From assembly GCF_002770725.1 (NCBI RefSeq), contig NZ_NQVN01000005.1, positions 62,001 through 126,000 on the forward strand: DNA of 64,000 nt. The letters run 5' to 3'. Below the pieces are notes generated by a model. The model was not told the DNA's origin. It saw only the letters and a program-made list of their open reading frames with translations, and made no database searches. Positions 1 to 64,000 of this stretch are shown piece after piece. This DNA is from Pleomorphomonas carboxyditropha. Its GTDB lineage: Bacteria; Pseudomonadota; Alphaproteobacteria; Rhizobiales; Pleomorphomonadaceae. Within the stretch, counting starts at the first letter, position 1, and every line of letters begins with the position of its first letter. Made by a program: the position numbers and the translations under genes.

Positions 1-484
1 CGCGGCCGATCGGGATCATCGCGTCGATCGCCTTGAGGCCGGTCGACATCGGCTCGTGCACCGACTTGCGCGGGATGATGCCGGGCGCCTTGACGTCGAC
101 GCGGGCGCGCGTCTCGTACTCGACCGGGCCCTTGCCGTCGATCGGGTTGCCGAGGGCGTCGACGACGCGGCCGAGCAGGCCGCGGCCGATCGGCACGTCG
201 ACGATGGCGCCGGTGCGCTTGACCGTGTCGCCTTCCTTGATGTCGCGGTCGGAGCCGAAGATGACGACGCCGACGTTGTCGCTTTCGAGGTTGAGCGCCA
301 TGCCGCGGATGCCGCCGGGGAACTCGACCATCTCGCCCGCCTGGACGTTGTCGAGGCCGTAGACGCGGGCGATGCCGTCACCGACGGAGAGAACCTGGCC
401 GACCTCGGATACCTCGGCATTGCGGCCGAAGTTCTTGATCTGCTCCTTGAGGATTGCGGAAATTTCCGCGGCGCGGATATCCAT
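1..484 (-). CDS. atpA: F1F0 ATP synthase subunit alpha, N-terminal part
   Basis: Catalytic-head subunit of the F1 sector of ATP synthase, on the cytoplasmic face of the inner membrane; it binds nucleotide non-catalytically. Only the first 161 residues are in the window, because the gene runs off the left edge. The reading frame begins [12 protein letters not shown] and continues with the family-typical stretch [20 protein letters not shown], then [15 protein letters not shown] and [13 protein letters not shown] of the N-terminal beta-barrel and linker. The ATG at 484-482 overlaps the atpH stop by one base (TGATG), so the two are translationally coupled. The gene order atpH-atpA is the start of the usual alphaproteobacterial atpHAGDC operon. 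The Walker A region lies outside the window. Confidence 0.95.
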
Positions 485-1044
485 CAGCCGACCTCTTTCA
501 ATGCAATCTTGAGTGCGTCGAGTTTCGTTTTGAGCGACGTGTCGATCATGCGCGAGCCGAGCTTGACGACGAGGCCGCCGATCAGCGACGGGTCGACGTC
601 GAGTTCAACATGAACCGACTTGCCGGATATGTCGGCCAGCGCGCCCTTGATGTCGGCGAGCTGGCCATCGGAAAGGGGAATTGCCGAAACGATGCCGGCG
701 GTCACCTCGCCGCGCCGGTCGGCGAGCAGCTGACGGAAGCGGCGGAACATGTCGGGCAAATTCGAAAGGCGGTTGTTGGCGGCGACCAGCTTGACGAAAT
801 TGCTCACCGTGCGGCCGAGACCGGCGGCCTCGACGACGGCGCTGATGGCCTTGAGCTGGTCCTCGGTGGTGAAGACCAGCGATTTCATCAGGCGGCGAAG
901 GTCGGCGCTTTCGTGGCGAAGGGTCTCGAAACGGGCGATGTCCGCCTCGACGATTTCGAGTTCGCCGGTCTCGCTCGCCAACTCGAACAGGGCCGTGGCA
1001 TACCGTTCGGCGACCCCGAAGACCATCGTTTCCGCTTCGCTCAC
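484..1044 (-). CDS. atpH: F1F0 ATP synthase subunit delta
   Basis: Peripheral-stalk subunit (OSCP homologue) that joins F1 to the b subunits of F0. The frame could start with ATG at 1059, but I choose GTG at 1044: on the minus strand GAGGGG lies about seven bases before it, and this gives 186 residues beginning [20 protein letters not shown], the usual family length and N-terminus. The conserved [18 protein letters not shown] and [17 protein letters not shown] region near the C-terminus confirms the family. It is the first gene of the atp operon and overlaps atpA by one base. The operon promoter should lie in the gap up to priA. Confidence 0.93.
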
Positions 1045-1375
1045 GTAACAACCCCTCATCGGTGCGAACCATCAAAGGTTCACCCGTTTGAACGCTTTGA
1101 AGATATTCGCAAAATAGCACACGACAGCGGCACGGCGCACGGCCCCGCAGCGAACTTGGCACCGTCTACCACAGGAGTTTCCCTCACGCAACGCGTTCAC
1201 TGGATTCAGGAATTCGGTTTTTGCGCGGATATCCTTAGGTATTTGGCCGCTTGGGACATCTCCTTAAGAAACGCTTATCCTAAAGTCGAATGGTTTATCG
1301 TTTTAGGTGACATTCGACCCATTCCAAGGAAGTGACGATACTCCTATGGAGTGACTTTACACCTCTTGCCGGTCT
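1045..1375. other. Gap between priA and atpH, atp operon leader
   Basis: 331 bases with no convincing gene. It is clearly more AT-rich than its surroundings, especially 1200-1345, and should contain the promoter of the minus-strand atp operon. On the minus strand TTGCGT followed after 17 bases by TAGACG (within about 1160-1195) is a possible -35/-10 pair, but it is weak. I see no intrinsic terminator after priA, so readthrough from priA is possible. Confidence 0.35.
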
Positions 1376-3610
1376 TCACAAGAAATTCTGCGGATCGACG
1401 TCGACATAGGCTTCGACGCCGCGCGTCGGCCGGTCGGCGGCGGCGATCCAGGCGCGCATGTAGGCGGAGAGGTCGGTGTCGCGGCCCGAATGGGCGATCA
1501 GGCGGAAGCGGTGGCGGCCGCGTACCACGGCGAGCGCCGCCTCGGCCGGGCCGAGCACCTCGACCGCCGGATCGCGCGGCGCCGTGCGGGCGAGGTGGCG
1601 GGCGTGATCCTCGGCCAGTTCGCGGCTCGGTCCGGACACCAGGATCGCCGCCAAGCGGCCGAAGGGCGGCATGACCGACCGCTCGCGCTCGGCCAGCTCG
1701 GTGCGATAGAAGCGCTCGGCGTCGCCGGAGACCAGCGCCTCGATCACCGGACTTTCCGGCGCGTAGGTCTGCAGCAGGCCGAGGCCCTTGCCGATCACCC
1801 GGCCGGCGCGGCCGGTGACCTGGGCGAGCAACTGGAAGGTGCGCTCGGCGGCGCGCGGGTCGCCCTGGGACAGGCTGAGGTCGGCGTCGACCACGCCGAC
1901 CAGCGTCAGCTTGGGGAAGGTGTGGCCCTTGGCCACCATCTGCGTGCCGACGACGATGTCGCACTCGCCCCTGGCCACCGCCTCGAACTCGGCGCGGAGG
2001 CGCTGGACGCCGCCGCCGATGTCCGAGGACAGCACGACGGTCCGCTTGTCGGGCAGGAGCGTCTGCATCTCCTCGGCGATGCGCTCGACACCGGGGCCGC
2101 AGGCGACGAGGCTGTCGAGCGTGCCGCAGGACGGGCAGGCCTCCGGCCGCGGCACCGAATGGCCGCAATGATGGCAGACGAGCCGGCCCCGGAAGCGGTG
2201 CTCGACCAGCCAGGCCGAGCATTGCGGGCACTGGAAGCGGTGGCCGCAGGAGCGGCAGAGGGTGAGCGGCGCATAGCCGCGCCGGTTGAGGAACAGCATG
2301 GCCTGCTCGCCGCGCGCCGTCACCTCGCGGATGGCGGCGACCAGGCCGGGCGCCAGGAAGCGGCCGCGCGGCGGACCGGCCTTGCGCATGTCGATGGCGT
2401 AGAGGCTGGGCAGATCGCGGCCGGTGGCGCGGGCCGGCAGCACGATGTGCCGGTAGCGGCCGCGCGCCGCGTTGACGCGGCTTTCCAGCGACGGCGTCGC
2501 CGAGGCGAGGATGACCGGGATCCTTTCGAGCCGGCCGCGCACCACCGCCATGTCGCGGGCGTGGTAGCTCGCCCATTCCTCCTGCTTGTAGGCGCCGTCG
2601 TGCTCCTCGTCGACGACGATCAGGCCGAGATCGGAGAAGGGCAGGAACAGCGCCGAGCGGGCGCCGACCACCACGCGCGCCTCGCCGAGCGCCACGGCGC
2701 GCCAGGTGCGGGCGCGCATCTTCGGGCCGACGTCGGAGTGCCATTCGGCCGGCAGCGCACCGAAGCGCTCGGAGAAGCGTTCGAGGAAGGCGCGGGTGAG
2801 CGCGATCTCCGGCACTAGGATCAGCGCCTGCCGGCCGGCCCGGAGCGCGTCGGCCACCGCCTCGAGGTAGACCTCGGTCTTGCCGGAGCCGGTGACGCCG
2901 TCGATCAGCGTCACGCCGTCGTCCTGCGCTTCGCGCAGCCTGGCGACGGCCGCCGACTGGTCGGGCGTCAGCGCGATGGGGTTGAAGTCGGGATCGGGCG
3001 CCCGGAACGGCCGGCCGGGCGTCAGCTCGATTTCGGCGAGCGTGCCGGCGGTCACCAGTCCCTCGACGACCGATGGAGAGACGCCGGCCGCCGCCGCGAG
3101 GCCGGCGCGCGTCCAGGCCTGGCCCTCGTTCTCGGCGAGCAAGGCCAGCACGCGGCGCCGGGCGTCGGTGAGGCGCTCGGGCGGCGCGCTGGTCGCGACG
3201 AGGCCGCGCAGGGGCGGCTCCGGTTCCAGCGCATCCGGCGCGCGCAGCACCATGCGCATCACCATGCCGCGCGGCGTCAGCGTGTAGCGGGCGACCCAGT
3301 CGACGAAGGCGAGCATCTCCGGCGTCAGCGGCGGCGCGTTGAAGACCGCCTCGATGGGACGGAGCCGGTTCGACGACGCCGACAGCTCGGCCGGCTCGGC
3401 GGTGACGACGCCCACCATCCTGCGCGGGCCGAGCGGCACCTGGACGATCGATCCCGGCCGCACCTCCATGCCGTGCGGCACGCGGTAGGAATAGGAGAGA
3501 TCGAGACCGACCGGGGTGAGCACCTGCACCACTTCGCCGCCGGCCGCCGGGCGGGGGGCGGCCTCTCCGAACAGGTCGTGGAGCGAGGGGGCGGGTTTTT
3601 CGGTCGGCAT
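1376..3610 (-). CDS. priA: Primosomal protein N' (PriA), replication restart helicase
   Basis: 3'-to-5' superfamily 2 DNA helicase that recognises stalled replication forks and reloads the replisome. The 744-residue protein has the N-terminal DNA-binding domain (from about residue 26, VVQVLTPVGLDLSYSYRVP), Walker A GVTGSGKTE at 238-246, Walker B DEEH at 334-337, and helicase motif ASATPS near 370. The eight zinc-binding cysteines are C452, C455, C461, C464, C479, C482, C492 and C495, in four CxxC pairs. The C-terminal helicase motifs GTQMVAKGHTFP and QLLAQVTGRAGR are also intact. Length and motif set are typical. It lies upstream of atpHA on the same strand, an arrangement often seen in alphaproteobacteria. 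Confidence 0.97.
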   Translation of the reverse strand: MPTEKPAPSLHDLFGEAAPRPAAGGEVVQVLTPVGLDLSYSYRVPHGMEVRPGSIVQVPLGPRRMVGVVTAEPAELSASSNRLRPIEAVFNAPPLTPEMLAFVDWVARYTLTPRGMVMRMVLRAPDALEPEPPLRGLVATSAPPERLTDARRRVLALLAENEGQAWTRAGLAAAAGVSPSVVEGLVTAGTLAEIELTPGRPFRAPDPDFNPIALTPDQSAAVARLREAQDDGVTLIDGVTGSGKTEVYLEAVADALRAGRQALILVPEIALTRAFLERFSERFGALPAEWHSDVGPKMRARTWRAVALGEARVVVGARSALFLPFSDLGLIVVDEEHDGAYKQEEWASYHARDMAVVRGRLERIPVILASATPSLESRVNAARGRYRHIVLPARATGRDLPSLYAIDMRKAGPPRGRFLAPGLVAAIREVTARGEQAMLFLNRRGYAPLTLCRSCGHRFQCPQCSAWLVEHRFRGRLVCHHCGHSVPRPEACPSCGTLDSLVACGPGVERIAEEMQTLLPDKRTVVLSSDIGGGVQRLRAEFEAVARGECDIVVGTQMVAKGHTFPKLTLVGVVDADLSLSQGDPRAAERTFQLLAQVTGRAGRVIGKGLGLLQTYAPESPVIEALVSGDAERFYRTELAERERSVMPPFGRLAAILVSGPSRELAEDHARHLARTAPRDPAVEVLGPAEAALAVVRGRHRFRLIAHSGRDTDLSAYMRAWIAAADRPTRGVEAYVDVDPQNFL

Positions 3611-3702
3611 CGGCTGATTCGGGATGTATGGGGAACGATCATAGGCTAAACGGAGGGCCGCCGCCTCGCCAAGCCGCCATCCATCCGGAAAAGCCGCCGA
3701 CC

Positions 3703-4599
3703 ATGAGCCGTCCCGCCGTCATCGTTCTCTCCTCCTTCGTCGCCCGCGGATCGGTGGGCGCCCGCGCCGCCTTTGCGCTGGAGCGGCTCGGCCACCGCGT
3801 CTGGACGCTGCCGACGGTCGTCCTGCCCTGGCATCCTGGCCACGGCCGCGCCCACCGGATGGCCCTGCCGGAAGCGGATTTCGCGGCGCTGTGCGCCGAC
3901 CTCGCCCGCGCGCCCTGGCTCCCCGAGGTGGGCGGTATCATCACCGGCTATCTCGGCTCGGCCGGGCAGGCGGACGCCGCCGCCGCGCTGGTCGCCGCCG
4001 TCCGGGCGGCCAACCCGCGGGCGCTGCATCTCGCCGACCCGGTGATCGGCGACATAGGCGCCGGCGGCGCCGGCGGCCTTTATGTGCCCGAACCGGTCGC
4101 CGTGGCCCAGCGCGACCGGCTCGTCGCCATCGCCGACATCGCGACGCCCAACCGCTTCGAGCTCGGCTGGCTGACCGGCCGGCCGGTCGAAACCCTGACC
4201 GAGGTTGCCGCGGCCGCGCGGGCGCTGGGGCCGAAGCGCGTGGTCGTCACCTCGGCGCCGGCGCTGATGGCCGGCAAGATCGCGGCGGCGCTGGTCACCG
4301 CCGGCGAGACCATCGTCGCCGAGAACCAGTTGGTCGAGCGTGCGCCCAACGGCACCGGCGATCTGTTCGCGGCGCTGCTGCTGTCGCGGCTGATCGGCGG
4401 CGCTTCCGACGAGGCGGCGCTGGCCGCCGCTTCGGCCTCGACCTTCGAGGTGATCGTCCGGTCGGTGAAAGCGGGCGGGCGCGAGCTGGAGCTGGTGGAC
4501 GAGCAGGAAGCGCTGGTCCGGCCGATGGCCATGGTCGACATCCGCCGCCTCGCCACCCCGCGACGGCCCGCGCGGCCCTCGGGGATCGAGGCGTCGTGA
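3703..4599 (+). CDS. pdxY: Pyridoxal kinase PdxY
   Basis: Ribokinase-family kinase that phosphorylates pyridoxal to pyridoxal 5'-phosphate in the B6 salvage pathway. ATG at 3703 gives 298 residues; an upstream in-frame start at 3628 would add a poorly conserved, proline-rich tail and is rejected. Visible signatures are the N-terminal VIVLSSFVARGSVGARAA substrate-binding strand, ADPVIGDIG (residues 111-119), TPNRFELGWLTG (148-159), and the anion-hole and catalytic motif NGTGDLF at 216-222, whose Asp220 is the expected base. It is divergent from priA, with starts about 90 bases apart. It is monocistronic: the next gene starts about 95 bases later and is unrelated. Confidence 0.93.
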   Translation: MSRPAVIVLSSFVARGSVGARAAFALERLGHRVWTLPTVVLPWHPGHGRAHRMALPEADFAALCADLARAPWLPEVGGIITGYLGSAGQADAAAALVAAVRAANPRALHLADPVIGDIGAGGAGGLYVPEPVAVAQRDRLVAIADIATPNRFELGWLTGRPVETLTEVAAAARALGPKRVVVTSAPALMAGKIAAALVTAGETIVAENQLVERAPNGTGDLFAALLLSRLIGGASDEAALAAASASTFEVIVRSVKAGGRELELVDEQEALVRPMAMVDIRRLATPRRPARPSGIEAS

Positions 4600-4694
4600 A
4601 GGCGGCGACGATTGACGCCCATAAGTAGACCTTCGTATAAACGCCGCGGCGGGGACCTGCCCGCCACCCTGCCGCTCCAGCCGGATGATCATCG

Positions 4695-5381
4695 ATGACC
4701 GAACCGAAATCCTCCCTTCGCCCGAAGCTGCCCGCCTCCTTTCCGGGGCGCCTGACGACCGGCTACGAGGCCTTCCGGGACGGTCGATATCCGAGCGAGA
4801 ACGAGCGCTACAAGCGGCTGGCGGCCGAGGGACAGAAGCCGCAGATCATGATCATCGGCTGCTCGGACAGCCGCGTGTCGCCGGAGGTGATCTTCGACGC
4901 CGGGCCGGGCGAGATCTTCGTCGTCCGCAACGTCGCCAACATCGTGCCGCCCTACACGCCGGACGGCGAGACGCACGGCACGTCGGCGGCCCTCGAATTC
5001 GCGGTGGTGGCGCTCGCCGTCCGCCACATCGTGGTGATGGGGCATGGCCGCTGCGGCGGCATCGCGGCGGCTCTCGATACGCGCGATCCGCTGACGCCGA
5101 CCGACTTCATCGGCAAGTGGGTGTCGGTGCTGGACGAGACCACCGAGCGGGTGCGTTGCGACCACTCCATCACGCCCGGCCTGCGCTACACCGCCCTCGA
5201 ACACGAGGCGGTCAAGGCGTCGCTCGGCAATCTCCTCCTCTATCCCTTCGTCCGCAGCCGGGTCGAGGCGGGCGCGCTGGCGCTGCATGGCGCCTGGTTC
5301 GACGTCGCCGAAGGCGAGCTGCACGTGCTCGACCGCGACAGCGGCGGCTTCACCGTCCTCTCCGGTACGCTTGCCCCTTGA
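4695..5381 (+). CDS. Beta-class carbonic anhydrase
   Basis: Cytoplasmic zinc enzyme interconverting CO2 and bicarbonate. The 228-residue protein has the full beta-class active site: Cys56 with the Asp58-Arg60 dyad in CSDSR, then His117 and Cys120 in GHGRCGG, which together supply the zinc ligands. The flanking FVVRNVANIVPPY and GTSAALEFAV segments are also typical. It stands alone between pdxY and leuB, both on the same strand. It may supply bicarbonate for carboxylases or adjust CO2 supply. No unusual residues were seen. Confidence 0.95.
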   Translation: MTEPKSSLRPKLPASFPGRLTTGYEAFRDGRYPSENERYKRLAAEGQKPQIMIIGCSDSRVSPEVIFDAGPGEIFVVRNVANIVPPYTPDGETHGTSAALEFAVVALAVRHIVVMGHGRCGGIAAALDTRDPLTPTDFIGKWVSVLDETTERVRCDHSITPGLRYTALEHEAVKASLGNLLLYPFVRSRVEAGALALHGAWFDVAEGELHVLDRDSGGFTVLSGTLAP

Positions 5382-5468
5382 ACCTTGGCGGCAAGGCGAT
5401 TACGGCTAACGGCCGATGTTTGGCCGGACGAGGCCGGACGCCCCGTTTTCAAGTTCGAGGATGCGACG

Positions 5469-6581
5469 ATGGCAAAGAATTCGCTGTTCCTGCTGCCCGG
5501 CGACGGCATCGGCCCGGAAATCATGGCCGAGGTCGAGACGATCATCGCCTTCCTGAACGGCAAGGGCCTCACCGACTTCTCGCTCGATCGCGGCCTGGTC
5601 GGCGGTTCGGCCTACGACGCCCACGGCGCCGCCATCTCGGAAGCCGACATGGCCAAGGCGCTCGCCGCCGACGCGGTGCTGTTCGGCGCCGTCGGCGGCC
5701 CCAAGTGGGACAGCGTGCCCTATGACTGCCGGCCGGAAGCCGGCCTCCTGCGCCTCAGGAAGGACCTCGGCCTGTTCGCCAACCTGCGTCCGGCCATCTG
5801 CTATCCGGCGCTGGCCGACGCCTCGTCGCTGAAGCGCGAGGTGGTGGAAGGCCTCGACATCCTGATCGTCCGCGAGCTGACCGGCGGCGTCTATTTCGGC
5901 GAGCCGAAGGAAATCGTCACGCTGGAGAACGGCGAGAAGCGCGCCGTCGACACGCAGGTTTACACCACCCACGAGATCGAGCGCATCGCCCGCGTCGCCT
6001 TCGACCTCGCCAAGGCGCGCAACGGCCGCGTCTCGTCGGCCGAGAAGCGCAACGTCATGAAGTCGGGCGTGCTGTGGAACCAGGTGGTGACCAAGATCGG
6101 CAAGGAAGAATATGCCGACGTCAAGCTCGACCACATCCTCGCCGACAATTGCGCCATGCAGCTTGTCCGCTGGCCCAAGCAGTTCGACGTCATCCTGACC
6201 GACAACCTGTTCGGCGACGTGCTGTCGGACATCGGCGCCATGCTGACCGGTTCGCTCGGCATGCTGCCGTCGGCTTCGCTCGGCGCGCCTGATACGGCCA
6301 CCGGCAAGCGCAAGGCGCTCTACGAGCCCGTCCACGGCTCGGCGCCGGACATCGCCGGCACCGGCGCAGCCAACCCGATCGCCATGATCGCCTCCTTCGG
6401 CATGGCGCTGCGCTATTCCTTCGGCCTGATCGATCTCGCCGGCAAGCTCGACGAAGCGATCGCCCGCGTGCTCGGCAAGGGTCTCCGCACCAGGGACATC
6501 GCCCAGAAGGGCGAGGCCACGGTCGACACGCGCGCCATGGGGGCCGCCATCCTCGGCGAATTCAAGGCGCTCCTTGGCTGA
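5469..6581 (+). CDS. leuB: 3-Isopropylmalate dehydrogenase
   Basis: Third enzyme of leucine synthesis: NAD-dependent oxidative decarboxylation of 3-isopropylmalate. ATG at 5469, with GAGG about seven bases upstream, gives 370 residues starting [19 protein letters not shown]. The substrate and NAD signatures are present: [16 protein letters not shown], the [10 protein letters not shown] loop, [19 protein letters not shown], and [22 protein letters not shown] carrying the metal-binding aspartates. The C-terminal [19 protein letters not shown] is the adenine-binding region. leuC lies 1.1 kb downstream across an oppositely oriented Uma2 gene, and leuA is at 47 kb; leuD is not in the window. Confidence 0.97.
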
Positions 6582-6768
6582 GGCATTCGACTTTCGGCGA
6601 TCGCGGAGGCGCTCACGGGGTTGTTAACTCCGCGGCTCTTGTTTTCGGGTGGTGCCGCACCAAATCATGATCATGACGGCACCGCCCACCAGGCACTGCC
6701 CCCCGTCTCGCCAGCGGCGGTGACCGTCGGCCGGGTTCCCCTCCCGGCCCGCGCTGATCCCTAGCGCC

Positions 6769-6806
6769 GCGCCCAGCCTTCCCCCGAGGCTGGGCGCTTT
6801 CCTTTT
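6769..6806 (+). terminator. Intrinsic terminator after leuB
   Basis: A perfect 11-bp stem, GCGCCCAGCCT (6769-6779) pairing with AGGCTGGGCGC (6787-6797), with a 7-base loop, followed by TTTCCTTTT on the plus strand. It lies about 190 bases after the leuB stop and before the end of the oppositely oriented Uma2 gene. The 230-base gap also contains a smaller inverted repeat, GGTGCCG/CGGCACC, around 6650-6690. I considered an attenuator, but no biosynthetic gene follows on the plus strand before leuC. Confidence 0.75.
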
Positions 6807-6811
6807 GGAGT

Positions 6812-7372
6812 CTATTCCTTGAGATCCAGGCCCTCGTAGACATCGGCAAGCGACAGGCGCACGCCGATTTCCGGCAGGTCGACGAGGCCATGGCGACCCA
6901 TTGCTTCGCCCTCGAGGACGAGTTCGCTCCCCGCCCGGCGCAGCACCGCCGCCCGCATGATGTCCTGATTCAGGATGACATAGGTGGAGATGGTCGGAAC
7001 GGAGGCGTAGTCGCGCGGTTTCTGAAGATAGTCGGTGGTAAGCGAAGTCGGCGACGCCACCTCGATGACGACGGTCGGCCCAGTGGCAAGATGGTCTCCA
7101 AGTTGTCCTTTGCCACAGTCGACAAGAACGTCGGGATAGCGAATGTTTCCGGCTGCCGTCACGACGGCAAACTCGTCCATTGGCTGACCGGGTTTGCCGC
7201 GCAGGGCGCCATGAAGGAAGGTCAGGACATTTCTGGATATGAGACGATGGGCACGCGTGCCGCCGGTCATCAGTCGTGGCCGGCCGTCCACCAGCTCATG
7301 ACGCTCCTCCTGCGTCTCCTGCCAGCGCAGGAATTCTTCGACGCTCATCGGGGTTTCGGCAAGCCGGGTCAT
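6812..7372 (-). CDS. Uma2-family putative endonuclease (DUF820)
   Basis: 186-residue protein of the Uma2/DUF820 family, a PD-(D/E)XK-like fold. Visible features are the N-terminal MSVEEFLRWQETQEERHELVDG, in which the Glu is a family hallmark, the RYPDVLVDCG strand carrying the conserved Asp, and the VIEVASPTSLTTDYLQKPRDYA segment with Glu and Lys in the expected E-x-n-K active-site spacing, followed by YVILNQD. The biological role of the family is unknown. In many bacteria these genes are scattered, multi-copy and single-gene. It interrupts leuB and leuC on the opposite strand, which suggests insertion into the neighbourhood. Start chosen at ATG 7372. Confidence 0.85.
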   Translation of the reverse strand: MTRLAETPMSVEEFLRWQETQEERHELVDGRPRLMTGGTRAHRLISRNVLTFLHGALRGKPGQPMDEFAVVTAAGNIRYPDVLVDCGKGQLGDHLATGPTVVIEVASPTSLTTDYLQKPRDYASVPTISTYVILNQDIMRAAVLRRAGSELVLEGEAMGRHGLVDLPEIGVRLSLADVYEGLDLKE

Positions 7373-7454
7373 GATGGCTGGTCCTCTCGCTTGGCCGCAA
7401 TGCTATCACAACGGCGATTGTCGGCGGGCCGGTTTTTCAGTATAGAGCGTTTCT

Positions 7455-7574
7455 ATGAAAGCGAAGCCGCAGCACACGCACCTGCCGACGTCGGCCGACT
7501 ACTTCCCGGCCCACGATCACGCGCGTCTGCCCTGGCGGTTTCTGGCGCGGCAGATCGGCGACGGCCGACTCTGA
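7455..7574 (+). CDS. Possible 39-residue small protein upstream of leuC
   Basis: An open frame from ATG 7455 to TGA 7574, starting [17 protein letters not shown] and ending ARQIGDGRL. It is followed by a short GC stem, GCGCC/GGCGC (7589-7601), and two T-runs (7602-7613) that could act as a weak terminator. The residue mix (Trp, Phe, His, Leu) is plausible for a protein, but the ribosome-binding site is poor and I recognise no family. It could equally be part of the leuC leader. Low confidence. Confidence 0.3.
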
Positions 7575-7668
7575 CGGATGCCCTGCCGGCGCCATCGGCG
7601 CTTTTCCCTTTTTCATCGCTTTCCGGGCCGACTTGCGCCCAATTCACGGAATCGAAAGTCCGACCATC

Positions 7669-9081
7669 ATGACCGCCAAGCCCCGCACCCTCTATGACAA
7701 GATCTTCGACGACCACGTGGTCGAGACGCAGGCCGACGGCACTTCGCTGCTCTACATCGACCGCCACCTCGTGCACGAGGTGACCAGCCCGCAGGCCTTC
7801 GAGGGCCTGAGGACCGCCGGCCGCAAGGTGCACCAGCCGGGCAAGACGCTGGCCGTCGTCGACCACAACGTGCCGACTACCGACCGCACCAAGGGCATCG
7901 AGGATCCCGAGAGCCGTGATCAGGTCGCCCAGCTTGCCATCAACGCCGCTGAATTCGGCGTCGAGTATTACAACGAGCTCGACCGGCGGCAGGGCGTCGT
8001 CCACGTGGTCGGCCCCGAGCAGGGCTTCACGCTGCCCGGCATGACCATCGTCTGCGGCGACAGCCATACCTCGACGCACGGCGCCTTCGGCGCGCTCGCC
8101 CACGGCATCGGCACCTCCGAGGTGGAGCACGTGCTCGCCACCCAGACGCTGATCCAGAAGAAGGCCAGGAACATGCTGGTGCGCGTCGACGGCAAGGCGC
8201 CGGCCGGCGTCACCGCCAAGGACATCGTGCTGGCGATCATCGGCGAGATCGGCACGGCCGGTGGCACCGGCCACGTCATCGAATATGCCGGCGAGGCGAT
8301 CCGCGCCCTTTCGATGGAAGGCCGCATGACCGTCTGCAACATGTCGATCGAGGGCGGCGCCCGCGCCGGCCTGATCGCGCCGGACGAGACGACCTACGCC
8401 TATATCGCCGGCCGGCCGAAGGCGCCGACGGGCGAGGCGCTCGAACGCGCCAAGGCCTACTGGCAGACGCTCTATACCGACGAGGGCGCCCATTTCGACA
8501 AGGTGGTGACGCTCGACGCGGCCAGCCTGCCGCCGATCGTCACCTGGGGCACCAGCCCGGAGGACGTCGTGTCGGTCACCGGCGCGGTGCCCGACCCGGA
8601 CGCCATCGCCGACGAGGTGAAGCGCGTGTCCAAGTGGCGGGCGCTCGACTACATGGGCCTCAAGCCCGGCCAGAAGATGACCGACATCGCCCTCGACAAG
8701 GTGTTCGTCGGCTCCTGCACCAACGGCCGCATCGAGGACCTCAGGGCCGCCGCCGCCGTGGCCCAGGGCCGCAAGGTGGCGCCGTCGATCAAGCTCGCCA
8801 TGGTCGTGCCGGGCTCCGGCCTCGTCAAGGAACAGGCGGAAGCCGAAGGCCTCGACAAGGTGTTCATCGAGGCGGGCTTCGAGTGGCGCGAGCCGGGCTG
8901 TTCGATGTGCCTTGCCATGAACCCCGACAAGCTGGCGCCCGGCGAGCGCTGCGCCTCCACCTCGAACCGCAACTTCGAGGGCCGGCAGGGCTACATGGGC
9001 CGCACCCACCTGGTGTCGCCGGCCATGGCGGCGGCCGCGGCGATCGCCGGCCACTTCGTGGATATCCGCGACTGGAAGTGA
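7669..9081 (+). CDS. leuC: 3-Isopropylmalate dehydratase large subunit
   Basis: Aconitase-family [4Fe-4S] enzyme that, with LeuD, isomerises 2- to 3-isopropylmalate. ATG at 7669 gives 470 residues beginning [18 protein letters not shown]; an upstream in-frame start at 7633 would add 12 unconserved residues. Signatures are [10 protein letters not shown], the [20 protein letters not shown] segment, and the cluster ligands in [10 protein letters not shown] and in [13 protein letters not shown] (C-x-x-C). The C-terminal [12 protein letters not shown] is typical. leuD is not adjacent, as is usual in Rhizobiales. It is followed by a strong terminator at 9110. Confidence 0.97.
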
Positions 9082-9109
9082 AGACGGCGCTCTCGCGGCA
9101 AAATATCGG

Positions 9110-9138
9110 GCCGGGGCCATCGCCCCGGCTTTTTCTTT
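9110..9138 (+). terminator. Intrinsic terminator after leuC
   Basis: GCCGGGGC (9110-9117), loop CATC, GCCCCGGC (9122-9129), then TTTTTCTTT. The perfect 8-bp GC stem with a T-run is about 30 bases after the leuC stop and just before the end of the convergent DUF2332 gene. Confidence 0.9.
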
Positions 9139-9139
9139 G

Positions 9140-10165
9140 CTATTCGCCGAGCCAGCGCAGCCAGCGGCCATGGAAGTCGCCGCGGGCGAGGACATGGTGC
9201 TCGCCGGAGGGGAACAGCGTGACGAGAAGGCCGGCGCCGGGGGTGCGGCCGTCCGCCTCGAGCCGCAGCCAGGCGAGCGGCGCCGCCTCGGCCGCCCTCA
9301 GCATCGCCGTCTGGATGCCGAGGCGCGCCGGGTCGGCGAGATATTGCCAGAAGATCGAATGCACCACGACGCGCAGCGCCCCGTCGGTCGGCGGCGCGGC
9401 CAGTTCGCGGGCGAGGAACTCCGCCGCGTCGGCCGCTTCCACTCGCTCGGGCCGGGCGGCGGCATGGTCGAGGGCGGCGACGAGGCGCGCCTTGCGCTCG
9501 GCCTGGTCGGCCCAGACGTAGGAGAGAAGGCGCGTCCGATGCTCGGGGTTGGTCGGATCGAGGGGCGACAGGTCGCAGGCCCCGCGGTGCACCACCTCGA
9601 CCGCGCCGTCGAGGGGCGGAGGCGCGTCGCAGTCGGGAGACAGCTCGATCGGCGCCTTCGGATTGCCCCAGCGGGTGTCTCCGTAGCGATAGGCGTAGTC
9701 GTCCCAGTGAAGGTTGAGGCCGGCGCTGGCGCCGATCTCCAGAATGTCGAGCTTCGGCCCGAAGCGGCGGGCAAGCCACAGGAAGCCGGGCAGCAGCATG
9801 GCCGAGCGGCCGACCTCGTTGGTCTGCGGCGGGCTCATCAGGATGTCGTGGAGCTCATGGTCGTGCTGGGCGACGGCGGCGCCCACGGCGGCGGCGATCG
9901 CCTCGTCGGACGCCTCGGCCGGCGGATAGACGGCCGCCAGTCCGGCGTCGCGGCCGGTCAGCACCAGCCGGTGCAGGCCGCCGAACAGGCGCAGCGGCAC
10001 CGCGTCCTCGCCGGCGTGGCCGTTCCAGGCGATGACGCGGCGGCCGGTCAGCGTCGTCCGGTCGACGAAGCGCGGCGCGAGGTCGGCGAGGCGGGCGGTG
10101 AACGGCGAGCCCATGGCGCGGCAGGCCTCGGCCTGACGGCGGAAATGGTCGAAGATGTCGCTCAT
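9140..10165 (-). CDS. DUF2332 family protein
   Basis: 341 residues from ATG 10165 (MSDIFDHFRRQAEACRAMGSPF). It matches the DUF2332 pattern as I know it: an N-terminal helical part, then DILEIGASAGLNLHWDDYAY, which looks like a methyltransferase motif I (E-x-G-x-S-x-G), and later LRVVVHSIFWQYL and RLEADGRTPGAGLLVTLFPSG. The family is described only as uncharacterised; the glycine-rich motif suggests a SAM-dependent methyltransferase-like fold, which is inference. It stands alone, convergent with leuC and divergent from the GNAT gene. Confidence 0.85.
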   Translation of the reverse strand: MSDIFDHFRRQAEACRAMGSPFTARLADLAPRFVDRTTLTGRRVIAWNGHAGEDAVPLRLFGGLHRLVLTGRDAGLAAVYPPAEASDEAIAAAVGAAVAQHDHELHDILMSPPQTNEVGRSAMLLPGFLWLARRFGPKLDILEIGASAGLNLHWDDYAYRYGDTRWGNPKAPIELSPDCDAPPPLDGAVEVVHRGACDLSPLDPTNPEHRTRLLSYVWADQAERKARLVAALDHAAARPERVEAADAAEFLARELAAPPTDGALRVVVHSIFWQYLADPARLGIQTAMLRAAEAAPLAWLRLEADGRTPGAGLLVTLFPSGEHHVLARGDFHGRWLRWLGE

Positions 10166-10383
10166 TGCGGCTTGTCCCCCGGCGTTTTCCCGATTCCGGC
10201 CGCGACGATAACGATGGCGGCGCCCGATGACCAGCCCGCCCGCCGTCAAGCCGGTGTGAGGGGCGGTTGCCGGCTTCCGGTTCAAAAAACGTTCCTCCCG
10301 TCCGTCTCAGCCTTGCCCAAGCCAGCCGCATGGGGCAAGTAATGCAGGTGCGTAAGTATCGCTTTTCCGGGGGACTTTTGATC

Positions 10384-10866
10384 ATGTCGCTGACGATTGC
10401 CGCTGTCACCCAGGCGGATGCCCACAAGCTGGCGCCGATCATCGCCGCCTATGCCCAGGCAATGAAGCGCGGAGCGCCGCGCCGCCCGGACGAATATTAT
10501 GCCGAACTGCTCGCCGTCGATCCGGCGACGGAAGTGCTGGGCGCCTTCGTCGATGAAGAGCTGGTCGGCTTCGCCGTGTTCTTCGACCTGCCCGATACCA
10601 TGTCCGGCCACCGGGTCGGCCATCTCGAGGATATCTACGTCCTGCCTGCCTTCCGCAACCGCGGCATCGGCCGCAAGTTCGTCGACGTTCTGAAGATCGA
10701 GGGCCAGAGCCGCGGCTGGGACCGCCTGCGCTGGGTGGTGCCGCCGCCGGTCGACGCCGCCGCCACCGGCCTGCCCACCGACACTGCGCTCTATGAAGAG
10801 ATCGCCGCGCCGTCGACCTCCAGGCTCTACGACATCATCATCGACCCGCTGTCGCGCAAGTCCTGA
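10384..10866 (+). CDS. GNAT-family N-acetyltransferase
   Basis: 160-residue acetyl-CoA-dependent acyltransferase of unknown substrate. Start chosen at ATG 10384 because the protein then begins with the normal GNAT first strand (MSLTIAAVTQADAHKLAPII). Motif A is clear: HLEDIYVLPAFRNRGIGRKFVDVL, with the R-x-x-G-x-G pyrophosphate-binding loop at about residues 81-92. It precedes the DUF2126 cluster by about 100 bases on the same strand. GNAT genes occur in some neighbourhoods of that cluster, so a link is possible but not shown. Confidence 0.85.
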   Translation: MSLTIAAVTQADAHKLAPIIAAYAQAMKRGAPRRPDEYYAELLAVDPATEVLGAFVDEELVGFAVFFDLPDTMSGHRVGHLEDIYVLPAFRNRGIGRKFVDVLKIEGQSRGWDRLRWVVPPPVDAAATGLPTDTALYEEIAAPSTSRLYDIIIDPLSRKS

Positions 10867-10972
10867 CGGTCTGCCCATAAAGCAAGCAGGCGCCGCCCAA
10901 GCTCAGGGCTTTCCCGGATGGGCGTTTCGCCCTTAAATGCGGTCGCGCCCGACGCGATCGCAGGGAGAGATG

Positions 10973-13900
10973 ATGGCCGTCCTGACCAAGCTGACGCATG
11001 TCACCCGCTATGTCTATGACAAGCCGGTGGTTCTGTCTCCCCAGGTGGTGCGCCTCAGGCCGGCCCCGCACAGCCGCACCGCCGTGCCGGCCTATGCGCT
11101 GAAGGTCACGCCGGAGAACCACTTCGTCAACTGGCAGCAGGACCCGCACGGCAACTGGCTGGCCCGCTTCGTCTTCCCCGAGCCGGCCGCCGAATTCTCC
11201 GTCAGCGTCGACCTGCTCGCCGAAATGGCGGTCTACAACCCGTTCGACTTCTTCATCGAAGAGTATGCCGAGCATTGGCCGTTCACCTACGCGCCGGAGC
11301 TCGCCAAGGATCTGGCGCCCTTCCTCGAATGCGAGGGAGAGGGCGGGCTGTTCGAGGCCTACCTCACGACGATCCCGCGGGAGCGCACCCAGACCACCGA
11401 TTTCGTCGTGGCGGTGAACCAGGCGCTGCACCGGCATGTCGCCTACGAGATCCGCCTGGAACCGGGCGTGCAAAGCCCGGAGGAGACGCTGTCGCGGCGC
11501 GCCGGCTCCTGCCGCGACAGCGGCTGGCTGCTGGTGCAATTGCTCCGCCGGCTCGGCCTCGCCGCCCGCTTCGTCTCCGGCTACCTCATCCAGCTCAAGC
11601 CCGACGTCAAGGCGCTGGACGGCCCGTCGGGCACCGAGGTCGACTTCACCGACCTGCACGCCTGGGCGGAGGTCTACATCCCCGGCGCCGGCTGGATCGG
11701 CCTCGATCCCACCTCGGGTCTTCTGACCGGCGAAAGCCATATTCCGCTCGCCGCCACGCCGCATTATCGCTCGGCGGCGCCGATCGTCGGCTCCTACAGC
11801 GCGCCGCCCGACACCAGGACCGAGTTCTTCTTCGACATGAAGATCGCCCGCATCGACGAGCGGCCGCGCGTCACCTGGCCGTTCTCGGACGAGGCCTGGG
11901 CGCGGCTCGACCGGCTGGGCGAAGCGGTGGACGCCGATCTCCAGGCCGGCGACGTCCGTCTCACCATGGGTGGCGAGCCGACCTTCGTTGCCATCGACGA
12001 CTATCAGTCCGACGAGTGGAACACCGCCGCCGTCGGTCCGACCAAGCGGGGCCTTGCCGACGAGCTGATTCGCCGCCTCGCCGCCTGTTTCGCGCCGGGC
12101 GGCTTCCTGCATTACGGCCAGGGCAAATGGTATCCGGGCGAAAGCCTGCCGCGCTGGACCTTCTCGCTCTACTGGCGCAAGGACGGCAAGCCGATCTGGC
12201 GCAACCTCGACCTCGTGGCGCCCGAGCGCCAGCCGGCGCCGGCCGACGCCGAGGCGGCCTGCGCGCTGGCCCGCGGCGTCGCCCGCCGGCTCGGCGTGCC
12301 CGGCCGCTGCGCCGTTGCCGCCTACGAGGATCCGGCCCATTGGATCCTGAAGGAAGCGGAACTGCCGGACAATGTCAGCGCCGAGGACAGCAAGCTCGAC
12401 GATCCGGAGGCGCGGGCGCGCATCGCCCGGGTGTTCGAACGGGGCCTCGGCGCGCCCAGCGCCTACGTGCTGCCGGTGCAGCACTGGCAGGGAGCGGCGG
12501 GCGCCAACTGGCTGTCGGAAGTCTGGAGTTTCCGGCGCGGCAAGCTCTACCTGATCCCCGGCGATTCGCCGGCCGGCTTCCGCCTGCCGCTCGCCTCGCT
12601 GCCGTGGGTGCCGCCGGCCGCCTATCCGTTCCACGTCGACCGCGACCTGATGGGCGAGCTGCCCGACCTGCCGGACCCGGACGAACTTTCGCGCGTCTAC
12701 GAGCATTCGCGCGAGCCGGCGCCCAACGATCCGCGCGTCGCCCAGTGGATGGCCGATGGCGGCGCGGTGCGCACGGCGCTGAGCGTCGAGCCGAGGGACG
12801 GCCGGCTCTGCGTGTTCATGCCGCCGATGGCCGGCGCCGACGACTATCTGGAACTGCTGGCCGCCGTCGAATCCACGGCCGAGGATCTCGGCCTGCCGGT
12901 CCACATCGAGGGCTATGCGCCGCCGCACGATCCGCGCCTCAACGTCATCCGCGTGGCGCCCGACCCCGGCGTCATCGAGGTCAACATCCATCCGGCCGCC
13001 GGCTGGCGGGATTGCGTCGCCATCACCTCGGCCGTCTACGAGGAGGCGCGGCTCTCCCGCCTCGGCACCGACAAGTTCATGATCGACGGCCGCCACACCG
13101 GCACCGGCGGCGGCAACCACGTGGTGGTCGGCGGCGCAAGCCCGGCCGACAGCCCGTTCCTGCGCCGGCCCGATCTTCTGAAAAGCCTCGTCCTCTACTG
13201 GCAGCGGCATCCGTCGCTCAGCTACCTGTTCTCAGGCCTGTTCATCGGCCCGACCAGCCAGGCGCCGCGCGTCGACGAGGCGCGGCAGGATGCCCTCTAC
13301 GAGCTGGAGATCGCGCTCGCCCAGGTGCCGGCGCCCGGCGAGGGACCGGCGCCCTTGCCCTGGCTGGTCGACCGGCTGTTCCGCAACCTTCTGACCGACG
13401 TCACCGGCAATACCCATCGCTCGGAAATCTGCATCGACAAGCTGTTCTCGCCGGATGGGCCGACGGGGCGGCTGGGTCTCGTCGAGTTCCGCTCCTTCGA
13501 GATGCCGCCGGACGCCCGCATGTCGCTCGCCCAGCAACTCCTGCTGCGCGCTTTGATCGCCTGGTTCTGGAAGGAACCGCTCGAGGGCAGCTTCACGCGC
13601 CACGGCACGGCGCTGTTCGACCGCTTCATGCTGGAGCATTTCGTCTGGCAGGACTTCCTGGAAGTGATCGCCGACCTCGACCGGGCCGGCTATCCGATGG
13701 AGCCGGTCTGGTACGACGCCCAGCGCGAGTTCCGCTTTCCCTATTTCGGCACCGTCAGCCGGCAGGGCGTGTCGCTGGAACTCCGGGGCGCGCTCGAACC
13801 CTGGCACGTCACCGGCGAGCAGGGGGCGATCGGCGGCACCGTGCGCTTCGTCGACAGCTCGGTCGAACGGCTGCAGGCGCGCGTCTCCGGCTTCGATCCG

Positions 13901-14284
13901 GCCCGCCACGTGCTGGCCTGCAACGGCCGGCGCGTGCCGCTCGCCGCCACCGGCCGCAACGGCAGCCATGTCGGCGGCGTCCGCTTCAAGGCCTGGCAGC
14001 CGGCGAACGGCATCCATCCGGCGCTGCCGGTCAACGCACCGCTGACCTTCGAGATCGTCGACCGCTGGTCGAAGCGCTCGCTCGGCGGCGCCACCTATTT
14101 CGTCGCCCATCCCGGCGGCCGCAACTACGAGACCTTCCCGGTCAACGCCTACGAGGCCGAGGCGCGGCGGCTCGCCCGCTTCCAGGATTTCGGCCATTCG
14201 CAGGGGACGGTGGACCTGCCGGCCGAGGAGGTGCCCGGCGAATTCCCGACGACGCTCGACCTGCGGCGGCCGCCGGGCGTCTGA
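10973..14284 (+). CDS. Transglutaminase-like plus DUF2126 putative amidoligase
   Basis: A 1103-residue two-part protein. Residues 1-90 are the bacterial transglutaminase N-terminal domain ([21 protein letters not shown]). Residues about 150-270 are a papain-like transglutaminase core with the triad Cys ([15 protein letters not shown]), His (DLHAWAEVY) and Asp (WIGLDPTSG). From about residue 330 ([14 protein letters not shown]) the rest is DUF2126, which Pfam lists as a putative amidoligase of the glutamine synthetase/GCS fold; the [15 protein letters not shown] and [10 protein letters not shown] stretches are its hallmark. Two ATG codons overlap at 10970 and 10973; I prefer the second for its spacing to GGGAGA. 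It heads a cluster with the permuted ATP-grasp gene and a second transglutaminase. Confidence 0.9.
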
Positions 14285-14366
14285 ACGGATGCCGGCCGGC
14301 GAGCATCTTGGCGATGCCGCGCCGGTCTGCTTAACTCGTAGTCTCGCCGTCCACTTCGGAAACCCG

Positions 14367-16883
14367 ATGAGCCAGCTCCAGCCAGATCCGATCGCCGCCG
14401 GACAGACCGCCGGGCCTGATGCCGGACTTGGCCTGCTGACGCGGGGCTATTGGCCGCTCGCCGGGACCTACGACGAGATGATGGCGCCGGACGGCACGCT
14501 GCGTGGCCCCTGGCCGGCCTTTCTCAGGCGGCTCGCCGAGCTCGGCGAGGAGGGGGTGCGCGAGGCCTTCGCCGGCGCCGAGCAGCAGCTCAGGAACTCC
14601 GGCGTGTTCTTCCGCGTCTACGACGATCCGGCCGGCGCCGAGCGGCCGTGGCCGCTGACGCCGGTGCCGCTTCTCGTCTCGCAGTCGGAATGGGCGGCGC
14701 TGTCGGCCGGCGCCGTCCAGCGCGCCCGCCTCGCCGAGGCGCTGCTCGCCGACGTCTACGGTGCGGGCCGGCTCGCCCGCGACGGCATCCTGCCGGCCGC
14801 CGCCATCGCCGGCAGCCCGGATTTCCTGCGGCCGCTGGTCGGCGTCGAGCCTAAGGGCGGCCGCTTCCTGCGCTTCTTCGCCGTCGACCTCGGCCGGGGG
14901 CCGGACGGCCGCTGGTGGGTGCTCAGCGATCGGGCGCAGGCGCCGTCGGGCGCCGGCTACGCGCTGGAAAACCGCCTGGCGGTGACGCGGGCGCTGCCGG
15001 AGGTGGCGCGCGGCCTCAACGTCGAGCGGCTCGCGCCGTTCTTCCAGGCGTTCCGCGACGACCTCGCCGCCCTCAACGCCGGCGCCGATGCGCGGGTCGG
15101 CCTGCTCACCCCCGGCCGCCTCAACGAGACCTATTTCGAGCACGCCTATCTCGCCCGCTACCTCGGCTTCCTGCTGGTGGAGGGCGGCGACCTGACGGTG
15201 CGCGGCGATGCGGTCTACGTGCGCACCGTGTCCGGCCTCAAGCGCATCGACGCGCTGTGGCGGCGCCTCGACGGCGATTTCGCCGATCCCCTGGAGCTGC
15301 GCACCGCTTCGGCGCTCGGCGTGCCGGGCCTCGTGCAGGCGGTGCGGGCCGGCCGCGTCGACGTCACCAACGCGCTCGGCTCCGGCGTCGCCGAATCGCG
15401 GGCGCTGATGGGCTTCATGCCGGCGCTCTGCCGGCATCTGCTCGGCGAGGAGCTGACGCTGCCCAACCTCGCCACCTGGTGGTGCGGACAGGAGAGCGAA
15501 CGCCGGGCGGTGCTGGACGGCTTCGACAGGATGGCCATCGCCTCCGCCTTTTCCGGGCCGCTGCCGGGGCTTCCCTTCTGGAGCAAGCTCGGCGCGGCGA
15601 TGAGCGAAAGCGAGCGGCAGGTGGCGCGGGCGTTGATCGAGACGCGCGGCCTCGACGTGGTCGGCCAGGAGAACGTCGGTCTCTCCACCATGCCGGTGTG
15701 GGACGGCGGCCGTCTCAAGCCCAAGCCCTTCGTGCTGCGCCTGTTCGTGGCGGCGGTCGGCGACCGCGACTGGACGGTGCTGCCCGGCGGCTTCTGCCGC
15801 ATCTCCGGGGCGAACGACGCCCATCTCGTGTCGATGCAGCAGGGGGCGGAGACGGCCGACGTCTGGGTGCTGTCCGATGCCCCCGTCAAGCAGACTTCCC
15901 TGCTGCCGCAGCCGGACCGCGTCGCCATCCGCCGCTCCACCGGCACGCTGCCGTCGCGCTCGGCCGACAATCTCTACTGGCTGGCCCGCTATCTCGAACG
16001 GGCGGAAGGGACGCTGCGCCTCCTGCGGGCGCTGATCAACCGGCTGGTGGAGGCCGGCGGCGATGCCGACCAGCCGATCGTCCGGCTGCTGATCGAGCAC
16101 CTGCGCTTCATCGGCACCATCGAGGCCGAGCGCGAGGGCTCGCCGATCGACCTCGTCGCCGCCGCCCTCAGCGATCCGGCCTCGCCTTCCGGCCTGCCGG
16201 CGCTGACCGGCGCGGCGCGCGCCGCCGGTTCGGCCATCCGCGACCGGCTGGCGCCGGACGCCTTCCGGGCGGTGACCGAGATCGCCGTCCTGTTCGAGAC
16301 CATCGGCCGGCAGCGGCTGACGCCGGCCCAGATGCTCGACGAGGTCAACCACGGCCTTCGCCGCATCGCCGCCTTCGCCGGTCTCGCCGCCGAGAACATG
16401 AACCGGGCCATGGGCTGGCGCTTCCTCGACCTCGGCCGGCGCATCGAGCGGGGGCTCGCCACGGCGGCCGTCGTCCGCCGCTTCGCCCTCGATGCGCCGT
16501 CGACCGAGGCGCTCGACCTGGCGCTCGAGGCGGGCGATAGCCAGATCACCTACCGCTGGCGCTACGTCATGCGGCCGGCGCCGCTGCCGGTGATCGACCT
16601 TCTGATGCTCGACGACGCCAATCCGCGCTCCATCGCCTTCCAGACGGCGCGCATCGTCGAGCATCTCGAGGCGCTGCCGGCCACCCGGCTCGACGGCCGG
16701 CCGGTGGAACTGCTGCGCCTTGCCCGCAAGCTCGACGCCCGCCTCGCCAATACCGCCGCCGAGAAGATCGACACGCGCGACATCGACCGGATCACCGGCC
16801 GGCTGCTGCGGCTGTCCGGCCTCGTCACCGACCGCTTCTTCACCCAGCGCCCCAGCGAGGCGCGGCCGGAGGAGCTCGAATGA
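14367..16883 (+). CDS. Circularly permuted ATP-grasp fused to alpha-E domain
   Basis: 838 residues. The first about 490 form a circularly permuted ATP-grasp domain (DUF404/DUF407): GYWPLAGTYDEMM, FFAVDLGRGPDGRWWVLSDRAQAPSGAGYALENR, LTPGRLNETYFEHAYLARYLGF and GLDVVGQENVGLSTMPVW are conserved blocks, and KPFVLRLFV with PGGFCRIS near 480 lines the nucleotide site. Residues about 510-838 are the all-helical alpha-E domain (DUF403), with SRSADNLYWLARYLERAEG at its start and MGWRFLDLGRRIERG later. In many genomes these two are separate genes, so this is a fusion. Iyer and Aravind predicted these to be peptide or amide ligases. It overlaps the next gene by four bases (ATGA). Confidence 0.92.
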   Translation: MSQLQPDPIAAGQTAGPDAGLGLLTRGYWPLAGTYDEMMAPDGTLRGPWPAFLRRLAELGEEGVREAFAGAEQQLRNSGVFFRVYDDPAGAERPWPLTPVPLLVSQSEWAALSAGAVQRARLAEALLADVYGAGRLARDGILPAAAIAGSPDFLRPLVGVEPKGGRFLRFFAVDLGRGPDGRWWVLSDRAQAPSGAGYALENRLAVTRALPEVARGLNVERLAPFFQAFRDDLAALNAGADARVGLLTPGRLNETYFEHAYLARYLGFLLVEGGDLTVRGDAVYVRTVSGLKRIDALWRRLDGDFADPLELRTASALGVPGLVQAVRAGRVDVTNALGSGVAESRALMGFMPALCRHLLGEELTLPNLATWWCGQESERRAVLDGFDRMAIASAFSGPLPGLPFWSKLGAAMSESERQVARALIETRGLDVVGQENVGLSTMPVWDGGRLKPKPFVLRLFVAAVGDRDWTVLPGGFCRISGANDAHLVSMQQGAETADVWVLSDAPVKQTSLLPQPDRVAIRRSTGTLPSRSADNLYWLARYLERAEGTLRLLRALINRLVEAGGDADQPIVRLLIEHLRFIGTIEAEREGSPIDLVAAALSDPASPSGLPALTGAARAAGSAIRDRLAPDAFRAVTEIAVLFETIGRQRLTPAQMLDEVNHGLRRIAAFAGLAAENMNRAMGWRFLDLGRRIERGLATAAVVRRFALDAPSTEALDLALEAGDSQITYRWRYVMRPAPLPVIDLLMLDDANPRSIAFQTARIVEHLEALPATRLDGRPVELLRLARKLDARLANTAAEKIDTRDIDRITGRLLRLSGLVTDRFFTQRPSEARPEELE

Positions 16884-17794
16884 TCTACGAGCTCAGCCAG
16901 GAAACCCGCTACGTCTACACGGCGGAGGTCCCCTATTCGAGCCACGTCGCCCGCCTGCTGCCGGTGGACCGCAGGGGACAGACGGTGCGGCAGGCGATGC
17001 TTTTCATCGCGCCCGTCCCGGCCGAGCGGCGGGAGACCACCGATTTCTTCGGCAACCGCCTCTGTCATTTCGCCCTCGACCGGCCGCACGACGAATTGCT
17101 GGTCCGCCTCGAAGCCGAGGTGGAGGTGGCGCCGGCCGAACCCTATCTCGCCGCGCTGACGCCCCCCGCCGAGGAGGTGCGGGCCTTGGCGGCGGCGAGC
17201 GGCGACCCCGGCGCCGATTCCCCGGTGCACGGCCTCTTTCCGTCGCCGTCGGTGCCGCTCGACACGGCCGTCAGCCGCTACGCGGCGCTGTCCTTTCCGG
17301 CGCGGCGGCCGGTGCTCGACGGCGCCATCGATCTCATGAAGCGGATCAAGGCCGATTTCGCCTACGTGCCCGGCGCCACCGATGCCGACACCAGCCCGTC
17401 CGACGCCTTCATCGCCCGTAAGGGCGTCTGCCAGGATTTCGCCCACGTGATGATCGCCGGCCTCAGGGGGCTCGCGCTGCCGGCCCGCTACGTCTCCGGC
17501 TATCTCCGCACCGAACCGCCGCCGGGCAAGCAGCGGCTCGAAGGCGCCGACGCCACGCATGCCTGGGTGGAGGTGTGGTGCGGCGACGAGGCCGGCTGGG
17601 TGGGGCTCGATCCCACCAACGGCATAGCGGCCGGCGAGGACCACCTCATCCTGGCCATCGGCCGCGACTATTCCGACGTGTCGCCGCTCGACGGCGTCAT
17701 CGTGGCGTCCGGCGCCCACAGCCTGACGGTGGCGGTCGACGTCATTCCCCTGTCCGGTCCGCCCGGAAAGAGGCTGCTCCGGGCGGTGGAGTGA
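16880..17794 (+). CDS. Transglutaminase family protein
   Basis: 304-residue cysteine-protease-fold protein. The N-terminal domain (YELSQETRYVYTAEVPYSSHVARLLP) resembles that of the first gene in the cluster. The catalytic triad is Cys in RKGVCQDFAHVMIAGLR, His in DATHAWVEVW and Asp in GWVGLDPTNG. It probably acts as a peptidase or amide-cleaving partner for the ligases upstream. It is translationally coupled to the ATP-grasp gene by ATGA. It ends four bases from the convergent hutG stop with no obvious terminator between. An Anbu-type proteasome gene, which often accompanies this cluster, is not adjacent. Confidence 0.9.
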   Translation: MIYELSQETRYVYTAEVPYSSHVARLLPVDRRGQTVRQAMLFIAPVPAERRETTDFFGNRLCHFALDRPHDELLVRLEAEVEVAPAEPYLAALTPPAEEVRALAAASGDPGADSPVHGLFPSPSVPLDTAVSRYAALSFPARRPVLDGAIDLMKRIKADFAYVPGATDADTSPSDAFIARKGVCQDFAHVMIAGLRGLALPARYVSGYLRTEPPPGKQRLEGADATHAWVEVWCGDEAGWVGLDPTNGIAAGEDHLILAIGRDYSDVSPLDGVIVASGAHSLTVAVDVIPLSGPPGKRLLRAVE

Positions 17795-17798
17795 GGTC

Positions 17799-18620
17799 TC
17801 ATCCCTTCGCGAAATCGAGGCAGGCGGCGAGCACGGCCCGGAGCGTCCCGCGTGTCGGCGCGGCGAAGTCCGCATCGAAGGCGACCGGCCAATCGGCTTC
17901 GGTGACTGCTCCCATGGGCTCGCGGATATAGCCGCGGCAGGCGAGCTCCATCTGCAACGCGTGGACGCCGTTCTCCGGCCGGCCGTAGTGGCGGGTGATG
18001 TAGCCGCCCTTGAAGCGACCGTCGACCACATGGCTGCGGCCGGAGGCGGCGATGATGTCGGCGACGCGCGCCATCAGCGCCGGATCGGCCGACGCGCCGC
18101 TGTTGGTGCCGAGGTTGAAGACGGGTAGTTTGCCGGCAAATAATCTGGGAATGGCGGAACGGATGGAATGGCAGTCGTAGACGACGATGCGCTCATGTAG
18201 GTTACGTAGCCGGCTAATTTCGTCCGCCAAAGCCTTGTGGTAAGGCCGGTAGAAGGTGTCGATGCGCGCCTCGATCTCCTTGGCGTCCGGCTCCTCGCCC
18301 TGATGATAGAGCGCTTCGCCGTCGAAGGTTTCAACGGGGCAGAGGCCGGTGGTGGCCTGCCCCGGATAGAGCGAGACGCCGGTCGGATCGCGGTTGAGGT
18401 CGATCACCGTGCGCGACCAGTGGGCGCGGACGATGGTGGCATCGAGGTCCGCCGCGAAGGCGTAGAGCTCGCCGATCCACCAGTCGGCGTCCTTGCGGGC
18501 CAGCCAGGGCGAGACGAGCCGCGTCTCGATGTCCTCGGGAATCGCCGTGCCGACATGCGGCAGGGAAAGGACGAGCGGCGCCGCGCCGTGCCGGATGACC
18601 GGGTCCGCCGCGCCGCTCAT
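17799..18620 (-). CDS. hutG: N-formylglutamate deformylase
   Basis: Last step of the five-step histidine degradation route: N-formylglutamate to glutamate and formate. The 273-residue protein has [15 protein letters not shown] at the N-terminus, [40 protein letters not shown] and [14 protein letters not shown], which are PF05013 signatures containing the metal-binding His and Glu. It overlaps hutH by four bases (ATGA at 18620-18617), so it is in the hutIHG operon. Presence of this deformylase implies the HutF branch (formiminoglutamate deiminase), but neither hutF nor hutU is in the window. Confidence 0.94.
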
Positions 18621-20167
18621 GCCTGCACCAGCGCCGGCAGGAGGTCGTTGCCGAGGACGGCGGCGAGCCGGCCGGAGGTGACGAGGCGGGTGGCCGCCTC
18701 GATGTCCGGCGCGAAATGCCGGTCGTCGGCAAGCGGCGGCACGTCGGCGCGCAGCAGGTGAATCGCGGCGGTGAGCGGCGTCGAGGTGCCGAGCGGCGCG
18801 TGGAAGCCGATGCCCTGGGCGGCGGCGAGATATTCGATGCCGATGACGTGGGCGGCATTGCTCGCCATGCCCCGGAGGCGGCGGGCGCCATGGGCGGCCA
18901 TCGAGACGTGGTCTTCCTGGTTGGCCGATGTCGGGATGGAATCGACCGAGGCCGGATGGGCCATCTGCTTGTTTTCCGAGACGAGGGCGGCCGCCGTCAC
19001 CTGCGGGATCATGAAGCCGGAGTTGAGGCCGGGCTTCGGCGTCAGGAAGGCCGGCAGGCCGCTGAGCGCCGGATCGACCAGCATGGCGACGCGCCGCTCG
19101 GCCAGCGAGCCGATCTCGCAGAGGGCGAGGGCGATGATGTCGGCGGCGAATGCCACCGGCTCGGCGTGGAAGTTGCCGCCGGAGATCACCTCGCCGGTGT
19201 CGGTGAACACCAGCGGATTGTCGGAAACGCCGTTGGCCTCGTCGCTCAGCGTGGCCGCCGCCTGGCGCAGTAGGTCGAGGCAGGCGCCCATCACCTGCGG
19301 CTGGCAGCGCAGGCAGTAGGGGTCCTGCACGCGGCCGTGGTCGTCGAGATGCGAGGCGCGGATGGCCGAACCCGACAGCAGGGCGCGCAGGCTGGCCGCG
19401 ACGTCGATCTGGCCCTTGTGGCGGCGCAGGACATGGATGCGCGGATCGAACGGACCGTCGGAGCCCATGGCGGCATCGACGGAGAGCGCGCCGGTGACCA
19501 GCGCCGCCTGAAACACGCGCTCGGCCTCGAACAGGCCGGCCAGCGCCAGCGCCGTCGACACCTGGGTGCCGTTGAGCAGCGCCAGCCCTTCCTTGGGGCC
19601 GAGGACGAGCGGCTTGAGGCCGTTCGCTTCCAGCGCCGCGGCGGCGTCGACCGGCCGTCCGTCGACGAACACCTGGCCGACGCCCATCAGCGCCGCCGTC
19701 ATGTGGGCGAGCGGCGCGAGGTCGCCGGAAGCGCCGACCGAACCCTGGCCGGGAATGACCGGGATCAGGCCGCGTTCGAGGCAGGCGCCGAGATGAACCA
19801 GCGTGTCCCAGCGCACGCCGGAGGCGCCCTGGGCGAGGCTCGCCAGCTTCAGCGCCATGATCAGCCGGACGACGGCTATCGGCAGCGGCTCGCCGACGCC
19901 GGCGGCGTGCGATAGCACGATGTTGCGCTGCAGCGTTTCGAGGTCGGCGGCGTCGATGCGCACCGAGGCGAGCTTGCCGAAGCCGGTATTGACGCCGTAG
20001 ACCGGATCGCCCTTGCCGATGATCGCTTCGATGGCGGCGGCCGCCTTGTCGACCGGACCGCGCGCGGCGGCATCGATGGTCGCGCCGTCGCCGAAGTAGA
20101 CGGCGCGCCAGACCGACAGCGGCACCTCGCCGGGCACGAGGCGATGGAGGATCGGAGTGTCTTTCAT
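18617..20167 (-). CDS. hutH: Histidine ammonia-lyase
   Basis: First step of histidine catabolism: L-histidine to urocanate and ammonia. 516 residues. The Ala-Ser-Gly triplet that cyclises to the MIO electrophile is at 146-148 within [16 protein letters not shown]. The catalytic Tyr is in VYGVNTGFG (about residue 57), and [17 protein letters not shown] and [19 protein letters not shown] are conserved active-site blocks. The ATG at 20167 overlaps the hutI stop by four bases (20164-20167). Middle gene of hutI-hutH-hutG. Confidence 0.97.
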
Positions 20168-21366
20168 TCACCTCTCCAGTAGCGGGCGGCGAGCGGGTTG
20201 AAGCCCATGCGGTAGACGAGTTCGGCCGGGCGTTCGACGTCCCAGACGGCGAGATCGCACCATTTGCCTTCCTCGATCGATCCGGTCTCGCCGGCAAGGC
20301 CGAGGGCGGCGGCGGCGTGGATGGTCATGCCGGCCAGGCACTCGGCCACCGTCAGGCGGAACAGCGTCGCCGCCATGTTCATGACGAGCAGCGGCGAGGT
20401 CAGCGGCGAGGTGCCGGGGTTGCAATCGGTGGCGATGGCGATGCGGGTGCCGTGCTTGCGGAACAGATCGACCGGCGGCACCCTGGTCTCGCGGATGAAA
20501 TAGAAGGCGCCGGGCAACAGCACGGCGACGGTGCCGGCGGCGGCCATGGCGGCGGCGCCCGCCTCGTCGGTGTGCTCGAGATGATCGGCCGACAGCGCGC
20601 CGTGGCGAGCGGCGAGCGCCGCGCCGCCGAGGTCGGACAACTGGTCGGCGTGCAGCCGCACCTTGAAACCCAGGCGGCGGGCGGCCGAGAACAGTTCGTC
20701 CACCTCGTCGGGCGAGAAGGCGATCGCCTCGCAGAAGGCATCGACGCAGTCGGCCAGCCCTTCGGCGGCGATGGCCGGCAGCATGTTGTCGCGAACGAGC
20801 GCCAGATAGCCGGCGCGGTCGTCGCGGAATTCGGTCGGCAGCGCGTGGGCGCCGAGGAAGCTGGTGCTGACCGTCACCTTTCGCTCGCTGGCAAGGCGGC
20901 GGGCGGCGCGCAACTGGGCGCGCTCGCTGTCGAGATCGAGGCCGTAGCCGGACTTGACCTCGACGGTGGTGACGCCCTCGGCGATCAGGTGATCGAGGCG
21001 GGGCAGGGCGCTTGCCAGAAGACCGTCCTCGCCGGCCGACCGGGTGGCCGTGACGGTCGAGACGATGCCGCCGCCGGCGCGGGCGATCTCCTCGTAGCTG
21101 GCGCCGGCGAGGCGCAGCTCGAATTCGTGGGCGCGGTCGCCGCCGTGCACGAGGTGAGTGTGGCAGTCGATGAGGCCCGGCGTCACCAGCCGTCCCTCGA
21201 GGTCGATCGTCTCGGCATCGGAAGCCGTCGCCGGCAGGCCGGCCTCGGGACCGGCATAGGCGATGCGGCCGTTGACGGCGAGGATCGCCGCCCACTCCAC
21301 CGGCGCAATACTGGCGGGATCGGCCATCGTGACGAGGCGGGCGTTGCGGAACAGGCGGGCAGCCAT
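20164..21366 (-). CDS. hutI: Imidazolonepropionase
   Basis: Amidohydrolase-fold metalloenzyme that opens 4-imidazolone-5-propionate to formiminoglutamate. Metal ligands are visible in [12 protein letters not shown], in FLGAHALP and [10 protein letters not shown], and in [12 protein letters not shown]. Upstream in-frame starts exist at ATG 21396 and TTG 21408; I choose ATG 21366 because the protein then begins [14 protein letters not shown] like its relatives (400 residues) and because the longer forms would place the start codon inside or right beside a likely operator at 21398. It is the first gene of hutIHG. Confidence 0.93.
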
Positions 21367-21397
21367 GTCGGTACCTGAGGTGGATGTCGTTCCCATA

Positions 21398-21407
21398 TGT
21401 ATAGACA
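21398..21407. promoter_or_regulatory. Possible HutC (GntR-family) operator upstream of hutI
   Basis: TGTATAGACA, an imperfect palindrome of the TGTnTAnACA form, resembles the TGTATATACA-type sites reported for HutC. It lies 32-41 bases upstream of the chosen hutI start and about 210 bases before the divergent SDR gene. No hutC gene is in the window. A looser related sequence, TGTCTAGAGATGTATAT, occurs near 22428-22444 before the ABC transporter operon. The rest of the 250-base hutI-SDR gap shows no other clear signal. Confidence 0.4.
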
Positions 21408-21614
21408 ACCTCGATGGTGATGCAAGCCATTGGCAAGGGCATCATGGGAGACGGCAGCCGGCTTGCGCAAGACAGCCGCGCGAAATCCGAATGGGCCATC
21501 GAAAATCGGTATTACCTCTATGGACATCATAGCCCGGAAATGCTGCATTGCCGGCCGCATCGTCCGGCTGCTCCAGAAGGGCCGGAAAGTCCTGTTTTTG
21601 CCGGAGTTCCCCGC

Positions 21615-22388
21615 ATGCCGCCGCTCGCTCTCTTCAGTCTCGAAGGCCGCAGGGCGCTGGTGACCGGGGCGAGCCGGGGCATCGGCCGGGCGCTTGCCGA
21701 GGCGCTGGCCGGCGCGGGTGCCGACGTCGCGATAACCGCCCGCGACGCGGCGTCGCTCGAGGAAACCGTTGCCGCCATCGCGGCGCTCGGCCGGCGCGCC
21801 GTGCCGCTCGCTCACGACGTGCGCGATGTCGCCGGCAGCCGGTCGGTCGTCGAGAAGGCTGCCAACGGGCTCGGCGGGCTCGACATCCTCGTCAACAACG
21901 CCGGCTACGAGGAAGTGACGCCGTCGCTCGACATCGAGGAGGAGGTGTGGGACCGGGTGGTCGACACCAACCTCAAGGGCGCCTTCTTCGTGGCGCAGGC
22001 GGCGGCACGGCAGATGCAAGCCGCCGGGCGGGGCGGCGCCATCGTCAACCTCGCCTCGCTGACCAGCTATGTCGGCGTGCCGACCGCCGTGCCCTACGGC
22101 TCGTCGAAGGCCGGCATTGTCGGCATGACGCACGCGCTGGCCACCGAATGGGCCGGCCTCGGCATCCGCGTCAACGCCGTGGCGCCCGGCTATTTCCGCA
22201 CGGCGATGACCGACGTTTTCTACCGCGACGATGGCTGGCAGACCTCGATGCTCGGCAAGATTCCGCTCGGTCGCTTCGGGGCGCTCGGCGACCTGGCCGG
22301 CACGGTGATCTTCCTCACTTCCGACGCCTCCGCCTACGTCACCGGCCAGTGCATTCCGGTGGATGGCGGCTATCTTGCCTCAATTTGA
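21615..22388 (+). CDS. SDR-family oxidoreductase
   Basis: 257-residue classical short-chain dehydrogenase. ATG 21615 gives the normal start MPPLALFSLEGRRALVTGASRGIGRALAEALA; the open frame extends 200 bases upstream without conserved sequence. The NAD(P)-binding TGASRGIG, the NNAG motif, the catalytic Ser in NLASLTSYVG and Tyr-x-x-x-Lys in YGSSK are all present, as is the C-terminal GQCIPVDGGYLAS. It resembles gluconate 5-dehydrogenase or 3-oxoacyl reductase-type SDRs. It precedes an ABC importer and two further dehydrogenases on the same strand, so a role in oxidising an imported polyol or sugar acid is likely. Exact substrate unknown. Confidence 0.88.
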   Translation: MPPLALFSLEGRRALVTGASRGIGRALAEALAGAGADVAITARDAASLEETVAAIAALGRRAVPLAHDVRDVAGSRSVVEKAANGLGGLDILVNNAGYEEVTPSLDIEEEVWDRVVDTNLKGAFFVAQAAARQMQAAGRGGAIVNLASLTSYVGVPTAVPYGSSKAGIVGMTHALATEWAGLGIRVNAVAPGYFRTAMTDVFYRDDGWQTSMLGKIPLGRFGALGDLAGTVIFLTSDASAYVTGQCIPVDGGYLASI

Positions 22389-22512
22389 GGCATGCTTAAA
22401 AATACCTCGGACGGCGGGTGACGACCTGTCTAGAGATGTATATGGTACTGCGGCGCCTCCGGACGGCAGGGGATCGGAAGCGCGGCGAATTCGAGAGTCA
22501 GAGAGTAAGGGG

Positions 22513-23625
22513 ATGACGGAAACGATAGCAGCCGGCACGCCGTTCGCGGTGTCGGTCCGCGACGTCAACATGGTGTTCGACGGCGTGCACGCGGTGCGCG
22601 ACGCCACGTTCGACCTGGAAAGGGGGCGGTTCCTCACCATTCTCGGCCCGTCGGGCTCGGGCAAGACGACGCTGCTCCGGATGATCGCCGGCTTCGGCAA
22701 GCCGACCTCCGGCGAGGTGTTCATCAACGGCCTTGCCGTCGGCAGCGTGCCGCCGCACAGGCGGTCGATCGGCATGGTGTTCCAGAAGCTCGCGCTGTTC
22801 CCGCACATGACGGCGGCCGAGAACGTCGCCTTCCCCTTGCGCATGCGCCGCTTCGACGCGCGCACCATCCCCGACCGGGTGCAGCGGTATCTCGACCTCG
22901 TCAAGCTCGGCAGGCTCGGCGACCGCCGCATCCACGAGCTTTCCGGCGGCCAGCAGCAGCGCGTCGCCATCGCCCGCGCCCTGGTGTTCGAGCCGGACCT
23001 GTTGCTGCTCGACGAGCCGCTGGCGGCGCTGGACCGCAAGCTGCGCGAGGAGATGCAGCTCGAATTCCGCCGCATCCAGCGCGAGCTCGACGTCACCACC
23101 ATCAACGTCACCCACGACCAGCGCGAGGCGCTGGTGGTGTCCGACGAGATCATCGTCATGGACCACGGCCGCATCCAGCAGAAGGCGCGGCCGGAAGCCA
23201 CCTACCGCCAGCCGAACAACGCCTTCGTCGCCAATTTCATCGGCGTCACCAACTTCATCGAGGGCACTGTGGCGAGCGTCGACGGCGAGCGGATCGCCTT
23301 CGAGCGTGCCGGTTTCGCCGGCCGGACTGGCAACGGATTCCGCCCGACGGCCGGTGCCTCCGCTCGCGGGGCGCTCCGGGCCGAGCAGATCCGCATCGCC
23401 GGTGGCCGCGAGGCGCTGGGCGACGTCGATACCGTGGTCGACGGCACGGTCACCGACGCCATCTTCGAGGGCGAGCGCGTCGTCTACGAGGTGGCGGTGG
23501 CCGATCTCGGCGAAGCGACGCTCCGCGTCTTCGACCATGACCCCGTGGCCCATAGCCAGCACGACGTCGGATCGGCGGTTGCGCTGGGATGGAACGTGAA
23601 GGATGTGCTGGTCTTCGGGGATTGA
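22513..23625 (+). CDS. ABC transporter ATP-binding protein, spermidine/putrescine type
   Basis: 370-residue PotA/FbpC-type ATPase. Walker A GPSGSGKTT, Q-loop VFQKLALFPHMT, signature LSGGQQQRVAIARAL, Walker B LLLLDEPLAALD and H-loop NVTHD are intact, and the C-terminal about 120 residues form the TOBE/OB regulatory domain (GTVTDAIFEGERVVYEV). Start at ATG 22513 follows AAGGGG. It energises the permeases at 24908 and 25846. The 96-base gap to the binding-protein gene contains an 8-bp stem-loop, GCATCGGA/TCCGATGC (23642-23686), that could modulate expression. Confidence 0.93.
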   Translation: MTETIAAGTPFAVSVRDVNMVFDGVHAVRDATFDLERGRFLTILGPSGSGKTTLLRMIAGFGKPTSGEVFINGLAVGSVPPHRRSIGMVFQKLALFPHMTAAENVAFPLRMRRFDARTIPDRVQRYLDLVKLGRLGDRRIHELSGGQQQRVAIARALVFEPDLLLLDEPLAALDRKLREEMQLEFRRIQRELDVTTINVTHDQREALVVSDEIIVMDHGRIQQKARPEATYRQPNNAFVANFIGVTNFIEGTVASVDGERIAFERAGFAGRTGNGFRPTAGASARGALRAEQIRIAGGREALGDVDTVVDGTVTDAIFEGERVVYEVAVADLGEATLRVFDHDPVAHSQHDVGSAVALGWNVKDVLVFGD

Positions 23626-23721
23626 GCCGACCGGCGCGTAAGCATCGGACCGCAAAATGGAAGCCGGTCTTCGGGCGATCCGATGCGGGAAAAAAAGAAA
23701 CAGAGCCAGAGGAGAACGACA

Positions 23722-24834
23722 ATGACTGGATCGACCAAGCCTCCCTTCAATTTCGGCCGTCGCCGTTTCCTGCAGGACGTCGGCCTTGCCGGCGCCGCCG
23801 GCCTCGTCGGCATGCCGTTCGGCCGCGCCTTCGCCGCCGAGCCGGAGAAGCCCAAGGAAATCATCGTCCGCGCCTGGGGCGGTTCCTGGGTCGACAGCCT
23901 GAAGAAGGGCGTCTCCGACCCCTTCACCAAGGCGACCGGCATCGCCGTCCGTCACGACCTCACCGAGGACAACGAGATCCAGCCCAAGCTGTGGGCCGCC
24001 GCGGCGCAAAAGCGCGTGCCGCCGATCCACGTCAACTGGGACACGACCACCAACGCCACCAAGTCGGCGCTGCGCGGCGTGACCGAAGACCTGTCCGACC
24101 TTTCCAACCTGGCGGGCGTGACCGAACTCGCCAAGCCGGTCGGCCTCGACGGCTATCCGATCGTCAACACCTACGGCTACGTCTACGTGCTGGCCTATCG
24201 TCCGGGCGCCTTCCCGGACGGCGCGCCGAAGTCGTGGAAGGACCTGCTCGACCCGAAGTTCAAGGGCCGCATCGCCCTCTACAACGACGGCATCGGCTTC
24301 CATTTCCCGGCGCAGGTGGCCGGCGGCGGCAAGCTCGAGGACATCCCCGACAACATGCAGCCGGCCTGGGACTTCATCGCCAAGATCAAGGAACAGGCAC
24401 CGCTGCTCGGCGAGGACCCGGACTTCACCGCCTGGTTCCAGAAGGGCGAGATCGACGCGGCCTGCACCATCTCCACCAATGCCCGCGAAGCCAAGGCCAA
24501 CGGCGTCGACATCGCCTGGACGGTGCCGGAAGAGGGCGCCAAATACGACACCGACGGCCTGTGGATTCCCAAGGGCCTGCCGGAGAACGAACTCTACTGG
24601 GCCAAGCAGTACATCAACTTCGCCATCACCAAGGAAGCGCAGCAAGTCTGGCTCGACGGCCTCGGCCTGCCGGGCGTGGTGCCGGGCGTCACGCCGCCGG
24701 CCGACCTCGTCGGCGACCCGTCCTACCCGACCACCGAAGCCGACTTCGGCAAGCTGATCCGCATCTCCTCCAAGGTGCAGGTCGAGCACGAGAGCGAGTG
24801 GTTCGGCAAGTTCAAGGAAATCATGCAGGGCTGA
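23722..24834 (+). CDS. ABC transporter substrate-binding protein, Tat-exported
   Basis: 370-residue periplasmic binding protein of the PotD/FbpA-like family. The N-terminus carries a twin-arginine signal (GRRRFLQDVGLAGAAG, then AFA before the mature protein at about residue 39), so it is probably folded before export. The mature part begins with EIIVRAWGGSWVDSLKKG and includes a PKSWKDLLDPKFKGRIALY hinge segment typical of the family. ATG 23722 follows a good GGAG. The ligand cannot be read from sequence; the family binds polyamines, thiamine, iron or organic anions. Downstream enzymes suggest a hydroxylated compound. Confidence 0.9.
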   Translation: MTGSTKPPFNFGRRRFLQDVGLAGAAGLVGMPFGRAFAAEPEKPKEIIVRAWGGSWVDSLKKGVSDPFTKATGIAVRHDLTEDNEIQPKLWAAAAQKRVPPIHVNWDTTTNATKSALRGVTEDLSDLSNLAGVTELAKPVGLDGYPIVNTYGYVYVLAYRPGAFPDGAPKSWKDLLDPKFKGRIALYNDGIGFHFPAQVAGGGKLEDIPDNMQPAWDFIAKIKEQAPLLGEDPDFTAWFQKGEIDAACTISTNAREAKANGVDIAWTVPEEGAKYDTDGLWIPKGLPENELYWAKQYINFAITKEAQQVWLDGLGLPGVVPGVTPPADLVGDPSYPTTEADFGKLIRISSKVQVEHESEWFGKFKEIMQG

Positions 24835-24856
24835 TCGCCCTTCCTGTTTCATCAGG

Positions 24857-24880
24857 GTCCGCCGCTCCGAAGCGGCGGAC
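24857..24880. repeat. Stem-loop after the binding-protein gene
   Basis: Perfect 10-bp inverted repeat, GTCCGCCGCT (24857-24866) and AGCGGCGGAC (24871-24880), with a four-base loop, 20 bases after the stop. A GC hairpin here, with only CGCCTTTCG behind it, is the usual arrangement that protects binding-protein mRNA and lowers expression of downstream permeases. Confidence 0.7.
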
Positions 24881-24907
24881 CGCCTTTCGAGAAAACTAGC
24901 CTGAACA

Positions 24908-25849
24908 ATGCGCCCGAGCCGCACATCCTATCCCCTGTCCTGGCGACTGATGGACGCCCTCGAAGCGATCGCCGCCGCCGTCTGGCCGCGCAGCTTCTCG
25001 GCGGCCGTGCCCTGGCTGATGCTGTTGCCGGCCGTCGTGCTGGTCGGGCTGCTGGTTCTCGGCCTCTGGGACATGGCCGATGGTTCGTTCCGGACGCTGG
25101 ATACGGCGACCTTCCTGCCGTCCGACGATTATTCGCTGGCGAACTATCACCGCGCCTTCACCGAGAGGCTGTTCTTCACGGTGGCGAGCCGCAGCCTGAT
25201 CGGTTCGCTGATCGTCACGGCGATCACGCTCTTTCTCGCCTTTCCCTATTCCTACGTCATGGTGCGCACCCGCTCGGCCGCCTTGCGCAAGTTCCTGCTG
25301 ATCGCCCTGTTCCTGCCGTTCTTCATCGGCCAGGTGGTGCGCGCCTACGGCTGGCTGATCATTCTTGGCTCGCAGGGCATGGTCAACGAGGCGCTCGGCC
25401 TGGTCGGCGTATCGCCGATACGCCTCCTCTATAATTATCCGGCGGTGCTGTTCGGCCTCGTGCAGTACATGCTGCCGTTCGCCGTGCTGATGCTGGCGCC
25501 GGCGCTCACAGCAATACCCGAGGAGATGGAATCGGCGGCCGGTTCGCTCGGCGCCAACTGGGTGAGGACCTTCCTCCACGTGGTGCTGCCGCTCGCCAAG
25601 CCGGGCTTCATCGGCGCCGGCCTGGTGGTGCTGACGCTGTCGCTCACCGATTTCGCCATCCCGGCCATCCTCGGCGGCGGCTCGCAGGACTTCATCGCCA
25701 ACGCCATCTACGACCAGTTCTTCCGGACCTCCGATCAGGGCATGGGCGCAACGCTGGCGCTGCTCCTGGTGGCCGTCGGCTCGATGATGGTCGGCGTGGT
25801 GTTCGCGCTGTTCGGGGCCGGCACGCTGGCCATGGGGAGGTCGAAATGA
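24908..25849 (+). CDS. ABC transporter permease, PotB type
   Basis: 313-residue inner-membrane permease with about six membrane helices. The first is at residues about 37-57 (VPWLMLLPAVVLVGLLVLGLW) and there is a long first periplasmic loop. The EAA-type coupling motif is EEMESAAGSLGANWVRTFLHVVLPLAKPG, about 90 residues from the end, which contacts the ATPase. Pairs with the next gene, which it overlaps by four bases (ATGA). Confidence 0.92.
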   Translation: MRPSRTSYPLSWRLMDALEAIAAAVWPRSFSAAVPWLMLLPAVVLVGLLVLGLWDMADGSFRTLDTATFLPSDDYSLANYHRAFTERLFFTVASRSLIGSLIVTAITLFLAFPYSYVMVRTRSAALRKFLLIALFLPFFIGQVVRAYGWLIILGSQGMVNEALGLVGVSPIRLLYNYPAVLFGLVQYMLPFAVLMLAPALTAIPEEMESAAGSLGANWVRTFLHVVLPLAKPGFIGAGLVVLTLSLTDFAIPAILGGGSQDFIANAIYDQFFRTSDQGMGATLALLLVAVGSMMVGVVFALFGAGTLAMGRSK

Positions 25850-26646
25850 AGGGCGACCGTTCCAAGGCCGTGACGCTCTGGACCTTCGTCACCATCGCGC
25901 TGGTCATGCTGTCGGCGCCGACGCTGGTGGTGCTGGGCGCCTCGTTCACGGCCGGCAACATGATCACCTTTCCGCCCGAGGGCCTGTCGCTCAAGTGGTA
26001 CGCGGCGATCGCCGGCGCCACCGACCTGCGCGACGCCTTCCTGCGCTCGGTGATCGTCGCCACCATCTGCACGGCGATCTCCATCCCCACCGGAACGCTG
26101 GCCGGCATCGCGCTGGCGAAATATCGCGTGCGCTTCGCCTGGGGCGTGCAGGTCTACCTGCTGCTGCCGTTCACCGTGCCGCTGATCGGCTCGGGCATCG
26201 GCCTGATGCTGATCTTCGGCAAGTGGGGGCTGCTAGGCCAGCTCTGGCCGGTGGGCATCGCCTGCGCGGTGATCAACCTGCCGTTCATGATCTGGGCGGT
26301 GACGGCCAGCGCCGCCAGCCTCGACCCGGATCTGGAGCTGGCCGCCGCCAACTGCGGCGCGCCGCCGCTGTCCACCTTCCTGGCGGTGACGGTGCCGGCG
26401 GTGACGCCCGGCATCATCACCGGCGCGCTCCTGATGTTCATCCTGGCGCTCAACGAGTTCCTGGTGTCGCTGCTGCTGGTCGACGCGCGCATCGTCACGC
26501 TGCCGGTGCAGATCTACAATTCCATCCGCTCCATCATCACCCCCGACCTCGCCGCCATCTCCGTGGTGTTCATCGCCGTCGCCGCCATCGCCATCGCGCT
26601 GCTCGACTGGCTGGTCGGGCTGGACATTTTCCTGAAATCGAAATGA
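25846..26646 (+). CDS. ABC transporter permease, PotC type
   Basis: 266-residue second permease, with membrane segments from residue about 10 (LWTFVTIALVMLSAPTLVVLG) to the C-terminal AISVVFIAVAAIAIALLDWLVG. The coupling loop is LELAAANCGAPPLSTFLAVTVPAVTPG. It overlaps the PotB-type gene and is followed 34 bases later by the HisD paralogue, so import and oxidation genes are probably co-transcribed. Confidence 0.92.
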   Translation: MKGDRSKAVTLWTFVTIALVMLSAPTLVVLGASFTAGNMITFPPEGLSLKWYAAIAGATDLRDAFLRSVIVATICTAISIPTGTLAGIALAKYRVRFAWGVQVYLLLPFTVPLIGSGIGLMLIFGKWGLLGQLWPVGIACAVINLPFMIWAVTASAASLDPDLELAAANCGAPPLSTFLAVTVPAVTPGIITGALLMFILALNEFLVSLLLVDARIVTLPVQIYNSIRSIITPDLAAISVVFIAVAAIAIALLDWLVGLDIFLKSK

Positions 26647-26680
26647 GTGCGCGCCAAGCGCCCTTCCGAGGATCGCAACC

Positions 26681-28003
26681 ATGACCGACGTTTCCTTCCA
26701 CGACTATGCCAAGCTCGACGCGGCGGGCCGCGCGGCCCTGCTCAAGCGCTCGGAAACCGACCTCACCTTCTTCCTCGACAAGGTCGGGCCGATCATCGAG
26801 GCGGTGAAGACGGAAGGCGACGCGGCGCTCCATCGCTTTGCCCGCGACCTCGACAAGTCGGAGGTCAAGCCCGGCGCGCTGAAGGCGAGCGAGGCCGAGT
26901 TCGATGCCGCCTTCAAGGCCGTCGAGCCGGAGGTGGTGGAGGCGATCCGCTACGGCATCGACAATATCCGCCGCTTCCACGAAGAGCAGAAGCCGGAGGC
27001 GATGTGGCTGAAGGAGATCCGCCCCGGCGCCTTCGCCGGCGACCGGGTGACGCCGATCAAGTCGGTGGCGCTCTACATTCCGCGCGGCAAGGGCGCCTTC
27101 CCGTCGGTGACCATGATGACGGCGGTGCCGGCGGTGGTGGCCGGCGTGCCGAAGCTGGCCATCGTCACGCCGCCGACGCCCGATGGTTCGGTCGACGCGG
27201 CGACGCTGGTCGCCGCCCGTCTCGCCGGCGTCGAGACGGTCTACAAGGTCGGCGGCGCGCAGGCTGTGGCCGCCGTCGCCTTCGGCACCGAGACGGTGAA
27301 GCCGGCGTTGAAGATCGTCGGCCCCGGCAGCCCGTGGGTGGTGGCGGCCAAGCGCCTTCTCTCCGGCGTCATCGACGCCGGCTTGCCGGCCGGGCCATCG
27401 GAAGCGATCATTTTCGCCGACGATACGGTGCATGGCGGTCTCGCCGCCCTCGACGTGCTGATCGAGGCCGAGCATGGCCCGGATTCGTCGGCCTATATCG
27501 TCACCCATTCGCGCCGCGTCGCCGAGGAGGCGCTGGCCGCGCTGCCCGAGCATTGGGCGCGCATGACGCCGCAGCGCGTCGAGTTCTCGAAGAAGGTGCT
27601 GGGCGGCGCCTTCGGCGGCATCATCCTGACCTCGTCGGTCGAGGAGAGCCATGCCTTCGTCAACGCCTATGCGCCGGAGCATCTGGAGATCCTCTCCACC
27701 GACCCCTACGCCCATCTCGGCAAGATCACCGAGGCGGCGGAGATCCTGATGGGTCCCTATACGCCGGTCTCCATCGCCAATTTCGGCCTCGGCCCCAACG
27801 CCGTGCTGCCGACCAGCCGCTGGGCGCGCACCTGGGGACCGCTGTCGGTGTTCGACTTCGTCAAGCGGTCGTCGGTCGGCTATGTCACGGCGTCCGCCTA
27901 TCCGGAGCTGGCGCATACCGCCCGGGTGCTCGCCCGCTACGAGGGCTTCTCGTCGCACGAGCATGCGGTGTCGGCGGTGCGCGACGCCTATCTCAAGGGC
28001 TGA
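26681..28003 (+). CDS. HisD-family dehydrogenase with altered metal site
   Basis: 440 residues, clearly of the histidinol dehydrogenase family: Rossmann segments around [23 protein letters not shown] and [19 protein letters not shown], and the general acid/base pair Glu333-His334 (APEHLEI). Compared with E. coli HisD as I remember it, zinc ligands Gln259 and Asp360 become Glu262 and Asn367 and the substrate-binding His367 becomes Ala374 (PNAVLPT instead of TNHVLPT). His265 and His426 (His262 and His419) remain. It sits in an ABC transporter operon with an alcohol dehydrogenase and a kinase, not in a his operon. I therefore think it oxidises another amino- or hydroxy-alcohol, not histidinol; HpsN-type HisD paralogues are a precedent for this kind of shift. 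Confidence 0.85.
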
Positions 28004-28006
28004 GCG

Positions 28007-29023
28007 ATGAAGGCCGTCCGCCTCTATGCCGCCGGCGACCTCAGGGTCGAGGATATCGCGCCGCCACCGGCCCCACGGGCCGGCGAAGTGCGGCTGACCG
28101 TGACGGCGGCCGGCATCTGCGGCTCCGACCTTCACAACTTCCGCACCGGCGCCTGGATCAGCCGGTCGCCGTCGGTGGCCGGGCATGAGTTCGCCGGCAG
28201 GGTGGCGGCACTCGGCGAAGGCGTCGATGGCTTGGCGTTGGGCGATGCGGTGGTGGCCGATTCGCGCGTCACCTGCGGCGTCTGCGCCGCTTGCCGCGAT
28301 GGCCGTCCGAACGTCTGCGAAAAGCTCGGCTTCGTCGGCGAGGTCTGCGACGGCGGCTTTGCCGAGGAAGCGGTGCTGCCGGCCTCGCTGCTCATCAAGG
28401 CGCCCGACGATGCCGATGCGGCGGCGCTGGCCATGGCCGAGCCGTTGGCCGTGGCGCTGCATGCGGTCAGGCGCCTTGCCGCTCCGGCAGGATCGCCGGT
28501 GCTGATCGCCGGCTGCGGACCGATCGGCGGCCTCGCGGCGCTGCTGCTGTCCGAACGGCATGATGGGCCTTTGTTCGTTGCCGACCGCAACGCCGCTCGG
28601 GCCGGACGCGTCGCCGAGGTGACGGGTGCCCGGATCACCGAGCTCACGGCGGAAGCCGTTGCCGGGGTGCTTGGCGGCGCGCCGCTGCTGGCCGCGCTGG
28701 ACGCCACCGGTCATCCCGGCGTGATCGGCACGCTGGTCGATCTCGTTGCGCCGGGCGGTATCTTGGCGCTGGTCGGCATTGGCCACGGCAGCCTGGCCGT
28801 CGATCCGGTGCGGCTGGTCGAGCGGGAGATCACGCTCGCCGGCTGCCACGCCTTTACCGACGAGTTGCCGCAGGCGGTGGCGCTGATGCCGGCGCTTCAG
28901 CATCGTCTGCTGGCGCTGGTCGACGAGACCATCGATCTCGACGGCGTGCCGGCCGCTTACGAGCGCCTTCTGGCCGGCCGGTCGGTTGGCCTCAAGACGA
29001 TCATCCAGCCGAGGCGAGCATGA
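28007..29023 (+). CDS. Zinc-dependent medium-chain alcohol dehydrogenase
   Basis: 338-residue MDR-family enzyme of the threonine/sorbitol/idonate dehydrogenase type. Catalytic zinc ligands are Cys38 (GICGSD) and His60-Glu61 (GHEFAG); the structural zinc has Cys90, Cys93, Cys96 and Cys104. The coenzyme site is [17 protein letters not shown]. It starts three bases after the HisD-like gene and overlaps the kinase gene by four bases. Probably oxidises an intermediate of the same pathway as the SDR and the HisD paralogue. L-idonate 5-dehydrogenase-like enzymes are the nearest family I recognise, but the substrate is unknown. Confidence 0.9.
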
Positions 29024-30321
29024 CCTCACCGAGCCGCACCGCCGAGATCCGGCGTCTCGCCGCGACGGACGAGGGCGCGGCCGTCGCCGCGCTGGCGGCG
29101 CTGTTCGCCGACCTGTTCGGCCTCTCGGCCGAGGGCGTCGCCATCAACCGCGACCAGTACAGCCTCAACTCGCTGAACGGCTTCTTCTCGGCCGGCGGCG
29201 CCGACTATTTCTTCAAGTTCCATCAGGAGGACGGTGAGGAGGCGATGACCGGCGAATATTATCGCGCCGACATCCTCGCCCGGGCCGGCCTGCCGGTGGA
29301 CATGCCGGTGTTCGTTTCCAACCTGCCGGGCGAGCAGGTGCTGGTCTACCGCCGTCGCTCCGATCCCCGCTTTTCCGATGTGCTGCGGGCGCTCGATATC
29401 GCCGGCCTCGAAGGCCGGCGCGACCTCGCCGGCGAGGCGGATGCGGTCGCCGCCGAACGCGGTCTCGATGCGGCGATCGCGCGCGTCTATCTCGACAGCC
29501 TGCATCCGGTCACCGTGAGCGAGGCGGCGGCCGAGCCGATCCACCGCCTGTTCCACGACCGCCTGGTCGACATGCCCGGCCGGCGCTTTTCCGGCGGCCG
29601 GCTTGCCGGCTTCTATCTCGGCAAGACGGTGCGCCTGCCGGGCGCCGAACTCGACTGGGACGATTTCGCGGCTCGGCGCATCGTGGTCAACGGCCGGGCC
29701 TACCGCCGGACGATCGGCGAGTTGTTCGCGGCGGCCGGCGCGCGGCTGCGGCCGGATCTGCTCGCCGATGCCGGCGGCGTGGTGGCGCATGGCGACGCCC
29801 ACAACGCCAATGTCTGGTACGGTCGGGGGGCGGACGAACCGGCGCTCAGCTTCTACGATCCGGCCTTTGCCGGCGCGCATGTGCCGGCGCTGATCGCCGA
29901 GGTGAAGGCCACCTTCCACAACGTGTTCGCCCACCCGCTCTGGCTCTACGATCCGGCCGAGGCGACGCGGCGGTTTTCGGCCTCGGCGCGGCCCGGCGAC
30001 GGCATCCTCGCCATCGATACCGACTGGGCGCCGACGCCGGTGCGGCGGGCGCTTCTCGCCGCCAAGGCGGAGCTGGTGTGGAAGCCGCTGCTTTCCACGC
30101 TCAAGGCGCGCGGCCTGCTGCCGGCCGACTGGCGGCAGGTGATTCGCCTGGCGCTGTTCCTCTGCCCGACGCTGGTGATGAATCTGAGGGCCGGCGCGGC
30201 GACGCATACCGAGACGTCCTCGGCCATCGCCTTTGCGGTCTCCGTCATGGCTGGCAGCGAGCCGGACATGGGCGAAGACGACATCACCGCCTTTCTCGAC
30301 GCCATCGATCCGGATCGGTAG
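29020..30321 (+). CDS. APH-fold small-molecule kinase
   Basis: 433-residue aminoglycoside phosphotransferase/choline kinase-fold protein. The catalytic loop is HGDAHNAN at 257-264 and the metal-binding Asp is Asp280 in SFYDPAF; a possible ATP-binding lysine is Lys66 in YFFKFH. The long N-terminal lobe and C-terminal helical tail (VIRLALFLCPTLVMNLR) make it larger than typical APH proteins. As the last gene of the operon, it may phosphorylate the imported compound or its oxidation product. An antibiotic-resistance role is unlikely given the operon. No closer family recognised. Confidence 0.8.
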   Translation: MTSPSRTAEIRRLAATDEGAAVAALAALFADLFGLSAEGVAINRDQYSLNSLNGFFSAGGADYFFKFHQEDGEEAMTGEYYRADILARAGLPVDMPVFVSNLPGEQVLVYRRRSDPRFSDVLRALDIAGLEGRRDLAGEADAVAAERGLDAAIARVYLDSLHPVTVSEAAAEPIHRLFHDRLVDMPGRRFSGGRLAGFYLGKTVRLPGAELDWDDFAARRIVVNGRAYRRTIGELFAAAGARLRPDLLADAGGVVAHGDAHNANVWYGRGADEPALSFYDPAFAGAHVPALIAEVKATFHNVFAHPLWLYDPAEATRRFSASARPGDGILAIDTDWAPTPVRRALLAAKAELVWKPLLSTLKARGLLPADWRQVIRLALFLCPTLVMNLRAGAATHTETSSAIAFAVSVMAGSEPDMGEDDITAFLDAIDPDR

Positions 30322-30333
30322 GCGCAAAGCAAA

Positions 30334-30402
30334 GGGAGCGGCGCCGGTGGGCGTCCGCTCCCTCGATTTGGCAGGAAGGCGCCGGTCGCGGCGGCGCCTT
30401 CC
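30334..30402. terminator. Two hairpins between convergent kinase and ferredoxin genes
   Basis: First stem: GGGAGCGG (30334-30341) with CCGCTCCC (30355-30362), followed by TCGATTT on the plus strand. Second: a perfect 10-bp stem, GGAAGGCGCC (30374-30383) with GGCGCCTTCC (30393-30402). The genes converge here, so both probably end transcription, although the T-runs are short. Confidence 0.6.
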
Positions 30403-30417
30403 GAAAAGCTGTCAGCC

Positions 30418-30615
30418 TCAGGCGGCAGCCGGCATGCACGAGCCCGACGGGCAGACTTCGGCGCACTGCTGCGTGTCGAAGTGGCCTTCGCACTCGGTGC
30501 ACTTCTTGGCGTTAATCGAATAGACCTTGCCCTTGTGGCTGATCGCCTTGTTGGGGCATTCGTCTTCGCAAGCGCCGCAGGAGGTGCAGGTGTCGGTGTC
30601 GATCATATAGGCCAT
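30418..30615 (-). CDS. 2[4Fe-4S] ferredoxin
   Basis: 65-residue low-potential electron carrier. Cluster I cysteines are C10, C13, C16 and C20 ([12 protein letters not shown]); cluster II cysteines are C39, C42, C51 and C55, with an eight-residue spacer between the second and third, as in FdxN/Allochromatium-type ferredoxins. An extra Cys60 is near the end. ATG 30615 follows AGGAG. It lies 160 bases downstream of the hydrogenase large-subunit gene on the same strand, so it is the likely electron donor or acceptor of that complex. It is much smaller than CooF of R. rubrum. The gap before it has an imperfect hairpin at 30746-30771, just after the hydrogenase operon. Confidence 0.93.
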
Positions 30616-30777
30616 GGGTGTCACTCCTCTTGGTTGTCCAACGGGGCCGCGGCTGTCCGTTTTATGTGCGGCTCCGATCCCAGGTCGCCGGAGCAAGTGG
30701 TTCGCGCCCTTGCTCTGGCTCCAGTTTTCGCGCATTTGCGCCGTCCGAAAAGTCTGCAACTTTCCGGATGACCGTCC

Positions 30778-31878
30778 TCAGCGTTCCGTGCAGGAAAGGC
30801 AGGGGTCGATGCTGTTGACGATCATGGCGATGTCCGCGACCTTGGCGTCCTGCAGCATGAAGCGCAGGCTGTCCCAGTTCATGAAGGTCGGCACGCGCCA
30901 CTTGACGCGCTCGGGCTGCGGGGTGTCGTTGGTGCGGAGGTAGTAGATCACCTCGCCGCGCGGCGCCTCGCTGCGGGTCACCGCCTGTCCGGGCGGGATG
31001 TCCGGGCGGTCGTTGATGTTGACCGGGCCGCCGGGCAGATCGCGCAGGCAGACGCGCAGCAGGTCGATCGAGGTCAGGATCTCCTCGAGACGGACCATGG
31101 CGCGCGACCAGACGTCGCCGTCGGTCAGCGAGTGCACCACCAGCGGCAGCCGGTCGTAGGCGGCATACGGCGCTTCGCGGCGCACGTCATAGTCGACGCC
31201 GGAGGCGCGGGCCACCGGGCCGACGACGCCGCAGGTGATGGCCTCGGCATGGGTGAGCACGCCCACGCCCTTGGTGCGGCGCAGGATGGAGCCGTTGGTC
31301 TTGAAGGTCTTGATGATGTCCTTGGTCTCGGCCTCGATCTTGTCGAGGGCGCCCTTGATGTAGGCGATCGACTTGTCGTCGAGGTCGTAACGGACGCCGC
31401 CGATGCACATGGCGCCGATGTCCTGACGGTTGCCGAAGATCGACTCCAGCATGTCCTGGCCGATCTCGCGCACCTGCATCATGTGCATGAAGTAGGTCTC
31501 GTAGCCGACGAGGTGCACCAGGAGCGCCACGTTGAACAGGTGCGAGGTGACGCGCTTCATTTCGTCGGCGACGGTGCGCAGATAAATGCCGCGCTCGGGC
31601 ACCTCGATGCCGGCGATCTTCTCGGCCGCCATGGCGAAGGTCTGCGGATGGCTGTTGGAGCACAGCGAGCAGATACGCTCGGTCAGCACCACGTTCTGGT
31701 ACATCGTCCGCTTGGTGGTCAGGTACTCGATGCCGCGGTGGGCGTGACCGGCGTTGATGTCGATGTGGCTGACGGTCTCGCCCTGCACGTCGATCTTGAA
31801 GTACATCGGCTCCTCGAGGGCCACATGCAGCGGGCCGACGGGAATGCTGAAGGTCTCGGGTACGTTGTGCGTGCTCAT
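30778..31878 (-). CDS. cooH: Group 4 energy-converting [NiFe] hydrogenase, large subunit (CooH-like)
   Basis: Catalytic subunit carrying the NiFe centre. 366 residues; the nickel ligands are Cys70 and Cys73 (RICSLCSNSHPQ) and Cys360 and Cys363 (DPCLSC). The protein ends only three residues later (TER), so there is no C-terminal extension to be cleaved by a maturation protease. Start ATG 31878 overlaps the cooU-like stop by four bases. Homologous to NuoD and HycE, but small like CooH. It ends the operon cooMKLXUH. In the R. rubrum system this subunit reduces protons with electrons from CO oxidation; no CODH gene is in this window. Confidence 0.92.
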   Translation of the reverse strand: MSTHNVPETFSIPVGPLHVALEEPMYFKIDVQGETVSHIDINAGHAHRGIEYLTTKRTMYQNVVLTERICSLCSNSHPQTFAMAAEKIAGIEVPERGIYLRTVADEMKRVTSHLFNVALLVHLVGYETYFMHMMQVREIGQDMLESIFGNRQDIGAMCIGGVRYDLDDKSIAYIKGALDKIEAETKDIIKTFKTNGSILRRTKGVGVLTHAEAITCGVVGPVARASGVDYDVRREAPYAAYDRLPLVVHSLTDGDVWSRAMVRLEEILTSIDLLRVCLRDLPGGPVNINDRPDIPPGQAVTRSEAPRGEVIYYLRTNDTPQPERVKWRVPTFMNWDSLRFMLQDAKVADIAMIVNSIDPCLSCTER

Positions 31879-32501
31879 GCTGCACCCTTCTTTCCGGCGA
31901 GGAGGCGTTCCCACAGGCCCTTGGTGCTGGCGGCGTTGACCAGCGTCGAGAACGGAATCAGCCGCTCGAGAACGGCGCCGTCGACCGAGGCGTCGAGGAA
32001 CAGGCGGCGCGGATCGGGATGGTCGGTCACCTTGACGGCGTAGAGCTCCATCATCTCGCGCTCGTGCCAGTCGGCATTGCGGAACAGCGGCGTCAGCGAG
32101 GCGATGCTGCCGCCCTGCGGCACGTAGGCGATGACGGTCAGGGCGTCGCCGGCGATGTCGAAGTGATAGTCGATCTCGTAGGAGGTGCCGTCGAGCGGCG
32201 TGCCACCGAACGACTTCGGCGTCTCCTTGGGCTCGGTCTCGGCCTTCTCCTCGCCGTCCTCATCATCCTCGTCCTCGTCTTCCTCCTCCTCTTCGGGAGC
32301 GGAGGGCTGGGCGCAGGTGATCATCGAGAGGCGCGCGCCCATCTCCTTGAGAAGGGTGGCGACCGGCGACAGATCGGCGGCGCTGGCTAGGCCCAGCCAG
32401 GCGACGGTGACGCCGTACTGGTCGGTTTCGGCCGAGAACTCAACGCCGGCCGGGGCCGCGGCGGTGAGGCGGGCTTCCAGGTCTTGCGGTAGGCGGCTCA
32501 T
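31875..32501 (-). CDS. cooU: Hydrogenase subunit CooU-like (NuoC family)
   Basis: 208-residue small-arm subunit homologous to NuoC and the N-terminal part of HycE. The C-terminal half has the NuoC signature ASLTPLFRNADWHEREMMELYAVKVTDHPDPRRLFLD. Residues about 70-92 are an almost wholly acidic insertion (runs of Glu and Asp), which is unusual for the family and probably an exposed flexible loop. Start ATG 32501 overlaps the cooX-like stop by four bases, and the end overlaps cooH by four. Needed to dock the large subunit on the membrane arm. Confidence 0.88.
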   Translation of the reverse strand: MSRLPQDLEARLTAAAPAGVEFSAETDQYGVTVAWLGLASAADLSPVATLLKEMGARLSMITCAQPSAPEEEEEDEDEDDEDGEEKAETEPKETPKSFGGTPLDGTSYEIDYHFDIAGDALTVIAYVPQGGSIASLTPLFRNADWHEREMMELYAVKVTDHPDPRRLFLDASVDGAVLERLIPFSTLVNAASTKGLWERLLAGKKGAA

Positions 32502-33001
32502 GCTGGGACCTTCCGGTTCTTGAGATACTTGGCGCGGCACTTGGGGCAGCGCGCGCGCAGCTCAGTATATTCCTCGGCGCTGAGCGGCGGCTTGGCATTC
32601 TTGATCACCGGCGCCGTATTCAGCGCGGTGGCGCCACACTCGACGCACTTCTGGTTGGGAATCAGGCCGTGCTCCACCATGTCGAATTTGTCGGCGTTGA
32701 CGTGGGAGAGGTCCCAGTCGTTGGTCTGATGGATGGCGTCCGTCGGGCAATAGAATTCGCAATTGCCGCAGAACACGCAGGTGTTGTGCCAGCAGTCGAA
32801 GGTCATGCCGTCGGGCGTTTTGGCGAAGCGGATGGCATTGGCCGGGCAGACGCGCTCGCAGATGCGGCAGCCCTCGCAATGGTCGGCGTTGAACTCGATG
32901 CGGCCGCGCAGACGCTCGGGCGTGAAGGCCGGTCCCAGAGGGAAGGCCTCGGTCTGAGGGCCCTGCTTCAGGTTGCGGGCGAAAATCGTCAGGAAGTTCA
33001 T
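32498..33001 (-). CDS. cooX: Hydrogenase iron-sulfur subunit CooX-like (NuoI family)
   Basis: 167-residue electron-transfer subunit with two [4Fe-4S] motifs: C42, C45, C48, C52 (CEGCRICERVCP) and C75, C78, C81, C85 (CVFCGNCEFYCP). It also has a C-terminal tetracysteine, C119-x-x-C122 and C152-x-x-C155, that looks like a zinc ribbon. It passes electrons from soluble ferredoxin to the small subunit. Between the cooL-like and cooU-like genes, overlapping the latter by four bases. Confidence 0.92.
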   Translation of the reverse strand: MNFLTIFARNLKQGPQTEAFPLGPAFTPERLRGRIEFNADHCEGCRICERVCPANAIRFAKTPDGMTFDCWHNTCVFCGNCEFYCPTDAIHQTNDWDLSHVNADKFDMVEHGLIPNQKCVECGATALNTAPVIKNAKPPLSAEEYTELRARCPKCRAKYLKNRKVPA

Positions 33002-33015
33002 CTTGGGACCTTTCC

Positions 33016-33453
33016 TCAGAGACGCTCGCGCCAGATTTCGATGGCCTTGGCGACGCCGGCGATGATCGCCTGCGGCCGGGGCGGACAGCCGGGCACGTTG
33101 ACGTCGATCGGAATGTACTGGTCGATCGGCGCCAGCACGGCGTAGCTCTCGCGGAAGATGCCGCCGGAGATCGGACAGACGCCGACCGCCACCGTCACCT
33201 TCGGGTCGGGGATCTCCTCGTACATGCGCAGCACGGCATCCTTGACGCGGACGGTGAGCGGACCGGAGATCAGCACGATGTCGGCGTGCTTGGGGCTGCC
33301 GCAGTACTGGCAGCCGAGACGCTCGATGTCATAGCGGGGAATCAGCGCGGTGGTTGCCATCTCCACGTCGCAGCCGTTGCAGGAGCCGGCGTTGATCCGG
33401 TAGATCCAGGGCGAGCGCGTGGCGATCTTCTTGAAATCGGGTATCAGGCCCAT
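33016..33453 (-). CDS. cooL: Hydrogenase small subunit CooL-like (NuoB family)
   Basis: 145-residue subunit holding the [4Fe-4S] cluster proximal to the NiFe site. The ligands are Cys25 and Cys28 (GSCNGCDVE), Cys93 (GVCPISGG) and Cys123 (PGCPPRPQ), the NuoB/HycG arrangement. A further CxxC pair, C48 and C51, is present. Short spacers of 10-15 bases separate it from its neighbours, so it is in the same transcript as cooM through cooH. Confidence 0.94.
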   Translation of the reverse strand: MGLIPDFKKIATRSPWIYRINAGSCNGCDVEMATTALIPRYDIERLGCQYCGSPKHADIVLISGPLTVRVKDAVLRMYEEIPDPKVTVAVGVCPISGGIFRESYAVLAPIDQYIPIDVNVPGCPPRPQAIIAGVAKAIEIWRERL

Positions 33454-33463
33454 CTAGCCCTCC

Positions 33464-34423
33464 TCAGACCACGACGACGACCGCAAGGCTCGCCACGGCG
33501 AGCAGCAGGGGCCACTTCAGGAAAAACACGAAGGCCTGGTCGATGCGCATGCGGCCCATGGACAGGCGGACCGCGGTGATGCCGACCAGCATCAGCACCG
33601 CCATCTTGATCAGCCACACCAGGAAGCCGCCGACGATGCCGGCCGGCGCCGCCGGGAAGAACAGGGCGATGCCCAGGCTGAGCACCACCACCTTCTTCAG
33701 CGCCGACATGATCTTGAACAGCGCCAGCACCGGGCCCGAGTATTCGAGCAGCGGGCCTTCCAGCACTTCGGTCTCGGCCTCCGGAATGTCGAAGGGCACG
33801 ATGCCGAGGTTGGCCGGATAGAAGAAGCAGAAGGCGGCGACCGCCGGCCACATCACCGGGTCGAACAGGAAGGAGCCGTGGGCCTGCTGGTAGGCGATGA
33901 TGTCGTTCAGCGAGAAGGTGGCCCAGCCGCCGAGCCCCAAGCCGGTGCGGATGGCGACGGCGGCGGCGATCAGCACCAGCGGGCCCTCGTAGGCGATCAT
34001 CAGGGCCATCTCGCGCGAGAAGCCGATGGCGCCGTAGGGCGAGCCGGAGGCCGAGCCGGCGATCATCAGCACGATGCCGGGGATCATCAGCAGGTAGAGC
34101 AGCACCAGGAGGTTGCCGATGGCGGCATCCGGCGCATAGACCGAGGTGATCGGCACCAGGGCGGCGGCGATCAGCATCGAGACGACGCCGACCAGCGGCG
34201 TGTAGAGGAACACCGTCTCGTTGGCGGCGGCCGGCACCATGGTGCGCTTGAAGCCGAGCTTGACGATGTCGAAGAACGGCTGCAGCAACGGCGGGCCGAC
34301 GCGGCTCTGCAGGCGGGCGGCGACGCGGCGGTCGACACCCTTCATGGCAAGGCCGAACACGAGGGCGAACACTCCACCTGGGAAGAGGAGCACCGCCAGC
34401 AAGATAGCGATCTGGTTGGACAT
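33464..34423 (-). CDS. cooK: Hydrogenase membrane subunit CooK-like (NuoH family)
   Basis: 319-residue integral membrane subunit with about eight helices, homologous to NuoH, HycD and EchB; it joins the hydrogenase module to the ion-pumping subunit. Family signatures are RRVAARLQSRVGPPLLQPFFDIVKLGFKR on the first cytoplasmic loop and FPANLGIVPFDIPEAETEV-like sequence (YPANLGIVPFDIPEAETEVLEG) with the conserved acidic residues, then YSGPVLALFKI. Start ATG 34423 follows GGGAGGAGAG; a longer frame upstream is rejected. Confidence 0.93.
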   Translation of the reverse strand: MSNQIAILLAVLLFPGGVFALVFGLAMKGVDRRVAARLQSRVGPPLLQPFFDIVKLGFKRTMVPAAANETVFLYTPLVGVVSMLIAAALVPITSVYAPDAAIGNLLVLLYLLMIPGIVLMIAGSASGSPYGAIGFSREMALMIAYEGPLVLIAAAVAIRTGLGLGGWATFSLNDIIAYQQAHGSFLFDPVMWPAVAAFCFFYPANLGIVPFDIPEAETEVLEGPLLEYSGPVLALFKIMSALKKVVVLSLGIALFFPAAPAGIVGGFLVWLIKMAVLMLVGITAVRLSMGRMRIDQAFVFFLKWPLLLAVASLAVVVVV

Positions 34424-34439
34424 TTTCTCTCCTCCCCCG

Positions 34440-37400
34440 TCAGTGCTGCTCGTTGGCCTTGGCGGGCTTGCCCGCCAGGAGGCCGCGGATGGCAGCGGTC
34501 GGGGACTCGAACAGGTTGGCGGTGCCGACACGGCCGCCGGCTTCCGGACGGAAGTCGTCGGGTGTGGCGCCGGCGAAGTGCAGGCCGCTCTTCTGGACGC
34601 CGCGGTGGGCGAGACGCATCCAGGGGATGAATACCGCCGCGACGATCAACACCAGGAGGCTGAGGGCGAGCGGGCTCCAGCCACCGGCGCCCGGCAGCGG
34701 GCCGAAGATCGAGGCGTCGATCGGGGTGAGGCCGAGTTCGGTCTGCATCTTGGCGATCGGCACCAGGGCGAGGCCCGGGAAGAAGCCGAGCAGCACGCTC
34801 GCTCCCACCAGCACGCCCATCGGCAGCAGCATGGACAGCGGCGCTTCCTCGGCCGCGAGGGCCTTCTGCGTCGGCGCGCCCATGAAGGCGGCGTGGGCGA
34901 ACTTCAGCACGGCGGCCAGCGTGAACAGCGACGACAGCATGGCGCCGGCGCCGAGCGCCCAATGGCCGCTCTCGAAGGCCGCGGAGAAGATCATCCACTT
35001 CGAGGAGAAGCCGTTGAGCGGCGGCACGCCGGCCAGCGACAGGCCGGCGAACAGGAAGAAGCCGAAGGTGATCGGCATCTTGCGGCCGAGGCCACCCAGT
35101 TCGTCGAGCTGGCTGGCATGGCTCTTGACCATGACGGCGCCGGCCACCAGGAACAGCGTGTCCTTCAGGAACATGTGATTGACGAAGTGGAACAGGCCGC
35201 CGGCGACGCCGAGCGAGGTGCCGAGGCAGAGCGCCATCAGCACGTAGCCGAGCTGGCTGACGGTGGAGTAGATCAGCAGGAGCTTGATGCCGTTCTGAAC
35301 CACCGCCATGGCGCCGGCGTAGACGACGGTGATGCCGGCGATGACGGCGATGATGTCGATCAGCGCCGGAACGCCGCCGATCTCGCCGCCGAGGCGCAGG
35401 AACACCGCGCTGCCGCCGAACAGGCTGAACAGCTTCAAGACGCCCCACGGACCCGACTTCAGCAGCACCGCCGAGATGTAGCCGGAGACCGGCGTCGGCG
35501 CGAGGGCCGGGTGCATCTGCACGTCGATGCGGACGGGCAGCATGGCGGCCTTCATGACGAGGCCGATGAACACCGGGATGATGCCGATGGCCAGCGTGGC
35601 GAGCGGCATGTCGAGCGCCTTCTGGCCGATCTCGACGAGATCGAAGGTGCCGGCATGGGCGGCGAGCGCCGCGACGCCCAGGAACATGAAGGAGGCGCCG
35701 ATGGTGTTGAAGAAGAAGTACTTGAAGCCTTCCCTCCGCGCCTCGTCGTTCTCCTCGTGGATGATGGCGGCCCACAGCGCCCAGCTCGACATCAGCTCCC
35801 AGAAGCCGAAGAAGGTGAAGATGTCTTTCGCCGCCGTCATGCCCAAGAGGCCGGCGATCATGATGCCGAAGGCGGCGAAGAAACGCGGCTGGGCGTGGTT
35901 GTGGGCGAGATAGGCGGTGGCGTGCAGCATGTTGAGCGCGCCGACGCCGGCGATCAGCACCGCGAACCAGAAGGACAGCGTGTCGTAGGCCGGCGCGGTG
36001 AAGATCACCGCCAGGAAGGCGGCGACCAGCACCGCCACGGCGAGCCAGCCGGCCTGCTCGACCGACTTGCGGCCGACGAGCCAGACCGCCACGGCGCCGA
36101 GGAAGGCGATGGTGGCGGGCAGCGTCCAGCTCATGACCAGCGACGGCAGCGCCGCTGCGGCAAGACCGCCGCGGGCAGCCACCTCGGCGCCGACGGCACC
36201 GACGAGGTCGAGCTGGAAGGACGGTACGAAACCGCCGAAGATGATGGCGGCGGCGAGGACGCCGACGGCGATCAGCATGGGAAGCGGCGCTTCCTTGACG
36301 CCGGCCTCGCCCTTCCACGGACGGAAGAACAGCATGCCGACGACGCGGAGATAGTAGACGACGGCGATGATGCCGCCGACCAGCAGGCCGATGGCCACTT
36401 CATAGTGGCCGGCCTCGGCCGCCGCGTAGACCATCAGGAACTTCGAGACGAAGCCCGAGAAGGGCGGCAGGCCCATGATCGACACGGTGGCGAGCGCGTA
36501 GCAGCCGGCGGTGAACGGCATGACGCGGCCGACGCCGGCGAGGTCGGCGATGTTGCGCCGGCCGGTCTGCATGATGAAGGCGCCGGCGGCGAAGAACAGC
36601 AGCGTCTTCATCACCGCGTGGTTGGTGACGTGCAAGAGGCTGGCGTCGGTGGCGAGCGCCGTGCCGATGCCGAGCACCGCGACGATCTCGCCGACCTGGG
36701 CGAGCGTCGAGAAGGCCAGCATCCGCTTGATCTCGGTCTCGAACAGGGCGCGGATCTCGCCGTAGAGCAGCGTGATCAGGCCGAGGCCGATCAGCACCAC
36801 CTCGAGGCTGAGGCCCCAGCCGGTGAAGGTGGAGAGCGCCGGCACGCCGATGACGATGAACAGCACCTTGACGAGGCCGAACACGCCGGCCTTGGTCAGG
36901 ATGCCGGACAGCGGACCGGAGATCGACGACGGCGCCGCCGGATGGGCGATCGGCAGCCAGCTATGCACCGGCCAGACGCCCGCCTTCACCGCGAAGCCGG
37001 CGAAGAAGCACAGCGCGATGACGAGGCCGGCGACCGGCGAGATGGTGCCGACCTTGTCGGCCAGCGCCGCGAACTCGAACGAGCCGATCTCGGCGTGCGT
37101 CAGCAGGATGCCGAAGTGCATCAGGTAGGCGCCGGAGGCGCACATCATGAAATAGATGAGGCCGGCGCGCAGCGACTTCTGGTTCTGCTCGTGGATGACC
37201 AGGAAGTAGGAGGTCCAGGTCATCAGTTCCCAGTAGACGTAGAAGTTGCCCATCTCGTGCGCGGTGGTGAGGCCGAGCAGCGAGCCGATCATCAGGAAGG
37301 CGAAGAAATAGTAGCGGTTGGTCCACTCGGCGCGGGCCATGTAGCCGACCGAGTAGACGATCATCACGGCGGTGATGCCGGCGAATACCAGCGCGAAGAC

Positions 37401-38234
37401 GCGCGAGGCCGGATCGAGGCTCGTATCGAACACCACCAGGGCCAGCGTCGCGACGGCGAGGATCACGGCGCCGATGTCGCGGGCGCGGGTCGAGACGTGG
37501 CCGAGGCCGTAGATCGCGAAACCGCCGATATAGGGAACGAGGACAAGCAGCGCCCAAGGCGACTCGAATTCGGGCACGCCGCTGGCGGCGCCGGCCAGCG
37601 CTTCCGCCGCGTGCTGGAAGGGCAGCGGGAACACCGAGATCAGCGCGGTGACGGCGGCGAGCGCCCAGGCGATCGGCAGGGCGAGAGCCGGCGCGTCTTT
37701 GAGCTCGACGCGGCGCGCCGGATGCTCGAGGCAGACGCGCTGGATCACCACCAGGTAATAGTAGGCGGCGACGATCGAGGCGGCGGTGCCGACGAGCGCG
37801 ATGGCCCAGTGGCCCTGCTCGATGGCGGCGTAGAGCACCAGGAACTTGGAGAAGGATCCCTTGAACGGCGACAGGCCCATCACCGAGAACATGCCGAAGC
37901 CGAACAGCGTCGCGGCGACCGGCATGCGGTGGCCGGAGCCGGCGAGGTCGTCGAGGCGCGACGAGCCGGTGCGGCGGATGATGTACCAGCCGGCGGCGAC
38001 GACGAGGCCGCGCATGATGATCTGATAGCCGAAATGCATGTAGGCGCCGGTCAGGCCGGCTTCACCGCCGAGGCCGATACCGATCAGGATGTAGCCGATC
38101 TCGGCGATGGTCGACCAGACGACCACGCGCACCAGGCTCGGCAGACTCATGAGGGCGGCGACTTCGCCGAAGAACAGGAAGATCGCGCCCATCCAGGCCA
38201 GCGCCATCGGGTCGATCTGAGTGAGGGAGAGCAT
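34440..38234 (-). CDS. cooM: Fused antiporter-like hydrogenase subunit CooM-like
   Basis: 1264-residue polytopic membrane protein related to NuoL, NuoM and MrpA, close in length to the CooM I recall from R. rubrum (about 1270). It contains two complete antiporter modules: residues about 290-640 (Glu336, Lys417, Lys448, Lys543) and about 770-1115 (Glu813, Lys895, Lys926, Lys1024). At the N-terminus, residues about 30-165, it has a third, half module with the same block (SKFLVLYAAIEQGH matches SKFLMVYAAAEAGH and SKWMIFSAAFESGH), in which the lysine is replaced by Arg75. The key charged residues suggest proton or sodium translocation. I prefer ATG 38234, preceded by GGAAGGA, over ATG 38258. First gene of the hydrogenase operon. 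Confidence 0.92.
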   Translation of the reverse strand: MLSLTQIDPMALAWMGAIFLFFGEVAALMSLPSLVRVVVWSTIAEIGYILIGIGLGGEAGLTGAYMHFGYQIIMRGLVVAAGWYIIRRTGSSRLDDLAGSGHRMPVAATLFGFGMFSVMGLSPFKGSFSKFLVLYAAIEQGHWAIALVGTAASIVAAYYYLVVIQRVCLEHPARRVELKDAPALALPIAWALAAVTALISVFPLPFQHAAEALAGAASGVPEFESPWALLVLVPYIGGFAIYGLGHVSTRARDIGAVILAVATLALVVFDTSLDPASRVFALVFAGITAVMIVYSVGYMARAEWTNRYYFFAFLMIGSLLGLTTAHEMGNFYVYWELMTWTSYFLVIHEQNQKSLRAGLIYFMMCASGAYLMHFGILLTHAEIGSFEFAALADKVGTISPVAGLVIALCFFAGFAVKAGVWPVHSWLPIAHPAAPSSISGPLSGILTKAGVFGLVKVLFIVIGVPALSTFTGWGLSLEVVLIGLGLITLLYGEIRALFETEIKRMLAFSTLAQVGEIVAVLGIGTALATDASLLHVTNHAVMKTLLFFAAGAFIMQTGRRNIADLAGVGRVMPFTAGCYALATVSIMGLPPFSGFVSKFLMVYAAAEAGHYEVAIGLLVGGIIAVVYYLRVVGMLFFRPWKGEAGVKEAPLPMLIAVGVLAAAIIFGGFVPSFQLDLVGAVGAEVAARGGLAAAALPSLVMSWTLPATIAFLGAVAVWLVGRKSVEQAGWLAVAVLVAAFLAVIFTAPAYDTLSFWFAVLIAGVGALNMLHATAYLAHNHAQPRFFAAFGIMIAGLLGMTAAKDIFTFFGFWELMSSWALWAAIIHEENDEARREGFKYFFFNTIGASFMFLGVAALAAHAGTFDLVEIGQKALDMPLATLAIGIIPVFIGLVMKAAMLPVRIDVQMHPALAPTPVSGYISAVLLKSGPWGVLKLFSLFGGSAVFLRLGGEIGGVPALIDIIAVIAGITVVYAGAMAVVQNGIKLLLIYSTVSQLGYVLMALCLGTSLGVAGGLFHFVNHMFLKDTLFLVAGAVMVKSHASQLDELGGLGRKMPITFGFFLFAGLSLAGVPPLNGFSSKWMIFSAAFESGHWALGAGAMLSSLFTLAAVLKFAHAAFMGAPTQKALAAEEAPLSMLLPMGVLVGASVLLGFFPGLALVPIAKMQTELGLTPIDASIFGPLPGAGGWSPLALSLLVLIVAAVFIPWMRLAHRGVQKSGLHFAGATPDDFRPEAGGRVGTANLFESPTAAIRGLLAGKPAKANEQH

Positions 38235-38677
38235 GAGAGGAGATCCTTCCGCAGACATGCATCTTGGCTGTCATGGATGACGTTAATCGGAGCATCCACT
38301 AGGGTATGTCGGCTAGCCGACATATACGCATTCGCACGACGACGATGCTTTGGTATTGGAAGTAAAAATGATTTTTACATTCATGTTATTATGAGGCTAT
38401 AAAGTCATGAAAAATCAGTCGTATACGCCTGAACGGTGTCCATGCGGAGCCTCGGCGGGGGAACTTTCTAAAGGATTTAGCCGTCCGTTTCGGCCGATTT
38501 TCTAAGTAGTATGTCCGATACAGCTTTGTGCATCCCGGCCATGCAGAATCCAAGGGATTCCCGCTAGTTGCGAGCGATTTGCAGAAAGCGGCGCAAAAAC
38601 CGCCCTTTCGTGGCCAAGTATTTCCTCTACGCCCGCGAATGGGATAGAGAACAAACGGCACCCGAAAGGAATAGGCG
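38235..38677. other. Divergent intergenic region between cooM-like and hypA
   Basis: 443 bases without a gene. Besides the 20-bp palindrome at 38305, there is an exact inverted repeat GTAAAAA-TGA-TTTTTAC at about 38360-38376 in an AT-rich stretch (38345-38410). The rest, about 38410-38670, is unremarkable; no clear sigma-70, sigma-54 or FNR site was found for hypA. Confidence 0.5.
38305..38324. promoter_or_regulatory. CooA-type operator upstream of the hydrogenase operon
   Basis: A perfect 20-bp palindrome, TATGTCGGCTAGCCGACATA. Its core TGTCG-N6-CGACA (38307-38322) fits the TGTCA/G-N6-CGACA consensus I recall for R. rubrum CooA. It lies 71-90 bases upstream of the cooM-like ATG, consistent with an activator at about -40 and a leader of some 30 bases. 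The regulator gene at 39917 is CooA-like and is probably its ligand. Confidence 0.7.
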
Positions 38678-39025
38678 ATGCACGAAACGGCGGTGGTCGA
38701 GGGGCTGATGCGCATCCTAACCGAGCATGCCCGGCAGAACGGCGTCGACCGGGTCGTCGCCGTGCGTCTGAAGATCGGCAAGCTGCGCGGCATCGACAGC
38801 CGGCAGATCCGCCTGGCCTTCGAGATATTCGCCGAAGGCACGCTGGCCGAGGGTGCGCGGCTCGATATCGACGAGGTCGGCGTGACCGCGAAATGCCGGA
38901 CCTGCGGCACCGTATTCGAGGTGGAGAAATACCGCTTCGTCTGCTCGGGCTGCGGCGGCTCGGATGCCGACGTGCTGACAGGACGCGAACTCTACATCGA
39001 GAGCTTCGAAGCGGCGAAGACCTGA
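38678..39025 (+). CDS. hypA: Hydrogenase nickel-incorporation protein HypA
   Basis: 115-residue nickel metallochaperone that delivers Ni to the hydrogenase large subunit with HypB. The N-terminal Met-His-Glu supplies the nickel site (His2). The zinc site is Cys73, Cys76, Cys89 and Cys92 in two CxxC pairs. Divergent from the hydrogenase operon and convergent with hypB. hypC, D, E and F are not in the window and must be elsewhere. Confidence 0.95.
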   Translation: MHETAVVEGLMRILTEHARQNGVDRVVAVRLKIGKLRGIDSRQIRLAFEIFAEGTLAEGARLDIDEVGVTAKCRTCGTVFEVEKYRFVCSGCGGSDADVLTGRELYIESFEAAKT

Positions 39026-39168
39026 GAGACCGTTTGGAAATTCTACTCCGGCGGTCGTCCAGCTCGACTTTCTGTGCTTCCGGTGCTCACGAACAGGAAG
39101 TTCGCTCCGCTCCGGTTCTCGAAAGCCGCGCCAGCCGACTCCCCGGAGCGAATTTCGAAACGGTCTCT
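39025..39168. repeat. 144-bp imperfect palindrome between hypA and hypB
   Basis: The whole gap between the convergent hypA and hypB genes is one long imperfect hairpin. Outer arms GAGACCGTTTGGAAATTC (39026-39043) and GAATTTCGAAACGGTCTC (39150-39167) match at 17 of 18 positions as inverted copies. Inner arms match partly (for example ACTCCGG near 39045 and CCGGAG near 39144), and the centre is GAAC-AGGAA-GTTC. It looks like a small palindromic mobile or intergenic element, or a bidirectional terminator. Confidence 0.7.
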
Positions 39169-39177
39169 GAGCGCCGG

Positions 39178-39891
39178 TCAGGAGCGGCCCAGCGCCTGCC
39201 GCCGCTCGGCGAGGCGGTCGACGATCCATTGCGTCCAGGCATCGAGGCCGGCGCCCTTCTTGGCCGACACTTCGATGACCGGGCCGGGGCCATGGACGCG
39301 GCCGACGGCGGCGCGGGCGCGCTCGGTCGAGAATTCCTCGATGGCCGGCAGCAGGTCGGTCTTGGTGATCAGCACCAGCTCGGCCTTGCGGAAGATCACC
39401 GGATACTTGTCGGGCTTGTCGTCGCCCTCGGTCACCGACAGCAGCACCACGTCGTGATGCTGGCCGACGTCGAAGTCGGCGGGGCAGACGAGGTTGCCGA
39501 CATTCTCGACGAACAGCACGTCGATGTCGTCGAGGTCGAGCACGTGCAGCGCGTCCTGGATCATCACCGCGTCGAGATGACAGGTGACGCCGGTGGTGAT
39601 CTGCACCGCCGGCACGCCGTGGCGGCGGATGCGGTCGGCGTCGTTCTCGGTCTCGAGATCGCCCTCGACGACGGCGACGCGGATGCCCTTGGGCAGCGCG
39701 GCGATGGTCGCCTCGAGAAGCTGCGTCTTGCCCGAGCCGGGCGACGACATCAGGTTGATCGACAGCACGCCGTGGGCGTCGAGATGCTCGCGGACGTGGG
39801 CGGCGATCCGGTCGTTCTCCGACAGGAGGTTCTCGACGACGGGAATGGTGGTGGTGGCGGTCTTGTCGCCGCAGCCGCAGGCGCTGCACAT
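39178..39891 (-). CDS. hypB: Hydrogenase nickel-incorporation GTPase HypB
   Basis: 237-residue SIMIBI-class GTPase for nickel insertion. The N-terminal CSACGCG gives the high-affinity nickel motif (Cys2, Cys5, Cys7), the P-loop is SSPGSGKT at 49-56, and the metal-binding GTPase-domain residues are in TGVTCHLDA and VENVGNLVCPADFD; ITKTDLL is the guanine-specificity motif. There is no histidine-rich stretch, so no nickel-storage function. It starts 25 bases after the regulator gene ends, so the two are probably one transcript. Confidence 0.95.
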   Translation of the reverse strand: MCSACGCGDKTATTTIPVVENLLSENDRIAAHVREHLDAHGVLSINLMSSPGSGKTQLLEATIAALPKGIRVAVVEGDLETENDADRIRRHGVPAVQITTGVTCHLDAVMIQDALHVLDLDDIDVLFVENVGNLVCPADFDVGQHHDVVLLSVTEGDDKPDKYPVIFRKAELVLITKTDLLPAIEEFSTERARAAVGRVHGPGPVIEVSAKKGAGLDAWTQWIVDRLAERRQALGRS

Positions 39892-39916
39892 GGGATGGAA
39901 CTCCAGAAAAGGGCGG

Positions 39917-40573
39917 TCAGCGGACGTCGGCGAGCTCGCGGCGCAGGCGGCCGAGATCGGAGATCACCATCGAGCCGCCGCCGAAGCGGTAGAGGATGCC
40001 CGAGCGCACCAGCTCGGCGATGACGGTGGAGACCGACTGCCGCGTGGCGCCGATCTGCATGGCGAAATCCTCGGCGTTGGGCAGGTGGTCGATGACGATG
40101 CCTTCCTCGGCCGGACGGCCGATCCGGTCGGCGGTGTCGCAGAGCACGCGGATGAGGCGATGCTTGACGCCGTGGAAGGCGATGTCCTCGATCATGCGGA
40201 TCGACTTCTGCGCCAGGCGGTCGAGGGCCGGCAGCACGGCGAGCGCCAGTTCCGGCTCGGCGAGCACCAGCTGGCGCAGGACGGCGGGCGAGGCGAGCAC
40301 GACGTCGGCGGCGGTGCGCACCTCCAGCATGGCGCCGCCGTGCAGGTAGATGGCGTCGCCGGCCTCGAGCAAATAGAGCGTCAGCTCCTTGCCCTCGAAG
40401 GAGGTGAAGCAGCGCAGCCGGCCGGACCGGACGATCAAGAGGTCGCCGTCGGCAGTTTCGTCGCCGCCATAGACGATCTGGCCGGCGCGCATCGAACGCT
40501 GGCTGAACAGGCGGCCGTGGCCATCCTTCAGGAGACGTTCGATGATGGCGCTCAGCGGATTGTCGGTGTGCAT
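39917..40573 (-). CDS. CooA-like CRP/FNR-family regulator
   Basis: 218 residues: an N-terminal cyclic-nucleotide-binding-type sensor domain, a dimerisation helix and a C-terminal winged HTH. The helix and hinge IEDIAFHGVKHRLIRVL and the recognition helix ATRQSVSTVIAELVRSG closely resemble CooA (IEDLMFHDIKQRIAGFF, SSRQTTSTALNSLIKEG as I recall), more than CRP or FNR. In the heme pocket, CooA His77 is conserved as His78 (AIYLHGG), but the CooA Cys75 position is Tyr76. There are no FNR-type cysteine clusters. It lies between nnrS and hypB and is the likely activator at the 38305 palindrome. Whether it binds heme is an open question. Confidence 0.85.
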   Translation of the reverse strand: MHTDNPLSAIIERLLKDGHGRLFSQRSMRAGQIVYGGDETADGDLLIVRSGRLRCFTSFEGKELTLYLLEAGDAIYLHGGAMLEVRTAADVVLASPAVLRQLVLAEPELALAVLPALDRLAQKSIRMIEDIAFHGVKHRLIRVLCDTADRIGRPAEEGIVIDHLPNAEDFAMQIGATRQSVSTVIAELVRSGILYRFGGGSMVISDLGRLRRELADVR

Positions 40574-40777
40574 CGGCTTTCCAGGGGTACCGGCTTGAAG
40601 TGTTCGCTTCGGGTCAGTTTATCATATGGGAAATTACGTGTTCGTTGTTAATGAGAATAGGCCAAAGCGGGTCAACTTTTCAAGTTTGGCTATATCCTTC
40701 AAGACGTTGGTTTTTTATGGTCTGGGTTGCCATATTTGCATGGTAAGTGTCGCAAGGTCTTCGCACTTCCGGCCGAC
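40574..40777. other. Gap between nnrS and the CooA-like regulator
   Basis: 204 AT-richer bases that should carry the regulator promoter (minus strand). It contains a perfect inverted repeat AACTT-TTC-AAGTT (40674-40686) and an imperfect one, GTGTCGCAAGGTCTTCGCAC (about 40747-40766). Neither is a convincing match to a known operator. Confidence 0.35.
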
Positions 40778-41857
40778 TTATACTTTGGTCGCGATTGGCG
40801 GCCGGACGGCCCCGCGCAGGGTGAACAGGATGTAGCCCAGGAAGGCGATGGCCCAGCTCCAGCGGGCCAGCGGAATCAGCCTGTCGTAGAACTCGAAATC
40901 CAGGGCGGCGCCGACCCGGGCGACGGCGGCGCCGGCGATCGCCACGTAGATGACGTCGGCGAGCAGCGACGGCATCAGCGATCGCTTGTCCTTCTTGCGG
41001 ACGATGGAGGTGGCGATGCCGATGGCCAGCGTCGCGAGGCCGCCGACCGCGAAGGCGTGGATGACGGCGAAGGGCGAGATGCCGGCGACGCCGAGATCCA
41101 TCAGCGCCAGCAGGAGAAAGGCGACACGTTTCCACAGGAGGCCGACCGCCAGGATGACGCAGCCGGCATAGGGCCTGATGCGCCAGGGCTGGATATGGAC
41201 GAGCCAGGCCATGCCGAACAGGAAGGCGGCGAGCGCCGGCCAGCCGGCGTTCCAGCCGAGCCCCCAGAGGGCGAGCGCCAGAACGGTGAAGGCGCGCTGC
41301 GGCAGGGCGATGAGGGCCGGGACGGGCGTCAGCTTCGGATAGCCGGCGCGCTCGCGGGCCACCGCCAGCACGGCGACGCCGATGCGGTTCGACACCTCGA
41401 TGCAGATCAGCACGATGACGGCGAGGCCGGCCATGGTGGCGCCGGACCAGCCGTGCAGGAAGGCGGCGATGCCGATCAGCGCATGCAGCGCGGCGAGGCC
41501 GAGAATCGGCAGCGTCTCCGCCGTCTTGCCGGACGGGGTGGTGGAGAGCAGCAGCGCGACGCCGGACAGCGTCGCCAGGGCGCGCAGCACACCGCCCATC
41601 TCGAGGCCGACGCAGCCCCAGAGAAAGGCGGCGGCGTGGGCGGCGAGCACCGCCCAGAGCACCGGCGCCGGGGTGATCGGCTTGCCGATCCAGCGCGGCA
41701 GCGCCACGGTCAGGAAGCCGAACAACTGGATGCCGAAGAAGCCGAAGATCAGCTCGTTCGGATGGGTGGCGATGTCGCCGATCCCCGGGCCGATCGCCCG
41801 GAGCGCCGTCAGCGCCGCCAGCACGAAGGCGACGCGGAACGGGTCGGGCCTCGTCAT
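40778..41857 (-). CDS. nnrS: NnrS family membrane protein
   Basis: 359-residue polytopic protein with about eleven or twelve predicted helices. NnrS proteins contain heme and copper and relieve stress from nitric oxide and its iron complexes; they usually accompany denitrification or anaerobic genes. Visible family blocks are HPNELIFGFFGIQLFGFLTVALPRW, ILGLAALHALIGIAAFLHGW, RAFTVLALALWGLGW and AVIHAFAVGGLATLAIGIATSIV, with scattered conserved histidines as candidate ligands. The start codon overlaps the ubiV stop by four bases (ATGA), so it is the last gene of the ubiTUV operon. Confidence 0.88.
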   Translation of the reverse strand: MTRPDPFRVAFVLAALTALRAIGPGIGDIATHPNELIFGFFGIQLFGFLTVALPRWIGKPITPAPVLWAVLAAHAAAFLWGCVGLEMGGVLRALATLSGVALLLSTTPSGKTAETLPILGLAALHALIGIAAFLHGWSGATMAGLAVIVLICIEVSNRIGVAVLAVARERAGYPKLTPVPALIALPQRAFTVLALALWGLGWNAGWPALAAFLFGMAWLVHIQPWRIRPYAGCVILAVGLLWKRVAFLLLALMDLGVAGISPFAVIHAFAVGGLATLAIGIATSIVRKKDKRSLMPSLLADVIYVAIAGAAVARVGAALDFEFYDRLIPLARWSWAIAFLGYILFTLRGAVRPPIATKV

Positions 41858-42780
41858 GCCATTTCCACGCGGGCGCTCCCCGGCTGACCGCGCGTGAAGC
41901 CGTCGACGAGTTCGCCGGGGAGGTCGAGCGCCTTCAGCGCGGCGAGCGTCTCGGCCCGGTCGGCCCGGCCGTCGAGCAGCGCCCGGTAGAGGCGGCTGAC
42001 CGCAACCATGTCGGTGGTGTGCGGCGAGAGCCGCAGGCGGCGGACGCCGAGCCTGGCGAGATCGTCCGGCGTCGGGCAGAAGGCCTCGACGCCGTTCGAC
42101 AGCGTCTGGATGCCGTTGATGGCCAGGAAGCGCTGGCCGTCCAGCGTGTCGACGGGCAGGCCGTCCGGATCGCGGTCGCAGACGAACTGGCAGCCGTCCT
42201 TGTGCAGGCCGTGCAGGCGGGCGTGATAGCAGCGGCCGGACAGCGCCAGCGGCAGGCGGCCGAAGGCGAACAGCTCGAATTCCACCTCGGGCAACGCGGC
42301 GGCAATGATCGCGACCGAGGCGATCGGCAGCTCCACCGGCAGGCAGATGCCGGTGGCGCCGCGGCCGGCCAGGAAGCGGGCGGCGCCTTCGTTGTAGACG
42401 TTGACGAACGGGCCGACCACGAACGGCTTGCCGGCAACGGTCGGCAGGGCGGTGAGGTCGTTGATCTCGGCGAGTTCGCCGGCCCGGCAGAAGTCGATGA
42501 CCGCCTTGCGCTCGCGCGGATTGTAGGGGAGGGCGAGCGTCGACAGCACGACCTGCTTGCCGGCCGCCTGAAGGCGCTCGATCAGCTCCGGCCACAGGCC
42601 ATCGGTGAAAGGCTGTCGCTTGCCGCAGACCACCTCGCCGAGATGGACGCGGTCGACCTCCGCCTCGTCGGCGATGCGGGCGTAGAAATCGCGCAGGCGG
42701 TCGGCCGACCAGTTGAAGAGAACGGGGCCGAGGGTGAGGCCGGTCTTGGTCATCTCAATCGACTTTTCTGTTCCGGGCAT
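41854..42780 (-). CDS. ubiV: UbiV, O2-independent ubiquinone hydroxylation (peptidase U32 family)
   Basis: Iron-sulfur protein that with UbiU hydroxylates the ubiquinone ring without oxygen, as shown in E. coli. ATG 42780 gives 308 residues and overlaps the ubiU stop by one base; ATG 42753 (299 residues, starting MTKTGLTLGPVLFNW) is also plausible. Counting from the shorter start, the [4Fe-4S] cysteines are Cys43 (GEVVCGKR) and Cys175, Cys188 and Cys192 (GRCYHARLHGLHKDGCQFVC). Located between ubiU and nnrS with overlapping ends. Confidence 0.93.
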   Translation of the reverse strand: MPGTEKSIEMTKTGLTLGPVLFNWSADRLRDFYARIADEAEVDRVHLGEVVCGKRQPFTDGLWPELIERLQAAGKQVVLSTLALPYNPRERKAVIDFCRAGELAEINDLTALPTVAGKPFVVGPFVNVYNEGAARFLAGRGATGICLPVELPIASVAIIAAALPEVEFELFAFGRLPLALSGRCYHARLHGLHKDGCQFVCDRDPDGLPVDTLDGQRFLAINGIQTLSNGVEAFCPTPDDLARLGVRRLRLSPHTTDMVAVSRLYRALLDGRADRAETLAALKALDLPGELVDGFTRGQPGSARVEMA

Positions 42781-43769
42781 CAGCGCCAGGCCTTCTTGTA
42801 GGCGCCCGAGGTCTGGCGGCCGCCCTCGACGAGGCCGGCGAGCAGACGCCCGACCTCGACCTCGGTGCCGCCGGCGTCGATCGCCTCGACGGCGGCGCGG
42901 AAGGTGCGGACCACTTCCGTGACGTAGCCCTTGCCGCGCTGGCGGCCTTCGATCTTCAGCGCCGTGATGCCGGCCTTGGCCAGCGCGGCGATGAGGCTCG
43001 CCGCGTTGAGGCTGACCGGGTCCTCGAACAGATAGGAGGTCTTGCCGCCGGCCATGAAGCGGCCCTTGCAGAGCGTCGGATAGCCGGCCTGCTCGCCGGC
43101 GCCGAAGCGGTCGATGGTGAAGCCGTTGAGGCGGGTCGCCGTGCCGTTCCGGTCCTCGGAATAGGCGACGTGCTCGGGCGGCGAACAGACGCCGGTGAGG
43201 TTGGGCGACTTGCCGGTGGCGTAGGACGACAGCGAGCAGCGCCCTTCGGTCATCGGGCAGAGGCCGCCGAACACGAAGGCTTCGGTCTCGACGTCGATCG
43301 CCGCGTTGAGCTTGGCGATCTCCTCCACGGAGAGGACGCGCGGCATGACGACGCGCTTGACGCCGAAGGTGTCGGCATAGAAGGCGATCGCCTCGGGCGT
43401 CGCGGCGGCGGCCTGGACGGAAAGGTGCAGGCGCAGGTCGGGATGATGGGTCGCCGCGTGGTCGAGCACCGCGAGGTCGGCGAGAATCACCGCGTCGGCG
43501 CCGGCCTTCTCGGCGTTGGCGAGCGCCGCCTTCCAGGCGTCCATGGCGCCGGCCTTGGCGAAGGTGTTGATGGCCACCAGCACCTTGGCGCCGTGCGCAT
43601 GGGCGAAACGGATGCCCTCGACGAGTTCGTCGGGCGAGAAGTTGAGGCCGGGGAAGTTGCGGGCGTTGGTCTCGTCGCGGAAGCCGCAGTAGACCGAATG
43701 GGCGCCCGCCTCGACGGCGGCGCGCAACGCCGCCGGCGTGCCGGCCGGGCAGACCAGTTCCAAGCTCAT
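42780..43769 (-). CDS. ubiU: UbiU, O2-independent ubiquinone hydroxylation (peptidase U32 family)
   Basis: 329-residue partner of UbiV. Despite the U32 peptidase name, members bind a [4Fe-4S] cluster and take part in anaerobic ubiquinone synthesis, with prephenate as oxygen donor in E. coli. The four cysteines are Cys171, Cys178, Cys195 and Cys234 (GGLCPMTEGRC, TGVCSPP, YPTLCKGR), a spacing identical to E. coli UbiU with a two-residue shift. N-terminus MSLELVCPAGTPAALRAAVEAGA is standard. Overlaps ubiT by four bases. Confidence 0.95.
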   Translation of the reverse strand: MSLELVCPAGTPAALRAAVEAGAHSVYCGFRDETNARNFPGLNFSPDELVEGIRFAHAHGAKVLVAINTFAKAGAMDAWKAALANAEKAGADAVILADLAVLDHAATHHPDLRLHLSVQAAAATPEAIAFYADTFGVKRVVMPRVLSVEEIAKLNAAIDVETEAFVFGGLCPMTEGRCSLSSYATGKSPNLTGVCSPPEHVAYSEDRNGTATRLNGFTIDRFGAGEQAGYPTLCKGRFMAGGKTSYLFEDPVSLNAASLIAALAKAGITALKIEGRQRGKGYVTEVVRTFRAAVEAIDAGGTEVEVGRLLAGLVEGGRQTSGAYKKAWR

Positions 43770-44317
43770 GACGGCTCTCCCGGAATGGGCGAGCCGGTGA
43801 AGCGACGGGCAAGGCCGAGGCCGCCGATCACCGAGCGGTCGACCAGCTTGCCGAGGCCACCGGTGGCGCCGACGAAGTCGGCCGGCGTCAGCTCGGCGTC
43901 CTCGATGGCGTTGCGGAGGGCCACCAGCGCGTCGGTGCGGCCGGATACGGCGATGGCGCGGTTGAAGAACAGGGCGTCGCCGTCGAAGGTGCCGTCGAGC
44001 AGGCCGAGGAGCACGAGGAGCGGGCCGCGCACCGTCACGTCGGCGGTCTGGCCGGCCCGGCGCCTCAGGCATTTCACCTCGGCGCGGGTTCCGTCGGGCA
44101 CCATCAGGAAGCTGATGTCGAGGTCGGACGGCTCGATCAGGAACGAGCATTTGCCATAGTCGCCCAGCCGGTCGAAGACGGCCGGCTTGCGGCGGGCGAA
44201 TCGGCGGACGGCCAGCGTCAGGGCCGGTCCGAGCGGCAGGAAACCGGCCGGCGCCGCCAGGATGCGGAGAAGTCTGGGCAATTCGCCCCGGAAATGTTCG
44301 GCCATCGCAATATCCAT
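43766..44317 (-). CDS. ubiT: UbiT, SCP2-domain lipid carrier for anaerobic ubiquinone synthesis
   Basis: 183-residue SCP2-like protein that presents ubiquinone intermediates to the anaerobic enzymes, in place of aerobic UbiJ. The SCP2 core runs from DRLGDYGKCSFLIEPSDLDISFLMVPDG to about residue 130 (FNRAIAVSGRTDALVALRNAIEDAEL). The basic, hydrophobic N-terminus fits membrane association. Start is ATG 44317; ATG 44305 is also possible. First gene of ubiTUV-nnrS, with an FNR-like site about 45 bases upstream. Confidence 0.9.
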   Translation of the reverse strand: MDIAMAEHFRGELPRLLRILAAPAGFLPLGPALTLAVRRFARRKPAVFDRLGDYGKCSFLIEPSDLDISFLMVPDGTRAEVKCLRRRAGQTADVTVRGPLLVLLGLLDGTFDGDALFFNRAIAVSGRTDALVALRNAIEDAELTPADFVGATGGLGKLVDRSVIGGLGLARRFTGSPIPGEPS

Positions 44318-44358
44318 TTCGAAGACGGCGAGCTTAGGACAGTCCGCCGCTCATGTTT

Positions 44359-44372
44359 TTGTCATAACGCAA
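44359..44372. promoter_or_regulatory. Possible FNR/FixK-type box upstream of ubiT
   Basis: TTGTCATAACGCAA has the TTG-N8-CAA skeleton of FNR/FixK sites (TTGAT-N4-ATCAA) with both outer half-site triplets intact but the inner pairs different. It is 42-55 bases before the ubiT ATG. E. coli ubiT is FNR-controlled, so the position fits, but the match is weak. Confidence 0.35.
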
Positions 44373-44461
44373 AGACGTACCGCTTTTTAGCATGGCAGCC
44401 TATCGGATTGGCGAAAGGGTGTTATGTCTCTGGCGAGAATGAGCAACGCGGGGCGCTTTAT

Positions 44462-44600
44462 ACCCCTCTCTCCAACTCTCCCCCACAAGGGGGGAGAGGG
44501 TTCGTCGAGGCAAATATCCAGAGCCGAGAGTCGTCTTCAGTTCTGGAAAGAACCAATCGGAGCCCTCTCCCTCTTGTGGGGGAGAGTTGGAGAGAGGGGT
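44462..44600. repeat. 139-bp nested palindromic intergenic element
   Basis: Long inverted repeat. The left arm from 44462 and the inverted right arm ending at 44600 share 28 consecutive matching positions (both read ACCCCTCTCTCCAACTCTCC and on), then near-identity to about 44503 and 44560. Each arm folds on itself (CTCTCCCCC-ACAA-GGGGGGAGAG type). This is the usual form of rhizobial intergenic palindromic elements. It fills most of the 336-base gap between ubiT and ubiD, which are divergent; the rest of the gap holds the possible FNR box. Confidence 0.85.
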
Positions 44601-44653
44601 GAGGCCGAAGGCCTTCCGTGTCGCACCTGGTGAAAAAGGTCGGAAAAGTCGAA

Positions 44654-46144
44654 ATGTTCAGCCGCAGCCTGCCGCGTTTTCCCGATCTCGCCAGCTTTCT
44701 CGCCTTCCTGGAGACAAAAGGCGACGTCCGCGACGTGGCGGCGTCGGTCGATATGCGTCTCGAAGTGACGGAGATCCACCGGCGGGTGATCGCGGCCGGT
44801 GGGCCGGTGCTGCGCTTTTCGGCGCCCACCGTCGGCGGCCGGCCGTCGGCGATGCCGGTGGTCGCCAACCTGTTCGGCACGCGGGCGCGGGTTGCCGCCG
44901 GTCTCGGCACCGACGAGGCCGGCCTTGGCCGGCTCGGCCGCATGATGGCTTTCCTGCGCTCACCGAAGCCGCCGCGCTCGCTCGGCGAGGCCACCAGCCT
45001 GTGGCCGGTGGCGCGGGCGACGCTCAACGCCCGGCCGAAGATCGTCGGCGATCGCGGCCGCTGGCGCGACCTTCCCGTCGATCTCGCGGCGCTGCCGATC
45101 CAGACCTGCTGGCCGGGCGACGCCGGCCCGCTGATCACCTGGCCGCTGGTGGTCACCCGGCCGCCCGGCGCCGACGACCTCAACGCCTATAACCTCGGCG
45201 TCTACCGCATGCAGGTGCTCGACGGAACGAGCGCCATCATGCGCTGGCTGCCGATGCGCGGCGGCGCCCAGCACCATCGGCAATGGCTGAAAGCCGGCGA
45301 GACCATGCCGGTGGCGGTGGTGATCGGCGCCGATCCGGCTACCATCCTCGCCGCCGTCATGCCGGCGCCGGAAGGGGTGACGGAACTGTCGCTGGCCGGC
45401 CTGATCGCCGGCAGCCGCCTTCCCGTCGCGCCCTGCCGCACCATTCCGCTGCATGTGCCGGCCTCGGCCGAGATCGTCCTCGAAGGCATGATCACCGCCG
45501 GCGACATGGCGATGGAGGGACCGTTCGGCGACCACACCGGCTATTACAATCCGCCCGAGCCGCATGCGGTGTTCCGCCTCACCGCCGTCCGGGCGCGCGA
45601 GGGCGCGCCTTACCTCACCACCTTCACCGGCCGGGCGCCGGACGAACCGGCGGTGATGGGCGACGCGCTGGCCGAGGTGTTCAAGCCGCTGCTGATGGAA
45701 GCCATTCCGGAGATCCGCGACCTGTGGCTGCCGCCGGAGACCTGCTCCTACCGTGTCGCCGTCATCGCCATCGACAAGCGTTTCGCCGGCCAGGCGCGGC
45801 GGGTGATGATGGGCTTCTGGTCGCTGTTGCCGCAGTTTACCATGACCAAGATGGTGATCGTCGTCGACGACGACATCGACGTGCGCTCGTGGTCCGATGT
45901 GATGTGGGCGGTGGCGACGCGCGCCGACCCGGCCCGCGACACGCTGGTGCTCAATCGCACGCCGATGGACCATCTCGATTTCGCCTCGCCGCTCGAGGGA
46001 CTCGGTGGCAAGATCGGCATCGACGCCACCAACAAGATCGGCGCCGAGACCAGCCGCCAATGGGGCCGGGTGATGACCATGGATGAGACTGTGAAAAAGT
46101 CAGTCGATGCCCGTTGGACCGAGCTGTTCGGAGCGGCGCCATGA
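44654..46144 (+). CDS. ubiD: UbiD-family prenylated-FMN decarboxylase
   Basis: Probable 3-octaprenyl-4-hydroxybenzoate decarboxylase of ubiquinone synthesis, using the prenylated FMN made by UbiX. 496 residues from ATG 44654 (MFSRSLPRFPDLASFLAFLE); a GTG at 44618, inside the element's downstream flank, would add 12 residues. Signatures: YNLGVYRMQVLDGTSAIMRW, the AMEGPFGDHTGYYNPPE loop with the catalytic Glu, and FTGRAPDEPAVMG. It is followed directly by ubiX (ATGA overlap) and lies beside ubiTUV, which supports a ubiquinone role over degradation of an aromatic acid. Confidence 0.93.
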   Translation: MFSRSLPRFPDLASFLAFLETKGDVRDVAASVDMRLEVTEIHRRVIAAGGPVLRFSAPTVGGRPSAMPVVANLFGTRARVAAGLGTDEAGLGRLGRMMAFLRSPKPPRSLGEATSLWPVARATLNARPKIVGDRGRWRDLPVDLAALPIQTCWPGDAGPLITWPLVVTRPPGADDLNAYNLGVYRMQVLDGTSAIMRWLPMRGGAQHHRQWLKAGETMPVAVVIGADPATILAAVMPAPEGVTELSLAGLIAGSRLPVAPCRTIPLHVPASAEIVLEGMITAGDMAMEGPFGDHTGYYNPPEPHAVFRLTAVRAREGAPYLTTFTGRAPDEPAVMGDALAEVFKPLLMEAIPEIRDLWLPPETCSYRVAVIAIDKRFAGQARRVMMGFWSLLPQFTMTKMVIVVDDDIDVRSWSDVMWAVATRADPARDTLVLNRTPMDHLDFASPLEGLGGKIGIDATNKIGAETSRQWGRVMTMDETVKKSVDARWTELFGAAP

Positions 46145-46704
46145 GGGTCGTCGTCGGCATCAGCGGCGCCTCGGGCGCCGCGCTCGGCCGCGAGGTGCTG
46201 CGCCAGCTCGGCGCGGCCAACGTCGAGACGCATCTCGTCGTCACCGCCGGCGGCGAGCGCACGATTGCGCACGAGCTGGGGCCGGACGGCCTTGCCGAGG
46301 TGCGGCGGCTCGCCACCTTCGTGCACGACATCGACGATCTCGGCGCCTCGATCGCCTCCGGCTCGTTCGGCGCCGAGGCGATGGCGGTGGCGCCCTGCTC
46401 GATGCGGACGCTGTCGGCGCTCGCCCATGGCTTCGGCGACAACCTGTTGACGCGGGCCGGCGACGTGATGCTGAAGGAGCGGCGGCGGCTGGTGCTGCTG
46501 CCGCGCGAGGCGCCGCTCACCGAGGCGCATCTCAAGTCGATGCTGATGCTCACCCGCATGGGCGCCATGGTGGCGCCGCCGGTGCCGCCCTTCTATGCCA
46601 AGCCCGAGACCATCGACGACATGATCCGCGAGATGGCGGCGCGGGTGGTTTCCTGGCTCGGCGTCGATCCCGGCGAGGCGCTGACGCGCTGGCAGGGACT
46701 GTGA
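46141..46704 (+). CDS. ubiX: UbiX flavin prenyltransferase
   Basis: 187-residue enzyme that attaches dimethylallyl phosphate to FMN to make the UbiD cofactor. FMN-binding GISGASGAALG (residues 6-16), the SGSFGAEAMAVAPCSMRTLSALAHG segment and LLPREAPLTEAHLKSMLMLTRMGAMVAPPVPPFY are the family signatures. ATG 46141 overlaps the ubiD stop by four bases, so the two are translationally coupled. Confidence 0.95.
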   Translation: MRVVVGISGASGAALGREVLRQLGAANVETHLVVTAGGERTIAHELGPDGLAEVRRLATFVHDIDDLGASIASGSFGAEAMAVAPCSMRTLSALAHGFGDNLLTRAGDVMLKERRRLVLLPREAPLTEAHLKSMLMLTRMGAMVAPPVPPFYAKPETIDDMIREMAARVVSWLGVDPGEALTRWQGL

Positions 46705-46744
46705 GCCCTTGTCAGTTCGCATTTCTGCGGGTATAGCCCTTGTC

Positions 46745-46867
46745 ATGACCACGACGTCCGACATCTCGCGCTTCATCTCCGCCGAGGGCACCGCCCCCGG
46801 GGATCGCGCACGGATGCTCGGCTCGCTGCTTCGTCTCGGCCTTATCAGCGGTTGCCGGGTCCAGTGA
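46745..46867 (+). CDS. Possible 40-residue leader peptide upstream of leuA
   Basis: Open frame ATG 46745 to TGA 46867 whose last 17 residues (MLGSLLRLGLISGCRVQ) contain five Leu codons. It is followed by a GC stem, CGGCGG/CCGCCG (about 46878-46898), without a T-run. It lies in the 314-base gap before leuA, so a leucine-responsive leader is possible. No strong ribosome-binding site is visible, and I know of no matching characterised leader. The remainder of the gap shows nothing definite. Confidence 0.3.
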   Translation: MTTTSDISRFISAEGTAPGDRARMLGSLLRLGLISGCRVQ

Positions 46868-46934
46868 GGGAGCGCCCGGCGGCCGATAGCCCGCCGCTGG
46901 CCATGAGCTCTCTCGTTCTCAACCCATCGCATGA

Positions 46935-48725
<1,791 letters not shown>

Positions 48726-48752
48726 TCCGGCGGAATCGCGACGAAACACGCT

Positions 48753-48777
48753 CCCGGTCCGGCGACCGGGGGCTTTT
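48753..48777 (+). terminator. Probable terminator after leuA
   Basis: CCCGGTC (48753-48759), loop CGGC, GACCGGG (48764-48770), then GGCTTTT; 30 bases after the leuA stop. Short T-run, so moderate strength. Confidence 0.6.
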
Positions 48778-48832
48778 CGATGCCTGCCCGGCGAACTTGA
48801 CTTTCGCCGTCCGCCACGTGCAAGCATGGCCC

Positions 48833-49252
48833 ATGCCGCTTCCCGACGATCTCGCGAACTGCCTTGTGCTCAACACCGTTGCGGCGGCGCGCGCGCTGGT
48901 CCGCCGCTACGATGCCAAGCTGAAGCCGTTCGGGGTCACGGTGCAGCAATTCTCGCTGCTCGCCGCCATCCGCTACAACCCCGGCGCCACGGCGGCGGCG
49001 CTGTCGTCCCGCATCCATCTCGACCGCACCAGCCTGATCCGCAACCTCGACCGGCTCGAACTGAAGGGTCTGGCGCGGCGGGTGGACGGTTCCGGCGGCA
49101 ACATGCGGGTCAGCCAACTCACCGACGAAGGCGATGCCCTGCTCGATCGCCTGCTCGTCGAATGGCAGGCGGCCCAGGCCGGTCTGATGCGCGGCAGTTC
49201 GCCGGAGGAGACCGCAGCCTATCTCAAGATCAGCCGGCGGTTCTCCCGCTGA
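48833..49252 (+). CDS. MarR-family transcriptional regulator
   Basis: 139-residue winged-HTH regulator. The pattern is standard MarR: N-terminal dimerisation helices, LKPFGVTVQQFSLLAAIRYNPGATAAALSSRIHLDRTSLIRNLDRLELKGLARR as the DNA-binding region, then SQLTDEGDALLDRLLVEW. ATG 48833 chosen over an upstream TTG at 48797. An imperfect palindrome at 49283 lies between it and the next gene, a ketoacyl synthase that it probably controls. Ligand unknown. Confidence 0.9.
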   Translation: MPLPDDLANCLVLNTVAAARALVRRYDAKLKPFGVTVQQFSLLAAIRYNPGATAAALSSRIHLDRTSLIRNLDRLELKGLARRVDGSGGNMRVSQLTDEGDALLDRLLVEWQAAQAGLMRGSSPEETAAYLKISRRFSR

Positions 49253-49282
49253 CGACGGCGACGGGTTGTTTGTCATGCCGAT

Positions 49283-49296
49283 AGTGTATATGCACT
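49283..49296. promoter_or_regulatory. Possible MarR operator upstream of the ketoacyl synthase
   Basis: AGTGTATATGCACT, a palindrome with 12 of 14 symmetrical positions, 25 bases before the ketoacyl-synthase ATG. Position and size suit a MarR-family site overlapping the promoter. Confidence 0.45.
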
Positions 49297-49320
49297 GTGC
49301 TGGTACACATGGAGGCGGAC

Positions 49321-50586
49321 ATGCAGGAGCCGATCGTCGTGACGGGCATGGGAGCGGTGTCGCCGCTCGGTGCCGGCGTTGAAACCAACTGGCGGCGCCT
49401 GGTCGCCGGCGACAGCGGCATCGGAAGGAACGATCGCTTCGACACCGAGGGCTGGAAATGTCGTATCGCCGGCCTGGTTCCCGGCCGTGACGCGCCGGGC
49501 GGCTTCGATCCCGAGGCGGTCATGGACCCGCGGGACCTGCGCCGCACCGACCTGTTCATCCACTACGCCATGGCGGCGGCGTCGGAAGCGCTCGGCCAGG
49601 CGGGCTGGCATCCGGAAGCCGAGGCCGAACGGACGCGCACGGCGACGGTGATCGCCACCGGCGTCGGCGGCGTGCCGGCGATCACGGCGGCCAGCGAAAC
49701 CGTGCGGACCGACGGCGTTCGCCGGTTGTCGCCCTTCGTGGTGCCGTCCTTCCTGCCCAATCTCGCCGCCGGACAGGTGACGATCCGCTTCGGCTTCCGC
49801 GGGCCGTCGGGTGCGCCGGTCACCGCCTGCGCCGCCTCGGCCCAGGCGATCGGTGACGCCGTGCGCCTGATCCGCAATGGCGAGGCGGACATCGCGCTGT
49901 GCGGCGGCAGCGAGGGCTGCGTCGATCCGGTGGCCATCGGCGGCTTCACGGCGGCCAAGGCGCTGTCGTTCAACTTCAACGACGAGCCATGGCGGGCGTC
50001 GCGGCCGTTCGACGCCGACCATGACGGTTTCGTGCTGTCGGAGGGCGCGGCGGCGCTGGTGATCGAGCGGCTGTCGCATGCCGAGGCGCGCGGGGCGACG
50101 CCGTTGGCCATCGTGGCGGGTTACGGCACCACCACCGACGCCCATCACGTCACCGCCGGCTGGCCGGACGGCCGGGAAGCGGCGCGCGCCATGCGGCTGG
50201 CGCTCGGCATGGCCGGCGTCGAGCCCGATGCCATCGGCTATGTCAACGCGCATGCCACCTCGACGCCGGTCGGCGACGCGGCGGAGCTCGCCGCCCTTGC
50301 GGCGGTGTTCGGTCCGGGCGGCGGTGGCGTGCCGGTCAGCTCCACCAAGTCGGCGACCGGCCACATGCTGGGGGCGGCCGGCGCCATCGAGGCGATCTTT
50401 TCGGTCCTGGCGCTGCGTCACCAGATCTTGCCGCCGGGCCTCAACATCGAGCGGCCGATGGCCGAGGCCGACGGCTTCGACCTGATCGGCTCCGCTGCCC
50501 GCCCCGCCGCCGTCGACCACGTGCTGTCCAACGCCTTCGGCTTCGGCGGCGTCAACGCGGCGCTGGTGTTTTCCCGCTTTCGCTGA
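49321..50586 (+). CDS. Beta-ketoacyl-ACP synthase, FabF-like
   Basis: 421-residue thiolase-fold condensing enzyme. Active site Cys170 (VTACAASAQAIGDA), His311 (NAHATSTPVGD), Lys343 and His348 (TKSATGHMLGAAG) are complete, so it should catalyse decarboxylative condensation. ATG 49321 is preceded by GGAGG at 49311; upstream in-frame starts at 49297 and 49309 are less well placed. No ACP, reductase or other fatty-acid gene lies beside it, so it is a stand-alone paralogue under the adjacent MarR regulator, not the housekeeping fabF. Role unknown, perhaps lipid remodelling. Confidence 0.9.
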   Translation: MQEPIVVTGMGAVSPLGAGVETNWRRLVAGDSGIGRNDRFDTEGWKCRIAGLVPGRDAPGGFDPEAVMDPRDLRRTDLFIHYAMAAASEALGQAGWHPEAEAERTRTATVIATGVGGVPAITAASETVRTDGVRRLSPFVVPSFLPNLAAGQVTIRFGFRGPSGAPVTACAASAQAIGDAVRLIRNGEADIALCGGSEGCVDPVAIGGFTAAKALSFNFNDEPWRASRPFDADHDGFVLSEGAAALVIERLSHAEARGATPLAIVAGYGTTTDAHHVTAGWPDGREAARAMRLALGMAGVEPDAIGYVNAHATSTPVGDAAELAALAAVFGPGGGGVPVSSTKSATGHMLGAAGAIEAIFSVLALRHQILPPGLNIERPMAEADGFDLIGSAARPAAVDHVLSNAFGFGGVNAALVFSRFR

Positions 50587-50597
50587 CCGATTGCGCG

Positions 50598-50630
50598 AAA
50601 AAAACGGGCGGCAGGTCGCCCCGCCGCCCG
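50598..50630 (-). terminator. Intrinsic terminator of the [FeFe] hydrogenase operon
   Basis: On the minus strand CGGGCGGC (50630-50623) pairs with GCCGCCCG (50612-50605), followed by seven T (50604-50598). It is 27 bases after the hydA stop. On the plus strand the same stem with GCTTTC behind it may help end the ketoacyl-synthase transcript. Confidence 0.9.
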
Positions 50631-50656
50631 GCTTTCAATCCTCGAAAAGCGCCTGA

Positions 50657-52507
50657 TCAGTAGATCATGGTGCTCATCTTGATCTCGCCCCAGATCTCCT
50701 TGACCGTCAGTTCCAGCTCGGCCTTGCGGTCGGTGTAGAAGGTGTGCAGGAGGTGGTGCGCCTTCTCCGAGTTCGGCGAACCCAGGAAGTCGCGGTAGAG
50801 GGCCTTGACCTGCTCGTTGTTGTGCGACTGGCGCACCTTGGCCTTGCGGTCGATGCCGAACATCGTCTCGCGCCGCTTGAGGGCATAGGGCAGGTACTGC
50901 TTCTTGGAGCGCAGCGTGCCGCCGCCGTCGACGCAGCCGCCGGGGCAGGCCATGATCTCGATGAAGTCGAAGTCGGCCTCGCCGGCCTTGATCGCCTCCA
51001 TCAGGGCGCGCGTCTCGCCGAGGCCATGGGCCATGGCGATCTTCACTTCGCCGATGTTGCCGCCGAGATCGACGGTGGCCGAGCGGACGCCCTCGAAGCC
51101 GCGCAGCTGGGTCAGCTCGATCTGATCGAGCTCCTTGCCGTTGACGACCTTGTAGACGGTCCTGAGCGCCGCTTCCATGACGCCGCCGGTGGTGCCGAAG
51201 ATGACGCCGGCGCCGGTGTACTCGCTCATGTAGGGGTTGTCGAAGGTCGACGGCTCGATGGTGTTGAGATCGAGGCCTTCGCGCTTCAAGAGGCGCGCGA
51301 ACTCGCGCGTCGTCAGCACGACGTCGACGTTCGGCATGTCGTCGTCACCGAGCTGCGGCCGGACGATCTCGTCCTTCTTGGCCGTGCAGGGCATGATGGA
51401 GATGACGCGGATCTTCTTCGGATCGAGCCCCATCTTGACCGGCAGGTAGCTCTTGGCGATGGCACCGACGACCGCCTGCGGCGAGCGGGTGGACGACAGG
51501 AGCGGCAGCAGCTCGGGATAGTGGACCTCGGCGAAGTTGATCCAGGCCGGGCAGCAGGAGGTGATGGTCGGCCGCTTGCGCTCGCCGAGGCGATGCAGAA
51601 GCTCGGTGCCTTCCTCCATGATCACCACGTCGGCGCCGAAGTTGGTGTCGAGCACGATGTCGACGCCGAGCTTGCGCGAGGCGGCGATGATCTGCCCCTC
51701 GACGTTGGTGCCCGGCGGCATGCCGAATTCCTCGCCGAAGCCGACGCGGATGGCCGGCGCGAACTGCAGGACGGTGGTGATTTCCGGATCGTAGATATAG
51801 TCGAGGACGCGATCGGTCTCGTCCTTTTCGGCGAGCGCGCCGGTCGGGCAGACCAGGACGCACTGGCCGCAGGTGACGCAGGTGGAGTCCTTCTGGTTCT
51901 TGCCGTGGCGCAGGCCGACGGCCGTGTTGAGGCCGGTGCCGGTGATGACCAGCGCGTCGACTTCCTGGTAGTTGCGGCAGACCGCGACGCAGCGCTGGCA
52001 GCGGATGCACTTGGTCATGTCGCGGACCATGGCCGGCGACGAGTGGTCGATCTCGCGGGCGGCGACGCGGATCGGGTCGAAGAAGCGGTTCTCCTTGAGG
52101 CCGACGAACTGCGCGACGTCCTGCAACTCGCAGGAGCCGTGGCGGATGCAGGTGGCGCAGTCCTGCAGGTGGTCGGCCATCAGGAGCTCGACCTGCAGCT
52201 TCTGCATGTCGCGCACCTTCTTGGTGCGCGTCTCGATGGCGAGGCCTTCCTTCACCGGCGTGTTGCAGGCCGTCACCATGTGGGTGCTGGCCTGGCCGGG
52301 CATCTGGATCTCGACGAGGCAGACGCGGCAGGTGCCGGGCGTGTGGTCGATGTCGGCCAGCTCGCACAGCGTCGGAATGTAGAAGTCATGCCGGCGGGCG
52401 GCCGAGAGAATCGTCTCGTTCGGATAGGCCGTGACGGCCTTGCCATTGATCTTGAAGCCGATGGTGGCTTCGGCGCCGACGGGGATGAGGGTTTCGACGT
52501 TGCACAT
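50657..52507 (-). CDS. hydA: [FeFe] hydrogenase catalytic subunit, M3-type
   Basis: 616 residues. N-terminal [2Fe-2S] domain (Cys48, Cys60, Cys63, Cys81), a His/Cys-ligated cluster (His113, Cys117, Cys120, Cys126), two [4Fe-4S] clusters (Cys167, 170, 173, 177; Cys210, 213, 216, 220), then the H-cluster domain. All three H-cluster motifs are canonical: L1 TSCCPAW (Cys318), L2 MPCTAKKDE (Cys374) and L3 MACPGGCVDGGG (Cys521, Cys525). The C-terminal small subunit-like region ends the protein. It should be catalytically active once HydEFG (not in the window) build the H-cluster. Four bases separate it from the upstream NuoF/GltD-like gene. [FeFe] enzymes are uncommon in alphaproteobacteria. Confidence 0.97.
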   Translation of the reverse strand: MCNVETLIPVGAEATIGFKINGKAVTAYPNETILSAARRHDFYIPTLCELADIDHTPGTCRVCLVEIQMPGQASTHMVTACNTPVKEGLAIETRTKKVRDMQKLQVELLMADHLQDCATCIRHGSCELQDVAQFVGLKENRFFDPIRVAAREIDHSSPAMVRDMTKCIRCQRCVAVCRNYQEVDALVITGTGLNTAVGLRHGKNQKDSTCVTCGQCVLVCPTGALAEKDETDRVLDYIYDPEITTVLQFAPAIRVGFGEEFGMPPGTNVEGQIIAASRKLGVDIVLDTNFGADVVIMEEGTELLHRLGERKRPTITSCCPAWINFAEVHYPELLPLLSSTRSPQAVVGAIAKSYLPVKMGLDPKKIRVISIMPCTAKKDEIVRPQLGDDDMPNVDVVLTTREFARLLKREGLDLNTIEPSTFDNPYMSEYTGAGVIFGTTGGVMEAALRTVYKVVNGKELDQIELTQLRGFEGVRSATVDLGGNIGEVKIAMAHGLGETRALMEAIKAGEADFDFIEIMACPGGCVDGGGTLRSKKQYLPYALKRRETMFGIDRKAKVRQSHNNEQVKALYRDFLGSPNSEKAHHLLHTFYTDRKAELELTVKEIWGEIKMSTMIY

Positions 52508-52511
52508 GGTC

Positions 52512-54512
52512 TCACGCCGCTCCTTCGGGGATGGAGTGTTCGGTGATCACGGAATAGATGCGGTAGCAGCGCATGCAGCGCATGGACTCCTTGTAGGCGT
52601 CCTCCGAGCTGATGATCTGCTCGACTTCCCCGAACATGGTCTTGCGCACTTCCGGCGACAGTTCCGGATGGTGGACGCGATACTCGTTCTTGACCGGCAC
52701 TTCGATGCAGTCGTTGGAGAACAGCTTGTTGTTCTCCAGGATCTTGCGCATGCGCGAGCGCGGGAAGAAGCGGGTCGAGCCCCGCCGCAGGTAGTCGTCG
52801 ATGTTGCGGGCGGCCTTGAGGCCGTCGGCCATGGCGGCGATCAGCGTCGACGGGCCGAGGTAGCAGTCGCCGCCGGCGAACACGCCCGGCCGCGAGGTGG
52901 CGAGCGTTTCCTTGTTGGCGACCACCCAGTTCCACTTGCTCATCTCGACGCCGTCCTGGGGCTTGACCGAGCCGGTGTCGACCTGCTGGCCGATGGCGGC
53001 GATCACCACCGAGCAGGGCATGACGTATTCGCTGCCGGGGATCGGCCGCACGTTGCGGCGACCCTTGGCGTCCATCTCCGTCTGCTCCATCTTGGTCAGC
53101 CTGACGCCGGTGACCCTGCCGTCCTCCGAGATGATGGCCAGCGGGTTGGTCAGCACGTGGAACTCGATGCCCTCGTCATGGGCGGCCACGACCTCCTCGC
53201 GGTCGGCCGGCATGTCGGCCTCGGTGCGGCGGTAGACCAGGTGAACCTTCTTGGCGCCCATGCGGATGGCCGAGCGGACGCAGTCCATGGCGACGTTGCC
53301 GCCGCCGACCACCACCACTTCGCCGTCGATCTCATGCTTCTTGATGCCGGCCACGTGGTCGTGGACCTTGAGCAGGAAGCCGACGCCGGACTCGTAGCCC
53401 GCGAGGCTGGTGTCCTCGTTGTCGCAGCCCATCTTGGTGCCTTCCTGGCAGCCGAGGGCGAGGAACACCGACTTGTAGCCGCGCTTGAACAGGTCGTCGA
53501 CCGAGAAGTCGCTGCCGAGGCGCTGGTTGAAGAAGAAGCGGCCGCCGAGCTTGGTGATGGCGTTCATCTCGTTGAGCAGAACGTCCTTCGGCAGGCGGTA
53601 GGACGGGATGCCGATGGCGGCCATGCCGCCCATCTCGCCCTGCGCCTCGTAGACGTCGACGTGGTAGCCGCGCATCAACAGGTGATAGGCGCAGGAGACG
53701 CCGGCCGGGCCGGCGCCGACGACGGCGACGCGCTGGTCTTCCGGCAGGATGTTGGCGATCATGTCCTTGGAGAACACCAGCGGATGCGGGCCGGTCTGGT
53801 ATTCGGCGACGTAGCGCTTGAGAATCTTGATGCCGACCGCCTCGTCGACCATCTTGCGCCGACAGGCCGCCTCGCAGAAGCGGACGCAGACGCGGCTGCA
53901 GGTGGCGGCCATCGGATATTTCTGCAGGATGACGCCGAGCGAATGCTCGGGCTTGCCGTCGCGGATATAGTCGATGTAGCGGGGGACATTGACCTTGGAC
54001 GGACAGGCCTCGATGCAGGGCGCCGTCATGTAGCTCATGGCATGCTGCCGACGGGCCGGCTCGTGCTTGGCGAGCTCGGCCTCGAACTCGTCGCGGAAGG
54101 CGGCGATGGCCTTGCCGAGGGCGGTGCCGCAGGACTGGCCGAGACCGCAGAGCGAGGTGGCGCGCATCTGCTCGGCCATGGTGGCGATCTCGTCGAGGCC
54201 GAGATCGGCCTCGAGGCCACGGCGCATGGCGCCGAGAGCGTCGCGCACCAGAACGGTGCCCATGCGGCAGGGCGTGCACTTGCCGCAGGACTCCTCGGCC
54301 GCCTTGCTGAGATACTGCCAGAAGGTGTCGATGAGGTTGACGTTCTCATCGAAGACGAAGAAGCCGCGATCGGCCACGAAGGCGCGGATCGGGTTGTCGT
54401 CGTCGAAGACCTCGAAATCCTTGAGGTCGGGAGGCGTCGCGCCCTCCACGGCCTTTCCCTGGCGATAATCGTGGACGACACCGTCCCACACGCCATAAAT
54501 AACCTGTGCCAT
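52512..54512 (-). CDS. Hydrogenase-linked oxidoreductase: NuoF iron-sulfur tail fused to GltD-like domain
   Basis: 666-residue cytoplasmic flavoprotein. Residues about 40-135 are only the C-terminal [4Fe-4S] part of NuoF (Cys76, Cys79, Cys82, Cys122: ESCGKCTPCRMGT), without the FMN/NADH domain. From about residue 160 the protein is like the glutamate synthase small subunit or NfnB: cysteines 166, 170, 205, 209, 213 and 217, FAD site GAGPAG (266-271), and NAD(P) site GGGNVA (403-408) with VYRRTEADMPA. A C-terminal tail (about 590-666) has further CMRCY. ATG 54512 follows GGGGA. It should move electrons between NAD(P)H and HydA, fitting the glutamate-synthase-linked [FeFe] group (A2 in HydDB, from memory). 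Confidence 0.92.
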   Translation of the reverse strand: MAQVIYGVWDGVVHDYRQGKAVEGATPPDLKDFEVFDDDNPIRAFVADRGFFVFDENVNLIDTFWQYLSKAAEESCGKCTPCRMGTVLVRDALGAMRRGLEADLGLDEIATMAEQMRATSLCGLGQSCGTALGKAIAAFRDEFEAELAKHEPARRQHAMSYMTAPCIEACPSKVNVPRYIDYIRDGKPEHSLGVILQKYPMAATCSRVCVRFCEAACRRKMVDEAVGIKILKRYVAEYQTGPHPLVFSKDMIANILPEDQRVAVVGAGPAGVSCAYHLLMRGYHVDVYEAQGEMGGMAAIGIPSYRLPKDVLLNEMNAITKLGGRFFFNQRLGSDFSVDDLFKRGYKSVFLALGCQEGTKMGCDNEDTSLAGYESGVGFLLKVHDHVAGIKKHEIDGEVVVVGGGNVAMDCVRSAIRMGAKKVHLVYRRTEADMPADREEVVAAHDEGIEFHVLTNPLAIISEDGRVTGVRLTKMEQTEMDAKGRRNVRPIPGSEYVMPCSVVIAAIGQQVDTGSVKPQDGVEMSKWNWVVANKETLATSRPGVFAGGDCYLGPSTLIAAMADGLKAARNIDDYLRRGSTRFFPRSRMRKILENNKLFSNDCIEVPVKNEYRVHHPELSPEVRKTMFGEVEQIISSEDAYKESMRCMRCYRIYSVITEHSIPEGAA

Positions 54513-54890
54513 GCTCCATCCCCACTTTGGTTGGGCGTTCCCCGGCAAGTCTGTCACAGGCGAGCGACCCTCGGGGAAGTGTGTCCGTATCATGCGTTCC
54601 ATACGCATCTGCCATGCGAACAGCAATGACGAAAGTCAAACGACGCGGGCTACGTAGTTGCTTTTTCTCTTTTTCGATTTAGATGCTTCCTGTTCTCAAC
54701 TTTCATGTTACGTGTTAGTGCGTACAACGGTAAATCCCTATCCGTATCTCTTCGGAAAAGCTTGCAATTCGATTTATTGCTTATCAAGTGAAGGTATTTT
54801 CTCAGGCGATTTCCCAGGGACGTGAATTGGTCTAGTGTCATGCGAGCGTTTCTCAGGACGCGATTGCCCCAGCCGTCTTCAGGGTCCACC
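54513..54890. other. Divergent promoter region of the [FeFe] hydrogenase operon
   Basis: 378 bases, AT-rich from about 54640 to 54800. It holds an inverted repeat ATGCGT-TCCAT-ACGCAT (54592-54608), 80-96 bases upstream of the minus-strand start, and a half-conserved FNR-like site, TTGATAAGCAATAA on the minus strand (54787-54774). The latter is far (about 260 bases) from the hydrogenase start. No clear promoter could be assigned. Confidence 0.4.
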
Positions 54891-55907
54891 ATGACAGTTT
54901 CCTCCATGCCCCGAGGCATGAGCCGTCGCCGTTTCCTCGAGTGCCTTGCCGCCGCCGGTCTGGCCGCGCTGCCGGTCCCGACGGCCACCCGCGCCGCCGG
55001 CCTCGACCAGCTCACCGTCTGGGGCATGCCGGCGTCGCCCTCGGTGGTGCTGGCCCGGGCCGTGGCCTCGGGCGCGCTGGCGCCGCTGGCGGGCGAGGCG
55101 CGCTTCGACGTCTGGCGCACGGCCGACCAGATGCGGGCGGGCGTCGTCTCGGGCGATATCGCGCTGTTCGCCGCGCCGAGCTATGCCGCCGCCAACCTGT
55201 TCAATCGCGGCGCCGGCGTCCGTCTCGTCAACATCCTGACCTGGGGGCTGCTCTATATCTTCGCCGGCGACGGCGTGCGTCTCGAAACGATCGGGGATCT
55301 CAAGGGCAAGACGCTGCTGGTCGGCGCCAAGAACGACGCGCCGGACCTGCTCACCCGTTTCGTGCTGAAATCGGCCGGGCTCGAGCCGGGCCGGGATGTC
55401 GGCCTCTCCTACGTCGGCACGTCGGCCGAGGCGGTGCCGCTGCTCCTGGCCGGCAAGGCGGATGCCGCCGTGCTGCCGGAGCCGGCGGCCAGCGCCGCCG
55501 AGATCAAGGCTAAGCAGGCGAACCTCAACGTCATGCGCGCCCTCGACGTCACCGACCTCTACGCTGCGCACAGCGGCCGGCCCGCCGGCATTCCGCAGGC
55601 CGGCCTCGCGGTGACGGAGGCCTTTCTCGATGCCCATCCCGACATCGTCGCGGCGCTGCATGCCGCCTCGGTCGAGGCGGCCGGCTGGGTCGGCGACAAC
55701 CCGAAAGCCGCGGCGGCGCTGGTCGCCGATCCGCTGAAGCTGCCGGCGCCGATCATCGAGGCGTCGCTGCCGCGTTTCCGGCTGAAGGTGGCGTCGGCGC
55801 TGGAGGCCAAGGCCGACCTCGAGGCCTATTTCGAGGCCCTGATGACGCTGTCGCCTGACATCGTCGCCGGACGCCTGCCGGACCCGGCCTTCTACTGGGG
55901 ACGCTGA
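54891..55907 (+). CDS. ABC transporter substrate-binding protein, NitT/TauT type, Tat-exported
   Basis: 338-residue periplasmic binding protein. ATG 54891 follows AGGG; the N-terminus has a twin-arginine signal (SRRRFLECLAAAGLAALPV) with a likely cleavage site after TRAAG-type residues near 36. The mature part has the NMT1/SsuA-like folding pattern: LTVWGMPASPSVVLARAV, DLKGKTLLVGAKNDAPDLLTRFVLKSAGLEPGRDV and LLLAGKADAAVLPEPAASAA. Ligand not predictable: nitrate, sulfonates, cyanate or pyrimidines occur in the family. First gene of a three-gene importer. Confidence 0.88.
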   Translation: MTVSSMPRGMSRRRFLECLAAAGLAALPVPTATRAAGLDQLTVWGMPASPSVVLARAVASGALAPLAGEARFDVWRTADQMRAGVVSGDIALFAAPSYAAANLFNRGAGVRLVNILTWGLLYIFAGDGVRLETIGDLKGKTLLVGAKNDAPDLLTRFVLKSAGLEPGRDVGLSYVGTSAEAVPLLLAGKADAAVLPEPAASAAEIKAKQANLNVMRALDVTDLYAAHSGRPAGIPQAGLAVTEAFLDAHPDIVAALHAASVEAAGWVGDNPKAAAALVADPLKLPAPIIEASLPRFRLKVASALEAKADLEAYFEALMTLSPDIVAGRLPDPAFYWGR

Positions 55908-55911
55908 GACC

Positions 55912-56706
55912 ATGCCGAGGCTTTCCTGGCGCCGGCTGACCGGCGGTGGCGAACGCCGCTGGGCGATGCTCGGACTCGCCGTCGTCGTCGCGCTCTGGGA
56001 GATCGGCCATCGCGCCTACGGCGACTTCGTGCTGCCGTCGCCGCTGGCAACGCTCGCCGCCCTCGGGCGCCTCGCCGCCGGCGGCGAACTCGGGCCGGCG
56101 GTGGCGACGACGGCACGCGACGCGCTGAGCGGCTTTGTTGCGGCGACGCTGGCCGGTTCGTTCCTCGGCGGCCTCGCCGGGCGTTCGATGCCGGTGAGGG
56201 CCATGCTGCAGCCGATCGCCACCATGCTGATCGGCGTGCCGGCCATCGCCTGGGTGGTGCTGTCGCTCCTGTGGTTCGGCAGCTCCGGACTGGCCGCCAC
56301 CTTCTCCGTGGCGGTCGCCGCCGGCCCCCTGGTGTTTGCCGCGGCGACGCAGGGCACGCGCACCGTCGACGGCGGCCTTCGCACCATGGCGCGCGCCTTC
56401 CGCGTGCCGCTCGGCGCCAGGATCGTCGACGTCTACCTGCCGCACGTGCTCTCCCATCTCCTGCCGGCGCTCGGAACGGCGCTGGCCATGAGCTGGAAGG
56501 TAGCGGTGATGGCCGAACTGCTGTCGGGAGCCGGCGGCATCGGCGACGGTCTCGCCGCGGCCCGCGCCGAGGTCGACACCGCCAAGACCATGGCCTGGGT
56601 GGTCGTTGTCGTGGCGCTGCTGCTTGTCGTCGAACGTCTGATCATCGAACCGGCGCGCCGGCATTTCGAGACCTGGCGGCGCGGTCTGCCGGGAGAGGCG
56701 GCATGA
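55912..56706 (+). CDS. ABC transporter permease, NitT/TauT type
   Basis: 264-residue permease (SsuC/TauC-like) with about six helices, the first at residues about 17-35 (WAMLGLAVVVALWEIG). FVLPSPLATLAALGRL after the first helix is a family hallmark. The coupling loop is RTMARAFRVPLGARIVDVYLPHVLSHLLPALGTALAMSWKVAVMAELL. Follows the binding protein after four bases and overlaps the ATPase gene by four. Confidence 0.92.
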   Translation: MPRLSWRRLTGGGERRWAMLGLAVVVALWEIGHRAYGDFVLPSPLATLAALGRLAAGGELGPAVATTARDALSGFVAATLAGSFLGGLAGRSMPVRAMLQPIATMLIGVPAIAWVVLSLLWFGSSGLAATFSVAVAAGPLVFAAATQGTRTVDGGLRTMARAFRVPLGARIVDVYLPHVLSHLLPALGTALAMSWKVAVMAELLSGAGGIGDGLAAARAEVDTAKTMAWVVVVVALLLVVERLIIEPARRHFETWRRGLPGEAA

Positions 56707-57452
56707 ACGGCGAGGGCGGCCTCGTTGCCGGCGGCGTCGCCCACGGCTTCGCCGGCACGAAAGTGCTCGACGGCATCGATCTCCGCGTGCCGCGGGGCGG
56801 CGTCCTGGCCATCCTCGGACCATCGGGTGCCGGCAAGACGACGCTGCTCCACATCCTCGGCGGTCTGCTCGAACCGGACGCCGGACGCATCGACCGGCCG
56901 TTCGAGCGATCGGCCTTCGTCTTCCAGGATCCGCTGCTCCTGCCCTGGCGGACGGCGCGCGGCAACGTCGTGTTCGGCCTTGCCGGCGAGCGGCTCTCCC
57001 GCGCCGAACGCCTCGCCCGGGCGCGATCGATGCTGGTCAAGGTCGGTCTCGGCCAGGGCGATGCCGGCCTTTATCCGCACCAGTTGTCCGGCGGCATGAA
57101 GAAGCGGGTGGCGCTGGCGCGGGCCCTCGCCGTCCTACCCGACCTGCTGCTGCTCGACGAGGCTTTCTCGGCGCTCGACGTCGGCCTGTCGCGTGAGATG
57201 CAGCAGCTCGTCCGCCTCGACGCGCAGGAGCGCGGCGTCACGGTGGTGCTGGTGACCCACGACCTGTCCGAGGCGGTGCGGCTCGCCGATCGGGCGGTGG
57301 TGCTGGCCGGCCGACCGGGGCGGATCGTCGCCCGCCTCGCCATCGACCGACCGGCCCGCCTTCGGGACGACGCCTTCGTCGAAGCGGAAATCCGCCGCAT
57401 CGCGGCGCTGGATGCGATCCGCGACGCCTTCCGGCCGACGCTGTCGGGCTGA
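56703..57452 (+). CDS. ABC transporter ATP-binding protein, NitT/TauT type
   Basis: 249-residue SsuB/TauB-like ATPase. Walker A GPSGAGKTT, Q-loop VFQDPLLLPWRT, signature LSGGMKKRVALARAL, Walker B LLLLDEAFSALD (Glu followed by Ala instead of the usual Pro) and H-loop LVTHD. ATG 56703 overlaps the permease stop (ATGA). No further gene follows on this strand; the 120-base gap to hxlB contains no good terminator. Confidence 0.92.
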   Translation: MNGEGGLVAGGVAHGFAGTKVLDGIDLRVPRGGVLAILGPSGAGKTTLLHILGGLLEPDAGRIDRPFERSAFVFQDPLLLPWRTARGNVVFGLAGERLSRAERLARARSMLVKVGLGQGDAGLYPHQLSGGMKKRVALARALAVLPDLLLLDEAFSALDVGLSREMQQLVRLDAQERGVTVVLVTHDLSEAVRLADRAVVLAGRPGRIVARLAIDRPARLRDDAFVEAEIRRIAALDAIRDAFRPTLSG

Positions 57453-57572
57453 AGCCTCCCTAGGCGGCCAGCCTTCGATGCGGTTGGTCCGAACCGATCG
57501 GCGGCCGCGTCCCGGATATCGAACTTATCAAGTTGGTTCATCCGGGCTTCCGGCGCTTCCGGACGAAGCCAT

Positions 57573-58133
57573 CTATTCCAGGTTGGCGTGACGGGTGAAC
57601 ATCCCGTCGCTGGTCGCCCCGCGCCGCGCCATCAGCTCGAGAATGACCGCATCGAGGAGCAGCAGCAGCGCCTGCTCGAACAGCGAGCCCATGGGCTGGA
57701 TCGACCGGACGCCGTCGCCGGCCTTCGCCTTCGGCGATGGCGCCGGCAGCACCAGGCGGCGGTCGGCGAGCTTGCCGATGGTGGAATCCGGCACGATGGT
57801 CACCAGCGCGATCTTGCCGCCGATCCGCCGCGCCTTGTCGGCGATCGACACCAGGCTCCCCGTTTCGCCCGAGCCGGAGCAGACGACGAGCAGGTCATCC
57901 CCGGAATAGGCGGGCGTGGCGATTTCGCCGATGACGAAGGCGTCGAGGCCGAAGTGCATCAGGCGCATGGCGAAGGCTCTGCCCGCCAGTCCGGACCGGC
58001 CGGCGCCGGCGACGAAGATCCGCCGCGCCGCCAGAAGATCGCCGGCGAAAGCGCTCACCTCGTCGGGCGACACCTTCGACAATACGGCCCGCAGTTCCTC
58101 CAGGATGGCGCTGCCATAGTCCGCGACGTTCAT
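57573..58133 (-). CDS. hxlB: 6-Phospho-3-hexuloisomerase
   Basis: 186-residue SIS-domain isomerase converting D-arabino-3-hexulose 6-phosphate to fructose 6-phosphate. FVAGAGRSGLAGRAFAMRLMHFGLDAFVIGE and VVCSGSGETGSLV are the sugar-phosphate binding segments, and PMGSLFEQALLLLLDAVILELM near the end is typical of the family, with the catalytic Glu in the last helices. Its ATG overlaps the hxlA stop by four bases. The neighbour makes this identification firm: the same pair carries out formaldehyde fixation in the RuMP pathway. Confidence 0.92.
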   Translation of the reverse strand: MNVADYGSAILEELRAVLSKVSPDEVSAFAGDLLAARRIFVAGAGRSGLAGRAFAMRLMHFGLDAFVIGEIATPAYSGDDLLVVCSGSGETGSLVSIADKARRIGGKIALVTIVPDSTIGKLADRRLVLPAPSPKAKAGDGVRSIQPMGSLFEQALLLLLDAVILELMARRGATSDGMFTRHANLE

Positions 58134-58780
58134 TCTTCCCGCTCCTTCGTTTCCCGATGGGCCAGCCGGGCCAGCTCCTCCGCCGCCTTCGCCGGGTCGG
58201 CGGCGTGCCGGATGCCGCCGCCGACGATGGCCACGTCGGCGCCGAGACGGATGTATTGCGATATGGTGGCCGGGGTGATGCCGCCGGCGACGAACAGCTC
58301 GGACTGCCGCGCCACCTCCTTCATCACCTTCAGCTCGTCGGCCGGCGTGCGGCCGGCCGCCTGCTGGTCGACGCCGGTGTGGACGGCCAGCGCCTTGATG
58401 CCGAGGTCTTCCAGACGGCGGATGCGGTCGGGAAGGTCGGCGACGCAGATCATGTCGGCGATGACGGTGCCGCCGAAATCCGCCGCCACGTCCAGGCAGC
58501 CCTTGACCGTGAGGAGATCGGTGACGCCGAGCACGGTGACGTAGGCCGCGCCGGCGGCGAAGGCCTGCCGCGCCTCGTAATGGCCGGCGTCCATGATCTT
58601 GACGTCGGCCAGCACCGGCAGGTCGGGGTAGCGGGCGCGGAAATCGCGCACGGGCCGCAGCCCGTCCTCGATGAGAAAGGGAGTTCCCACCTCGACGATA
58701 TCGATGAACGGGCGCACCCGATCGATGAGGGCCACCGCCTCGTCGATCGTGATGTCATCCAACGCGAGCTGCAGTTTCAT
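58130..58780 (-). CDS. hxlA: 3-Hexulose-6-phosphate synthase
   Basis: 216-residue TIM-barrel enzyme of the OMP decarboxylase suprafamily, joining formaldehyde and ribulose 5-phosphate, reversibly. MKLQLALDD at the N-terminus and ADVKIMDAGHYE (the D-x-K-x-x-D metal and base motif, residues about 59-70) are present. The VHTGVDQQAAG segment is of the synthase type; 3-keto-L-gulonate-6-phosphate decarboxylases normally have an Arg there. Start ATG 58780. Divergent from the lacI-type gene across a 326-base gap. Confidence 0.92.
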   Translation of the reverse strand: MKLQLALDDITIDEAVALIDRVRPFIDIVEVGTPFLIEDGLRPVRDFRARYPDLPVLADVKIMDAGHYEARQAFAAGAAYVTVLGVTDLLTVKGCLDVAADFGGTVIADMICVADLPDRIRRLEDLGIKALAVHTGVDQQAAGRTPADELKVMKEVARQSELFVAGGITPATISQYIRLGADVAIVGGGIRHAADPAKAAEELARLAHRETKEREE

Positions 58781-59106
58781 CCGGTCTGTCCTCCTGGCGC
58801 CGGACCTCGTCCGGAACGCGGATTGCGCAAGGCCTCCGGGGAGCGGCGGCACGATAATGAGCACGATCCCATTGGCTGAGCCTCCGAAACGCCTCTCCTG
58901 GCCGACGAGCGCCGCCATTCCGGCCTGACGCCTCCCCGGAATGGCCAATTGGTAGTTTAGCGCAGCTCCAAAAGTCGTAAAAGCGGTCCACTACATAGAT
59001 GTTTCGGCAATATTGACAGGCCCGGGCACCTATGTCAGTTTGCCCCAACAAATGAGATCGGTCTCATATATCACAAAGGGCCGGATCGGTCGAGGGAGGC
59101 AGCGGC
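58781..59106. other. Divergent promoter region of hxlAB and the lacI-type gene
   Basis: 326 bases. The half nearest lacI is AT-richer. It contains the 16-bp operator-like palindrome at 59052-59067. Other parts, about 58790-58950, show no feature I can name. Confidence 0.5.
59052..59067. promoter_or_regulatory. LacI-family operator, promoter copy
   Basis: ATGAGATCGGTCTCAT, a palindrome with arms ATGAGA/TCTCAT around a central TCGG, as in LacI/PurR-type sites with a central CG. It lies 40-55 bases before the lacI-type ATG in the divergent promoter region. The 16-base string AATGAGATCGGTCTCA (59051-59066) recurs exactly at 59962-59977. Confidence 0.65.
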
Positions 59107-60213
59107 ATGGACGACGGCAAGTCGGGGGAGATCGGCGACGGCGCGCGCAAGCGGGCGCGGCTCATCGACGTCGCCCGGCGGGCGAACGTGTCGCGCGCCA
59201 CCGCCGCGCGGGCGCTCGGCAACTACGGCCTGGTGACCAAGGAGACGCGGGCCAAGGTGCTGGCCGCCGCCGAAGCGCTCAACTACCGGGTCAACGAGCT
59301 GGCCCGCTCGATGCGGTCGGGTCGCACGCTGACCATCGGCGTCGTGGTCGCCGACATTTCCAACTCCTTCTTCAGTACGTCGATCCGCGCCATCATCGAC
59401 ACCGCCGCCTCGTCCGACTACCAGATCCTGGTCCTGAACACCGGCGACGACCTCGAGGCCGAGCGCGACGCCATCCGCGTGCTGCTGGAAAAGCGGGTCG
59501 ACGGCATGGTGGTGGTGCCCTCCTCGCGCAGCCACTTCAGCCATCTCCAGTTGGAGGACGGCGGTCCTTCGGTGCCGATCGTGCTGCTCGACCGCTATGT
59601 CGAGGGGCTGAAGATCAGCTCGGTGACCACCGACGACTTCGCCGCCTCGCGCGAGGCGGTGCGCCATTTCGTCGCCTGCGGCCACCGCCGCATCGGCCTG
59701 ATGGTGGCCACCGCCGCCGTCAACGGCCACTCCACCAAGGAGCCGGCCGACATCGTCTGGACCGCCCAGGCCCGCATGCACGGCGGCATGGTCGGGCTGG
59801 CCGAGGCGGGCATCACGCCGACGCACAAGTGGCTGCGCTACAGCCGCGGCGAGTTCGAGCACGCCAGGGCGGCGGCCATGACCATCCTGAAGGACGAGCC
59901 GCGGCCGACCGCCATCCTGGCGACCAACGAGGAAATGGCCATCGGTTGCATCTCCGTCGCCAATGAGATCGGTCTCACCATCGGTCGCGACCTGTCGCTG
60001 ATCCTGTTCGACGACCCGCCCTGGGTGTCGGTGTTCACCCCGCCGCTCACCGTCATCCGCCGCCCGACCTATGATCTTGGGCGCCTCGCCATGCAATTGC
60101 TGCTGGCCGAAATCAATGGCGAAGGGACCTACCAGGCAGCCATGCTGCGCACCGAAATCGTCCATCGGCAGTCGGTGCTGACGCTGCGGGCAACGGAGGT
60201 TGACCGGCATTAG
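59107..60213 (+). CDS. LacI-family transcriptional regulator
   Basis: 368 residues. HTH and hinge helix at about 19-75 (LIDVARRANVSRATAARALGN, then LNYRVNELARSMRSG), then a periplasmic-binding-protein-like effector domain from about residue 77 (LTIGVVVADISNSFFSTSIRAI). Likely effector is the sugar carried by the adjacent ribose-type transporter or its phosphate. It probably controls hxlAB and the transporter. The coding sequence itself contains an exact copy of the promoter operator at 59962. Confidence 0.93.
   Translation: MDDGKSGEIGDGARKRARLIDVARRANVSRATAARALGNYGLVTKETRAKVLAAAEALNYRVNELARSMRSGRTLTIGVVVADISNSFFSTSIRAIIDTAASSDYQILVLNTGDDLEAERDAIRVLLEKRVDGMVVVPSSRSHFSHLQLEDGGPSVPIVLLDRYVEGLKISSVTTDDFAASREAVRHFVACGHRRIGLMVATAAVNGHSTKEPADIVWTAQARMHGGMVGLAEAGITPTHKWLRYSRGEFEHARAAAMTILKDEPRPTAILATNEEMAIGCISVANEIGLTIGRDLSLILFDDPPWVSVFTPPLTVIRRPTYDLGRLAMQLLLAEINGEGTYQAAMLRTEIVHRQSVLTLRATEVDRH
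59962..59977. promoter_or_regulatory. Intragenic copy of the LacI-type operator
   Basis: AATGAGATCGGTCTCA, identical over 16 bases to 59051-59066 and 911 bases downstream, inside the lacI-type coding sequence (encoding the Asn-Glu-Ile-Gly-Leu segment). It contains the full TGAGATCGGTCTCA palindrome. An auxiliary operator for looping, like lacO2, is the simplest reading. Confidence 0.55.
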
Positions 60214-60361
60214 TATATATTGAAATAAGTTTATATTACTTTATTTTACGTGGCTAACCACCGCGTATATTCCGATTCTGCCCTGAGTATACTTCTATAA
60301 TACTTTAAGATGACATCTTTTTCTATTGCGTCGCCTGAAAAGCGTGCTATATGTCGACGCC

Positions 60362-60385
60362 GCGTACCGAGGAGGATCGGTACGC
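60362..60385 (+). other. Stem-loop in the leader of the ribose-type binding protein
   Basis: GCGTACCGA (60362-60370), loop GGAGGA, TCGGTACGC (60377-60385): a perfect 9-bp stem with a Shine-Dalgarno-like loop, 75 bases before the binding-protein ATG. A smaller GGCC/GGCC hairpin follows. The upstream part of this 246-base gap (60214-60350) is strongly AT-rich and probably holds the promoter; for example GTGG-CTAA-CCAC is near 60250. I could not match it to a known riboswitch. Confidence 0.5.
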
Positions 60386-60459
60386 CGCAAGGCCGGTGAG
60401 GCCCTCGTGAACGGCACGAAGCAGTCGTCACCGTCCGCGATCCCTTGGGAGGTCCCTCG

Positions 60460-61410
60460 ATGAAAAAACTCGTCACGGCGGCACTTGCCGCCGCCTTCAT
60501 GCTGCCTGTCGTCGCGCAGGCGGCCGACAAGAAGTTCACGGTGGCCGGCATCGTCTTCCAGGAAGACCAGTTCATGAAGACGACGCTGCTCGGCATGAAA
60601 TCGGTGGCCGAGAAGGAAGGCGTCAACCTGTTGACGTCCAACACCTCGAACCAGATCAGCAAGGAAGTCGAGGTGGTCAACACCTACGCCGCCCGCGGCG
60701 TCGACGCCATCGCCATCACCTATCTCGATCCGGCCGCCGCGTCGATTCCGGCCGTCAAAGCCGCCAGCGACAAGGGCATCAAGATCGTCAGCTTCAACAA
60801 CAAGCTGGCCGCCGACTTCCCGGTGTCGACCGTCATGTCGGACAATACGCTGCTCGGGGCCGGTTCGGGCAAGGAAGCCGCCGCCTACATCAAGGCCCAC
60901 TACGGCGACAAGACGGAGATCAAGGTCGCCATCATCAACTACAAGGCCCAGCTTCCGCCGGAAAGCAACGCCCGCCAGGACGGCTTCTGGAATGAGATCA
61001 AGGACATCCCCGGCGTGACGCTGGTCGCCGAGGCCTCGTCGCCGGTCGCGGAGGAGGCCATCAAGAAGGCCGCCGACATCATTACGGCTCATCCTGATAT
61101 CGATCTCATGTACGGCTGCAACGCCGGCGGCCTGATCGGCGCCGTGCTGGCCGTCAAGAACTCCGGCAAGGCCATCCCGGTGTTCGGCATCGACCTCGAC
61201 AAGCAGATCGTCGGCTTCCTGCAGTCGAAGGACAACATCCTTCAGGCCTCCACCGCCCAGGACCCGTTCAAGATCGGGGCTCTCGCCATGGAGAACGCCA
61301 TCAAGTCGCTGAAGGGCGAAGCGGTCGAAAAGGAGATCATCGTTCCCGGCCTGACGCTGTCCCGCACCGACTCGGCGGCGGTTGCCGAATACGCCAAGAC
61401 CGTCAAGTAA
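60460..61410 (+). CDS. Ribose-type ABC transporter substrate-binding protein
   Basis: 316-residue periplasmic sugar-binding protein of the RbsB/XylF class. Sec signal peptide at residues 1-22 (MKKLVTAALAAAFMLPVVAQA). The mature chain starts KKFTVAGIVFQEDQFMKTTLLGM and has the usual hinge segments (GVDAIAITYLDP, YGCNAGGLIGAVLAV, VFGIDLDKQIVGFLQSKDN). ATG 60460 follows GGGAGG. Sugar identity is unknown; aldopentoses, allose and related sugars are possible. First of three transporter genes. Confidence 0.93.
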   Translation: MKKLVTAALAAAFMLPVVAQAADKKFTVAGIVFQEDQFMKTTLLGMKSVAEKEGVNLLTSNTSNQISKEVEVVNTYAARGVDAIAITYLDPAAASIPAVKAASDKGIKIVSFNNKLAADFPVSTVMSDNTLLGAGSGKEAAAYIKAHYGDKTEIKVAIINYKAQLPPESNARQDGFWNEIKDIPGVTLVAEASSPVAEEAIKKAADIITAHPDIDLMYGCNAGGLIGAVLAVKNSGKAIPVFGIDLDKQIVGFLQSKDNILQASTAQDPFKIGALAMENAIKSLKGEAVEKEIIVPGLTLSRTDSAAVAEYAKTVK

Positions 61411-61426
61411 CCGAGGTTAGGAACGG

Positions 61427-62935
61427 ATGATGGGACCCGCAAAGCTCGAAATCAGCAATCTGACGAAAGCCTATACCGGGGTCCTCGCTCTCGACGACTT
61501 TTCCGCCGACTTCGACGGCGGAAAAGTCTACGCGTTGCTGGGCAAGAACGGGTCGGGAAAGAGCACCTTCGTCAAATGCCTGTCGGGAGCGGTCATTCCG
61601 ACATCCGGCGAGATCCGGATCGACGGCGTTCCGGTCCGCTTCAAGGGGCCGGCGGACGCCAATGCCGCCGGCATCGCCGTCGTCTATCAGGAGCTCAGCC
61701 TGATCCTCGACTTCACGGTGGCCGAGAATATCATGCTCGGCCGCTTCCCTACCGTCGGGCCGGGCAACATCACGGTCGACTGGAAGGCAACCAACGCTCA
61801 CGTCCAGGACATCCTGACGTCGCTGAAGATCGACATTCCGGTCACCCGCAAGATTTCCGACCTCTCGGTCGGCCAGCGGCAGGTGATCGAGATCGCCAAG
61901 GCGATGTCGCTCAATCCGCGCGTGCTGCTGCTCGACGAGCCGACCTCGGCGCTGGCCCGCCACGAGATCAACAGCCTGCTGGAAGTGGTGCGCTCGCTGC
62001 GCGAGAAGGGCGTGGCGATCATCTTCATCACCCACAAGCTCAACGAAATCCGCGGCGTCGCCGACTATGTGACGGTGCTGCGCGACGGCCGGATGGTCGG
62101 CACCGTGCCGATCGACGTGGCGACGCCCAAGGTGATCGTCGACATGATGTTCGGCGAGACGACGCTCAAAAGCCGGCCGGCCGACCTCAAGGTGGGCGAG
62201 GAAATCCGCCTCAAGGTCACCGGCCTCAAGCGCAAGGACAAGTACGAGGACATCAGCTTCGAGCTCCGGGCCGGCGAAATCCTCGGCATCGCCGGCATGC
62301 TCGGCGCCGGCCGCAGCGAGCTGTTGCGCGGCATCTTCGGCGCCGACGCCATCGACGGCGGCGCCATCGTGCTCAACGGCACCGAGGTGCGGCGGCCGAC
62401 GGTGGCCCGCATGAAGACTCTCGGCCTAGCCATGACCATGGAGAACCGCAAGGAGGAGGGGCTCATCCAGATCATGTCGATCGAGGACAACCTCTGCCTC
62501 GCCAGCCTCGACGAGGTGGGGCAGCGGGGCTTCCTCAGCCACTTCCTGCAGGCGCCGGTGGCCGAGAAATGGATCGGGCGGTTGCAGATCAAGGTGTCGG
62601 ACGCCTTGCAGGAGGTGCAGTCGCTGTCGGGCGGCAACCAGCAGAAGGTGGTCGTCGGCAACTGGCTCAACACCGACCCCAAGGTGGTGTTCTTCGACGA
62701 GCCGACGCGCGGCATCGACATCGTCGCCAAGCAGCAGATCTTCCAGATCATGTGGGATCTATCGCGCCGCGGCCTCAGCGTCGTCTTCGTGTCCTCCGAG
62801 CTCGAGGAACTGCTCGAGGTCTGCCACCGCATCCTGATCATGGAGGCCGGACGCTTCATCGGCGAGGTCCGGGAGCCGGAGAACACGCCGATCGAGTCGC
62901 TATACGCCATGTGCATGGGGGAAACGGCGAAATGA
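61427..62935 (+). CDS. Ribose-type ABC transporter ATP-binding protein
   Basis: 502-residue double-ATPase of the RbsA/MglA class. The first half has Walker A GKNGSGKST at 39-47, signature LSVGQRQVIEIAKAM and Walker B VLLLDEPTSALARHE. The second half has GMLGAGRSELLRGIFGAD in place of a standard P-loop and LSGGNQQKVVVGNWL, the degenerate second site typical of the class. Start ATG 61427 (or 61430) is 16 bases after the binding-protein gene, and the end overlaps the permease gene by four bases. Confidence 0.94.
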   Translation: MMGPAKLEISNLTKAYTGVLALDDFSADFDGGKVYALLGKNGSGKSTFVKCLSGAVIPTSGEIRIDGVPVRFKGPADANAAGIAVVYQELSLILDFTVAENIMLGRFPTVGPGNITVDWKATNAHVQDILTSLKIDIPVTRKISDLSVGQRQVIEIAKAMSLNPRVLLLDEPTSALARHEINSLLEVVRSLREKGVAIIFITHKLNEIRGVADYVTVLRDGRMVGTVPIDVATPKVIVDMMFGETTLKSRPADLKVGEEIRLKVTGLKRKDKYEDISFELRAGEILGIAGMLGAGRSELLRGIFGADAIDGGAIVLNGTEVRRPTVARMKTLGLAMTMENRKEEGLIQIMSIEDNLCLASLDEVGQRGFLSHFLQAPVAEKWIGRLQIKVSDALQEVQSLSGGNQQKVVVGNWLNTDPKVVFFDEPTRGIDIVAKQQIFQIMWDLSRRGLSVVFVSSELEELLEVCHRILIMEAGRFIGEVREPENTPIESLYAMCMGETAK

Positions 62936-63960
62936 CCACCACCGATACCACCGGCCGCGCCAAGGACAAGGCCGCCCTCCGGGCGCCGATCGCGCGCCGG
63001 CCCTTCTTCAAGCTGTCCGACTTCGTTCTCGAAGCCATCCTGCTGGCCATCATCGTGCTGCTCGCCTTCACCGCGCCCGGCTTCGCCTCCTGGGACAACG
63101 CGATGAACATCCTGCGCAACGCGGCGATGACCGGCATCATCGCCTTCGGCATGACCTTCGTGCTGATCCTCGGCGAGATCGACATCTCCGTCGGCTCGGG
63201 CCTCGCTTTCTTCGGCTGCCTGCTGGCCGTGGTCACCGACAGCATGACCGCCACCGGCTGGTCGGCCGAGATCGGCGTCGGCGCCGGCGTCGTGCTCTGC
63301 CTCGGCATCGCCATCCTGGCCGGCATGTTCACCGGCTGGGTGCGCCACGCCCTCGCCGTGCCGACCTTCATCACCACGCTGGCCTGGATGGCCGCCTTCC
63401 GTGGCGGCGCCTATCTCCTGACCGGCAGCTTTCCGGTGACGCCCTATCCGGAATGGTTCTTCTTCTTCGGTTCGGGCGCCATCTTGGGCATCCCCTTCCA
63501 GGCCTTCGTCTTCCTCTTGGTGTTCGTCGTCACCTGGTTCATCTCCCGCTATACGGTGTTCGGCAAGTCGGCCTATGCGGTGGGCGGCAACGCCGAGTCG
63601 GCGCGGCTCTCCGGCATCAACGTGCTGGGCGTCCGCATGGCGGTGATGGCGATGATCGGCGTCTTCACCGTGCTCTCCGCCATCATGGTGTCGAGCCAGA
63701 TCCAGGCCGGCAATCCGACGGTGGGCGTCACCTGGGAATTCACGGTGATCACCGCCTGCGTCATCGGCGGCGTCAGCCTGATGGGCGGCAAGGGCCGCGT
63801 CTGGGGCACCTTCGTCGGCGTGCTGTTCCTGTCGATCATGCTGAACGGCATGACGCTGCTCAACATCGACGAGTACTGGCAGTACGTCGCCCGCGCCATC
63901 CTGATCCTCGGCGCCGTGCTGATCTACCAGGTACAGGCCATGAATGCCCGGCGCGGCTGA
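62932..63960 (+). CDS. Ribose-type ABC transporter permease
   Basis: 342-residue RbsC-like permease with eight to ten helices. Hallmarks are the GEIDISVGSGLAFFG segment (D-x-S-V-G), AVGGNAESARLSGINV and the VIGGVSLMGGKGRVWGTFVGVLFLSIMLNGMTLLNI stretch near the C-terminus. ATG 62932 overlaps the ATPase stop (ATGA). It ends 40 bases before the window edge; those last bases show nothing of note. Confidence 0.94.
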   Translation: MTTTDTTGRAKDKAALRAPIARRPFFKLSDFVLEAILLAIIVLLAFTAPGFASWDNAMNILRNAAMTGIIAFGMTFVLILGEIDISVGSGLAFFGCLLAVVTDSMTATGWSAEIGVGAGVVLCLGIAILAGMFTGWVRHALAVPTFITTLAWMAAFRGGAYLLTGSFPVTPYPEWFFFFGSGAILGIPFQAFVFLLVFVVTWFISRYTVFGKSAYAVGGNAESARLSGINVLGVRMAVMAMIGVFTVLSAIMVSSQIQAGNPTVGVTWEFTVITACVIGGVSLMGGKGRVWGTFVGVLFLSIMLNGMTLLNIDEYWQYVARAILILGAVLIYQVQAMNARRG

Positions 63961-64000
63961 TCCCGCCGGCAGCGGGCACGGCGCGAGCCCCTTTCCTCCG

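Follow-up and report, generated by a model that had tools for sequence, protein, structure and literature searches.

A six-gene operon in a 64-kb stretch of the Pleomorphomonas carboxyditropha genome (the window) encodes a complete CooMKLXUH-type energy-converting [NiFe] hydrogenase, with no cooF, cooS, cooC, cooT, or cooJ gene adjoining it at this locus. With a probability of about 0.58, we consider this enzyme to be an ion-pumping, ferredoxin-dependent, H2-evolving hydrogenase that is independent of CO dehydrogenase (CODH), descends from the CO-linked kind, and has been re-wired to aldehyde oxidation. In this genus and in other bacteria, CO-type hydrogenases of this CODH-less kind are accompanied by a small ferredoxin and in many cases by aldehyde-oxidizing enzymes, which suggests that they have been re-fuelled by aldehydes.

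The Operon and Its Products

Open reading frames and HMM matches place the genes on the minus strand in the order cooM-K-L-X-U-H, with all six subunits present and a 65-residue ferredoxin gene following. CooM (34440–38234; 1264 residues) is a fused membrane subunit that matches antiporter-like subunits twice, corresponding to two antiporter-like ion-pump modules. The other membrane subunit, CooK (33464–34423; 319 residues), matches NuoH; the small hydrogenase subunit CooL (33016–33453; 145 residues) matches NuoB; the iron-sulfur subunit CooX (32498–33001; 167 residues), with two clusters, matches NuoI/HycF; and CooU (31875–32501; 208 residues), which has an acidic stretch in mid-protein, matches NuoC. 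The [NiFe] large subunit CooH (30778–31878; 366 residues) matches both NuoD and hydrogenase large subunits. It keeps both Ni-binding CxxC pairs in the motifs RICSLC and DPCLSCTER, the latter forming the very C-terminus with no tail beyond it, and both motifs are intact in all 40 rows of the clade described below.

The ferredoxin (30418–30615, minus strand) occupies the usual place of CooF. It is a 2[4Fe-4S] protein of the Allochromatium/YfhL type, with 3eun, 2zvs, and 1blu among its best solved-structure matches, and it scores 74.2 against the YfhL NCBIfam model, under the cut-off of 86. Ferredoxins of the Allochromatium type have a low potential. The gene was found in 12 of 12 other Pleomorphomonas loci read.

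These results agree with a preliminary description of the locus in its gene order and coordinates, and in the presence of the ferredoxin where in R. rubrum the CODH and maturation genes adjoin. That description called the neighboring genes unrelated, but not all of those upstream are: hypA (38678–39025, plus strand, divergent; TIGR00100, 100.8 bits, cut-off 88.1) encodes a nickel chaperone for hydrogenase maturation, hypB (39178–39891, minus strand; TIGR00073, 270.8 bits, cut-off 121.2) a nickel-insertion GTPase, and the gene at 39917–40573 (minus strand), on sequence comparison, a CRP/FNR-family regulator related to CooA. The size given for the fused CooM also holds, but not its distinctiveness, the CODH-linked CooM elsewhere in this genome being likewise encoded by a single open frame, 1280 residues long if its uncertain start is right, with 53% identity to the window protein.

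Distribution, Phylogeny, and a Second coo Operon

The locus was first described as lacking a CODH, which is true of the locus but not of the genome. A profile search of the window's genome located CooS (639 residues; TIGR01702, 811 bits) on contig C22, where it is accompanied by a separate cooM-K-L-X-U-H set, a CooF-like gene, and two genes that we take, from their sequences, to be CooC-like and CooA-like. A cooS gene elsewhere under the same palindrome, together with CO-dependent H2 production, had been named as evidence against the re-purposing of the complex. Half of this is seen here: cooS is present, and the TGTC-N8-GACA site before the C22 cooF is a weaker palindrome. Contamination was considered as a source of this operon; the assembly value is 3.54%, and C22 is 582 kb long.

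Across the genus, the hydrogenase and the CODH are distributed differently. Window-type CooH occurs in 13 of the 14 Pleomorphomonas genomes, the window's own included, whereas a search of 120 relatives gave CooS above the family cut-off in a single genome, that of the window; the 13 other Pleomorphomonas genomes, 12 of them with window-type CooH and with the culturable P. oryzae and P. diazotrophica among them, yielded none above the cut-off. Because window-type CooH is thus present in 13 and CooS in one of the 14 genomes of the genus, the window operon appears to be independent of CODH.

The phylogeny extends this beyond the genus. CooH falls among CooH sequences in two trees (the other group 4 enzymes sampled being two rows from G045), the placement that the preliminary description had proposed to check. 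There it belongs to a 40-row clade of alpha- and betaproteobacteria (support 100/98) that is nested among CODH-linked rows. CooS was not found beside any of the 40 clade loci, and it was detected in two of the 41 clade genomes searched, namely the window's genome and G131, the latter being the one case among the 28 clade genomes outside Pleomorphomonas; both carry a second, CODH-linked CooH. All five positive controls were recovered in the search beyond the genus. Hence the core of the original proposal, a re-purposed CO-type hydrogenase evolving H2 from reduced ferredoxin while pumping ions, gains comparative support from the genus distribution and the single CODH-less clade, with the electron sources it named faring unevenly, as described below.

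The Promoter Box and the CooA-Like Regulator

A CooA-type box, TGTCGGCTAGCCGACA (38307–38322, no strand assigned), lies 88 bp ahead of the point where cooM translation starts and is a perfect CooA consensus, identical in its 16 letters to the CooA site predicted for Desulfovibrio vulgaris cooSC (PMC545781). With the box centered at −41.5, a predicted −10 element, TAACGT (38280–38285, minus strand), lies at −12 to −7, a spacing that would fit a class II CRP-type promoter; TAAC occupies the −10 position in all 11 aligned Pleomorphomonas loci. A box within 250 bp of cooM is present in 8/8 loci in Pleomorphomonas and in 12/26 loci from the rest of the clade, where the expected number is 0.01. Furthermore, it is kept in all ten other Pleomorphomonas genomes, none of them with CooS above the cut-off, whose sequence covers the region upstream of cooM.

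The regulator encoded at 39917–40573 is 35% identical to the CooA-like protein of C22 and retains the RQ recognition helix and the axial His column. In R. rubrum CooA, the heme ligands are His77, and Cys75 and Pro2. Retention of the axial His column means that the window regulator may still sense CO. Among the 14 regulators of the CODH-less group, 11 keep this column and three have lost it, versus 22 of 22 CODH-linked rows that keep it. A Cys at the Cys75 column is found in none of the 14 and in 8 of the 22; its absence was rejected as a sign of lost CO sensing, because 14 of the 22 CODH-linked regulators also lack it. Control of cooM by NifA was likewise rejected, no −24/−12 element having been found before the window cooM and the box lying close to the start codon. 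Three further copies of the pattern TGTCGG-N4-CCGACA are found on contig C31, which carries nifD (C31:16430-17863), and TGT-N10-ACA there would presumably be a NifA site.

The Link to Aldehyde Oxidoreductases

A Mop-type molybdenum aldehyde oxidoreductase (E ≤ 1e-200) is found in all 14 Pleomorphomonas genomes and in none of the 106 other relatives; 12 of the 14 are above the cut-off, and the other two are cut by contig ends. The enzyme in the window's genome (L161) scores 1538.7 bits against NF045668 (cut-off 1100), a family of which the D. gigas Mop is presumably a member. Outside the genus, Mop occurs in 23 of the 28 clade genomes, in one of them as two pieces only, and a tungsten-type gene is present in three of the five clade genomes that lack Mop (L087, L088, and L093).

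The two systems are also linked by position. Among the 39 other loci of the clade, 15 have a Mop gene on the strand of cooH that begins 0.5 to 3.3 kb behind it, and in one further locus it lies 8.7 kb behind; five more have a tungsten-type aldehyde:ferredoxin oxidoreductase 0.6 to 5.8 kb behind, on either strand. An aldehyde oxidoreductase of one kind or the other, an electron source that the preliminary description did not consider, thus accompanies the operon in 21 of the 39. In the other 19 of the clade's 40 rows, that of the window among them, neither enzyme occurs in the stretch covered, some of these stretches being short. In Pleomorphomonas, Mop is mostly away from coo and adjoins it in G007 only. 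Here the Mop operon mostly follows CooA-like boxes: two box-like sites 33 bp apart precede it in seven of the eight Pleomorphomonas loci read. In genome G145 the Mop box equals the cooM box in all 16 letters.

Once kinship was corrected for, Mop and CODH linkage showed no significant association (median p 1), with too few independent events. Fisher values, which take no account of kinship, are given no weight here. Both CooS-bearing clade genomes also carry Mop, and outside the clade Mop is present in 9 of 38 CooH-bearing genomes, including three of the Telmatospirillum group (one with CooS) and some CooS-bearing Desulfovibrio.

Proposed Electron Route

In the favored reading, aldehyde oxidation by the Mop-type enzyme would be the main source of electrons, with the tungsten-type aldehyde:ferredoxin oxidoreductase serving instead in some betaproteobacteria. 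The 2[4Fe-4S] ferredoxin, once reduced, would deliver electrons to CooX, and CooL would relay them onward to the NiFe site in CooH, where protons would be reduced to H2; CooM and CooK would pump ions. A descendant of CooA, acting through the conserved DNA sites, would turn on both the coo and Mop operons. The Fe-S potentials of D. gigas Mop are near −0.28 V, which is high for an Allochromatium-type ferredoxin, and an intermediate step may therefore be needed.

A broader proposal, which we offer tentatively and at somewhat less than even odds, is that the ion-pumping hydrogenase of CO type, served by a ferredoxin dedicated to it and by an aldehyde oxidoreductase, makes up with them a complete module for aldehyde-driven proton respiration under a single regulon. 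The CooA descendant would then answer a signal other than CO, the molybdenum and tungsten enzymes would be interchangeable at the input, and the cassette would have spread through alpha- and betaproteobacteria, of which many have nitrogenase. Other hydrogenases were also found in Pleomorphomonas and are reported in two accounts (PMC4967309; PMC13286885), so that H2 release has alternative possible routes.

Alternative Explanations

An unlikely alternative is that the enzyme runs in reverse, oxidizing H2, much of it from nitrogenase, and using the ion gradient to drive low-potential ferredoxin reduction for nitrogenase or acid reduction by aldehyde oxidoreductases. The ferredoxin is of the low-potential type, reduction of acids with H2 has been reported for a tungsten aldehyde oxidoreductase (PMC9295118), and nifD is above the cut-off in 12 of the 13 Pleomorphomonas genomes with window-type CooH, the 13th having it in pieces; outside the genus, it is found in 18/28 clade genomes versus 15/106 relatives. 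However, diazotrophy is confounded with anaerobic life, no nif gene was recognized among the recurrent neighbors of the clade loci, no −24/−12 site was found before the window cooM, and the isolate Breoghania corrubedonensis (G130) has the operon with no nifD match. In genome G006, nifD lies about 80 kb from the coo locus on the same contig. Nitrogenase had also been suggested at the outset as an electron source; its link with the operon is one of co-occurrence with nifD, and nitrogenase was set aside as the main partner and is treated here as a rival.

Rather improbable, in our estimate, is a second CO-induced hydrogenase serving the C22 CooS in this species. The genome does hold CooS, CooF-like, and CooA-like genes, the box at the window cooM is a perfect consensus, and a Pleomorphomonas-like isolate is reported to turn CO into H2 and CO2 (PMC5603099). 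Given a full CODH system and CooA in the same genome, together with that box, CO could induce and feed the window enzyme too. Nevertheless, the C22 CooS has its own linked hydrogenase, and 12 other Pleomorphomonas genomes retain the operon and ferredoxin without CooS above the cut-off, with the box kept in 10 of 10 whose upstream sequence was available.

Pyruvate-linked fermentation, the other electron source first suggested, with ferredoxin reduced by pyruvate:ferredoxin oxidoreductase (TIGR02176), is very improbable and was rejected, this enzyme occurring in 9 of the 28 clade genomes outside Pleomorphomonas but in none of the 13 Pleomorphomonas genomes searched.

Significance

CO-type hydrogenases in genomes tempt one to infer CO oxidation. 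Since a whole clade, cultured members included, has no adjoining and mostly no genomic CODH and is often tied to aldehyde enzymes, CooH or CooM alone could lead to CO metabolism being wrongly assigned. If the electron route is as proposed for the aldehyde-fed enzyme, an energy-conserving path from aldehydes to H2 would be added, and a hydrogenase and its gas-sensing regulator would have been re-fuelled together.

Comparison with Known Systems

The CooMKLXUH hydrogenases of Rhodospirillum rubrum and Rubrivivax gelatinosus, likened here by description and not by sequence, share the six-subunit order and the Ni ligands, and a CooA-type box is reported at the R. rubrum coo operons (PMC4257681; PMC545781), as at the window operon. 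Unlike these, the window operon has no adjoining CODH or CooF, has a 65-residue ferredoxin instead, and belongs to a separate CODH-less clade. Desulfovibrio vulgaris has a Coo hydrogenase, CooMKLXUHF, with its CODH in a separate operon, but, in contrast to the window locus, retains CooF and a genomic CooS (PMC545781); its cooK deletion is reported to mark a genotype supporting H2-based syntrophy on lactate (PMC5042321). The sampled Desulfovibrio CooH rows fall outside the window's clade.

For the regulator, the likeness to the CO sensor CooA extends to 35% identity, a recognition helix of similar kind, and a shared DNA box, and the difference lies in the axial His column, which three of the 14 CODH-less-group regulators have lost. 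For the proposed chemistry, the closest likeness is the D. gigas chain, rebuilt in vitro from proteins of that species, in which Mop passes electrons from aldehydes to H2 with flavodoxin described as its partner (PMC10223205). That chain runs through flavodoxin, cytochrome c3, and a soluble NiFe hydrogenase and hence has no ion-pumping step, whereas in the window system CooM and CooK would supply one.

The coo operon of the window and its flanks

The cooM-K-L-X-U-H order and the 65-residue ferredoxin gene of the preliminary description were borne out as a tight minus-strand run in the window: cooM (34440-38234) is followed in close succession by cooK, cooL, cooX, cooU, and cooH, the last ending at 30778, and next by the gene for the 65-residue 2[4Fe-4S] ferredoxin. 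In the window CooH, both Ni-ligand pairs are present and the C-terminal tail is absent; the closest solved structures by sequence are 7z0s (formate hydrogenlyase large subunit) and 6cfw (membrane-bound hydrogenase subunit). The top structure matches of the ferredoxin include 3eun, 2zvs (YfhL), 1blu, and 1rgv—that is, the Allochromatium type, whose members have very low potentials.

Upstream of the operon are hypB (minus strand) and hypA (divergent), both named by HMM search, and a minus-strand gene for a CRP/FNR-family regulator related to CooA (39917-40573). Farther out, the stretch 39917-44150 continues with one NnrS-family gene and with members of the U32 family, among them ubiU, a gene of anaerobic ubiquinone synthesis. 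Matches to both families were found again in all 10 genus loci reaching that far, a recurrence suggesting a wider anaerobic regulon; the CooA-like regulator is kept in nine of these 10 loci and is absent from G006. Genes downstream of the operon are conserved in only some genus loci. On the plus strand, convergent with the operon, 21414-30321 holds short-chain dehydrogenase, ABC transporter, histidinol-dehydrogenase-like, and alcohol-dehydrogenase-like genes, partially conserved in the genus; their substrate may be one that supplies an alcohol or aldehyde.

CO dehydrogenase in the genome and the genus

The view of a coo operon without CO dehydrogenase (CODH) holds for the window locus but not for the genome (G000; 5.88 Mb, 80 contigs), as a genome-wide search recovered CooS (639 aa; TIGR01702, 811 bits) on contig C22. 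The operon around this CooS has a cooM-K-L-X-U-H set of its own and also encodes a CooF-like protein and a CooA-like regulator; the names cooC and cooA for genes of this operon are our assignments, made from the sequence. The two CooH proteins are 60% identical, and the acidic stretch of the window CooU (31875-32501; about 20 Glu/Asp) is missing from that of the C22 operon. A prismane-family protein on contig C44, matching the CODH model with 24.5 bits, is taken as HCP. Contig C16 carries a further [NiFe] hydrogenase large subunit (L059, L060; best model PRK10170, 929.9 bits, below the cut-off of 1101), and the same two loci hold a second complex-I-49kDa-like frame, which we take to resemble HycE/HyfG. 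In the literature, P. carboxyditropha SVCO-16 appears among CODH-ECH genomes (PMC6687684), a Pleomorphomonas-like isolate produces H2 from CO (PMC5603099), and additional hydrogenases are reported for Pleomorphomonas (PMC4967309, PMC13286885).

CooH and CooS were each searched in one set of 120 relatives. The window-type CooH was found in 13 of 14 Pleomorphomonas genomes, the sole exception being G010 (89% complete), with distant matches (identity ≤44%) in four more relatives, and the ferredoxin gene directly follows cooH in all 12 other genus loci read. CooS exceeded the family cut-off in one genome of the 120, G000 itself; the other 13 genus genomes gave weak matches, none above the cut-off, and G048, of the same order, fell narrowly below it (473.7 vs. 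478).

A CooH clade without adjacent CODH

A scan of one genome per species (84,980 species) yielded 151 relatives, and marker genes were mapped on the best 80 of these, the window, and three stretches of G000 and G045. In CooH trees of 84 rows, and of 82 rows after removal of two distant G045 rows, 40 rows form a single clade (support 100/98) comprising the window, Pleomorphomonas, Oryzibacter, Siculibacillus, Rhodoplanes, Consotaella (two copies), Cohaesibacter, Breoghania, Propionivibrio, and others, all alpha- or betaproteobacteria wherever record titles reveal the class. Within the stretches examined, CooS was not found beside any of the 40 loci, and the ferredoxin gene is present in 34, directly after cooH in 32; the L084 and L091 copies are on the opposite strand, adjoining a tungsten-type (aldehyde:ferredoxin oxidoreductase-like) gene. 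Because the clade sits nested among CODH-linked CooH rows, an ancestral CODH link was most likely lost in it.

CooS was then searched genome-wide in 50 genomes: 28 of the clade outside the genus, two Telmatospirillum genomes without CooS, 15 others whose CooH has no adjacent CooS, and five controls. All five controls were positive, 10 of the 15 others have a CooS-family match, and CooS was found in one of the 28 clade genomes (G131); with the genus included, CooS occurs in two of 41 clade genomes (G000 and G131). G131, like G000, carries another CooH locus (L123) in which cooF and cooS are present, and the CODH-linked CooH rows of the two genomes pair with support of 100/99.

Just outside the clade, no ferredoxin or CODH gene accompanies the coo genes of a Telmatospirillum group (L098, L101, L103, L110) in the stretches examined; CooS occurs in two of the four genomes of this group and the aldehyde oxidoreductase Mop, described below, in three, making the group a possible intermediate stage. 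Consotaella salsifontis has the CODH-free hydrogenase genes in duplicate, on separate contigs (L074, L075). In L074, a Mop set lies behind the hydrogenase genes, and no cooM or cooK match was found within 10 kb upstream even at E 10; this hydrogenase perhaps lacks an ion pump of its own.

Aldehyde oxidoreductases as recurrent partners

Open frames of 34 stretches were clustered and the representatives of recurrent neighbors named by HMM search, which gave HypA and HypB for those of the window. In L085/L080, the neighbors are a molybdopterin-dependent aldehyde oxidoreductase (Mop; NF045668, 1557.8 bits), a flavin/Fe-S dicluster protein (NF045663), a DVU_1556-type methyltransferase, a DVU_1555 protein, and a DVU_1551 NTP transferase, each above its own cut-off, and an XdhC-type maturation factor below it (282.8 bits; cut-off 350). 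Among the 39 other clade loci, Mop is present in 16 of the stretches examined, in 15 cases 0.5 to 3.3 kb downstream of cooH and on its strand, and in L095 8.7 kb downstream. Five other loci (L084, L087, L088, L091, L093) have a tungsten-type gene 0.6 to 5.8 kb downstream of cooH, that of L093 matching Pfam AFOR_N and AFOR_C, and ABC genes in four of the five are read from their sequence as putative tungstate transporters. Neither enzyme occurs in the stretches examined, several of them short, of the 18 remaining loci and the window. Within the genus, G007 (L069) has a Mop set behind the ferredoxin gene, with a regulator gene between.

Genome-wide, Mop (E ≤1e-200) was found in 14/14 genus genomes (12 above the cut-off, two truncated at the ends of contigs) and in 0/106 other relatives searched. 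It is present in 23 of the 28 clade genomes outside the genus, in G140 as two pieces only, and was not found in those of L086, L087, L088, L093, and L099, three of which have a tungsten-type gene in the coo neighborhood. Outside the clade, Mop occurs in nine of 38 CooH-bearing genomes (36, the genome of L119 being left out, plus two Telmatospirillum), one of the nine below the cut-off. Proteobacteria (alpha, gamma, or unstated class) bearing CooS without clade CooH gave 0/16, or 1/18 with the two CooS-bearing Telmatospirillum-group genomes added, and both CooS-bearing clade genomes, G000 and G131, have Mop. A paired test on the CooH tree found too few independent events; since these counts are thus not independent, weight is given to operon sharing, to promoter boxes in common, and to the substitution of one aldehyde enzyme for another.

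CooA-type boxes and the regulator

A CooA-type box (TGTC-N8-GACA), TGTCGGCTAGCCGACA, lies at 38307-38322, 88 bp before cooM. It is exact in nine of 11 genus loci covering the region, and the other two keep TGTC-N8-GACA, with varying flanks; the spacing from the box center to TAACGT would match a predicted class II CRP promoter. As quoted in PMC545781, the CooA consensus is TGTCGGCNNGCCGACA, and the predicted D. vulgaris cooSC site has the same 16 letters as the window box. TGTC-N8-GACA occurs within 250 bp of cooM in 8/8 genus loci and in 12 of 26 clade loci outside the genus, the expectation from other stretches of the same loci being 0.01; it was not found within that distance in the other 14.

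Similar sites precede the aldehyde oxidoreductase genes. Of eight Mop loci read in the genus, seven (all but L162 of G006) carry a pair of box-like sites upstream of xdhC, spaced 33 bp apart, each site with one mismatch to TGTC/GACA save one exact site in L168, and two TGT-N10-ACA sites 32-33 bp apart stand before cooM in five clade loci (L075, L080, L082, L085, L094). In G145, the box of the Mop locus (L170), TGTCGGCCGGCCGACA, is identical in every letter to the cooM box (L097).

Fourteen CooA-relative regulators, including that of the window, group together (SH-aLRT 100), with the RQ recognition helix retained. All 22 CODH-linked rows have histidine in the axial column, as against 11/14 of this group, the window copy included; an additional sequence, the G012 regulator, has Asn there. 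The Cys75 column holds Cys in 0/14 rows of the group and in just 8/22 CODH-linked rows. These residues hint that in some members of the group the sensor has been released from CO, a hint not extending to the window copy.

The nifD-bearing contig C31 of G000 (L010, L011; 22.7 kb) has three exact TGTCGG-N4-CCGACA palindromes, presumably NifA-type boxes; NifA-type and CooA-type boxes therefore look alike in the genus, and cross-talk between them is conceivable.

Proposed mechanism and comparison with known systems

Most likely, reduced ferredoxin would pass electrons through CooX and CooL to CooH, where H2 would be formed while CooM/CooK pump ions, with the 65-residue ferredoxin substituting for CooF. 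Aldehyde oxidation is the best-supported candidate electron source; in vitro, it has been coupled to H2 release with D. gigas proteins (PMC10223205). A weak point of this proposal is that the potentials of D. gigas Mop are high relative to a ferredoxin of the window type; the flavin/Fe-S protein of the Mop operon may carry or split electrons. A second weak point is that the described partner of D. gigas Mop is flavodoxin.

H2 formation with ion pumping has likewise been proposed for the CO-linked enzyme (PMC4257681, PMC4652020). A link between CooMKLXUH and an aldehyde oxidoreductase was not seen in the portions consulted of open-license PMC papers. Hydrogenases with a CODH encoded apart are known from earlier reports: D. 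vulgaris has a Coo hydrogenase with CODH in a separate operon and a role in H2-based syntrophy (PMC545781, PMC5042321), and in Carboxydothermus pertinax the hydrogenase is coupled to a distant CODH (PMC6687684).
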